A stretch of 43,766 nucleotides of DNA. It comes from Thermoanaerobaculia bacterium (GTDB taxonomy: Bacteria > Acidobacteriota > Thermoanaerobaculia > UBA5066). Position 1 is the first letter of the stretch. Every line of letters begins with the position of its first letter. The stretch lies in assembly GCA_022071945.1 (NCBI GenBank), contig JAJVIN010000018.1, positions 1 to 43,766 of the forward strand. Reading direction: 5' to 3'. The notes under the pieces are model-generated. The model was given only the letters and a program-made list of their open reading frames with translations. It ran no database searches and was not told where the DNA came from. A program made the position numbers and the translations under genes. Positions 1 to 43,766 of the stretch are shown piece by piece.

Positions 1-42
1 CCGACGTTGTCCCTCGGGACTTCCTGCCGCTTGACGGCTCAT
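1..42 (-). CDS. 5' end of an unidentified gene leaving the window
   Basis: A perfect ribosome site (AGGAGG on the minus strand, bases 53-48) sits 5 bases before an ATG at 42-40. The frame stays open for 14 codons to the window edge (MSRQAAGSPEGQRR). Only the start is visible, so no function can be given. The call rests on the ribosome-binding site alone and could be chance. Confidence 0.35.
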   Translation of the reverse strand, partial: MSRQAAGSPEGQRR

Positions 43-123
43 AACGGCCTCCTGATCTCCATCAAGAGGTTACCGCTCGGCCGGGTCCCCCTTCATGTCT
101 CGTCGGTCTGAGGCGGAGCCTCG

Positions 124-519
124 TTAGTAATGGGGCTGGCACCCGAGATCCGGAACTGTCCAACAGCTAATATAGGACTGCTGCGTTTCAACGAGACGGT
201 CGTAGTACTGGTAGTCGACCAAGCGGTCGTTCTCCCACTTTGCCCAGTGTACGATACCCAGGCCGTCCGCTCGACCGAATACGGGGTCGATCCACGCGCC
301 ATATACGTAGAGTTCGGTGGTTATACCCCAATACTCCCACTTGCTCAGAGTCGAAATCGGGTGGTCGAGTGAACAATCCTGGCCCGTCCGGCAGTCCTTG
401 ATGAAGTACGAGCCCTCGGCGCCGAGAAAATACATCTCCCTGACGGTTCCGGGATTATCACACAGCTTCACTCCGGAACACCCGTCCCAGAGTTCTTCGT
501 TAGCCTGGCGGTCGAGCAT
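124..519 (-). CDS. Hypothetical Trp/Tyr/Cys-rich protein, possibly a gene fragment
   Basis: This 131-codon frame encodes a protein-like sequence rich in Trp, Tyr, Asp and Cys (for example YFLGAEGSYFIKDC and KWEYWGITTELYVYGAWIDP). The composition is not that expected of a shadow frame in GC-rich DNA. No family is recognised. The paired-looking cysteines suggest an exported protein, but this frame has no signal peptide. An in-frame stop (532-534) lies just before the ATG and no good ribosome site is seen. About 100-220 bases upstream on the same strand, in another register, there is a signal-peptide-like stretch. The ORF may therefore be the 3' part of a secreted protein gene broken by a frameshift. 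The region is less GC-rich than the rest of the window. Confidence 0.45.
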   Translation of the reverse strand: MLDRQANEELWDGCSGVKLCDNPGTVREMYFLGAEGSYFIKDCRTGQDCSLDHPISTLSKWEYWGITTELYVYGAWIDPVFGRADGLGIVHWAKWENDRLVDYQYYDRLVETQQSYISCWTVPDLGCQPHY

Positions 520-534
520 CGGCCGGATCCGTCA

Positions 535-1100
535 TATGTCGAGATGCCGGGTCCAACAGGTTGCGCTGTATTGTAGAAATAGCTTCGCCAGGAATGGAGC
601 GGCGGCGACGGCGGAGGTCATCCGTTCTCCGACAGGGCTGTCGGGGCTGCAGCGGCCGCGAAGCTAAGCAGAATCTCCAGAGTCACCAGCCGTGCCCTGT
701 CTCGGAAGGGAGATACGTGTTTCAGTCTCGGTGTCAACTCGAATCCTCCTCTCACTTGTCCCGCAAGGGTTGGTCGTTCACACACGTTGTGGAAGGCGAG
801 GCTGCAATTTTGTTTTTTTACCACGAAGCGGCCAGACAGTACAACAATAGGGAGGGTCTGGCACGAAGTCGCAGGTGGCGGGTTCCGGTGCCCTCGAGGG
901 GAGCATCGCGGCCCGCCGAACCCCTCTCGTTTCTTGGCGAGGCCATCTGATGGGAGCAGGCGATTCGGCCCACGAAAGCACCAGGAACACGAACGCCGCC
1001 AGGGGCAAGCCGGGAGAACCAGATGGTCCAGATCGACCCGGTCACCGCCCGGCGAAAGGGATCCCGTGAAACCGCTCCGACAGGGAGGAGAACGAAAGCC
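535..1100. other. Stretch without a convincing gene
   Basis: No frame here looks clearly coding. On the minus strand, AGAGGAGG lies 7 bases before a TTG at about 738. It opens a short frame ending near 618 whose end reads like a signal peptide (LEILLSFAAAAAPTALS). A second hydrophobic start-like segment (LPLAAFVFLVLSWAES) is encoded near 1008-960. Both run into stops or low-quality sequence. A T-rich run near 810-820 is the most AT-rich spot. The stretch reads as decayed coding DNA or long spacer. Confidence 0.4.
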
Positions 1101-1613
1101 TCAGCCAGCGTCGAGAGCCTGGGACGGGGCTTCCGGCCGGGTCCGGGCGAGCCGCGCGGAGGCGATCCGCAGGACGGGCAGAAGAAGGAAATAGAGGGCG
1201 AGCCCCAGGAACGGGCCCGCCACGGCCCAGGCCGCGACCGCGTGGATCGTGCTCGTCCAGAGGGTCGAGATCGCTTCCAGGGGGCTCGTCGTGACGACCT
1301 TGACGATTTCCATCGGCGAGAGCTTGAGCGGCTCCTGCCGGAACATCACCTCTCCCGCCCGGATCCACGGCAAGAGACACAGGACCTGCAGCGGAGCGCT
1401 GAGGTAGTTGATGAGCTGGATGACCGGCTGGTTCAGACGGAGGGCAATGGCGGCGGTCGTACACAGGATCGTGGTGGCTCCGATCACCGGAATCACCGAA
1501 ATCACGAGTCCGATCGCGATCGTCAGGGCGATCTTCTCCGGGGAGAGCCCCTGAGTCAGCTGCTCGAGCACGGGCTGCCAGAGCCACCGCTTCGCGAGGG
1601 CGAAGGGACTCAT
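1101..1613 (-). CDS. DUF2062 family membrane protein
   Basis: The 170-residue protein has the DUF2062 layout. It begins with a short basic N-terminus (ALAKRWLWQPVLEQLTQGLSP), followed by hydrophobic segments around residues 30-58 (a glycine/isoleucine-rich stretch with VISVIPVIGATTI), 60-85 (RLNQPVIQLINYLSAPLQ) and 115-150 (WAVAGPFLGLALYFLLLPVL). The conserved N-Q-P and N-x-x-S-x-P-x-Q elements of the family are present. The biochemical role of DUF2062 is not known. It is often found near glycosyltransferases or lipid and envelope genes. Its ATG overlaps the stop of the upstream fragment (ATGA at 1613-1610), so it is probably translated by coupling from that remnant. Confidence 0.85.
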   Translation of the reverse strand: MSPFALAKRWLWQPVLEQLTQGLSPEKIALTIAIGLVISVIPVIGATTILCTTAAIALRLNQPVIQLINYLSAPLQVLCLLPWIRAGEVMFRQEPLKLSPMEIVKVVTTSPLEAISTLWTSTIHAVAAWAVAGPFLGLALYFLLLPVLRIASARLARTRPEAPSQALDAG

Positions 1614-1894
1614 CCGTTCCGCCCCGGGGAGAGGTCTCCCACGGACCCGCCGGATCCGGGAGTTCGGATTTCCTTGAGCACGTCGATCCGCATCGCGATG
1701 TTCCCAGGCGCCATGATGCCAACAAACCAGCCGCTCCGGCGCGGAAGAGTGCGCCCCTTGTAGCAGGTCCAGGCGAAAAAGAACAGGAGGCCCGGCCGCT
1801 CTTCCCGTTCAAAAACATCGACACGGTGATGCCTGGCGAGGAGCCAGGCAGCGGATAATCCGGAAATGCCGGTCCCGACGACGGCGACACGCAT
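1610..1894 (-). pseudogene. N-terminal remnant of an FAD/NAD(P)-binding oxidoreductase
   Basis: The first ~36 residues are a textbook Rossmann FAD-binding start: MRVAVVGTGISGLSAAW (GxGxxG), then VDVFEREERPG with the acidic end of strand 2. Proteins of this group (amine-oxidase-like, starting MRVAVVGTGISG) run to 400 residues or more, but this frame ends after 94. The tail from residue ~37 (LLFFFAWTCYKGRTLPRR onward) matches nothing expected after the dinucleotide fold. A large deletion that joined the gene's 5' end to other DNA is the simplest reading. The ATG at 1894 is preferred over the GTG one codon upstream. The stop overlaps the DUF2062 start, so the remnant may survive as a translational leader. 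Confidence 0.55.
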
Positions 1895-2041
1895 CACGAA
1901 TCCCGCCTCGAATCAGGGGCACCCGGCGGCTCCCGGGACCTCCCACGAAATGGCCCACACCGTGGATGACTCCCCAGGCTCGCGGCCTTCTGGCGCGGGA
2001 CTCCTCGTCCCCGTGGACGCGAGCTCATGAAAGGATCTTCG

Positions 2042-3460
2042 ATGTTCGAAGCGTTCGACAAGGCCAAGGCCTTTCTTCACGAGAACCGGATCGAGATGGT
2101 CGACCTGAAGTTCTGCGACCTGTGGGGCCGATGGCATCACGTGACGCTCCCGGCCGGACGATTCCTGCCTTCGCTCATGGAGGAAGGGGTCGGGTTCGAC
2201 GGGTCGAGCGTCGGGTTCAAGACCGTGAGCGCGGGTGACATGGTCCTCGTGCCCGATCTCTCCACGGGCTTCGTCGATCCGTTCTGGGAAGGGCCCTGCC
2301 TCTCGTTCATCTGCGCGACGCTCGAGGCGGACACGCGAGAACCCTTCCTGTACGACCCGCGAGCCATTGCCCAGAGGGCCGAGGCCTACCTCGAGGAGGC
2401 CGGCATCGGGGGCGGGAGCCAGTGGGGCCCCGAGTACGAGTTCTACCTTTTCGACGGCATCAGCTACGAGAACGGCATGAACGTCGCCTCCTACAGGATC
2501 GAGTCGCGCGAGGCGGACTGGGAAAGCCACAAGATGGGGAGCGGTTACACGATTCCGCGGCACGGCGGCTATCACGCCATCCCGCCGCAGGACCACCTCA
2601 ACGCGGCCCGGACCCGCATCACAAAGAACCTCGAGTCGATGGGAATCGAGGTCAAGTACCACCACCACGAGGTGGGCGGACCCGGGCAGTGCGAGATCGA
2701 GACGCCTATCTTCCCGATGCTCAAGGCGGCCGACTCGACGCTTCTCGTCAAGTACGTCACCCGCCTCACGGCCTCGCAGATGGGCCTGACGGCGACCTTC
2801 ATGCCGAAGCCCCTCTACGGCGAGGCCGGCTCGGGCATGCACTTTCATCAGCTTCTCGTCAAGGATGGCGTGAACCTCTTCTACGACGCGAACGGCTACG
2901 GAACGCTGAACAAGATGGCCCTCAGCTACATGGCCGGCCTTCTCTTGCACGGGGGAGCGGTGATGGCGTTCACGAACCCGTCGACCAACTCCTACAGGCG
3001 CCTGGTCCCCGGGTTCGAGGCTCCCATCAGCGCGTTCTTCTCGCTCGGCAACAGGAGCGCCGCGATCAGGATCCCGAAATACGCCAACAGGCCCGACAGC
3101 GCGCGGTTCGAGTTCCGGCCTCCCGACGCCACCAGCAATCCGTACCTCGCCATGGCGGCCCAGCTCCTCGCCGGAATCGACGGCATCAAGCGCCAGCTCG
3201 ACCCCGCGGAGTTCGGATTCGGGCCCATCGACGAGAACATCTTCACCTGGCCAGCCGAAAAGCGAGCGCAGATCAAATCCTTGCCGACGTCTCTCGACGC
3301 GGCGATGGACGCTCTGGAGAAGGACCACGACTTCCTGCTCGAAGGAGGCGTCTTCAGCCGCGATCTGATCGACCGGTGGATCGAGCAGAAACGCCGCGAG
3401 GACCGCGAGGTGAGAAACCGGCCTCACCCGTACGAGATCGAGCTCTACTACGCCCTCTGA
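2042..3460 (+). CDS. glnA: Type I glutamine synthetase
   Basis: Makes glutamine from glutamate, ammonia and ATP in the cytoplasm, the main ammonia-assimilation step. The protein is about 472 residues and full length. It has the N-terminal beta-grasp part (EMVDLKFCDLWGRWHH), the GFDGSSV loop, metal-binding EYEFYLF and ETPIFP segments, the GSGMHFHQ motif, the NSYRRLVPGFEAP loop and the RFEFRPPDATSNPYLA substrate-binding region. The C-terminal NLYDLPPE-type tyrosine site for adenylylation is absent (the region reads KSLPTSLDAAMDALEKD). It should therefore be of the GSI-alpha type, regulated by other means. I start it at ATG 2042 because AAAGGA lies 6 bases upstream and the protein then begins MFEAFDKAKAFL, like its relatives. 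An ATG at 2027 would add five residues. It is a single gene, followed by a strong stem-loop. Confidence 0.95.
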   Translation: MFEAFDKAKAFLHENRIEMVDLKFCDLWGRWHHVTLPAGRFLPSLMEEGVGFDGSSVGFKTVSAGDMVLVPDLSTGFVDPFWEGPCLSFICATLEADTREPFLYDPRAIAQRAEAYLEEAGIGGGSQWGPEYEFYLFDGISYENGMNVASYRIESREADWESHKMGSGYTIPRHGGYHAIPPQDHLNAARTRITKNLESMGIEVKYHHHEVGGPGQCEIETPIFPMLKAADSTLLVKYVTRLTASQMGLTATFMPKPLYGEAGSGMHFHQLLVKDGVNLFYDANGYGTLNKMALSYMAGLLLHGGAVMAFTNPSTNSYRRLVPGFEAPISAFFSLGNRSAAIRIPKYANRPDSARFEFRPPDATSNPYLAMAAQLLAGIDGIKRQLDPAEFGFGPIDENIFTWPAEKRAQIKSLPTSLDAAMDALEKDHDFLLEGGVFSRDLIDRWIEQKRREDREVRNRPHPYEIELYYAL

Positions 3461-3495
3461 GCCGGGATCGAGAGAACCTCCGCGCAGCGAGTGAC

Positions 3496-3522
3496 GGGAG
3501 GCGGCCCCACGTGCCGCCTCCC
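3496..3522 (+). terminator. Stem-loop downstream of glnA
   Basis: GGGAGGCGGC (3496-3505) and GCCGCCTCCC (3513-3522) form a perfect 10-bp GC-rich stem with a 7-base loop, 35 bases after the glnA stop. There is no clear T tract, so it may stop transcription weakly or protect the mRNA 3' end. Confidence 0.6.
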
Positions 3523-3597
3523 AATCTCACTTCAGGTTCTCTTCGCGCAGGGCTTCTCCCGGCCGTCGATCAACTCGCGGCCGGGAAAAGCCCGTAT

Positions 3598-3813
3598 TCA
3601 GCGCTCGACTTCGAAACCGGCCGGCGGAGCCAGCAACGGCTCTCGGGCCGTCAGGACCGTCGCGGCAACGGGCAGGAGCACCGTGTGGGTGTTCACACCG
3701 AACGGGATGTGCATCTCGTAGAACCCGCTGGCCGAGACGGCAATCAGCGTCCCCTGGACTTGTTCGAACTTCGCCAGGGGGCACGTCACCAGAACCTTCA
3801 TCGGGATATCCAT
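3598..3813 (-). CDS. Small hypothetical protein, 71 aa
   Basis: The start is well supported: GGAGG on the minus strand lies 8 bases before the ATG at 3813. The sequence alternates hydrophobic and polar residues (VLVTCPLAKFEQVQGTLIAVS, FYEMHIPFGVNTHTVLLPVA) and looks like a small all-beta fold. No family is recognised. It is the last gene of the minus-strand run ligA - response regulator - this gene, 37 bases after the regulator's stop. It is probably a real conserved small protein of unknown role. Confidence 0.6.
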   Translation of the reverse strand: MDIPMKVLVTCPLAKFEQVQGTLIAVSASGFYEMHIPFGVNTHTVLLPVAATVLTAREPLLAPPAGFEVER

Positions 3814-3850
3814 CTCGTTCGCCTCCTCGTGCCCGGCATTTTAGCGACCG

Positions 3851-8149
<4,299 letters not shown>

Positions 8150-8171
8150 TCCCCGGGAAAAAGGAGCGACG

Positions 8172-9077
8172 ATGGGACTTCTGAAGGAATTCCTCACGAT
8201 AGACGCCGAGAGGCGCTCGGCGCACCAGTCGCTCCGGCAGGAGACGTTGCACCGGCGCCTGCGCATCGAGGAGCTTTCCCAGGAAGCGAGACGGAAGCGC
8301 GACGAGATCAGCGTCCTCGATGAAGAGCTCGCCCGGCTCACCTCGGACATGATCCGCCTCGAGCAGGACATCCTGGATCTGGAACAGCGGCGTGACGAGT
8401 ACGAGCACGAGGCGATCTCGAGAAAGGCGGAGAGCCTCGTCCGAGCTCTGGAGAGCGAGGCGGAAGGGGCACAGCGGTTCGCGGACGAATTCAGACGGCT
8501 CAGGGCCTCCTACACCGCCACGCGCGACCGGCTCCTCTCGATGAGCGACACCAGCCGGCTCCTCGAGAGCTTCCACCAGCTCGAGAAGTTCCTCAGCGAC
8601 ACCGGACACCCGATTCCCGAGGCCGCTCGCGCGGCCCTGCAGAAGGAGCGCGCCGACCTCCTCGTCAAGATCGGCCCCCTGGTCCAGCCTGCTCCGATCC
8701 CGGACAGCATCTGCAGGACCACGATCGTCTACTCCGCCATTGACGGACGTGGGGCCCGGGCGCTGGCCGCCATCGGCCTCCCGCCACCCGCGGCGAGCCC
8801 CGCCTCGCACGATGTGCTCTCCCTTCTGATGCTCGGGGCCTATGCCTCCTCGGTCGAGCGGCTCGGCAACGTGGCGCCGGTCCCCACCCCCGTCGCCGGC
8901 GGGAGCCTCTTCAGTTTCGTCCCGGTCTCTTCGCAGCCGGCCGAATCCGCCTTCGAGCTCTGCCTGGCTCTCGACGAAGGTCTTCGCAAGGCCGCAACCT
9001 CGCTTCAGATCCGTATCGAAACCGCCAACTTGTTCATAGAGCCCGAGATCGCCGAAGCGGTCTTCCTGGCGCCCTAG
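8172..9077 (+). CDS. Coiled-coil protein of unknown function
   Basis: AAGGAG lies 5 bases before the ATG. The 301-residue product has no signal peptide. Residues ~10-110 form a long heptad-rich coiled coil (LRQETLHRRLRIEELSQEARRKRDEI and onward, rich in Glu, Arg and Leu). A second helical part follows, then a mixed C-terminal half (~170-301) with hydrophobic and proline-rich stretches (IGLPPPAASPASHDVL, PTPVAGGSLFSFVPVS). No family is recognised. It starts 22 bases after miaE and ends 19 bases before the next small gene, so the three are probably co-transcribed. It may be a cytoplasmic scaffold or regulator, but nothing in the sequence fixes a role. Confidence 0.75.
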   Translation: MGLLKEFLTIDAERRSAHQSLRQETLHRRLRIEELSQEARRKRDEISVLDEELARLTSDMIRLEQDILDLEQRRDEYEHEAISRKAESLVRALESEAEGAQRFADEFRRLRASYTATRDRLLSMSDTSRLLESFHQLEKFLSDTGHPIPEAARAALQKERADLLVKIGPLVQPAPIPDSICRTTIVYSAIDGRGARALAAIGLPPPAASPASHDVLSLLMLGAYASSVERLGNVAPVPTPVAGGSLFSFVPVSSQPAESAFELCLALDEGLRKAATSLQIRIETANLFIEPEIAEAVFLAP

Positions 9078-9096
9078 AGTCCGCAAGGAGCGATCG

Positions 9097-9408
9097 ATGA
9101 CCGCACGCTGGATTGGAGACGTTGCCACCGAAACCGGTCTTTCCCCTCTCGACGTGGCCCGGCTCCTGGCCCTGCAGGGAATGTACCCATACAGCGGCTA
9201 TCTCGAGGATCAGCACGTCATGATGCTGCGCGCCAAGCGCGCCGAGCCAAAGGGCCGGGACGTTCTGGCAACCCAGACGAAGAAGGTCGTCCCGCTGCCC
9301 CCGCTGGAGGAGGAGAAGTCAGCCATCACGTCTCCCATTCCCTCGATGCCAAAGGACGGCTCGGAGGAAAAGACGATGATCCTGCCTCCGATGAACTCGG
9401 GAAGTTGA
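9097..9408 (+). CDS. Small hypothetical protein, 103 aa
   Basis: AAGGAG lies 5 bases before the ATG. The N-terminal half reads like a small helix-turn-helix (IGDVATETGLSPLDVARLLALQGM), followed by a Tyr/Gly turn and a basic helix. The C-terminal 45 residues are Pro/Ser/Glu-rich and probably unstructured (VVPLPPLEEEKSAITSPIP). Its TGA overlaps the ATG of the TonB receptor gene (TGATG at 9406-9410), so the two are translationally coupled. A DNA-binding or adaptor role is possible but unproven. No family is recognised. Confidence 0.65.
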   Translation: MTARWIGDVATETGLSPLDVARLLALQGMYPYSGYLEDQHVMMLRAKRAEPKGRDVLATQTKKVVPLPPLEEEKSAITSPIPSMPKDGSEEKTMILPPMNSGS

Positions 9409-11327
9409 TGGGAATCGAGAGAACGTCGAATCTCGCGGTTTCCCTGCTTCTCGCCTGGCTGATCCACTCCGTCCCCGTGGCATGGGCCGGGGAAACAGAG
9501 GTTCCTGGCGAGCCGGGCGCCGAGGAACCCGCGAAGCGACAGAGCTCCAGGAGAGCCGCGACATCCGTCACGGTGGTTGCTTCGCGAACCAACACCGAAA
9601 ACGCGGGTGCTACGGTCGTCGTCCTCGACCGCGAGGACATCCGGAGGCTCCCGGTGAGGTCAGTGCCGGAGCTCCTGAAATGGGTGCCCGGAGTCGATGT
9701 CCAGCAAAGGGGCGTCGAGGGCATCCAGGCCGACATCAGTCTGCGAGGAGCCGACTACAACGGGACCCTCATCCTCGTCGACGGCGAGCCCGTAAACGAC
9801 CCCCAGACCAATCACCACTCCGCCAACCTCGACGTTCCGCTCGATGCCGTCGAACGCGTCGAGGTCCTTTACGGAAGCGCTTCGTCCCTCTATGGCTCCG
9901 GCGCCGTGGGGGGCACCATCAACATCGTGACGCGGGGTGCCAGCCTCGCCCGGGCCCGAGCCCAGATCGAGGGCCGCTACGCTCACGGGAGCAACTCGCT
10001 CGACTCCGGTGGGGTGCGCCTCGGCGGACGGTTCTCCGACAGGTTTTCGATGGCGGCCGACTGGGGAAGGTCGGAGTCAAGAGGCTTTCAGGACGGGACG
10101 GAATTCGATTCGACGACCCTCCGTCTCACGTCGCGTCTCGATCTCGAGCCCGGGCCGCTGACCCTCTCTCTGGGGTACGCGGGCCGAAGGTTCGGGGCGT
10201 ATGGCTTTTACGGCACGCGCTTCCCCTACCAGCAAGAGACCACCCGCGCCCGGACCGGACGGCTCGGAGGAGAGCTCACGTTCGGTGCCTGGACGGTCTC
10301 GCCCTCGGTCGCGGCGCGGGATCACCACGACGATTTCGTCCTCGACCGCAACCGGCCGGAGTTCTACGAGAACCTCCACGACACGCTGGTCTGGACCGAA
10401 AGGGTGACGGCCCGGCGGACGGTTTTCGGCGGCGTGCTCGTGGCGGGACTCGAGGCGTCGCAGGAAGAGATCGAGTCGTCGAACCTCGGAGACCATGATC
10501 GCCAGAGGCAGGCGGTCTTTTTCGAGTACGACAGGGCGCTCTCGACACGGACGCAGGCAAGACTCGGCCTGCGCTGGGACAACTTCTCCGACTACGACTC
10601 GCGGCTCTCGCCCCAGTTCTCCATCGCGCACTCCCTGGGGGGTGGATTCCGGCTTCGCGCCTCCGCGGGCACGGCGTTTCGCATCCCGACCTTCACGGAG
10701 CTCTACTACAGGGATCCCGGCACCCAGGGAAACGAGGAGCTTTCGGCCGAGAAGTCGTGGACGGTCGAGGCGGGGGGCCGACTCGAGAAGGGGAAGCTCT
10801 TCGTGGATCTGGCTGTCTTTTACCGCGAGAGCCAGGATCTCATCGACTACGTCCGCTTCGAACCGGGCGGAACTTTCTACGCCAGGAACATCCGGAACGC
10901 GGAGTTCACAGGGATCGAGTTCTCAGTGGGAAGCACCTTCTCGTCGTCCGCGCCCTTTCGGGTGACGAGGATCTCGGCCCACGGCACCTACCTCTTTTTC
11001 GACCTCGCGGATCTCGCTCGCGAGGCGGGCGGAGCCGTGGAGGGGCGCTACGTGCTCGATCCGCTGGAGTACAAGTTCGACCTCGCCGTGGCCGGGTTCT
11101 TCCCCCTGGAGGTGAGCTTTCTCGCCCGCACGACCTACTTCGAGAGGCCCAGCTCGGGAAGCCCCGGGCCGCTTTTCGACGCCCGCATCGCCCGGCAACT
11201 GCTCGAAGGCCAGATCATTGAGCTCTTCGTCGAGGGGCGAAACCTCTCCGATCGAACCTACGAGGAGAGGCCCGGAGTCCCGCTTCCCGGCCGGACGTTC
11301 TCCGGGGGATTCCACATCACCTGGTAA
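9408..11327 (+). CDS. TonB-dependent outer-membrane receptor (BtuB/FepA-like)
   Basis: Imports a scarce ligand across the outer membrane with energy from TonB. It is 639 residues. It has a signal peptide (VSLLLAWLIHSVPVAWA-GE), then the plug domain (about 45-160: SVTVVASRTNTENAG, IRRLPVRSVPELLKWVPGVDVQ, SLRGADYNGTLILVDG, VERVEVLYGSASSLYGSGAVGGTINIVTRG), then a long beta-barrel. The barrel includes the RASAGTAFRIPTFTELYY signature and ends in FHITW with a terminal aromatic as outer-membrane barrels need. The plug is of the BtuB kind. The ligand cannot be told from sequence; cobalamin, siderophore or another ligand is possible. No riboswitch or transporter genes lie beside it. The ATG at 9408 is preferred over the TTG one codon upstream. 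Confidence 0.93.
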   Translation: MGIERTSNLAVSLLLAWLIHSVPVAWAGETEVPGEPGAEEPAKRQSSRRAATSVTVVASRTNTENAGATVVVLDREDIRRLPVRSVPELLKWVPGVDVQQRGVEGIQADISLRGADYNGTLILVDGEPVNDPQTNHHSANLDVPLDAVERVEVLYGSASSLYGSGAVGGTINIVTRGASLARARAQIEGRYAHGSNSLDSGGVRLGGRFSDRFSMAADWGRSESRGFQDGTEFDSTTLRLTSRLDLEPGPLTLSLGYAGRRFGAYGFYGTRFPYQQETTRARTGRLGGELTFGAWTVSPSVAARDHHDDFVLDRNRPEFYENLHDTLVWTERVTARRTVFGGVLVAGLEASQEEIESSNLGDHDRQRQAVFFEYDRALSTRTQARLGLRWDNFSDYDSRLSPQFSIAHSLGGGFRLRASAGTAFRIPTFTELYYRDPGTQGNEELSAEKSWTVEAGGRLEKGKLFVDLAVFYRESQDLIDYVRFEPGGTFYARNIRNAEFTGIEFSVGSTFSSSAPFRVTRISAHGTYLFFDLADLAREAGGAVEGRYVLDPLEYKFDLAVAGFFPLEVSFLARTTYFERPSSGSPGPLFDARIARQLLEGQIIELFVEGRNLSDRTYEERPGVPLPGRTFSGGFHITW

Positions 11328-11339
11328 CGGAAGGAACAG

Positions 11340-13214
11340 ATGAAAACTCTCGCGACCCGTCTCCCGGCGACCCTGGCTCTTGCCGCCCTCCTGCTTCAGA
11401 CGCGGCCTCTCGTCGCACAGGCCCAGGCACAGGCCGTTTCCCCTCCGGAGGTCTCGGCCCCCGTCAGCCGAATGACGGCCGATGTACAGTTTCTGGCCGG
11501 GACCGAGCTGAAGGGACGAAAGGCGGGGACGCCCGAGGCGGACAAGGCCGCCGCCTACATCGCGAGCTCTTTCAAGAAGATCGGCCTCGTTCCGGGAGCG
11601 GGCGCCTCCTCGTACCTTCAGACGTTCGACTTCATCGACGGCGTGACGCTCGGTCCCAGGAACACCCTCGTCACCTCGGGCGGAGCCGAGGTCGGCCGGA
11701 CGTGGTCCATCGACCTGGAGTACCGGCCGATGGCGTTTTCCACGGCCGGAGCGGTCTCGGGGGAGGCCGTCTTCGCCGGATACGGGATCACGGCGAAGGA
11801 CCTCGATTACGACGACTACGCCGGCCTCGACGTCAAGGGGAAGATCGCCGTGATCCTGCGATACGGACCCGACGGAGACGACTCGAAATCACCCTTCTCG
11901 CAGTACATGGCGCTCCGGTACAAGGCGAGCCAGGCCCGGCAGAACGGCGCGGCCGCCGTCGTCTTCGTCACGGGCCCCAGGACCAAGGACGTCGGGGACG
12001 ACCTCGTCGCCCTCAGAACGGATGCCTCGTTCACCGATGCCGGGCTCATCGCCATCTCCGTCAAGCGGCCGGTCGCCGAGAGCATCTTCCGGGCGTCGGG
12101 CCGAACCCTGGATGAGATCCAGAAGGCGATCGACGAGAAGAAGAAGCCCGCCTCGTTCGCCATCGCCAACGCCAGGATCGACATCACCGCCGACGTGACA
12201 CCGCGCCGGGTGAAGACATCGAACGTCCTCGGCGTCCTCGTCGGCTCGGATCCTCTCCTCAACAAGGAATTCGTCGTCGTGGGGGCTCACTACGATCACC
12301 TGGGTCTCGGCGGACCCGGCTCCCTCGAGCCGAGTCCGGAGGGGAAAATCCACCACGGTGCCGACGACAACGCCTCTGGCGTTTCTCTGCTCCTCGAGCT
12401 CGCTCGAGCCCTCTCGGCGAAGCGGACCGAATTGAAGCGGTCCGTTCTCTTCATCTCGTTTGCCGCCGAGGAGATCGGCACGCTCGGTTCCCTTCACTTC
12501 ACCAAGAACCCGACGGTTCCGCTCGAGAAGATCGCCGCGATGGTGAACCTCGACATGGTGGGACGCCTTCGAAACGGCTCCCTCGACGTCCACGGCACCG
12601 GCACTTCCTCCGCCTGGCCCGCAATCGTGGAGAAGGCGAATCAGGCGGCCGGGCTGAAGCTGAAGTTCCAGAAGGGTGGGTTCGGCCCGTCCGACCACTC
12701 GCCGTTCTACGCGGCGGGCCGGCCGGTTCTCTTTCTCTTCACCGGGGCACACGCGGAGTACCACCGCCCCTCCGACACCGCCGACCGCATCAACTACGCC
12801 GGCCAGGAGCGGATTCTGGGATTCCTTCAGCCCGTTATCTCCGAGGTCGCCTCGGCACCGGAACCGGTTCCGTTCACGAAGGTGGCCGGAGAAACCCAGC
12901 CTCAGCCCGGCGGCGGCAGGAGCCGGGGGGTCTGGGTCGGGACGATCCCCGACTTCTCGGAGGAGAAGCCGGGGGTGAGGGTGTCGGGGACCACACCGGG
13001 CTCACCCGCCGAAAAGGCCGGCATCCTGGCGGGCGACCTCCTCGTGAAGTTCGCGGGAAAGGAGCTTCGAAACCTCTACGACTACACCTACGCCCTGCAG
13101 GACGTGAAGCCGGGCGACAAGGTGATCGTCGAGGTGAAAAGGATGGAAGGGGGAGCCGAGGTCACGAAATCGATCGAGGTCACCGTCGCCGCGAGGCCGT
13201 CCGCGAACAAATGA
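11340..13214 (+). CDS. Exported M28 zinc aminopeptidase with PA and PDZ domains
   Basis: A 624-residue exported peptidase with a signal peptide (LPATLALAALLLQTRPLVAQA). A protease-associated (PA) domain is inserted at about 120-250 (GYGITAKDLDYDDYAGLDVKGKIAVILRYG). The M28 catalytic core has all zinc ligands: HYDHLG (~316), GADDNASG (~340), the catalytic AEEIG (~376), NLDMVG (~402) and EYHRPSDT (~472). A C-terminal PDZ domain spans about 520-610 (SPAEKAGILAGDLLVKFAGKEL). Family members remove N-terminal amino acids from peptides in the periplasm. AAGGAAC lies before the ATG, 12 bases after the TonB receptor stop. Receptor and peptidase are probably one operon and may together serve peptide or peptide-bound nutrient use. 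Confidence 0.92.
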   Translation: MKTLATRLPATLALAALLLQTRPLVAQAQAQAVSPPEVSAPVSRMTADVQFLAGTELKGRKAGTPEADKAAAYIASSFKKIGLVPGAGASSYLQTFDFIDGVTLGPRNTLVTSGGAEVGRTWSIDLEYRPMAFSTAGAVSGEAVFAGYGITAKDLDYDDYAGLDVKGKIAVILRYGPDGDDSKSPFSQYMALRYKASQARQNGAAAVVFVTGPRTKDVGDDLVALRTDASFTDAGLIAISVKRPVAESIFRASGRTLDEIQKAIDEKKKPASFAIANARIDITADVTPRRVKTSNVLGVLVGSDPLLNKEFVVVGAHYDHLGLGGPGSLEPSPEGKIHHGADDNASGVSLLLELARALSAKRTELKRSVLFISFAAEEIGTLGSLHFTKNPTVPLEKIAAMVNLDMVGRLRNGSLDVHGTGTSSAWPAIVEKANQAAGLKLKFQKGGFGPSDHSPFYAAGRPVLFLFTGAHAEYHRPSDTADRINYAGQERILGFLQPVISEVASAPEPVPFTKVAGETQPQPGGGRSRGVWVGTIPDFSEEKPGVRVSGTTPGSPAEKAGILAGDLLVKFAGKELRNLYDYTYALQDVKPGDKVIVEVKRMEGGAEVTKSIEVTVAARPSANK

Positions 13215-13270
13215 GGGCAGTCGTGACGCTTGTCGGACGGGATGGGCTTCTGTAACCTTGAGGAGGCCGG

Positions 13271-13990
13271 TTGACCGGAAACGAGACCGAAAGAATGCAC
13301 AAGATCCTCCTGGTCGACGACATGCGGTTCTTCCTCGATCTGGAGACATCTTTTCTTCTCCGGGCCGACTGCCAGGTGCTCACGGCCTCGACCGGCCTCG
13401 AGGCGATTCGAGTCGCGAAAGCCGAGCAGCCCGATCTGATCCTCCTCGACATCGAAATGCCCGAGATGAACGGCATCCAGGCCTGCCGGATCTTGAAGAG
13501 CGATCCGTCGACGAACCGGATCCCCGTGATCATCCTGACCTCGATGCAAATGGAGGAAGAGGCGAAGAGGGCCGGCGCCGAGCACTTCCTCAGGAAGCCG
13601 ATCGACGAACCACGCTTTCTGACCGAGGTCCTGAAGTTCCTTCCCCTGGTGGTGAGGTCGGACGAACGCGTGGAGCTGAACGCCCCGGTGACGTTCTGGA
13701 GGGACGGGGAGGCCACGGAGGGCCGTCTTCTCAACCTCTCCCGGACGGGGTTCTTCGTCGGATCGGATGACGTTCAGCCCGTCGGCGCCAGGCTCGAGAT
13801 CACGTTCTCCTTGCCCAAGGACTTCTCCGGAAAACTCATCACGGCGGAGGCCATCGTCGTGAGGCAAGCCGACGGCCCCCGTCGAGGGTTCGGGTGCCGG
13901 TTCTTCCAGATCTCATCGGGGGCCAAGCTCTTCATCGTGGAGTTCCTGGAAAAGTCCGGCTCCCAGCGTTCGGCGGAGACGCTCGTCTAG
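13271..13990 (+). CDS. REC-PilZ response regulator
   Basis: A 239-residue regulator. The receiver domain (about 10-125) has phospho-acceptor D60 in LLDIEMPEMNG and the conserved Lys in LRKPID. It is fused to a PilZ domain (about 126-230). Both PilZ c-di-GMP-binding motifs are visible: RxxxR as RSDER (from R129) and (D/N)xSxxG as NLSRTG. It should join a phosphorelay signal with c-di-GMP binding, but the output partner is unknown. The TTG at 13271 has AGGAGG 4 bases upstream. The ATG at 13295 would also keep the whole receiver domain but has only a weak ribosome site. The stop interlocks with that of the dCMP deaminase gene in CTAG (13987-13990). Confidence 0.88.
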   Translation: MTGNETERMHKILLVDDMRFFLDLETSFLLRADCQVLTASTGLEAIRVAKAEQPDLILLDIEMPEMNGIQACRILKSDPSTNRIPVIILTSMQMEEEAKRAGAEHFLRKPIDEPRFLTEVLKFLPLVVRSDERVELNAPVTFWRDGEATEGRLLNLSRTGFFVGSDDVQPVGARLEITFSLPKDFSGKLITAEAIVVRQADGPRRGFGCRFFQISSGAKLFIVEFLEKSGSQRSAETLV

Positions 13991-14409
13991 GAGATCTCGA
14001 AGAGCTGGATCCCCATCCTCCCCGCGTAGTCGCGGATCCTCTCCTCGCGGTAGAACTCCGCGAAGAAGATCGCCGTCAGCCCGGCGTTGGCGATCAGCTT
14101 GAAGCAGTTCCAGCAGGGCGACGCGGTCGTGTAGATCTGCCCCCCGTCGATCCTGACCCCGTTCATCGCGGCCTGCAGGATCGCGTTCGCCTCCGCGTGA
14201 ACGGTGGCGATGCAGTGCCCGCCCTCCATCTCGCAGCCCACCTCGTTGCAGTGCGGCAACCCTGTGAGGCTGCCGTTGTAGCCCGTCGAGAGGATCCGGC
14301 GGTCCCTCACGATGACGGCCCCGACATGCTTTCTCGGACAGGTGGACCGGGTCGCGACTTCTTTCGCGATGTTCATGAAGTAGTGGTTCCAGTCGACGCG
14401 TTCGGGCAT
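13987..14409 (-). CDS. Deoxycytidylate (dCMP) deaminase
   Basis: Converts dCMP to dUMP, feeding thymidylate synthesis. It is a zinc enzyme of the cytidine deaminase superfamily and the ComEB/DCTD type. The 140-residue protein starts MPERVDWNHYFMNIAKEVATRSTCPR, typical of the family. It shows GAVIVRDRRILSTGYNG, the catalytic HAE motif in TVHAEANAIL and the zinc-binding PCWNC. The ATG at 14409 gives the family N-terminus. A TTG two codons upstream is also in frame. No ribosome site is visible. A CATAAT box ends 6 bases before the ATG, which suggests a leaderless transcript. A triple 17-nt repeat lies just upstream. Confidence 0.92.
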   Translation of the reverse strand: MPERVDWNHYFMNIAKEVATRSTCPRKHVGAVIVRDRRILSTGYNGSLTGLPHCNEVGCEMEGGHCIATVHAEANAILQAAMNGVRIDGGQIYTTASPCWNCFKLIANAGLTAIFFAEFYREERIRDYAGRMGIQLFEIS

Positions 14410-14420
14410 GCGCAATTATG

Positions 14421-14471
14421 CGCCGCTGCGCGACGAGCGCCGCTGCGCGACGAGCGCCGCTGCGCGACGGG
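14421..14471. repeat. Three tandem copies of a 17-nt unit
   Basis: The unit CGCCGCTGCGCGACGAG occurs at 14421-14437 and 14438-14454 exactly, and at 14455-14471 with one change (A to G near the end). It lies between the dCMP deaminase start and the end of the MltF-like gene, where no protein is expected. It could be a binding-site array, a slippage product or a variable-number repeat. Confidence 0.9.
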
Positions 14472-14552
14472 CCCGCGGCAGGCGCCGGGGCCGGTCGAGC
14501 GCCGGGATTCAGGGCCGCGCCGGGTGCCCGCGGAAAGAAGACCGGGCAAACC

Positions 14553-16040
14553 TCAAGGCTTGCCGGCGTCCTTTTTCATCCCCTCCCGGTCCGACTGCTG
14601 TGCCTGCAACTGTTCCATGATGAGCTTGTAGCCAATGTAGTACTTGTAGATGTTGCTGACGTAGGTCACCGGCTCGCGCCCCACCCTCTCGGCGACGATG
14701 ACCTCGACGTTGTTGAACCAGACGTTGGGGTCCAGGCCGCGCTGTTCCGCGATCTTGCGCATCTGCGCGATCCGGGCCGGCCCGGCATTGTACGAGGCGA
14801 ATGTGAAGAGCCCCTTGTCAAGCTGCGACATGTTCGGCTCGTCGCCGTAGAACTTGTCGATCATGAACCTCATGTACTTGACGCCGGCGTGGATGTTCGG
14901 CTCCAGCTCCGAGATGTCCCCGACCTTCATGTCCTGTCCCGTCCCCGGCATCAGCTGCATGACCCCGACCGCTCCGACTGGACTCTTCGCGTCCTGGTTC
15001 AGACCCGACTCCTGGTAGCCCTGTGCCGCCATGAGAAGGAAGTCGATCCCGTACTTCTCGCCGTACTTCTTGTAAAGGTTCGCCAGATTCTCGAGCTTGA
15101 TGCGGTTCTCCGCCGAGGTGGCCTCCTTGGCGAACCGCGTGTTCTTCAGGTAGGACGCCAGGAGCTGCTCCCTCTGCTTCGAACCCTCTGGGTACTTCAC
15201 GATGAAGGCGTCCAGTTCGGCTTTCAGCAAGGGGCTTCCTTTCCGGATCGCCGCGGCGATCTCGCCGCCCGCCTTCACCACCGCTCCCTTGTTCACCTTC
15301 AGCTTCGGAAAGACCTTCTTCCAGAACTCGGCGATGTAGTCGTGGGCGGCCGTCGCGGGCACGATGCCGGCATTCACCATCTCGAGGATGTCCTCGGTGG
15401 AGAACGTCGCGGGCGCCTCCAGGATCTTCAGGGGAGCTTTCCCTTCCTTCACGAATCGCGCGTTGAGGTCTTCCATGTCCTTCCAGAACGCCCATGCCCT
15501 CGAGAGGAAGATCGTCTTTCCAGAAAGCTCTTCCAGGCTCGCGATCTCGGGCCCCCCCGGTCCCGTCACGATCACCTCCGACACATTCCGTCGAACCGGG
15601 ACCGTGAAGTCCATCTGCCGCAGCCGCTCTTCCGTGATGAGGGCCGTCGTGGCGACGATGTCGCCCTTCCCCTCCTGGAGGTGCTGCGCGAGTTTCCCGG
15701 CTGGGGTGGGAATCAGGTACACGTTCACCTTGAGGTTCTTCGACTTCAGCTTCTTGTTGAGGTCGGTCTCGAAGAGCCTGAAGAGGTCGTAGATGAGCCC
15801 GCGGGTCACACCCTTGTCGACGAAGTAGCCGGTCTTGGAGTACGGCGTGAGCACGCGGATCATCCGGCGCTTCAGCATGGCATCCAGATCGCCCGTGAAC
15901 GCTTCCTGCAAGCCTGCGACGGCGTGCGTGCCATCCACTCCGGTCTTGGCGGACTCTCGCGGCTTGGAGGCTGGCTGACCCTGTCCGAGAGCGGCTGTGG
16001 CGGCCACGAGAAGGCAAACCGACAAGAGGAGACGCTTCAT
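14553..16040 (-). CDS. MltF-like membrane-bound lytic transglycosylase
   Basis: Cleaves peptidoglycan glycan strands in the periplasm. It is 495 residues. A signal peptide (LLLSVCLLVAATAALGQ) precedes an extracellular solute-binding-like domain (about 55-300: IRVLTPYSKTGYFVDKG, GDIVATTALITEERLRQMDF, LSGKTIFLSRAWAFWKD). A C-terminal SLT domain follows, with the catalytic Glu344 in GYQESGL, then GAVGVMQLMPGTG and FASYNAGP. This two-domain order is that of MltF, where the first domain regulates the second. GGAGG lies 6 bases before the ATG. It is divergent from the C69 dipeptidase gene across 91 bases. No lipobox cysteine is seen, so it may be soluble or held otherwise. Confidence 0.92.
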   Translation of the reverse strand: MKRLLLSVCLLVAATAALGQGQPASKPRESAKTGVDGTHAVAGLQEAFTGDLDAMLKRRMIRVLTPYSKTGYFVDKGVTRGLIYDLFRLFETDLNKKLKSKNLKVNVYLIPTPAGKLAQHLQEGKGDIVATTALITEERLRQMDFTVPVRRNVSEVIVTGPGGPEIASLEELSGKTIFLSRAWAFWKDMEDLNARFVKEGKAPLKILEAPATFSTEDILEMVNAGIVPATAAHDYIAEFWKKVFPKLKVNKGAVVKAGGEIAAAIRKGSPLLKAELDAFIVKYPEGSKQREQLLASYLKNTRFAKEATSAENRIKLENLANLYKKYGEKYGIDFLLMAAQGYQESGLNQDAKSPVGAVGVMQLMPGTGQDMKVGDISELEPNIHAGVKYMRFMIDKFYGDEPNMSQLDKGLFTFASYNAGPARIAQMRKIAEQRGLDPNVWFNNVEVIVAERVGREPVTYVSNIYKYYIGYKLIMEQLQAQQSDREGMKKDAGKP

Positions 16041-16131
16041 ACGAACCTCCGCACGGCTGGAATCTGACCTTTTTCCATTCTAACGAAGGCGGGTTCAAAG
16101 CAGAGTTCTGAAGTAGCATTTCCGCTCTGTT

Positions 16132-17766
16132 ATGACGCGCAGACTCCTCGCCGTTGTCCTCCTCCTCACGATCGCCCGGACCTCCCCGGCCCTCGCCTGC
16201 ACCAGCATCCTGGTCACAAAGGGCGCGACCGCTGACGGATCCACGTTCATCACCTACGCCGCCGACTCGCACGACCTCTACGGCGAGCTCGTCACCACGC
16301 CTCCCGGGGCCCATCCACCCGGCACCTACCGGGACATCATCGAGTGGGATACCGGCAAGCTCCTCGGGAAGATCCCGCAGCCTCCGGTCACGTACTCCGT
16401 CGTCGGCAACATGAACGAGCACCAGGTCGCCATCGCCGAATCGACGTGGGGCGGGCGCAAGGAACTCAAGGGGCCGTCCGGAATCATCGACTACGGCAGC
16501 CTGATGTACATCGGGCTCGAGCGGGCGAAGACCGCCCGCGAGGCTATCCAGATCATGACCGACCTGGTGGCCGAGCACGGCTACGCCTCCACGGGCGAGT
16601 CCTTCTCGATCGCCGATCCGAACGAGGCCTGGATCATGGAGATGATCGGGAAGGGAGAGAAGAACAAGGGCGCCCTTTGGGTCGCCGTGAAGGTGCCCGA
16701 CGGGACCGTCTCGGCTCACGCGAATCAGCCCCGCATTCGCAAGTTCCCCCTGAACGATCCGAAGACGGCCCTTTACTCCAAGGATGCGATCTCCTTCGCC
16801 CGCGAGAAGGGCTGGTTCACCGGAGACGACAAGGACTTCAGCTTCGCCGACGCCTATGCCCCCCTGAGCGGAAAGACCCTCCGGGCGTGTGACTCCCGTG
16901 TCTGGTCCGTCTTCCGCAGATCCGCGCCCTCCCAGAACATCCCCGCGGACTGGATCCTGGGAGTCGCTTCTGCCCAGCCGCTCCCGCTGTCGGTGAAGCC
17001 CGACAAGAAGCTGACGCTTCACGACGTGATGGAGCTCATGCGCGACCACTTCGAGGGGACGCCGCTCGACATGACGAAGGACGTTGGCGCGGGACCCTTC
17101 AATCTCCCCTACCGGTGGCGCCCCATGTCCTGGAAGGTCGACGGCGCCGAGTACATCCACGAACGCGCGATCTCGACGCAGCAGACCGGCTGGTCGTTCG
17201 TTTCGCAGTCTCGTTCCTGGCTCCCGAACACGGTTGGCGGCGTCCTCTGGTTCGGGTTCGACGACACCTACAGCACGGTCTACACACCCATGTACGCCAG
17301 CATCCGCGACATCCCCAAGAGCTATGCGGTGGGTGCGGGCACGTTCGGGGAGTTCTCCTGGAACTCCGCGTTCTGGGTTTTCAACTTCGTCTCGAACTGG
17401 GCCTACTCGCGCTACAGCGACATGATCGTCGACATCCAGAAGGTGCAGAGAGAACTCGAGGCCAAGTACCTCTCGGACCAGCCCGAGGTCGAGAAGGCGG
17501 CGCTGAAGCTCTACGAACAATCGCCGATGCTGGCGCGGGACTACCTGACGAAGTACTCGACCGCGACGGGCGAGGCCGCCGTGGCCCGGTGGAAGAAGCT
17601 GGGCGAGTTCCTCGTCTGGAAGTACCTCGACGGCAACGTGAGGGACTCCCAGGGACAGGTGACTCACCCGCACTACTCCGAGGAGTGGCGCAGGCGAATC
17701 GCGAAGGAAAAGGGCGACGCAATCAAGGCGAAAGTCCTGCCCTCCGAGAAGCCCGGCTCCGAGTAG
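16132..17766 (+). CDS. Peptidase family C69 dipeptidase
   Basis: An Ntn-hydrolase dipeptidase (PepD/U34 type), 544 residues and exported. The signal peptide ends PALA and the next residue, Cys23 in CTSILVTKGATADGS, is the expected N-terminal nucleophile. Signal-peptide removal would therefore itself expose the active residue. Other family segments are VGNMNEHQVAIAESTWGGRKEL, DYGSLMYIGLERAKTAREAI, SFSIADPNEAWIMEMIGKG and VSAHANQPRIRKF. It probably degrades dipeptides in the periplasm. It is divergent from the peptidoglycan transglycosylase gene, which suggests but does not prove a shared role in wall or peptide turnover. The start follows a weak TAGCAT box and there is no strong ribosome site. 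Confidence 0.93.
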   Translation: MTRRLLAVVLLLTIARTSPALACTSILVTKGATADGSTFITYAADSHDLYGELVTTPPGAHPPGTYRDIIEWDTGKLLGKIPQPPVTYSVVGNMNEHQVAIAESTWGGRKELKGPSGIIDYGSLMYIGLERAKTAREAIQIMTDLVAEHGYASTGESFSIADPNEAWIMEMIGKGEKNKGALWVAVKVPDGTVSAHANQPRIRKFPLNDPKTALYSKDAISFAREKGWFTGDDKDFSFADAYAPLSGKTLRACDSRVWSVFRRSAPSQNIPADWILGVASAQPLPLSVKPDKKLTLHDVMELMRDHFEGTPLDMTKDVGAGPFNLPYRWRPMSWKVDGAEYIHERAISTQQTGWSFVSQSRSWLPNTVGGVLWFGFDDTYSTVYTPMYASIRDIPKSYAVGAGTFGEFSWNSAFWVFNFVSNWAYSRYSDMIVDIQKVQRELEAKYLSDQPEVEKAALKLYEQSPMLARDYLTKYSTATGEAAVARWKKLGEFLVWKYLDGNVRDSQGQVTHPHYSEEWRRRIAKEKGDAIKAKVLPSEKPGSE

Positions 17767-17813
17767 GGCTCACCAGACCGCGCACGGCTCCAGACTGCGA
17801 GTAGGATGGGTTC

Positions 17814-19028
17814 ATGGACCACAGATCTGTGGTTGTGACGGGACTCGGCGCCGTCAGCTCCCTCGGACAGAGCCTGAAAGAGACATGGGACGGACTGACC
17901 GCGGGCCGCTCTGGCATCGCCCCCATCACGATCTTCGACGCCTCCCGCTTTCGCACGAATCTCGCCGCCGAAGTCAAGCAGATGCCCTCGGGTTTCCCCC
18001 CGGCTCTGACCAGGCGACTCTCGCGCTCCGACCTCCTCGGCCTCGCCGCTGCCCGGGAGGCGCTGGCCGATTCCGGGCTTCTTCTCGAGAGGGAGGATCC
18101 GTCCCGGGTCGGCGTCGTTCTCGGCGGCGGAGTTTCGGGCCTTCTCGATAGCGAGAACTACTTCATCACCCTGAACTCGAAGGGACCCCGGAGCGCCCGG
18201 CCTTCGAGAGTCCTGAATCACCCGCCCGATCAGACGACCGACCGGATCGCCGAGCACTGGGGGCTCCACGGCCCGCGCGCCACGATCGCGACGGCCTGCT
18301 CGTCCTCGGCGACCTCGCTCGGGTACGCGAGCGACCTCATCCGGCACGGGCTCGCCGACATCGTCGTCACGGGCGGGGCCGACAGCCTCGCTCGCTTGAC
18401 CCATGGCGGCTTCAATGCCCTCCGGGCGGTCGACCCCGAACCCTGCCGCCCCTTCGACCGGCGCAGGAAGGGCCTCACGATCGGCGAGGCCGCCGGCATC
18501 CTGATCTTCGAGGCGGAGGACCGGGCCCGGGCACGAGGGGCCCGGATCTACGCCCGGTTTCTGGGGTACGGCGTGACCTCCGACGCCCACCACATGACCC
18601 AGCCCGAGCCCACCGGAGAGGCGGGTGCGCGCACGCTGAGAGCCTGTCTCGCCTCGGCGGGGCTTGCGCCGGAAGACGTCGACTATGTCAACGCGCACGG
18701 CACAGCGACCCAGCAGAACGATCCATCAGAGACAGCGGCCCTCAAGAGAGCCCTCGGCGACAGGGCACGCCAGATCCCCGTCTCCTCGATCAAGTCGATG
18801 ATCGGGCACTGTCTCTGCTCGGCCGGCGCCATCGAGGCGGTGGCCACCGTCATGACGATCGTCACGGGGATCGTCCCGCCGACCATCCACTATGAAGAAC
18901 CCGACCCCGACTGCGATCTCGACTACGTCCCGAACCAGGCCCGAGAGATGAAAGTCCGCGCCGCGCTCTCCAACTCGTTCGCTTTCGGGGGCAACTCCAC
19001 GGTCGTGGCTTTCGGGGGTGTGTCGTGA
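17814..19028 (+). CDS. Beta-ketoacyl-ACP synthase (FabF-like, KS-alpha type)
   Basis: Condenses an acyl chain with malonyl-ACP. The 404-residue thiolase-fold protein has the full Cys-His-His triad: Cys162 in TACSSS, His295 in NAHGTATQQND and His332 in IGHCLCSAGAIE. The C-terminal glycine loop NSFAFGGNSTVV is also present. AGGATG lies before the ATG. Its TGA overlaps the GTG start of the following ketosynthase-like gene, whose product lacks the catalytic residues. This resembles a KS-alpha/KS-beta pair of type II polyketide or aryl-polyene pathways more than housekeeping fabF. No acyl carrier protein, ketoreductase or malonyltransferase gene is nearby. Confidence 0.92.
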   Translation: MDHRSVVVTGLGAVSSLGQSLKETWDGLTAGRSGIAPITIFDASRFRTNLAAEVKQMPSGFPPALTRRLSRSDLLGLAAAREALADSGLLLEREDPSRVGVVLGGGVSGLLDSENYFITLNSKGPRSARPSRVLNHPPDQTTDRIAEHWGLHGPRATIATACSSSATSLGYASDLIRHGLADIVVTGGADSLARLTHGGFNALRAVDPEPCRPFDRRRKGLTIGEAAGILIFEAEDRARARGARIYARFLGYGVTSDAHHMTQPEPTGEAGARTLRACLASAGLAPEDVDYVNAHGTATQQNDPSETAALKRALGDRARQIPVSSIKSMIGHCLCSAGAIEAVATVMTIVTGIVPPTIHYEEPDPDCDLDYVPNQAREMKVRAALSNSFAFGGNSTVVAFGGVS

Positions 19029-20128
19029 TCCGGCCCTACATCACTGGCGCCGCGGCCGTCACCGCCCTCGGGCGCGACATCGCCACGACTCGCGAGGCCC
19101 TTGCCTCGGGCGCCTCGGCCCTTGCCGAAGTCCCTCCGGAGGGCCTCCCCCCCGGACAGGAACCGTCCCTGGCGGCACGGATCACCTTCTTCACGACCGA
19201 ACCCGAGCTTTCGAAAGCGAAGGCTCGCCGGTGGGACCGGGGGAGCCAGTACATCTACGTCGCCTCCGTCCAGTGCCTGAAGAGCGCGGGTTACGACGTG
19301 AAGGGCCGGGAGGAGCGGACCGGGATCCTCATGGGCACGGGCTCCGCCGGCGCGGGCCCCTTGACCGAGCTCGAACGGCAGATGGCCTTCGAGTCCCCCG
19401 AAGCAGCCTCCCCCTTCCTCTTCCCCTACACCGTGTCGAATGCTCCCGGTTCGCAGACCGCCATCGACCTCGGGATCAGGGGACCGAACGTGACGCTGAT
19501 CCAGAAGGACCCCGTCCCCCTCAACGCCCTCCTCTACGGGCGAATGCTGCTCTCGGATAAACGGGCCGACGCGATCCTCGCCGGAGCCGTCGACGAGTGG
19601 AACCTGATCTATCACCGCGCCTACGAAAGGGCTCGTCTGACCGGGACGGCTTCGCACCCGGGTTTCTCCCTCGGAGAGGGTGCCGGAACCGTGCTCCTGG
19701 AAACGGAAGAGTCCGTCCGACTCCGGCAAGTGGAACCTCTGGCGCGCTTTGCCGGGCTCGCCTCGGCCAACCTCCCCGTCTCCCCGCAGCGCCGGGTCGC
19801 CAATCCGGACAGGATGGCGGAGGCCATCGAGCGCGCCCTGGCGGATGCGCACGTCGATCCCTCGTCGGTCTCGGCTGTCCATCTCTCGGAGGATGGATGT
19901 CCCTGGATGGACGACGCGGAGTCCCGTGCGATGGAGAGGGTCTTCTCGGGCCAGCCGCCCAGATCCCTGGCGATCAAGCGGCAGCTGGGAGAGAACCCCG
20001 CCATCGTGGCCATTCAGATCGCTCTGGCGGCGGATTCGTTCCGTCACGACCCGAATCAGAACGCCGTCTTGATCAACGCCTTCGGGGCCGGAGGGAACTT
20101 CGCGTGCGCCGTTCTTCTGCGACCGTGA
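19025..20128 (+). CDS. Catalytically dead ketosynthase-like protein (chain-length-factor-like)
   Basis: The 367-residue protein keeps the ketosynthase fold: start YITGAAAVTALGRDI, LMGTGSAGAGPLTELERQM, SLGEGAGTVLLETE and end NAFGAGGNFACAVLL. All three catalytic residues are missing. Where the partner has TACSSS this reads IQKDPVP, the NAHGT histidine region reads HLSEDGCPWMDD, and the second histidine region reads IKRQLGENPA. This is the pattern of a KS-beta/chain length factor, which pairs with an active ketosynthase and shapes the product pocket. The GTG start overlaps the stop of the active partner (GTGA), giving 1:1 coupled translation. Function in chain-length control is inferred. Confidence 0.85.
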   Translation: MIRPYITGAAAVTALGRDIATTREALASGASALAEVPPEGLPPGQEPSLAARITFFTTEPELSKAKARRWDRGSQYIYVASVQCLKSAGYDVKGREERTGILMGTGSAGAGPLTELERQMAFESPEAASPFLFPYTVSNAPGSQTAIDLGIRGPNVTLIQKDPVPLNALLYGRMLLSDKRADAILAGAVDEWNLIYHRAYERARLTGTASHPGFSLGEGAGTVLLETEESVRLRQVEPLARFAGLASANLPVSPQRRVANPDRMAEAIERALADAHVDPSSVSAVHLSEDGCPWMDDAESRAMERVFSGQPPRSLAIKRQLGENPAIVAIQIALAADSFRHDPNQNAVLINAFGAGGNFACAVLLRP

Positions 20129-20159
20129 GCTCTTCCGGGGCGATGCCGGAAATCGAGCG

Positions 20160-21806
20160 ATGATCTCGTTGCTTCTCGCCATGACGACCGCTCTGCTTCC
20201 CAGCCCGCCACCCGTGACCGCGGACCTTCTCCTCACCAATGGCAAGATCTGGGCGGGGAAGGCCCTGCCCCGAGCCGACGCCATCGCCATCCGGGACGGC
20301 CGGATCCTGGCCGTCGGAAAAGCCTCAGAGTTGGCGTCCCTTCGGGGACCTCAGACAAAAGTCGTGGATCTCGAGGGGCGATTCGCGATGCCCGGGTTCA
20401 ACGATGCCCACCTCCACTTTCTCGGCGGCGGCGAGGATCTCCTCACCGTCGACTACCGGACGACAAGGACCGAGGCCGAGTTCGTCGCGAGGCTGGGTGA
20501 GTACGTCTCGCGCTTCGCGGAAGGAACCTGGATCCTGAAAGGGCGGTGGGACCACGAGGTCTGGGAGGGAAAGAAGCTCCCGGATCGCAGGGCCCTGGAC
20601 CAGGTCAGCCCGAGAAACCCGGTCCTTTTGCCTCGGGTCGACGGACACATGGCCGTCGCCAACAGCGCCGCCCTGAAGATCGCCGGGATCACGTCCTCGA
20701 CGGCGGACCCCGCCGGCGGGACGATCGACCGCGGGGCTGACGGAGAGCCGACGGGGATCCTGCGGGACACGGCCATCGACCTGGTCAGGAGGCATGCGCC
20801 GCCTCCATCCTTCGAGGAGAACGTCGCGGCCGCTCGCGCCGCCATGAAGGAAGCCGCGCGGCACGGCATCACCTCCGTGCAGGACAACTCGAAGCCCGAG
20901 GCCCTGCGGGCGTACTCCGAGCTTCTGAAGAAGGGCGAACTGACGGTCCGGATCTCGTACTGGCGGGACCTCGCGGGCTTGAACGACATCGTGAAGGCCG
21001 AGATCCCGGGCGGCCTCGGGAACGAGTGGCTCCGATTCTCGGCGATCAAGATCTTCGCGGACGGGTCTCTCGGCTCGGCCACGGCGGCCCTCCACGGGGA
21101 CTATCTCGGAAAGCCGCAGGCCCACGGGCTCCTCATCCTTTCGCCAAAGGAGCTCGAGACGGCCGTCGCCAAGGCGGCCCGGGCGGGATTCGGCGTTCAC
21201 GTTCACGCAATCGGAGACCGGGCCAACACACTCGTCCTCGACGCCTTCGCCAGGGAGCGAGCCACACAGAAGACAGGCGCGATCCTCCGGATCGAACATG
21301 CCCAGCTCGTGAGAGAGGCCGATCTCCAGAAATTCGTCGCGGCTTCGGCCATTGCCTCGATTCAGCCCTGTCACGCCCTGACGGACATGCAGTGGGCGGC
21401 GAGCCGCATCAGCCTCCCCGTTCTCGAGACGGGGTATCGGATCGCCTCGTTTCGGAAGGCCGGCATCGAGGTCGCGTTCGGCACGGACTGGCCGGTGGAA
21501 CCGATCGATCCCAGGAGAAACCTCTTCGCGGCGGTTGCCCGGACATTCCCCGACGGCTCCGGCGGCTGGACGCCCGGAGAAAAGGTTTCTCTCGAGGACG
21601 CCCTCGACATGGCAACTCGCGGGTCCGCCGCCGCCGAGGGGCTCGAGAACGTCAAGGGCACCCTTGCTCCTGGAAAGCTGGCCGACCTCGTCGTCTTCGA
21701 GAAAGACCCGTTCGACCTGCTCAAAACGGACCCCAGACTCCTCTTGACGGCCGAGGTCTCCCTCACCATCGCGGGCGGCCGAGTGGTTTACGAGAAGAAG
21801 CCCTGA
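20160..21806 (+). CDS. Exported YtcJ-like metal-dependent amidohydrolase
   Basis: The 548-residue protein belongs to the amidohydrolase superfamily, YtcJ/amidohydrolase-3 group. A short signal-like N-terminus ([20 protein letters not shown]) comes before the small beta-sandwich ([14 protein letters not shown]). The metal-binding HxH is in NDAHLHF. Further ligands are in HVHAIGD and RIEHAQL, and the catalytic Asp is in FGTDWPVEP. The sandwich closes with [19 protein letters not shown]. Substrates of this group are varied amides, imides and esters, so none is proposed. It begins 31 bases after the ketosynthase-like gene, so co-transcription is possible. Confidence 0.88.
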
Positions 21807-21894
21807 ATCAGAATCCGCGGCACCCCGGGACCCCCTGCTTCCGGATCGTCGTCTTGACGAGGCCGGGCCACGGAACAGGTTGGGGAGAGACGCA

Positions 21895-22470
21895 TTGAGC
21901 ACCGGAATCGAGGATTTCCTCGAGGCGTTGAGGCGCTATCAGGCCCCAGACGCCGAGTCGTTGAGATTCCAGCGGAGAATTCAGAGCCTCGTGGACTGCC
22001 GGAGAGAACAGGCCTTCGACCGGGTGTCCTACAGCCCGGGCCACATCACCGGGAGTGCCTTCATCGTCGACCGGGACGCGGGAACGGTGCTCCTGCACTT
22101 CCACAAGAGGCTGGGAAAGTGGCTCCAGATGGGGGGCCACGCGGAAGGCGAGCTCGACCCTTTACAAACGGCGCTTCGGGAAGGTCGCGAGGAATCCGGC
22201 CTTCTCGACCTCGTGCTTCTGAGCCCGGAGATCCTCGATCTCGACATCCACGAGATCCCGGGCCGTGGCGCGGAGCCCTCCCACGAGCACTTCGACGTGC
22301 GCTATGCCTTTCTGACGGGCCGGGCGTCGGAAATCTCGCACCGCGACGAGGAATCAGACGGCATCGCCTGGTTCGGTTTCGAGGATGCCGTCCAGAAGAT
22401 GAACGAGCCGGGAGCGGCTCGCGCCCTCTCCCGGCTCGGTTGTTGGCTCACGGGAAGCGCTCGGTTCTAG
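21895..22470 (+). CDS. NUDIX hydrolase
   Basis: Hydrolyses a nucleoside diphosphate linked to another moiety; the substrate is unknown. It is 191 residues. The Nudix motif is recognisable as MGGHAEGE followed by LREGREESGL (REUxEExGU intact), with the first acidic residue one position early, as in the GGHxExGD-type branch. The N-terminal ~60 residues are helical (FLEALRRYQAPDAESL) and precede SPGHITGSAFIVD. I start at TTG 21895 because GGGGAGAG lies 4-6 bases upstream. A TTG at 21880 is in frame but lacks a site. The stop interlocks with that of the convergent acyl-CoA synthetase gene in CTAG (22467-22470). Confidence 0.87.
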   Translation: MSTGIEDFLEALRRYQAPDAESLRFQRRIQSLVDCRREQAFDRVSYSPGHITGSAFIVDRDAGTVLLHFHKRLGKWLQMGGHAEGELDPLQTALREGREESGLLDLVLLSPEILDLDIHEIPGRGAEPSHEHFDVRYAFLTGRASEISHRDEESDGIAWFGFEDAVQKMNEPGAARALSRLGCWLTGSARF

Positions 22471-24314
22471 CTCGCGAGCTCGGCTTCTTCCGCCTCGACT
22501 CCGCTCGCCTCCGCGGCGGCGTACATGTCCTCGATGTCCTTCGAGTATTTCTGCGCGACGACGCGGCGCTTGATCTTCAAGGTCGGGGTCAGCTCTCCCC
22601 CCTCGATCGAGAAGTCGCTGGACAGGAGCGTGAAGGCCTTGATGCGCTTTTCGGACGGCTCGTCCCCGTTGACGATATCCACGGCTTGCTGGAAGAGCGT
22701 CCTCACCTTCGGGTGTCTCAAGAGCTCTTCGCGGCTGCGGAACTCCACGCTGTTGGCAATCGCCCAGCTCTCCAGCCGCTCGAAGTTCGGCACCAGGAGG
22801 GCCGAGAGGAACTTCCGGCGGTCGCCAACGAGAACGGCGGAGCTGACGTAACGCATTGCCTTCAGGGCTCCCTCGATGGGGGCCGGGGCAATGTTCTTTC
22901 CATAGGCACTGACAATGATCTCTTTTTTTCGATCGGTCAGGGTCAGGAAGCCATCCTGGTCGAAGCTGCCGATGTCGCCAGTGTGAAACCACCGGTCCTG
23001 GTCGAAGACCTTGTTGGTCTCCTCCGGCTTTCGCCAGTAGCCTTCCATGATGTTCGGGCCCTTTGCCAGGACCTCGCCATCCTCGGCGATCTTGATGGAG
23101 ACGCCGGGGAGGGGCTTGCCGACCGACCCGAGCCGGAAGTCGCCCGGCCGGTTGCAGGTCAGGACTGGGCTCGTCTCGGTCAAGCCATAGCCCTCATAGA
23201 TCTCGACCCCCGCTCCCCAGAAGAACTCGGCCACGTCCTTGGCGAGAGGGGCGCCCCCCGAAATGGCGAACTCGAATCGTCCGCCCAGGCGCGCCTTGAT
23301 CTTCGAGAACACGATCTTGTCCGCCACCTTGAACTGCAGACCGAGGAACCCGGAAACCTGGTGCCCCCTCTCGATCTTGGCCAGTCTTTCCTTACCCGCC
23401 GATGTCGCCCAGGCGAAGATCTTCTTGCGAAGCGCGGGCGCCTGCTCGACCTGGTTCATCACGCGCTGAAGGATCTTCTCGTAGACCCGGGGAACGGCCG
23501 CGAAGAAGTGGGGCTTGACCTCGCCGAAGTTCTCGGCCAGTTTGTCCACCGACTCGGCATAGGCGATGGTGACGCCCCGGTAGAAGTAAAGGTAATCGAC
23601 CATCCGCTCGAAGACGTGCGAGAGCGGCAGAAAAGACATGGCGATCTTGCCGGGCTGGAGCTGCTGGTAGAGGTCGCAGACACCCATGACGTTCGAAACG
23701 AAGTTGCCGTGCGTCAGAACGGCGCCCTTCGGTTCCCCGGTCGTTCCCGAGGTGTAGATCATCGAGGCGAAGTCGCCTGGACCCAGGCTCGAGACACGGT
23801 CCGCGAAGGCCATCGGATCGGCCCTCAAGAGCTGATCGCCCTGCCGGATCAGCGTGTTGAAGGAGAAGACTCGCTCGTGGTGCGGCGGCTCGCCTTCCAT
23901 CAGGATGACTCTCTCCACCGCGGGACAGCGTCCCACGACGTCGAGCACCTTCTTCAGCTCGGTGTGGTTGGAGACCATGACCACACGGGGCTCCGCATCG
24001 CGCAGGATGTACTCCACCTGCGGCGAGAGATAGGTCGTATAGATCGGCACCGAGAGCGCTCCGAGCGACAGGGTCGCGAAGTCCGTCATCGGCCACTCGG
24101 GACGGTTCTCTGACAGGATGGCAACGCGATCTCCCCTGTCGACTCCGAGGTAGGTCAATCCCAGGGCCAAGGCCCGAACCTTACGGCCGAACTCTTCCGC
24201 CGATACCGGCGTCCACTTCCCGTTGACCTTGGATATCAGGAGTTCCGGAACACCACTGGCCACGGAGCTCTGGTAGAAGTCCAGGAGCGTGCGAGGACTC
24301 GTCACACCGGCCAT
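22467..24314 (-). CDS. Long-chain acyl-CoA synthetase (AMP-forming)
   Basis: Activates fatty acids to acyl-CoA via acyl-AMP. It is 615 residues. The adenylation motifs are YTSGTTGEPKGA, the FLPLSHVFER segment of long-chain enzymes, YGLTETSP, DRWFHTGDIG and the hinge-lysine region DRKKEIIVSAYGKNIAP. The FadD15/plant LACS-like architecture has an extended C-terminus with LTPTLKIKRR. GGAGG lies 7 bases before the ATG. Upstream there is a GATAAT box with a 12-bp palindrome next to it, which suggests repressor control. It is a single gene, convergent with the NUDIX gene. Confidence 0.95.
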   Translation of the reverse strand: MAGVTSPRTLLDFYQSSVASGVPELLISKVNGKWTPVSAEEFGRKVRALALGLTYLGVDRGDRVAILSENRPEWPMTDFATLSLGALSVPIYTTYLSPQVEYILRDAEPRVVMVSNHTELKKVLDVVGRCPAVERVILMEGEPPHHERVFSFNTLIRQGDQLLRADPMAFADRVSSLGPGDFASMIYTSGTTGEPKGAVLTHGNFVSNVMGVCDLYQQLQPGKIAMSFLPLSHVFERMVDYLYFYRGVTIAYAESVDKLAENFGEVKPHFFAAVPRVYEKILQRVMNQVEQAPALRKKIFAWATSAGKERLAKIERGHQVSGFLGLQFKVADKIVFSKIKARLGGRFEFAISGGAPLAKDVAEFFWGAGVEIYEGYGLTETSPVLTCNRPGDFRLGSVGKPLPGVSIKIAEDGEVLAKGPNIMEGYWRKPEETNKVFDQDRWFHTGDIGSFDQDGFLTLTDRKKEIIVSAYGKNIAPAPIEGALKAMRYVSSAVLVGDRRKFLSALLVPNFERLESWAIANSVEFRSREELLRHPKVRTLFQQAVDIVNGDEPSEKRIKAFTLLSSDFSIEGGELTPTLKIKRRVVAQKYSKDIEDMYAAAEASGVEAEEAELAS

Positions 24315-24334
24315 AGAAAACCTCCGTCCGCAGG

Positions 24335-24353
24335 ATTATCGAGCGTTAACGCT
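24335..24353 (-). promoter_or_regulatory. Candidate -10 box and palindromic operator of the acyl-CoA synthetase gene
   Basis: On the minus strand GATAAT (24340-24335) could be a -10 box about 21 bases before the ATG. Directly upstream AGCGTTAACGCT (24342-24353) is a perfect 12-bp palindrome that would fall in the -35/-10 spacer. That is where TetR- or GntR-family repressors of fatty-acid genes usually bind. No clear -35 hexamer is seen and no regulator gene is in the window. Confidence 0.45.
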
Positions 24354-24404
24354 AACCAGGGACCGGGAAGATGCTCAATTCTACAGAAAAGGAGGGATTC
24401 GGGC

Positions 24405-25610
24405 TCACAGAGGACTTACCGAAACCGAGAAGATATCGGGGTTTCCGGCCCTGATTCCCTCGACGACATCGTCCTCGGGAAGCCGGTCGACCTGGATTCT
24501 CACGCAGGCCGCCTCGGCCCCCTCGAAGACAATGTTCTCGGTTTGCTCGACGTTGATTCCCGCGGAGGAGAGCCTGCTGAAGATGTGCGCGAGAACTCCG
24601 ACACGGTCGCGGTGCCGGATCGTCAACAGAGTGCTCGCGGGCGGCCGCAGGCAGATGTTCACGGCGTTCGGGACGGCTCCCGTGGTCTTGAACGACCGGA
24701 CGATCCGCACCACCTCGGCGGCAATGGCGTTCTGGGCCTGCTCGGTGGACGCCCCGACGTGGTGGGTCCCCGTCACACCGGGCAATTGGACAACGGGGTC
24801 CTCGAAGGTGCCCGTTCCCCCTGAGGGCTCGAGCTCGAAGACGTCCAGCCCGGCTCGGATGCCGCGCGCCTGGATCGCCTGTGTCAGGGCGGCTTCATCG
24901 ACGACCTCGCCCCGGCTCGTGTTGATGAAGATCGCGCCCGGCCTCATCGCGCCGAAAAAGGCCGCATCACACAGCCCCCGGGTCTCCCGCGTGAGAGCCA
25001 GGTGGACCGAGATGACGTCCGATTCCAGGGCCAGGATGTGAATGGTCTCCGCCCGGCGGATCTTCATGTCGGCGGCCTTCGCGTCATCCAGGAACCGGCT
25101 CCAGACGATCACTCTCATGTCGAACGCCTGGGCCCGGTAGACCATCTCCTTGCCGATCGCGCCGAGGCCGACGATGCCGATGGTCCGGCCCGCCAGGCCC
25201 TTTGCCTTGCTGTACTCCGCCTTGTTCCAGACTCCGGCGCGGAGATCGACCGTCTGCTCCACGATCCGGCGGTCGAGAGCCAAGATGAGGCCAAAGGCGA
25301 GCTCGGCGACGGCGATGGAGTTCTTCCCCGGACAGTTGGAGACCGTGATCGCCCGCGCGGAAGCGGCCTTGAGGTCGATCGTGTTCACTCCGGCGCCGGC
25401 CCGGACGATGAGGGAGAGGCCCTTCCCCTTCTCCATCACCTCCGATGTGACCTTGGTCGAGCGGACGATGAGGACCTCCGCCTCCGACTCCTCGAGGTTT
25501 ATTCCCAGCGATTCCCCTTCGAGCTTCGGGTCGTAGAGGACCTCGCACCCGAGAGCCTTCAGGCCGTTCAGACCGACCTCCTCGAACTTGTCAGCGACCA
25601 GTACTTTCAC
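24405..25610 (-). CDS. serA: D-3-phosphoglycerate dehydrogenase
   Basis: First step of serine synthesis, oxidising 3-phosphoglycerate to phosphohydroxypyruvate with NAD. It is 401 residues. The NAD fold carries IGIVGLGAIGKE, the catalytic Arg is in NTSRGEVVDE and the catalytic His is in GTHHVGAS. A C-terminal ACT domain (about 325-401, TLLTIRHRDRVGVLAHIFSRLS) is the usual serine-sensing domain. The compact form without the ~150-residue middle insert is the short SerA type. It lies 33 bases downstream of the DUF1015 gene on the same strand, a pairing known from several bacterial phyla. serC and serB are not in the window. Confidence 0.93.
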   Translation of the reverse strand: MKVLVADKFEEVGLNGLKALGCEVLYDPKLEGESLGINLEESEAEVLIVRSTKVTSEVMEKGKGLSLIVRAGAGVNTIDLKAASARAITVSNCPGKNSIAVAELAFGLILALDRRIVEQTVDLRAGVWNKAEYSKAKGLAGRTIGIVGLGAIGKEMVYRAQAFDMRVIVWSRFLDDAKAADMKIRRAETIHILALESDVISVHLALTRETRGLCDAAFFGAMRPGAIFINTSRGEVVDEAALTQAIQARGIRAGLDVFELEPSGGTGTFEDPVVQLPGVTGTHHVGASTEQAQNAIAAEVVRIVRSFKTTGAVPNAVNICLRPPASTLLTIRHRDRVGVLAHIFSRLSSAGINVEQTENIVFEGAEAACVRIQVDRLPEDDVVEGIRAGNPDIFSVSVSPL

Positions 25611-25643
25611 GGTCTCCTCCGCGCGATCCCGGGACCTCTGCCT

Positions 25644-26873
25644 CTAGAACCGGTGGACGAAGAGCCCAGATCTGAGCTTGGGCTCGAACCAGGTCGACTT
25701 GGGGGGCATGGTCTCTCCCGCATCCGCGATCGCCATCAACTCCGCCACGGTGGTCGGGAACATCGAGAAGGCCACCGCCGCAAGACCGGCGTCGACCTTT
25801 CGCGTCAGCTCGGAGGTTCCGCGAATCCCGCCCGAAAAGTCGATGCGTTTATCGGTTCTCGGGTCCCCGATCCCCAGAAGGGGGGCCAGCAGCCGTTCCT
25901 GCAGGACCGAGACGTCCAGAGACCGGATGGGATCGGAGGGATCGACGGGCTCCTTCGGGGTGAGCCCATACCAGACGCCAGAGAGGTACATCCGCACCTG
26001 CCCCTTCGCCTCGGGAACGGCGCCCGCCCCGGGGCTGACCAGGAAGACCTTCGAGACCTCGGCGAGGAACTCGTCCTTCGTCCGTCCGAAGAGGTCCTTC
26101 ACGAGTCTGTTGTAGGCCATGATGCGGAGCTGATCGTCCGGAAAGATCGCCGCGGGAAACCAGTTCACGGGATGGCCGGGGGCGAGAGTTCCCTCCCGTT
26201 CCAGGAGAGCCTTTCGGGCGCGCGAAGCCGAGGCCGACCGGTGGTGCCCATCGGCGACGTAGAGCCGCGCGATCTCCCTGAACGAGGCCACGAAGAACTC
26301 CGCGTCGTCATCCGGGACGATCCAGAGAACGTGCCCGACGCCGTCCGGGGCGACGAAGTCGTACTCCGGCTCCCCCGCCGTGATCTTCGCGATCCTGGCA
26401 TCGATGGTCGGGCTTGCCCGGTAGGTCAAGAAGACGGGCTCGGCGTGGGCCGACTGGGTCAGAACGTGCTTGACCCGGTCGTTTTCCTTGTCGGCCCGGG
26501 TCTTCTCGTGCTTCTTGATGACGTCGCTGTCGTAGTCATCGACCGAGCACGCGGCGACGAGACCATCCTGGCTCCGGCCTTCGAAGACCTGCCGGTAGAC
26601 GAGAAGCCTCGGCTGCGGGTCTTCGACCAGCACGCCATCGCGGTAGAAGCCATCCAGGTTCTGGCGGCCCCTGGCGTAGACCGCTTCGTCGTAGAGATGA
26701 GTTTCCTCGGGGAGGTCGATCTCGGGACGGCAGACGTGGAGGAACGAGACGCCGTTCCCTGCCGCCAGCTGGCGGGCCTCGGCGGTGTCGATCACGTCGT
26801 AGGGAACCGAGGCCACTTTCGCGGCCATCTCCTTCGGGGGGCGCCCCGAGACAAACGGACGAATTTCTGCCAT
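25644..26873 (-). CDS. DUF1015 family protein
   Basis: The 409-residue cytoplasmic protein matches the DUF1015 layout: start IRPFVSGRPP...VASVPYDVIDTAEARQL, conserved SVDDYDSDVIKKHEKTRADKENDR, the ADGHHRSASASRA motif with its paired histidines, DQLRIMAYNRLVKDL, and an end at PPKSTWFEPKLRSGLFVHRF. The family lies close to serA and/or serC in many genomes, as here. A role in serine or phosphoserine metabolism is likely but I do not know of a settled activity. The ATG at 26873 gives the family start. The ribosome site is weak. Confidence 0.9.
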   Translation of the reverse strand: MAEIRPFVSGRPPKEMAAKVASVPYDVIDTAEARQLAAGNGVSFLHVCRPEIDLPEETHLYDEAVYARGRQNLDGFYRDGVLVEDPQPRLLVYRQVFEGRSQDGLVAACSVDDYDSDVIKKHEKTRADKENDRVKHVLTQSAHAEPVFLTYRASPTIDARIAKITAGEPEYDFVAPDGVGHVLWIVPDDDAEFFVASFREIARLYVADGHHRSASASRARKALLEREGTLAPGHPVNWFPAAIFPDDQLRIMAYNRLVKDLFGRTKDEFLAEVSKVFLVSPGAGAVPEAKGQVRMYLSGVWYGLTPKEPVDPSDPIRSLDVSVLQERLLAPLLGIGDPRTDKRIDFSGGIRGTSELTRKVDAGLAAVAFSMFPTTVAELMAIADAGETMPPKSTWFEPKLRSGLFVHRF

Positions 26874-26980
26874 GCCGCAAGCCTAGCAGTTTCTGCGCTT
26901 TAGGGCAGCCTCCCGGCATTCTTGGCCCGCCATCGTGCTAGACTTTTTCCTCTACGAAAGGGGTCCGGAGACACCAGGCG

Positions 26981-27268
26981 ATGAAGCTTCTAGTCGGAAA
27001 CATACCGTACGCGATGGACGAGACCGCCCTGCAGGCGATTCTGGTTCCCTATGGACCCGTCCTAACCGTTCGGATTGCGCGGGAACGCGACGGAAGATCG
27101 AAGGGATACGGCTTCGTGGACATGCCAGACGCCGACGCCCTCGCGGCCATCGAGGCCCTCAACGGCTCGACGCTCGGGGGCCGAACGATTCACGTCAGCG
27201 AGGCGAAGGCGAAAACGCCCGCGCCCCTTCCCCCGGCTCCGCCCCCGCCCGACGTCGATTTCTCCTGA
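26981..27268 (+). CDS. Single-RRM RNA-binding protein
   Basis: The 95-residue protein is one RNA-recognition motif. RNP2 is LLVGNIPY (3-10) and RNP1 is KGYGFVDM (41-48), with the aromatic residues that stack on RNA. An Ala/Pro-rich tail follows (APLPPAPPPPDVDFS). Small one-RRM proteins occur in cyanobacteria, acidobacteria and others, and some are cold-induced. They bind single-stranded RNA in the cytoplasm. CGGAG lies 10 bases before the ATG. TAGACT (about 26939-26944) may be a -10 box. It is a single gene between a divergent and a convergent neighbour. Confidence 0.93.
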   Translation: MKLLVGNIPYAMDETALQAILVPYGPVLTVRIARERDGRSKGYGFVDMPDADALAAIEALNGSTLGGRTIHVSEAKAKTPAPLPPAPPPPDVDFS

Positions 27269-27275
27269 GCCCGGG

Positions 27276-29174
27276 TCAGCCGCGAGGCTCGATCCAGCGC
27301 AGGAGGGGCGGCCGAGGCGGAAGGGATTCTTCCTTTTCTTCGTGTCCGGTCTCCGAAACCGTGCCTTCGCCCGGACCCAGGAAGAGGTCGTGGACGGTCC
27401 CGATTTGCCGGTTGTACATCTCGGCATAGCGGCCTGAAAGAGCGAGAAGCTCCTCGTGCCGCCCGCGTTCGACGATCCGCCCCCCGTCGATGACCAGGAT
27501 CTGATCCGCCCGGCGAATCGTCGACAGGCGGTGCGCGATGACGAAGGTCGTGCGGCCCCTCATGAGTTGACGGAGTGCCTCCTGGATGAGGATTTCCGAT
27601 TCCGTGTCCAGGCTCGAGGTCGCTTCGTCGAGGATGAGAATCCTGGGGTTGGCCAGGAGCGCCCGCGCGATCGAGACCCTCTGTTTCTGGCCTCCAGAGA
27701 GTTTCACGCCTCTTTCCCCGACGACCGTGTCGTACTTCTTCTCGAACGCGTCGACGAACTCGTCGACGCGGGCTGCCTGGCAGGCGGCCACGACCTCCTC
27801 GAGAGTCGCGTCCGGACGGGCGAACGTCACGTTCTCCCAGACCGTGCCGTCGAAGAGGAAGACATCCTGCAGAACGAGACCCAGGTGCCGGCGGTAGGAT
27901 TCCAGCCGAAGACGCGAGAGGTCTTGGCCATCCACCGTCACCCGTCCGGACGTCGGGGAATGGAAGGCCGCGACCAGGTTGATGATCGTCGACTTCCCCG
28001 CTCCCGAAGGCCCAACCAGCGCCGTGACGGTGCCCGCCGGGGCCTCGAAGGAGAGGTCCGTGAGAACGGCGGATCCCTTCGGATAGGAGAAGCCGACCTT
28101 CTCGAAGGCGATGTCCCCCTTCAAGCCGGATAGCGAGATCGTCCGGGCGGGATCCTGGTCCTCTCGCTGACTCCTCAGGATCTCTCGTGTCTTCTCGAGC
28201 CCCGCGAGCGCCTCGACAAGCATGGTTCCGAGCGAAACCGACTGCAGAAGCGGCCCCGCCAGATACCCCAGGAGCATCGCGAAGGTGAAGAGGCCTCCCA
28301 CCGTGAGACGGTCCGCGAGGATCTCGCGGGTTCCCATGAGCATCACCACGGCTCCGACGATCCCGAGGAGAATCGAAGACGCGAGGCCCAGGAGCGACGA
28401 GGACGTCAGGGTCTTCAGGGAGTTCGCCAGGATCCGGCGTGCTCCCTTGTCGAAGATGGCCTCTTCCTGCGCCTCGGCGTGGTAGCCCTTCACCACGCGG
28501 ACCCCGCTGAGGGACTCGTTCAGCCGTCCGACAACCTCCGAGTAGATCTCGGATCTCTCTCGGAAGGCCGGCTTGAGCGAGCGGAAGCCGGCCACGATCA
28601 CGACGAGGAAGGCCGTGAGGAAGAGGACGGTCGTCCCCGCGAGCGCGGGGCTGAGCCTCAGCATCAAGGCAAACGCGAGGAGGGCCGTGAGCACGCTCCC
28701 CGCGAACTCGATCACACCTGTCCCGATGAGGCTCCGGAGAGCCTCCACGTCGTTGATGATGCGCGAGAGCAAGTTCCCCGACTTGTGCTCGTCGAAGTAG
28801 GCGACGGGAAGCCGCTCGACGTGGGCGAAGACCGCGACCCGCATCTCGGCGACGAGCTTGTGGGCGGCCCTGGAGAGGAGCTGACTCAGAAGGAAGGACG
28901 AGAGCCCCTGCACGACCGTCGCCCCGGCGACGACCAGCAGAAGCGGCCAGAGCCGATCGGTCCGCCTTGCCCCGATCACGTCATCGACCAGGAACTTGGC
29001 CGAGGCGGGCAGGACGAGGGCAGAGGCCCGTCCGATGAGCATCAGGAAGAGCCCGGCCGAAAGGAGGCCGAGCCGTGGCCGGACGAGTTTCCACACGTCC
29101 GGCAACAGCGCCCGCAGCCGCTCCGGCTTCGACTTCTTCTCTGGCGGCTCAGTTTCCTGAGAGGCCGGCCTCAC
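27276..29174 (-). CDS. MsbA-type ABC exporter (fused permease and ATPase)
   Basis: A homodimeric exporter half of 632 residues. Six membrane helices span about 30-320 (LGLLSAGLFLMLIGRASALVL, VVAGATVVQGLSSFLLSQLL and others). The ATPase follows, with Walker A GPSGAGKST, signature LSGGQKQR, Walker B ILILDEATSSLD and the switch histidine in IAHRLST. It is close to the lipid A/multidrug exporter group, but the cargo is not readable from sequence. A GTG start (29174) overlaps the TGA of the upstream saccharopine-dehydrogenase-like gene (GTGA). The C-terminal ~45 residues after the ATPase are acidic and specific to this protein. Confidence 0.93.
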   Translation of the reverse strand: MRPASQETEPPEKKSKPERLRALLPDVWKLVRPRLGLLSAGLFLMLIGRASALVLPASAKFLVDDVIGARRTDRLWPLLLVVAGATVVQGLSSFLLSQLLSRAAHKLVAEMRVAVFAHVERLPVAYFDEHKSGNLLSRIINDVEALRSLIGTGVIEFAGSVLTALLAFALMLRLSPALAGTTVLFLTAFLVVIVAGFRSLKPAFRERSEIYSEVVGRLNESLSGVRVVKGYHAEAQEEAIFDKGARRILANSLKTLTSSSLLGLASSILLGIVGAVVMLMGTREILADRLTVGGLFTFAMLLGYLAGPLLQSVSLGTMLVEALAGLEKTREILRSQREDQDPARTISLSGLKGDIAFEKVGFSYPKGSAVLTDLSFEAPAGTVTALVGPSGAGKSTIINLVAAFHSPTSGRVTVDGQDLSRLRLESYRRHLGLVLQDVFLFDGTVWENVTFARPDATLEEVVAACQAARVDEFVDAFEKKYDTVVGERGVKLSGGQKQRVSIARALLANPRILILDEATSSLDTESEILIQEALRQLMRGRTTFVIAHRLSTIRRADQILVIDGGRIVERGRHEELLALSGRYAEMYNRQIGTVHDLFLGPGEGTVSETGHEEKEESLPPRPPLLRWIEPRG

Positions 29175-30328
29175 TCGCCCGGAATCTCTTCGACCGTCTC
29201 GGTGAAGCTCAGTCCTTTCTCTCGAAGCCCGCTGGTGATGGCGTCATAGAGCTCGGGATCCTTGCCCAGGTCCTCCAGGGGGTGGATTCCGGGTTCGATG
29301 TGCGATCCGGCCGTCAGGAGTCCGACGATGACGGCGGGAGGGAACCCCGTCGTGCGTGCCATCGAGGTCTCGCCCGTCTCACGGTCGGTCCGGTCGAAGA
29401 GGCCAAACGTTCTCTTGAGGCGAACCCCGTCCTGGCTCCCCGTGCAGACGACGCGGAGAGCGACGAACTCCTCCTCGCCCGCCGGTCTCTTCCACGACTC
29501 GAAGAGGAGCCGCTCGGTCACTTCTCGGGGCGAGACGGAGGCGCCGCCGACTCGGATCCGGTCCTCGCTGAAAAAACCTGTGTCCCTGAGCATTCGCATC
29601 TTTTCCGCATGCCCCGGATACCGCAGGGTCTTCTCCTCGAGCTGACGGGCGGGGACCGTCGCAAGCAGGGTTCTCAGGCCGTCGGTGAGGAACGCCTCGA
29701 GGGTTCCGATCTCGGGGATGTCGATCAGCTCGACTTCCGAAAGGGCGGGCAGGATGACGATCCGGCCATTGCGTATCGTTCGCGCTGGACGGACGTATTC
29801 CTCGACGACGTCCGTGGCGGAGAAGACGATCCGGTACTCATAGGGCCACACACGCGGGAACGGGAGACCTCCCACGAAGATCCGGATCGACTCCGTCTCG
29901 TCGAAGTCGGCGGCGGCCCGCCCGGCCGCCAGGTTCGAGAGGCCCGGAGACACGCCGCAGTCGACGACGGCCGGAACACCCTTCTCACGGGCCAGACCGT
30001 CGAGGAGAAACGGGTCCTCCTTCGAGAACGCGATGTCGGCCACGGGCTTGTGACACTCGATGACGGTTCTCAGGACGGAGGCACCCAGGAACCCCGGCAC
30101 GGCACCCACGACCGCGTCGACGGGTTCGATGATCTTCGCCACCTCGGACGGACTGGCCAGGTCCGCCCTCAGCGTGCTCAGGCGCGGATACCCGGAGAGC
30201 GCGGCGAGCGCAGTTTCGCTTCGATCAACGGCGAGGATCTCGAAACGTGAATCCCCCGCCAGGTCCCTTGCGATCAGTGAGCCGACGAGTCCGGTTCCCA
30301 GAACGGCTATCTTCTTCATGGCCGCCAT
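29171..30328 (-). CDS. Saccharopine dehydrogenase-like NAD(P) oxidoreductase
   Basis: The protein is about 385 residues. It starts with a Rossmann fold (KKIAVLGTGLVGSLIARDLAG) and has the saccharopine-dehydrogenase pattern DCGVSPGLSNLAAGRAA, then GGLPFPRVWPYEYRIVFSATDVVEEYVRPA. The family reduces or oxidises carboxyalkyl amino acids, including lysine-pathway saccharopine and carboxynorspermidine. The exact substrate here is open. Two ATGs are possible (30328 and 30319). CATAAT overlaps the first, so if that box is a promoter element the real start is 30319. It is translationally coupled to the downstream ABC exporter. No lysine-pathway gene is near. Confidence 0.87.
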   Translation of the reverse strand: MAAMKKIAVLGTGLVGSLIARDLAGDSRFEILAVDRSETALAALSGYPRLSTLRADLASPSEVAKIIEPVDAVVGAVPGFLGASVLRTVIECHKPVADIAFSKEDPFLLDGLAREKGVPAVVDCGVSPGLSNLAAGRAAADFDETESIRIFVGGLPFPRVWPYEYRIVFSATDVVEEYVRPARTIRNGRIVILPALSEVELIDIPEIGTLEAFLTDGLRTLLATVPARQLEEKTLRYPGHAEKMRMLRDTGFFSEDRIRVGGASVSPREVTERLLFESWKRPAGEEEFVALRVVCTGSQDGVRLKRTFGLFDRTDRETGETSMARTTGFPPAVIVGLLTAGSHIEPGIHPLEDLGKDPELYDAITSGLREKGLSFTETVEEIPGE

Positions 30329-30383
30329 TATGCCGAGACGGCGCCGATTCGTGCCAGGATGTTGCGGCTATCATCCGGTCCGA

Positions 30384-31859
30384 ATGGTCGCGAATCGAGA
30401 GGGTCCGGCTTCGCCCGGCAAGCACCTCGTCATCATCGGGGCCGGACCCGCGGGCCTCACCGCCGCCTGGGAGAACCAGCGCTTCGGCGGGACGGCCGTC
30501 ATCCTCGAGAGGGATCCCCTCGTCGGCGGCATCGCCCGTACCGTCGAGCACAACGGCTACCGGTTCGACATCGGCGGGCACCGCTTCTTCACGAAGGTCA
30601 AGGAGGTCGAGGCCCTCTGGCACGAGATCCTCACCTCCGACTTCATCCGGGTTCCGAGACAGTCCCGCATCCTCTATCGGAAGAAGTTCTTCTCCTACCC
30701 CCTCAAACCGATGGAGGCCTTTTTCGGTCTGGGCCCCTTCGAGAGCTTCCGCTGCTTTCTCAGCTACGTCGCGGCCCGGTTGTTCCCCAAAACTCCCGAG
30801 GAAGACTTCGAGACATGGGTCTCGAACCGGTTCGGCCAGAGGCTCTTCTCGATCTTCTTCAAGACCTACACCGAAAAGGTCTGGGGGGTCCCCTGCACGC
30901 AGATCAAGGCCGAGTGGGCGGCCCAGCGTATCCGTGGCCTCTCTCTGTGGAAAGCCGTGATCCATGCGTTCTTCAAGGACCCGACGATCAAGACCCTGAT
31001 CGACAAGTTCGACTATCCCAGGCTGGGCCCGGGACAGATGTGGGAGACCTTCCAGCGGAATCTGGAGGAGCGCGGCTCGAGGGTGCTGCTGTCGCGGCCG
31101 GTCACAGGAATTCACTGGAAAGAGGGCGTCGGGATCACGAAAGTGGAGGCAGAGAGCCCGGCGGGGGCCCCCGAGCCCTACTCCGGTGAGGCGTACATCT
31201 CGACGATGCCCATCGCGGAGCTCGTCGCCGCACTGTCGCCCGCGCCGCCCGAGCCCGTCCAGAGAGCCGCCGAGCGCCTCCGTTACAGGGACTTCATCCT
31301 CGTCGCCCTGATGTTCGAGGGGGAGGGGTTCTTCACGGACAACTGGGTCTACATCCACAGTCCGGAAGTGGAAGTCGGGAGAATCCAGAACTTCAACAAC
31401 TGGTCGAGGGAGATGGTCCCGAGAGAGGGCGTGACCTGTCTGGGCATGGAGTACTTCTGCTTCGACAGTGACGAGATCTGGAACCGCCCCGACAGCGACC
31501 TCATCGAGCAGGCCAAGCGCGAGATCGGGGTGACGGGGCTCGTTCCCTCGGGCGCGCCGCTCCTCGATGGCGCGGTCGTCAGGATGAAGAAGACGTACCC
31601 GATGTACGACCCTGGCTACCGCGAGAACGTCGCCATCATCCGGGAGTTCCTCGAGGCGCATCTCCCCAACCTCCAGCTCGTGGGCCGCAACGGCATGCAC
31701 AAGTACAACAACCAGGATCACGCGATGGTGACCGGTATGTACGCGGTGAGGAACCTCTACGGCGCCCGCCACGACGTCTGGGCCGTGAACGTGGACGAGG
31801 ACTACCACGAGGAAGTTCGCGAGCTCAGGGACGACAACGGAACGAGCGCGGCTCCATGA
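30384..31859 (+). CDS. FAD-dependent UDP-galactopyranose mutase/protoporphyrinogen oxidase-like protein
   Basis: A 491-residue flavoprotein. The FAD-binding start is HLVIIGAGPAGLTAAWE, with ERDPLVGG at the end of strand 2 and DIGGHRFFTKV as the second contact. Later it has TYTEKVWGVPCTQIKAEWAAQRI and the C-terminal KYNNQDHAMVTGM, both typical of a family placed near UDP-galactopyranose mutase in polysaccharide gene clusters. A role in making or modifying a cell-surface sugar is likely, but the substrate is unknown. The ATG at 30384 gives the family start. An in-frame extension to 30060 overlaps the divergent neighbour and is not credible. Confidence 0.88.
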   Translation: MVANREGPASPGKHLVIIGAGPAGLTAAWENQRFGGTAVILERDPLVGGIARTVEHNGYRFDIGGHRFFTKVKEVEALWHEILTSDFIRVPRQSRILYRKKFFSYPLKPMEAFFGLGPFESFRCFLSYVAARLFPKTPEEDFETWVSNRFGQRLFSIFFKTYTEKVWGVPCTQIKAEWAAQRIRGLSLWKAVIHAFFKDPTIKTLIDKFDYPRLGPGQMWETFQRNLEERGSRVLLSRPVTGIHWKEGVGITKVEAESPAGAPEPYSGEAYISTMPIAELVAALSPAPPEPVQRAAERLRYRDFILVALMFEGEGFFTDNWVYIHSPEVEVGRIQNFNNWSREMVPREGVTCLGMEYFCFDSDEIWNRPDSDLIEQAKREIGVTGLVPSGAPLLDGAVVRMKKTYPMYDPGYRENVAIIREFLEAHLPNLQLVGRNGMHKYNNQDHAMVTGMYAVRNLYGARHDVWAVNVDEDYHEEVRELRDDNGTSAAP

Positions 31860-31861
31860 GG

Positions 31862-31880
31862 CTCCGGACTCTCCCCGGAG
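31862..31880 (+). terminator. Weak stem-loop after the flavoprotein gene
   Basis: CTCCGG (31862-31867) and CCGGAG (31875-31880) can form a 6-bp stem with a 7-base loop directly after the stop. A second CTCCGG and a TTTCTT run follow. It may end the upstream transcript and so separate it from the metYX promoter. Confidence 0.35.
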
Positions 31881-31924
31881 GCTCCGGTTTCTTCCCGGAA
31901 AAGCTCCCGGCCACGAAAAAGCGC

Positions 31925-31954
31925 TTGACATCGGACGCTTTCATTCACTAGAGT
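31925..31954 (+). promoter_or_regulatory. Promoter of the leader-metYX transcript
   Basis: TTGACA (31925-31930) is a perfect -35 box. TAGAGT (31949-31954), 18 bases on, matches the -10 consensus at four positions. Transcription should begin near 31961-31963, which is at or within two bases of the ATG of the leader peptide. The mRNA would therefore be leaderless, fitting the lack of a ribosome site before that ATG. Confidence 0.7.
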
Positions 31955-31962
31955 CGCCCCCC

Positions 31963-32034
31963 ATGAAAATCCTCCTCTGTATTGCGATGTGCATGTGCAT
32001 GCGCCCGATGCGGGGGAGGGAGCGCGTGGGCTGA
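31963..32034 (+). CDS. Cys/Met-rich leader peptide (23 aa) upstream of metYX
   Basis: The frame starts ATG AAA at 31963 and ends TGA at 32032-32034. Its core is CIAMCMCMRPM: three Cys and five Met codons in the first 16 positions, with Met-Cys-Met-Cys-Met in a row (31987-32001). Both residues are rare in proteins, so the run is very unlikely by chance. The frame sits between a good promoter and a strong intrinsic terminator, just upstream of genes that make homocysteine. This is the arrangement of an attenuation leader, in which ribosome stalling on scarce Cys-tRNA or Met-tRNA lets transcription run into the operon. The peptide itself probably has no other job. Confidence 0.75.
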   Translation: MKILLCIAMCMCMRPMRGRERVG

Positions 32035-32077
32035 CGCACATACACACGCGCAAGACGAAAGTCGAACCAAACCCGCA
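32009..32077 (+). promoter_or_regulatory. Candidate antiterminator pairing in the metYX leader
   Basis: TGCGGG (32009-32014), inside the leader frame, is complementary over 6 bp to CCCGCA (32072-32077), the 5' arm of the terminator. Between them GCGCGTG (32022-32028) and CACGCGC (32045-32051) form a perfect 7-bp hairpin spanning the leader stop codon. A ribosome stalled on the MCMCM codons leaves both elements free, whereas a ribosome at the stop codon covers the hairpin. The pairings are seen in the sequence; the switching is inferred. Confidence 0.5.
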
Positions 32078-32102
32078 ACGGCGCCGCCGTCGCGGGTTTT
32101 TT
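32069..32102 (+). terminator. Intrinsic terminator (attenuator) before metY
   Basis: AAACCCGC (32069-32076) pairs with GCGGGTTT (32092-32099). After one A-C mismatch, ACGGC (32078-32082) pairs with GCCGT (32086-32090), closing a 3-base loop. The stem runs into six T residues (32097-32102). It is 64 bases before metY and after the leader frame, on the coding strand, so it must be read through for metYX to be expressed. Confidence 0.85.
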
Positions 32103-32108
32103 GTTTGA

Positions 32109-34570
<2,462 letters not shown>

Positions 34571-34661
34571 GGAATGAAGGGGGATAATCCAGCAACCGTT
34601 TCTGGCCTCTTTCGGGCCGAGCACCTGGAGGAAACCGAACTGGGCCGGGGACAGGAGATGT

Positions 34662-36065
34662 ATGCAGACCCCCCAGCGGTCCCGGTTCGTCGAAATGGCC
34701 GGCCATGTCGTGATCGATTCCCTGCACCTGCCGTCGCTCGGGACCGGACTGCTTCTCTCGGTTCCCGTGCTGCTGGCGGTGTTCTTCGCGGCCAAGGTGC
34801 AATCCGGCACGCTGACTCTCGTCAGCCTCGCCGCCCTCTTCCCGCTGACGCTCTACGTCCTCTCGCGCCTCGCCCTCAACGGTCTCGGAGGCGATTCGAT
34901 GGGTGGGGTGTTCTCACAGTCGGGCGGGAGCTTCGAGGATTTGATGCCCGTCTTCGGGCGATTCATCTCGCTGACTCTCGTCTGGGCCCTGCCCGCCGTC
35001 ATCATGTTCGGCTTTTATGAGCCGAAGCTCCGGAATTCCTTCGCGGCGCCCTTCCGGATGGGGGCTCCCGAACCCCCGCCCGTCATCCTGACCCTCTACC
35101 TCGGAACCGGTTTCTTCGTGGGGTTTCTTCTCCTGACCGTGTCCGTGGCGGCCACGAAGTTCACCGATGCCTTCTCGGCGGGTTTCTGGGCGGCCCTGTT
35201 TCAGGGCAGAAGCGGCGAGGTCTTCTTGATGCTCGCCGCCTCGGTGGGCGCTCCCGTCGCGGTCTTTCTCCTCGCCGCGCCGTGGCTCTCGGCTCTCGGA
35301 CAGAAGAGCCAGGGGTTCGCGGCCTTCCTGGCCGGCGTCCTCATCATCTACCTCGTCGGCGTCCACGTCTCGATTCACGGAAAGCTCTGCGGCTTTTTCG
35401 CTTCGGCCGTCATGTCGGGCATCTTGTCTGAAGGAGTCGGTCCGGCTCCACCCGCCCCGGCTTCGGCTCCGTCTCCCTCCGGCAAGGAGCCAGAGCCCAC
35501 GGTCACGATTCCCGGCCGCGACGAGGAGATCCGGCAGGCGTGGGTCCTCTTCGCCCAGCGCCGGTCCGCCGCCATCGAGAGGCTCGAAATCCTGATCGCA
35601 CAGTTCGCCCCCGACGGCCGCGTCCTTCATGCCCTGGCCATGATGCACCTGCAGTCCCAAGACAGCGTGCGCGCGGCTGAGGCGGCCCGCGGGGCCCTGC
35701 CGCTCTGCGCGGCAGCCGGAGACTTCAAGCAGGTCAAGGAGCTTTACGCGGCCTTCTCGAGCCAGGTCCAAGGCTGGGGCTACGACCACACGCAGCTTGC
35801 TGCCATCGGGGACGCCCTGGCTCAGGCGGGCGACATGATGCAGGCGGCCAATGCGTTCGCCTTCTCGCTTCATGCCGACGCCACCGACGCTCGCGCCTTC
35901 AAGGGGCTCCTCAAGTGCGCTTCTCATCTCGCGCAGAAGGGTGAAGCCCCCGATCGCGCCTTGAAGATCTACGAGTTCTTGATTGCCCGCGCCCCCGGGT
36001 CTCCCTTCGTCGAGCACGCGCGGACCGAGCTGACCGTCCTGAAAAAGAGGCTCTCGAAGACCTGA
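34662..36065 (+). CDS. Membrane protein with TPR-like cytoplasmic/periplasmic domain
   Basis: The 467-residue protein has about six hydrophobic helices in its first half (near 25-45, 50-72, 100-120, 140-163, 186-210, 217-245). A Pro/Ala/Ser-rich linker (~250-275) comes next, then an all-helical C-terminal half with tetratricopeptide-like repeats (LHALAMMHLQSQDSVRAAEAAR, IGDALAQAGDMMQAANAFAFSL, ALKIYEFLIARAPGSP). The membrane half resembles no enzyme I recognise. AGGAG lies 4 bases before the ATG at 34662; an ATG at 34658 is in another frame. Repeats of this sort usually hold partner proteins. It is a single gene following metX by 91 bases. Confidence 0.8.
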   Translation: MQTPQRSRFVEMAGHVVIDSLHLPSLGTGLLLSVPVLLAVFFAAKVQSGTLTLVSLAALFPLTLYVLSRLALNGLGGDSMGGVFSQSGGSFEDLMPVFGRFISLTLVWALPAVIMFGFYEPKLRNSFAAPFRMGAPEPPPVILTLYLGTGFFVGFLLLTVSVAATKFTDAFSAGFWAALFQGRSGEVFLMLAASVGAPVAVFLLAAPWLSALGQKSQGFAAFLAGVLIIYLVGVHVSIHGKLCGFFASAVMSGILSEGVGPAPPAPASAPSPSGKEPEPTVTIPGRDEEIRQAWVLFAQRRSAAIERLEILIAQFAPDGRVLHALAMMHLQSQDSVRAAEAARGALPLCAAAGDFKQVKELYAAFSSQVQGWGYDHTQLAAIGDALAQAGDMMQAANAFAFSLHADATDARAFKGLLKCASHLAQKGEAPDRALKIYEFLIARAPGSPFVEHARTELTVLKKRLSKT

Positions 36066-36107
36066 CACCTCGGGAGTCGAGAGCCCTTTGCAAGCCCCGG
36101 AAGTGAA

Positions 36108-36136
36108 CCCCCGCGGCGCCCTGGGCACGGCGGGGG
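36108..36136. terminator. GC-rich inverted repeat between convergent genes
   Basis: CCCCCGC (36108-36114) and GCGGGGG (36130-36136) form a 7-bp stem with a 15-base loop. It lies between the ends of the membrane/TPR gene and the giant surface-protein gene, where a two-way terminator is expected. No T tract is present. Confidence 0.4.
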
Positions 36137-36152
36137 CTCTCCCATGATGGGG

Positions 36153-39100
36153 TCAGTTCCCGAAGCCGAGCGGAGATCCGGAGACCGTGCCTCCCAGGGT
36201 GAAGATGTCGGCCCTCTTGGAGGCGGGGTTGTTGTCGATTCTGGTGGCGATCGCCAGGACCCGTCCCGCGCCCGAGACGGCCTCGACCCTGAGCTCGAGA
36301 TCCCGGAACTCGGTCCGGATCGGCGATTCGTTGACGCCGAGAACGTCACGAACCACGCGGTTCTGCTGGAACCTCTCGAACGGTCCGAGCGAGTAGACCT
36401 TCTCGCCCAGGACGGCGCCGTCCTGGCCCGAGGCGATCACCTTGACCCGGACGTCCACGCTTTCTCCCTCGACTTCGGCCAGGATGAGGTTCGTCCGGAA
36501 CCCCACGCCGTCCTCGACCGCCGGGAAGGAAGAGGAGACGCGCGGACTCCCCGAAGCGGCCGTTCCGATCACCTCGCTCGACTCGCGCGAGAACGTGCCG
36601 AACTCCTCCGTGATCGGCTTTCCGGGAGCGGGATTGACCGCGGAAAGAGACCGGCCCTTGCTGGGATCTCCGAGATCGATCGGCGTCGACGTCTCGGAGA
36701 CGACGGCGATCGGGGCGAGGGCACCGTCCAGCCGGACCATCCCGCGCGTGTCGTTTTCGATCTGGAAGAGGTCTCCGACGACATCGGGAAAAACGACCGC
36801 TCTGGGCCCCTCGGCCCGCGCCGGAATGGTCACTTCCCGCTCGACCGGCGTTCCAATTCCCTTGTCGGGCAAGAACGTCATCGTGACCTTGATGGCGCTC
36901 CGCGAGAGATTGGTCATGCTCACCCGGGTGGTGTAGAAGGACTCATTGAGTGCCTTCGCTCTGACCGCCGCCGGCAGGAAGGCCGGCAGGGAGGCGTTCG
37001 GCGCGGAGAGCTTCCGAGCGGAACCCGCCACGTCCGTCGCCTGGAAGAGCTCCCCCGTGCGCGCCGCGAAGCTCCCGGACAGGTTGTCGATCACCGTGGC
37101 GAAGGCGGCGACGCTCCCGGATCCGCTCTCGGACACAACTTCTGCCGTTCCCCCATCGAAGCGGACGCCCGGCGGGAAGAGCTCGCGGTCGGTGGAATTC
37201 ACCTGGGTCTTCGAGTACGGCCGGAGAGAGACGAACTTCTCGCCCACTTTCTGCCCATCGACGTTGTAAAGCGTGACCCGGACCCCGGCGGACTTGCCAG
37301 AGGTCTCGGAGAGGATGATGTTCGTGCGGTAGCCGGCCTCGGGATCCCTGAGGCCTCCAAGAACCGCGAAGATGTCTCCGGCCGCCAGCGGGGAGGCGCC
37401 CCTGGCCTGCCCCCCACCTTGCACGCCCTGGCCAGACAGGACGATGGGAATCTCGGCCCCGTAGCGGGCCAGGGCTCCCGAGTCCGATGTCTTGATCGAG
37501 TCGGTCGTGGTGCGAATCGAGAGTTGGGAGAGGTCGGGAGAGCGGATCTCGACCTGCCCGCTGACCCCATCCAATCCGAAAAGTCCCTTCACCAGATCGG
37601 CGAGGGAGTAGGTGGTGTAGGGCGCGAGATCCATCGAGTTCTTCCGAACAGAGGGATCCGTCTGTCCATCCGCTCCGTCCGGCGTCCAGTAGAGCGTGAC
37701 CGTCACCTTCGTTGAGCCCTGGTTGCGGATCCAGGCACCCGAGACGAAGGAGGCCCCCATCCCAGGAGCCGTCACGGCAGATGTCAGGAAGACCGAGAAC
37801 TGCTCGGGCGAGAGGGACTGGCGGTTCGCGCCCGGTCCGGAGGCAGGGAGGGCCTCGTCAAAGACCTGACCGAAAGCCTCACCGCCGGGTGTCTCTGGAG
37901 AGGGTGCGAACACGAGAGTCGTGCTCACGATGGAAGGACTCTCCGCCGGCCGGCGGGACCGATCGACCGCGACCTCGAAAGTCCGCTCCATTCCGGCCGG
38001 CAAGGGAGAGCCGAAGTCTCCGCTCAGGGAAAGCCAGATGCCTTCCGGACCGATTCTGGGAACCACGAGGGCGGGGGCGGTCCCGATGTTTCGGATCGTG
38101 ACCGTCTGCGGAGCTGGATTCGTTCCCAATGGCGCGGAGAACCTGACGACGTCTCCGTCGACATAGGAGAACTTGGCTCCGGTGTCTGGCGCCGAGAAAG
38201 GCTGAACGACGTTGACGAGCACCGGAGAGTCGAGGCTTCCCCCCGCCCAGACGGCTCCGAGCGACCCCGATTTCAGGCCGGGCGAGGCCGTGAGGCTCGC
38301 GTCGAACAGAAGGGTCACGACCACCTCGCCACCCGGTGCCACTGTCTGGACCGAGGCCGGAGAAGGCACGAACAGGCCGGGCGTCCCGCTCAGGTTCAAG
38401 GCTGACGCGGCCCCGCCCGTGTTCTTCAGTGTCATCGTCACACCCGCCGGAGGAGCCGCTCCGAGCTCCGCGACGAGAGCGGGCGGCGGGACGACGACCG
38501 TGAAGGTGGCAGGCGGACGCAGAGCGGAAGCCTGAACCGTGACGGGATCGCTCGGGCACGCCGCGTCCTTCACTGCTCGAATCTGAATGCAATAGGTTGC
38601 GTCGGCGGCCGGACTCGTCGGGATGCTGACGGAAAGGCTCGAGGTCTGAAGCGTGACGGGAGACGTGCAGTCCGCGTTCTCGGAAACCGCGACGAGGAAG
38701 ACTGCTCCGGAGACGGGAGCCCAGGACACGACGATGGGATTCCCCGCCACGACCGGAGCCTGAGGCGCGCTCAGAATCTGAGGAGTCGCGGCCTTGTCAC
38801 AGGCGGACTGGCTGACCAGGAACTCGGCGTCGCCGACGAGGATCCGTCCCGTACGAGCGCCGGCCGAGTTGGAGCTCGCCCGGAATCTCACGGTTCCCGT
38901 TCCAGAGCCCGAGCCTCCCGAGACGATCGAGAGCCACGACACCTGGGGTCTCGCCGTCCACGAACAGCCCGCGGATGTGACCACCGTGAACGAGCCCTCG
39001 GCTCCGTCAGAAGGAACCGAAGAGCCGGACGGCTGCAGGGTGACATCGCAGGGCGCCGCGCCCTGGTTGACGACGACCGTCAGGTCCCGGATCCGGATGG

Positions 39101-41672
39101 TCCCGGCGCGGGGAGTCTGACTGGCGTTCGCCGCCACGTTGAAACGGACGCTGCCACTGCCCGAACCATCAGGCGCGGTCAGGCTGATCCAGGAATCGGA
39201 AGTCGTAGCAATCCAGGGACAGGACGGCTCGGCGGTCACGGCGATCGAGAGCGACGTGGCTCCCGAGTGACTGACGTTGAAGACCGTGGGCACCACCGAA
39301 ATCACGGAGCAAGCGGCCTGGGAAACGGTGAACGTGGCCTCGCCGGCGGTGATGAAACCGCTTCGCACGGAGCCGGAGTTCGGAAGGACGCTGTAGGAGA
39401 CGGTTGCCGGTCCCGAACCCTGGGAAGCCGAGTTGAGGAGGATCCAACTGACACTCGGCGTGACGAGCCAGGGACAGCCGCTGCCCGTCAGGATCGAGAA
39501 CGTCGCGTTCGAGGCCCCTCCCACGCCGAGCGACGCAGATGATGGCTCCAGCATGATCGAACAGCCGCTGGCCTGGGAGACGGTGAAGGTCTGTCCGCCG
39601 GCCGTCACGGTGCCTGTACGGGCAGGGCCGCTGTTGGCGGCAGCATTGAAGGTAACGGTCGCGGGTCCGGAGCCCGAACCGGCCGATGTGAGGGTGATCC
39701 AGGAGGAGTTGCTCGCGGCCGTCCAGGCGCAGCCGGCCCCAGTCTGCAGCGCGAAGGAAAGTCCCGTGGAAGCAGTCGCGGGAACACTGAGCGAGGAGGG
39801 AACCAAGACGGTCGAACAACCACTCGCCTGATTGACCGTGAAGGTCAGGCCCGCGGCGGTCACGGTTCCGCTGCGAGCCGGACCGGCGTTGGCGAGCACC
39901 TTCAGGGAGACGATCCCCGTTCCCGTGCCGGTCGCGCCGGAGTTGATCGTGACCCAGGTCGCATTGCTCGCGGCACTCCACGAGCACCCGAACGGAACGA
40001 CCACCTGGAACTGGAGGTCATCGATCTGCGTGGCACCGACATTCACCGAAACAGGATTCAGCGACGCGACACATCCGACGTCCTGGTAGACGGTGAAGGA
40101 AGCGCCCCCCACATGGATGGAGCCGGTCCTCTGGGACCCGGGGTTTGCGGCCACGTTGAAGGTGACGGTGCCGGGACCCGTTCCGCCCGCTGCCGTCAAG
40201 GAGATCCAGCTGTCTGTGGTCGTCGCCGTCCAGGTGCATCCGGACTGAACGGAAACCGCGAACGAGAGCCCGGTTGCGCCCGTTCCGGGAGCGACCGTCG
40301 AGAGGGGAGTAAAGCTGTACGTGCAGGTGCCCGCCTGGTAGACGGTGAACGGCAAGCCAGCGGCGGTGATGATGCCCGTACGCGGCCCGGCCGGGTTGGA
40401 AGCAACATCGAAGAGGACAGTGGCCGCCCCCGAACCCGTGATCGGAGCATTGGTGTCAGGGGCACTCCTGACGGCTCGTTGCGGCCCCCCTCCCCCGAAG
40501 AGTGTGATCCAGGACTCGTTGGTGTCCGCGATCCAGGGGCAGTCGGTCTGGGTTTCGATCTGGAACGCCGCCCCGCTCAGTCCGCCGATCGGGACGTTGA
40601 TCGAGGTGGGCAGGAGTGCGTAGGTGCAGGCAGGGGTCGCTGCCGAGACGACGGCGCTCGGATCACTGATGACGGTGTTCTCGTTCAGGCTGTGCGGACT
40701 CGTGACGGTTCGAACCCGGAGGTAGTAGGTGGTTCCCGGGGTCAGGTTCGTGATCTGAACCGACGTCTCGGACTTCGAACTCGTCGTCGCGGCCGTCGAG
40801 TAGGGTCCGCCAGCGCTCGTTGCCTTCTCGACGACGCAGTAGCCCGGGTCGGCGGTATAGGCCACCGGATCCCAGGACACCTCGACGCGGGCCGCACTCA
40901 GTGCCAGGGCCGTCACTCCCACCGGGGCGATCGTCTGCGCCGCATCCCAGCCAGGGACCCAGGAGTCCAGAAAAGTCTTCAGGGCGGGGTCGGTCGTGTA
41001 AAGGCCGTTGTAGCCAAAGCCGAGGAAGGGATAGGTGAGGTACTGGAAACCGGAAGGGATCTCCCCGGTTAGGGCGTTCGAATCGACGAGGAAGGAGTAG
41101 AGGCCGGGCAGGTTTCCGATCGCGGGCGGGATCGATCCCGTGAGCCGGTTGAGGCCGAGGTTGATGTTGGAGAGGTTCGTGAGGCTGGCGAGCGAGGCCG
41201 GCAACGGGCCCGTGATCAGGTTGTTGTACAGATTGAGGTCGAAGAGTCCCGAGAGGCCCGAGATGGAGGCGGGAAGGGGACCACTCAGATTGTTGCTCGG
41301 GAGCATCAGGGCCGTGACGGTGCCGGTGGCCTCCGCCCCCCGCGCGGGACCGCCTCCGCAATAGACCCCCGCCCACGTGCACTCGGTTCCCTCGGGACCT
41401 CCCCACCCGGCGTTGGAGATCCAGCCAGGACCGTTCGTCGATGCATACAGATCGAGGAGTGCCTGGCGCTCCTCTGGTAGAACTTGCGCCATCCCGTGGC
41501 TGGAGGGCAACAGAAGCGAGAAGAGTAGGACTGCGAAGGCTCCCGCGACGGAGAGTCTCGCCCTCTGGGCCAGCCCGTCCCGGCCCTCACGGCCAGAAAA
41601 GAGCCTCGAAGGGGAACCTGCCGTCCCGCGGACAGATACCGGCCGGATCTGGAAAACGACGCGAACAGACAT
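36153..41672 (-). CDS. Giant exported LRR-FN3-BACON surface protein
   Basis: About 1,839 residues. A long n-region precedes a signal sequence (LSVAGAFAVLLFSLLLPSSHGMA, split here as two runs around residue 41-60). Then come a plant-type LRR cap (LDLYASTNGPGW, CTWAGVYC) and about five leucine-rich repeats (NLSGPLPASI, NLITGPLPASL, RLTGSIPPAIG) to ~210. A fibronectin III domain spans ~250-345. Seven BACON repeats of ~85 residues (~347-957) each start with Cys and carry a GCSW/GCPW core and an end like FTVxQ. A second FN3-like and an immunoglobulin-like part follow. Four related C-terminal modules (~1280-1839) have the pattern FRTNLILxExxG...GEKxxSLxP. BACON domains bind glycans or mucin-like surfaces, so adhesion is likely. 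ATG 41672 is chosen for GGGGAGG 7 bases upstream; the frame extends to a TTG at 41705. Confidence 0.9.
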   Translation of the reverse strand: MSVRVVFQIRPVSVRGTAGSPSRLFSGREGRDGLAQRARLSVAGAFAVLLFSLLLPSSHGMAQVLPEERQALLDLYASTNGPGWISNAGWGGPEGTECTWAGVYCGGGPARGAEATGTVTALMLPSNNLSGPLPASISGLSGLFDLNLYNNLITGPLPASLASLTNLSNINLGLNRLTGSIPPAIGNLPGLYSFLVDSNALTGEIPSGFQYLTYPFLGFGYNGLYTTDPALKTFLDSWVPGWDAAQTIAPVGVTALALSAARVEVSWDPVAYTADPGYCVVEKATSAGGPYSTAATTSSKSETSVQITNLTPGTTYYLRVRTVTSPHSLNENTVISDPSAVVSAATPACTYALLPTSINVPIGGLSGAAFQIETQTDCPWIADTNESWITLFGGGGPQRAVRSAPDTNAPITGSGAATVLFDVASNPAGPRTGIITAAGLPFTVYQAGTCTYSFTPLSTVAPGTGATGLSFAVSVQSGCTWTATTTDSWISLTAAGGTGPGTVTFNVAANPGSQRTGSIHVGGASFTVYQDVGCVASLNPVSVNVGATQIDDLQFQVVVPFGCSWSAASNATWVTINSGATGTGTGIVSLKVLANAGPARSGTVTAAGLTFTVNQASGCSTVLVPSSLSVPATASTGLSFALQTGAGCAWTAASNSSWITLTSAGSGSGPATVTFNAAANSGPARTGTVTAGGQTFTVSQASGCSIMLEPSSASLGVGGASNATFSILTGSGCPWLVTPSVSWILLNSASQGSGPATVSYSVLPNSGSVRSGFITAGEATFTVSQAACSVISVVPTVFNVSHSGATSLSIAVTAEPSCPWIATTSDSWISLTAPDGSGSGSVRFNVAANASQTPRAGTIRIRDLTVVVNQGAAPCDVTLQPSGSSVPSDGAEGSFTVVTSAGCSWTARPQVSWLSIVSGGSGSGTGTVRFRASSNSAGARTGRILVGDAEFLVSQSACDKAATPQILSAPQAPVVAGNPIVVSWAPVSGAVFLVAVSENADCTSPVTLQTSSLSVSIPTSPAADATYCIQIRAVKDAACPSDPVTVQASALRPPATFTVVVPPPALVAELGAAPPAGVTMTLKNTGGAASALNLSGTPGLFVPSPASVQTVAPGGEVVVTLLFDASLTASPGLKSGSLGAVWAGGSLDSPVLVNVVQPFSAPDTGAKFSYVDGDVVRFSAPLGTNPAPQTVTIRNIGTAPALVVPRIGPEGIWLSLSGDFGSPLPAGMERTFEVAVDRSRRPAESPSIVSTTLVFAPSPETPGGEAFGQVFDEALPASGPGANRQSLSPEQFSVFLTSAVTAPGMGASFVSGAWIRNQGSTKVTVTLYWTPDGADGQTDPSVRKNSMDLAPYTTYSLADLVKGLFGLDGVSGQVEIRSPDLSQLSIRTTTDSIKTSDSGALARYGAEIPIVLSGQGVQGGGQARGASPLAAGDIFAVLGGLRDPEAGYRTNIILSETSGKSAGVRVTLYNVDGQKVGEKFVSLRPYSKTQVNSTDRELFPPGVRFDGGTAEVVSESGSGSVAAFATVIDNLSGSFAARTGELFQATDVAGSARKLSAPNASLPAFLPAAVRAKALNESFYTTRVSMTNLSRSAIKVTMTFLPDKGIGTPVEREVTIPARAEGPRAVVFPDVVGDLFQIENDTRGMVRLDGALAPIAVVSETSTPIDLGDPSKGRSLSAVNPAPGKPITEEFGTFSRESSEVIGTAASGSPRVSSSFPAVEDGVGFRTNLILAEVEGESVDVRVKVIASGQDGAVLGEKVYSLGPFERFQQNRVVRDVLGVNESPIRTEFRDLELRVEAVSGAGRVLAIATRIDNNPASKRADIFTLGGTVSGSPLGFGN

Positions 41673-41861
41673 CTCATACCTCCCCGAGCATCTGGACCTT
41701 TCCAAGACGTTTTCGCTCCAGGACCTAGCCCTGGATGGCTTCTGAACCTCGAAAGCGATCGACTTGCTTCGCGGCGGTCATCGCCCGGGGCCCTGGCTCG
41801 GTGGTTCGGCGGCTCGGATCTCGATGATAGGAAAGAACTTGGCGATATCATGACCTAAGGA
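41673..41861. other. Divergent promoter region between the surface-protein and PLD genes
   Basis: About 190 bases with no gene. It must hold the promoters of both divergent genes. TATCAT on the minus strand (about 41825-41830) is a possible -10 box for the surface protein gene, but no matching -35 is clear. A GATATC palindrome lies close to the PLD start. Confidence 0.35.
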
Positions 41862-43523
41862 ATGCCGAAGAGACAAAGTTCTTTCGGATCTGCGGCGAAG
41901 GGGCGGCTGTCTGACCTGCCGGCGATCAGGTTCTTCCTTCTGACGACCCTGGTGCTCGCTGGCCCCGGATGCGACGTCGCGAACCGGCAACCCAGAACTC
42001 CCGACACTCTCGTGACACAGGCCGACCTCGATGACGACATCCCTCGGATCGAGGCCAAGCTCGACCGTCTCACCGGCTCGAAGGCGACGCTGAACCGTGT
42101 GACGCTCCTCCATCTTGGGTGCAACTCGAAGCCCCAGCGGATCCGCCTGATTGAGAGTGCGGAGCGGACGCTTTTTCAGGCCGTTCCTTACTGGTTCGAC
42201 GACGAGGAGGGGCGATTTTTCAGGGATCTCATCCGGGCCAAGCGGGAGAGGTCTCCCCGCCTCGACCTCCGAATCCTGATGGACTGGACATCACCGGGAA
42301 CGACGGGCGACCTCTTTGGCACGAAGATGGTTGCCAGCCTCCGGGAAATAACGGGTGGTTCCCTTCTGCTCTGGAACCGCCCGCAGTGGGGACGCCGCTT
42401 TTCTCCTGACATTCTCAGAAACCGGATGCACGAGAAGTTGCTCGTCGCGGACGGCGACAAGCTGATCATGGGAGGAATGAACGTCGGCGAGGGGAACCTG
42501 CAAGGCGGTGCGACGAGGAAGGGCTGGCACGACACTGACATTCTGGTAGAGGGACCGGCGGCGGCCGAGGCTCAGAAAGTGTTCTTGAAGCTCTGGGAGT
42601 TGGCGCGATATCTCGAGTCCGCCGCTCCGTTTCCGGCATTCCGGGAGGAAGAGACGGAATTGTTGCAGAGTCTCTTCTACAAGGACGACGGCCGCTTCAG
42701 CATCCGCCAGATGGGTGACGGCAGGACGATGCTGAAGAAGATCGAGGGCGAAATCCCCTTCAGGCACTACCTCGAGGATCCGGCCTACTTTCCGCCCTTT
42801 CCACCGCGGCCCGACTGGAAGACTCCCGTGCGCCTCATCTACGACAACACGCTCGTCGACCGGAATCCCAGGACCGGCAAGCAGTTCTCGAAGATCATGG
42901 ACACGCTGACCTACTCGATCCGCAAGGCGAAGCGATCGATCTTTCTGTTCATCCCATACCTGACCCCGCATCAGGACTTCCTCGAAGAACTGGTGGCAGC
43001 GGCCAGGAAGGACCGGTTCGTCGTCGTCATCACGAACTCCAGGCGAAGCATCAAGATCGGGGAGATTCCTTGGAAAGCCGGGACGTCCCACTACGGGAAG
43101 CTCCTGGATGGTGGAGTGCACCTCTTCGAATGGCAGGGGCATGACGACCTCTTCGAGATCGAAAAGAGGGCCGGGTGCACCATCCCCGATGGGAACTGGC
43201 CCGGACGATTCATCCACTCGAAGGTCGCGGTGATCGACAGCGACACGTGCATCGTCGGATCTCACAACTTCAACGAGAGAAGCGAGTCCCTGAACAACGA
43301 AGTGGCCGCCCTGTTCACCGACCACGAGATCGCGACCCAGCTCATCAACGCTTTCGTGGAAGACCTCGATCTTCAGGAGGCGAGCCGCACGGTGCCGTGC
43401 GGCGACGCCCTTTTCCAGCGTCCGCAAAGGGTGAAGCGAATCCTCCCAGAGGATGCGGAACGCTACATGCGCGAACACGGAGGCATGGCGAGGTTCCTCT
43501 CGCGCCTTCAGGCGTACATGTAG
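41862..43523 (+). CDS. Exported phospholipase D-family protein
   Basis: The 553-residue protein has a hydrophobic N-terminal segment (LPAIRFFLLTTLVLAGPGC) that acts as a signal or membrane anchor. The cysteine after it could be lipidated, though the lipobox is not standard. Two HKD motifs are present: MHEKLLVADGDKLIMGGMN (about residue 190) and IHSKVAVIDSDTCIVGSHN (about 452). The PLD fold therefore has its full catalytic pair, as in cardiolipin synthases and phospholipases. Length and spacing resemble cardiolipin synthase-like proteins, but the substrate could be phospholipid or nucleic acid. A weak AAGG lies very close to the ATG. Confidence 0.9.
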   Translation: MPKRQSSFGSAAKGRLSDLPAIRFFLLTTLVLAGPGCDVANRQPRTPDTLVTQADLDDDIPRIEAKLDRLTGSKATLNRVTLLHLGCNSKPQRIRLIESAERTLFQAVPYWFDDEEGRFFRDLIRAKRERSPRLDLRILMDWTSPGTTGDLFGTKMVASLREITGGSLLLWNRPQWGRRFSPDILRNRMHEKLLVADGDKLIMGGMNVGEGNLQGGATRKGWHDTDILVEGPAAAEAQKVFLKLWELARYLESAAPFPAFREEETELLQSLFYKDDGRFSIRQMGDGRTMLKKIEGEIPFRHYLEDPAYFPPFPPRPDWKTPVRLIYDNTLVDRNPRTGKQFSKIMDTLTYSIRKAKRSIFLFIPYLTPHQDFLEELVAAARKDRFVVVITNSRRSIKIGEIPWKAGTSHYGKLLDGGVHLFEWQGHDDLFEIEKRAGCTIPDGNWPGRFIHSKVAVIDSDTCIVGSHNFNERSESLNNEVAALFTDHEIATQLINAFVEDLDLQEASRTVPCGDALFQRPQRVKRILPEDAERYMREHGGMARFLSRLQAYM

Positions 43524-43537
43524 GAGGCAGCCCGAGG

Positions 43538-43766
43538 TCAGCGATCGAGAGGCGCGGCCCGGAGAAGTCCGAGGCGAGCCAAGTCCGGGGGGCCCTCGAG
43601 AGATGAGCGATCTCCGATCCGCCATCGGTTCCTGTCGAGCCACCGGTCGATGAAGGCACGGCTCCCCAGGATCACGCCTTCAGAGAGGTATCGAATCCGG
43701 TGCCGGAGGGCGGCTCCCGCGGGCAGATGTCCCTCTTTCGCCTCGACTTCGGCCGCTTCCTGCCGG
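43538..43766 (-). CDS. C-terminal part of a REP-associated (Y1) transposase-like protein, cut by the window edge
   Basis: The minus-strand frame is open from the window edge to a TGA at 43540-43538 (about 75 codons). It includes LPAGAALRHRIRYLSEGVIL followed by GSRAFIDRWLDRNRWRIGD. The pattern RY(F/L)(S/T)(D/E)GxVLGSRxFV...R in the last part is typical of the C-terminus of REP-associated tyrosine transposases. The catalytic HUH part would lie outside the window. The usual Arg/Lys-rich ARRM-like end is replaced by LEGPPDLARLGLLRAAPLDR. The family is inferred from this short motif only. Confidence 0.6.
   Translation of the reverse strand, partial: RQEAAEVEAKEGHLPAGAALRHRIRYLSEGVILGSRAFIDRWLDRNRWRIGDRSSLEGPPDLARLGLLRAAPLDR

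Follow-up and report, generated by a model that had tools for sequence, protein, structure and literature searches.

Domains of the ASRAH superfamily, among them ASRT (PF07100) and TM1070, are predicted in PMC2739507 to bind sugars, and the sections of that paper dealing with them note dyads and tetrads, among them secreted tetrads linked to amidases and dyads from actinobacteria. A proposal made there is that the secreted forms attach to peptidoglycan or to the glycans of capsule or gum, and the prediction of sugar binding rests on context and on a bound ethanediol. The main text of this 2009 paper contains no word beginning with "Acidobacteri". BACON domains (PF13004) are described in the part of PMC11216935 that concerns them as membrane-bound spacers, and the same part cites earlier work predicting that they bind mucin or carbohydrate. 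Searches of the open-licence literature found no text combining "BACON domain" with "Acidobacteri", no mention of "DUF5719", and nothing for Thermoanaerobaculia in combination with related terms; at least one of 19 papers using the word ASRAH is, to judge by its title, about the domain.

Here we describe a protein encoded in a 43,766-nucleotide stretch of DNA from a member of the Thermoanaerobaculia (the window, by which we mean the whole stretch that was analyzed). It joins a leucine-rich repeat (LRR) head and a BACON shaft to a C-terminal region of about 890 residues, which we call the chassis and which the same genome uses repeatedly under different heads.

Gene and domain organization

In the list of window ORFs the gene runs on the minus strand from an ATG at 41672 to a stop at 36153, and a Shine-Dalgarno-like ggggaggt lies directly 5' of the ATG. 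The frame of 1,839 amino acids agrees with an earlier note on this DNA, which had described a single polypeptide of about 1,840 residues. From the N-terminus, the order is signal region, LRR cap, LRRs, FN3 domain, seven BACON repeats, FN3-like domain, two Ig-like domains, modules A-B-C-D and tail:

36153 to 41672, minus strand: whole gene, single ORF, 1,839 aa plus stop
41484 to 41672, minus strand: putative long N-terminal signal peptide region, residues 1-63 (hydropathy, by inspection only)
41358 to 41477, minus strand: LRR N-terminal cap, residues 66-105, with C98 and C105 (LRRNT_2, below cut-off)
40965 to 41318, minus strand: plant-type LRRs, residues about 119-215, flank to 236 (below Pfam cut-offs; phmmer)
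40632 to 40934, minus strand: FN3 domain, residues about 247-347 (PF00041)
40326 to 40628, minus strand: BACON repeat 1, residues 349-449 (this and the next six from Pfam and Cys positions)
40074 to 40325, minus strand: BACON repeat 2, residues 450-533
39819 to 40073, minus strand: BACON repeat 3, residues 534-618
39564 to 39818, minus strand: BACON repeat 4, residues 619-703
39312 to 39563, minus strand: BACON repeat 5, residues 704-787
39051 to 39311, minus strand: BACON repeat 6, residues 788-874
38805 to 39050, minus strand: BACON repeat 7, residues 875-956
38478 to 38804, minus strand: chassis domain 1, FN3-like, residues 957-1065 (AlphaFold model and alignment; no Pfam match over cut-off)
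38193 to 38477, minus strand: chassis domain 2, PapD/ASH-like Ig, residues 1066-1160 (structure search)
37899 to 38183, minus strand: chassis domain 3, Ig-like, residues 1164-1258 (hhalign to domain 2)
37428 to 37811, minus strand: chassis module A, residues 1288-1415 (hhalign to module C)
37029 to 37382, minus strand: chassis module B, ASRAH-like, residues 1431-1548 (hhalign to module D; ASRAH profile)
36645 to 36995, minus strand: chassis module C, ASRAH-like, residues 1560-1676 (structure match to 2ii7; ASRAH profile)
36177 to 36536, minus strand: chassis module D, ASRAH-like, residues 1713-1832 (structure match to 1nc7; ASRAH profile)
36156 to 36176, minus strand: C-terminal tail ending GFGN, residues 1833-1839 (count of xGF/GFGN ends)

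A hydrophobic segment spans residues 38-55 or so, with a 15-residue hydropathy mean of 2.43 at residues 41-55. Among the 31 ORFs placed on the tree described below, 25 have a hydrophobic segment within their first 130 residues, compared with 86 of 1,550 internal windows. The first cysteine is residue 98, so a lipobox cysteine after the signal peptide is absent, and no cysteine occurs beyond residue 1039. The earlier description of an exported multidomain polypeptide is supported, as is a long string of beta-sandwiches, and the protein is probably exported.

The LRR and BACON parts lie in one open frame and do not come from separate genes, an outcome that would have spoken against the earlier note. 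Fusion of an LRR head to the chassis within one ORF recurs in further copies of the same genome (L055, L059, L061 and L064) and of related genomes (L040, L043 and L046); we therefore reject a two-gene chimera or frame artefact.

No operon partner of the gene is apparent from the ORF layout of the window. A divergent neighbor on the plus strand (41862 to 43523) has PLD-like domains, and a TonB-dependent receptor adjoining an M28 peptidase with PDZ and PA domains is found at 9405 to 13211, plus strand. Five further plus-strand frames, putative genes of 467-664 amino acids (5683 to 7410, 14418 to 16064, 22119 to 24110, 25002 to 26900 and 34662 to 36062), have no Pfam match at E-value cut-offs of 0.001 or 0.0001.

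The LRR-FN3 head and the BACON shaft

The plant-type LRR cap and repeats recognized in the earlier note are supported by phmmer, in which the window protein matches plant LRR receptor ectodomains with E-values down to 2.6e-71, though in the HMMER comparison with Pfam that the note had proposed the LRR models fall short of their cut-offs (LRR_8 21.9 bits against 27, LRR_1 19.5 against 20.6, LRRNT_2 16.5 against 20.7). The FN3 domain (PF00041, 31.5 bits, cut-off 25) and the BACON repeats pass the same comparison. LRRNT_2 exceeds its cut-off in copies L061 and L046. Four repeats can be counted in the window protein by eye and two by a strict motif search. Plant-type LRR proteins, among which we count receptor ectodomains and bacterial LRR proteins, share with it, besides the phmmer similarity to a plant receptor, a repeat length of about 24 residues, the GxxP motif and a CxWxGVxC cap. 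The window protein differs in having about four repeats and no kinase, and in the FN3 domain that directly follows its LRRs. The type III effectors XopAE, XopAC and XopL, considered from NCBIfam (best 18.1 bits, cut-off 600), were rejected as LRR likeness only. In one relative (L025), an open frame of 406 amino acids matches just the LRR-FN3 part, at 49%; this frame may be a head free of any chassis.

The seven Cys-starting BACON repeats of the earlier note also stand: PF13004 scores 128.4 bits over the whole protein (cut-off 25) in seven stretches. The repeats open at Cys349, 450, 534, 619, 704, 788 and 875, and in all seven a second cysteine lies 28-30 residues downstream of the first. Because every BACON repeat has two cysteines and none occurs after residue 1039, a disulphide-braced shaft on a cysteine-free foot is likely. 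The array resembles those of BACON (PF13004) and BACON_2 in its seven stretches, which together exceed the Pfam cut-off, and differs from them in having two cysteines in every repeat and no lipobox, in sitting between a head and the chassis, and in belonging to a protein from Acidobacteriota. The glycan-binding shaft suggested earlier is not supported; we set it aside on the literature, namely the part of PMC11216935 that deals with BACON.

The C-terminal chassis

The last ~890 residues consist of an FN3-like domain, two PapD/ASH-like Ig domains and four modules in the arrangement A-B-A'-B' (modules A to D). The FN3-like and two Ig-like domains, at residues 957-1258, had been overlooked in the earlier note. 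Chassis domain 2 resembles PapD-type chaperones and HYDIN/SPD-2 domains in structure searches (Z about 9.5-11.5), and 2qsv matches this first Ig domain both by sequence (E 0.026) and by structure (Z 10.4). Domain 3 is aligned to domain 2 by hhalign at 90.7% (E 1.3e-6). The AlphaFold model of the whole chassis has a pLDDT of 85.6 and a pTM of 0.84, and that of modules C and D has values of 89.9 and 0.88. Foldseek matches of the whole chassis, which are strings of Ig domains at TM about 0.1-0.3, were not used.

The four C-terminal modules had been described as related to each other, and their profiles indicate that the relationship alternates. Modules A and C are aligned by hhalign at 96% (E 3.9e-9; the score is 54, and five controls with shuffled columns stay at or below 16.9), and modules B and D at 99.8% (E 1.6e-27, score 152, five column-shuffled controls at or below 13.7). 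The remaining pairs are weaker (C and D 45%, A and D 27%, A and B 14%, B and C 11%; shuffled controls at or below 1.9%). To judge from these alignments, the arrangement probably arose by duplication of a two-module unit. The further suggestion that the modules form an unnamed family is supported as well. In NCBIfam, none of 21 chassis members matches at E<=0.01, and Pfam gives only sparse, weak matches: at E<=0.1, three of the 21 match DUF5719 (best 1.9e-4) and one matches ASRT (0.053, short of the Pfam cut-off of PF07100), while three further families match one member each, at chance level.

Similarity of the modules to ASRAH domains

The structure prediction proposed in the earlier note was made for modules C and D. 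When modeled as a pair, both are predicted to be eight-stranded beta-sandwiches like TM1070. The predicted module D matches TM1070 (1nc7) at Z 10.8, with an rmsd of 2.5 over 107 aligned of 116 residues, and module C matches ASRT (2ii7) over 100 aligned residues with an rmsd of 3.6 and a Z of 8.6, a value that barely exceeds the best Z of 7-8 which the tool usually gives where there is no clear match. The next chain outside the TM1070/ASRT pair has a Z of 5.8. Foldseek reports 1nc7 at E 9.2e-4 and probability 1.00, ranked below five other chains by E-value; the chain in its top row, RbmA, has a TM of about 0.2 and was taken for a chance match despite its better E-value. A sequence search of solved structures with modules C and D gave nothing under E 0.2.

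Profile comparisons were made with four PF07100 members alone (C 60.3%, B 8.1%, A 1.3%, D 0.2%) and with a profile enlarged by 11 domains, with limits set by eye, from three proteins of the phylum; here B reaches 95.2%, C 93.4%, D 85.7% and A 3.1%. Comparing the 11 added domains themselves with the four PF07100 members gives 97.2%. Against the enlarged profile, the three FN3 and Ig domains of the chassis, used as controls, stay at or below 0.8%, and shuffled scores stay at or below 18.2, compared with 37-49 for the real matches. Module A reaches only 3.1-7.7% against the ASRAH profiles directly and is linked to them through module C. The source proteins of the added domains (L123, L124 and L125) have repeated domains and were found through weak PF07100 matches; domain starts of a WxFAEG type occur in L124 and L125. 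PF07100 itself matches no place in the genome of the window at E<=0.001.

At the level of single residues, N1588 of module C aligns with the ASRT asparagine at the end of strand 2 and is invariant in 21 of 21 members. N1317 of module A, equally invariant, lies in the matching strand, and an invariant glutamate (E1456 in B, E1733 in D) stands where ASRAH domains have asparagine, both placements being made by module homology. The strand-1 tryptophan of ASRAH domains is missing from all four modules. Because of this missing tryptophan and the glutamate for asparagine in B and D, we call the modules ASRAH-like rather than canonical members; on predicted fold and profile relationship, they may form a new family within or beside the ASRAH superfamily.

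With the superfamily as described in the relevant sections of PMC2739507, the chassis shares the beta-sandwich fold, the profile relationship of B, C and D, the strand-2-end asparagine in C and probably A, and the arrangement as a tetrad in proteins that carry a signal segment and are probably secreted. It differs in its two alternating module types and in their position behind FN3 and Ig domains and exchangeable heads. The weak DUF5719 (PF18986) matches are likewise a point of similarity. We take DUF5719 to be the actinobacterial ASRAH dyad. In the genome of the window, 9 of 12 DUF5719 places at E<=0.1 overlap places found with the chassis profile; on the other side, one place only passes the DUF5719 cut-off, and this jointly with its neighbors in the frame.

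Re-use of the chassis under different heads

In the genome of the window, 66 places match the whole window protein, and the four-module profile finds 57 places at E<=1e-5, and in 20 of these the match covers nearly the entire profile (from profile position 10 or earlier to position 516 or later, of 533). The whole ~890-residue chassis was aligned in 12 own-genome copies, the window protein included. The heads of 19 of the 20 near-full copies (the C31 copy was left out) were assigned with Pfam: LRR in five, BACON in seven, NHL in three, He_PIG and FG-GAP in two each, and Lectin_C, PKD and an InlB-type repeat in one each, with nothing named in three; some copies have several of these, and the LRRs of the window protein were counted though below the cut-offs. 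Twelve copies from relatives have LRR in three cases (one with BACON), nothing named in four, and in one case each BACON, NHL, PKD, a GH5-like domain (Cellulase, 24.6 bits against a cut-off of 23.5) and a propeller of the Vgb (virginiamycin-lyase) type.

A tree of the chassis has 31 rows; 34 ORFs were found initially, and four (L052, L053, L054 and L069:708-1730) were kept off it. At least 16 changes of head are needed on this tree. The clade of eight rows that includes the window protein (starred in the tree) consists entirely of own-genome copies and has LRR, BACON, lectin, Ig-type and nameless heads.

Several copies show further features. The protein at L061:5229-15530 has 3,434 amino acids, with BACON in 14 stretches, FN3 in three and LRRs in several blocks, and its head cassette seems to be repeated in tandem. 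A chassis protein topped by a C-type lectin head is encoded at L063:5287-9018. Four near-full chassis genes, three with NHL heads, lie close together in L067 and L068 (G000:C26:2133-24575). At L055:17206-17334 (G000:C2:183205-183333), a frame of 61 amino acids shares 70% identity with the C-terminal 43 residues of the window protein and is perhaps the remnant of a decayed chassis.

In a sample drawn evenly across the phylum, at least 14 of 247 genomes match at E<=1e-10 with the best five or fewer candidates per genome scored; these include the genome of the window, and all belong to its class. Within this class, at least 60 of 147 genomes match at E<=1e-20 (best nine or fewer candidates per genome scored).

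Proposed function and alternatives

We propose, with about even confidence, that the window protein is a modular exported surface protein, one of a set in which varied heads stand on a glycan-docking foot that holds without a covalent bond, with BACON as a spacer. A signal peptide would export it from the cytoplasm. The N-terminal LRR-FN3 unit would be the variable head, probably binding a protein, and the seven disulphide-capable BACON sandwiches would separate it from the foot, a role we assign because PMC11216935, where it deals with BACON, treats it as a spacer. The ~890-residue chassis would be the shared foot and would dock the protein on a glycan, most likely the envelope or capsule polysaccharide of the bacterium itself. 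About twenty proteins of the organism have the chassis, or the four modules of it, below heads of different kinds. Glycan docking is the simplest reading of the foot because sugar binding is inferred for ASRAH domains in the sections of PMC2739507 that treat them. The exchange of heads fits other uses of a shared C-terminus equally well.

One such use would be secretion: the chassis may be a secretion or sorting region for an exporter of the class, with the tail as part of the signal and no need for sugar binding. We regard this as rather unlikely. Its position agrees with such a role, in that the module set ends 0-14 residues ahead of the stop in all 31 tree ORFs (17-24 residues in L052, L053 and L054, which are off the tree), and so does its presence behind unlike heads. 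Of 38 distinct chassis ORFs (module score >=100), 21 have an xGF/GFGN end, compared with 1 of 1,128 distinct ORFs without modules from the same stretches, and the tree shows this end in both of its deep clades. In this count near-identical ORFs were counted once and lower-scoring module ORFs were excluded from either side; as chassis rows are related to each other and the pattern was picked after the ends had been seen, the nominal p-value overstates the contrast. Against a sorting role, 17 of the 38 chassis ORFs have no such tail, and some have basic ends. The type IX domain Por_Secre_tail matches nowhere in the genome of the window, in a search whose control was weak (a match in 1 of 14 genomes, under the cut-off). 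In addition, ~890 residues is far more than in any C-terminal sorting domain known to us.

Basic ends of the RRRAVRR or KKGKK kind, without the xGF tail, were seen in L040, L052, L053, L054, L059, L061 and L065. The genome also has two secretin genes, and nothing ties them to the window protein.

Alternatively, the proteins may be released, with the chassis as a carbohydrate-binding tetrad that targets a substrate and brings the head to an external polysaccharide. The ASRAH-like predicted fold would suit this, as would the relatives with a GH5-like head and a virginiamycin-lyase-type propeller. But among the 31 heads there is a single glycosidase-family and a single lyase-family match, the other named heads being binding, propeller or structural domains, and one chassis for all heads is ill-suited to varied substrates; we consider release doubtful. 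The adhesin of the earlier note, with an LRR protein-binding tip and a glycan-binding BACON shaft, combined here with C-terminal modules private to this protein, has the domain order right and is very unlikely, since the modules occur near full length at 20 places in the genome, BACON is a spacer according to the relevant part of PMC11216935, and other chassis copies have BACON without LRR or LRR without BACON.

The preferred reading of varied heads on a glycan-docking foot can be narrowed to a display system specific to this class of Acidobacteriota, in which the interchangeable heads of about twenty proteins of this genome would stand on an ASRAH-like tetrad gripping the cell's own glycan and xGF/GFGN would serve in sorting or docking. 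The window protein would then be its plant-type-LRR member, and the tail motif would be one not described before. We put this narrower version forward only tentatively, as an improbable one.

Significance

Acidobacteriota are common in soil, and to our knowledge the display of proteins at their surface is little understood. A chassis this large, re-used under unlike heads, would mark exported binding proteins and enzymes of this phylum. It would also allow the sugar binding predicted for ASRAH-type domains outside the cell to be put to the test, and modules that are nearly blank in Pfam and NCBIfam would gain a fold and relatives.
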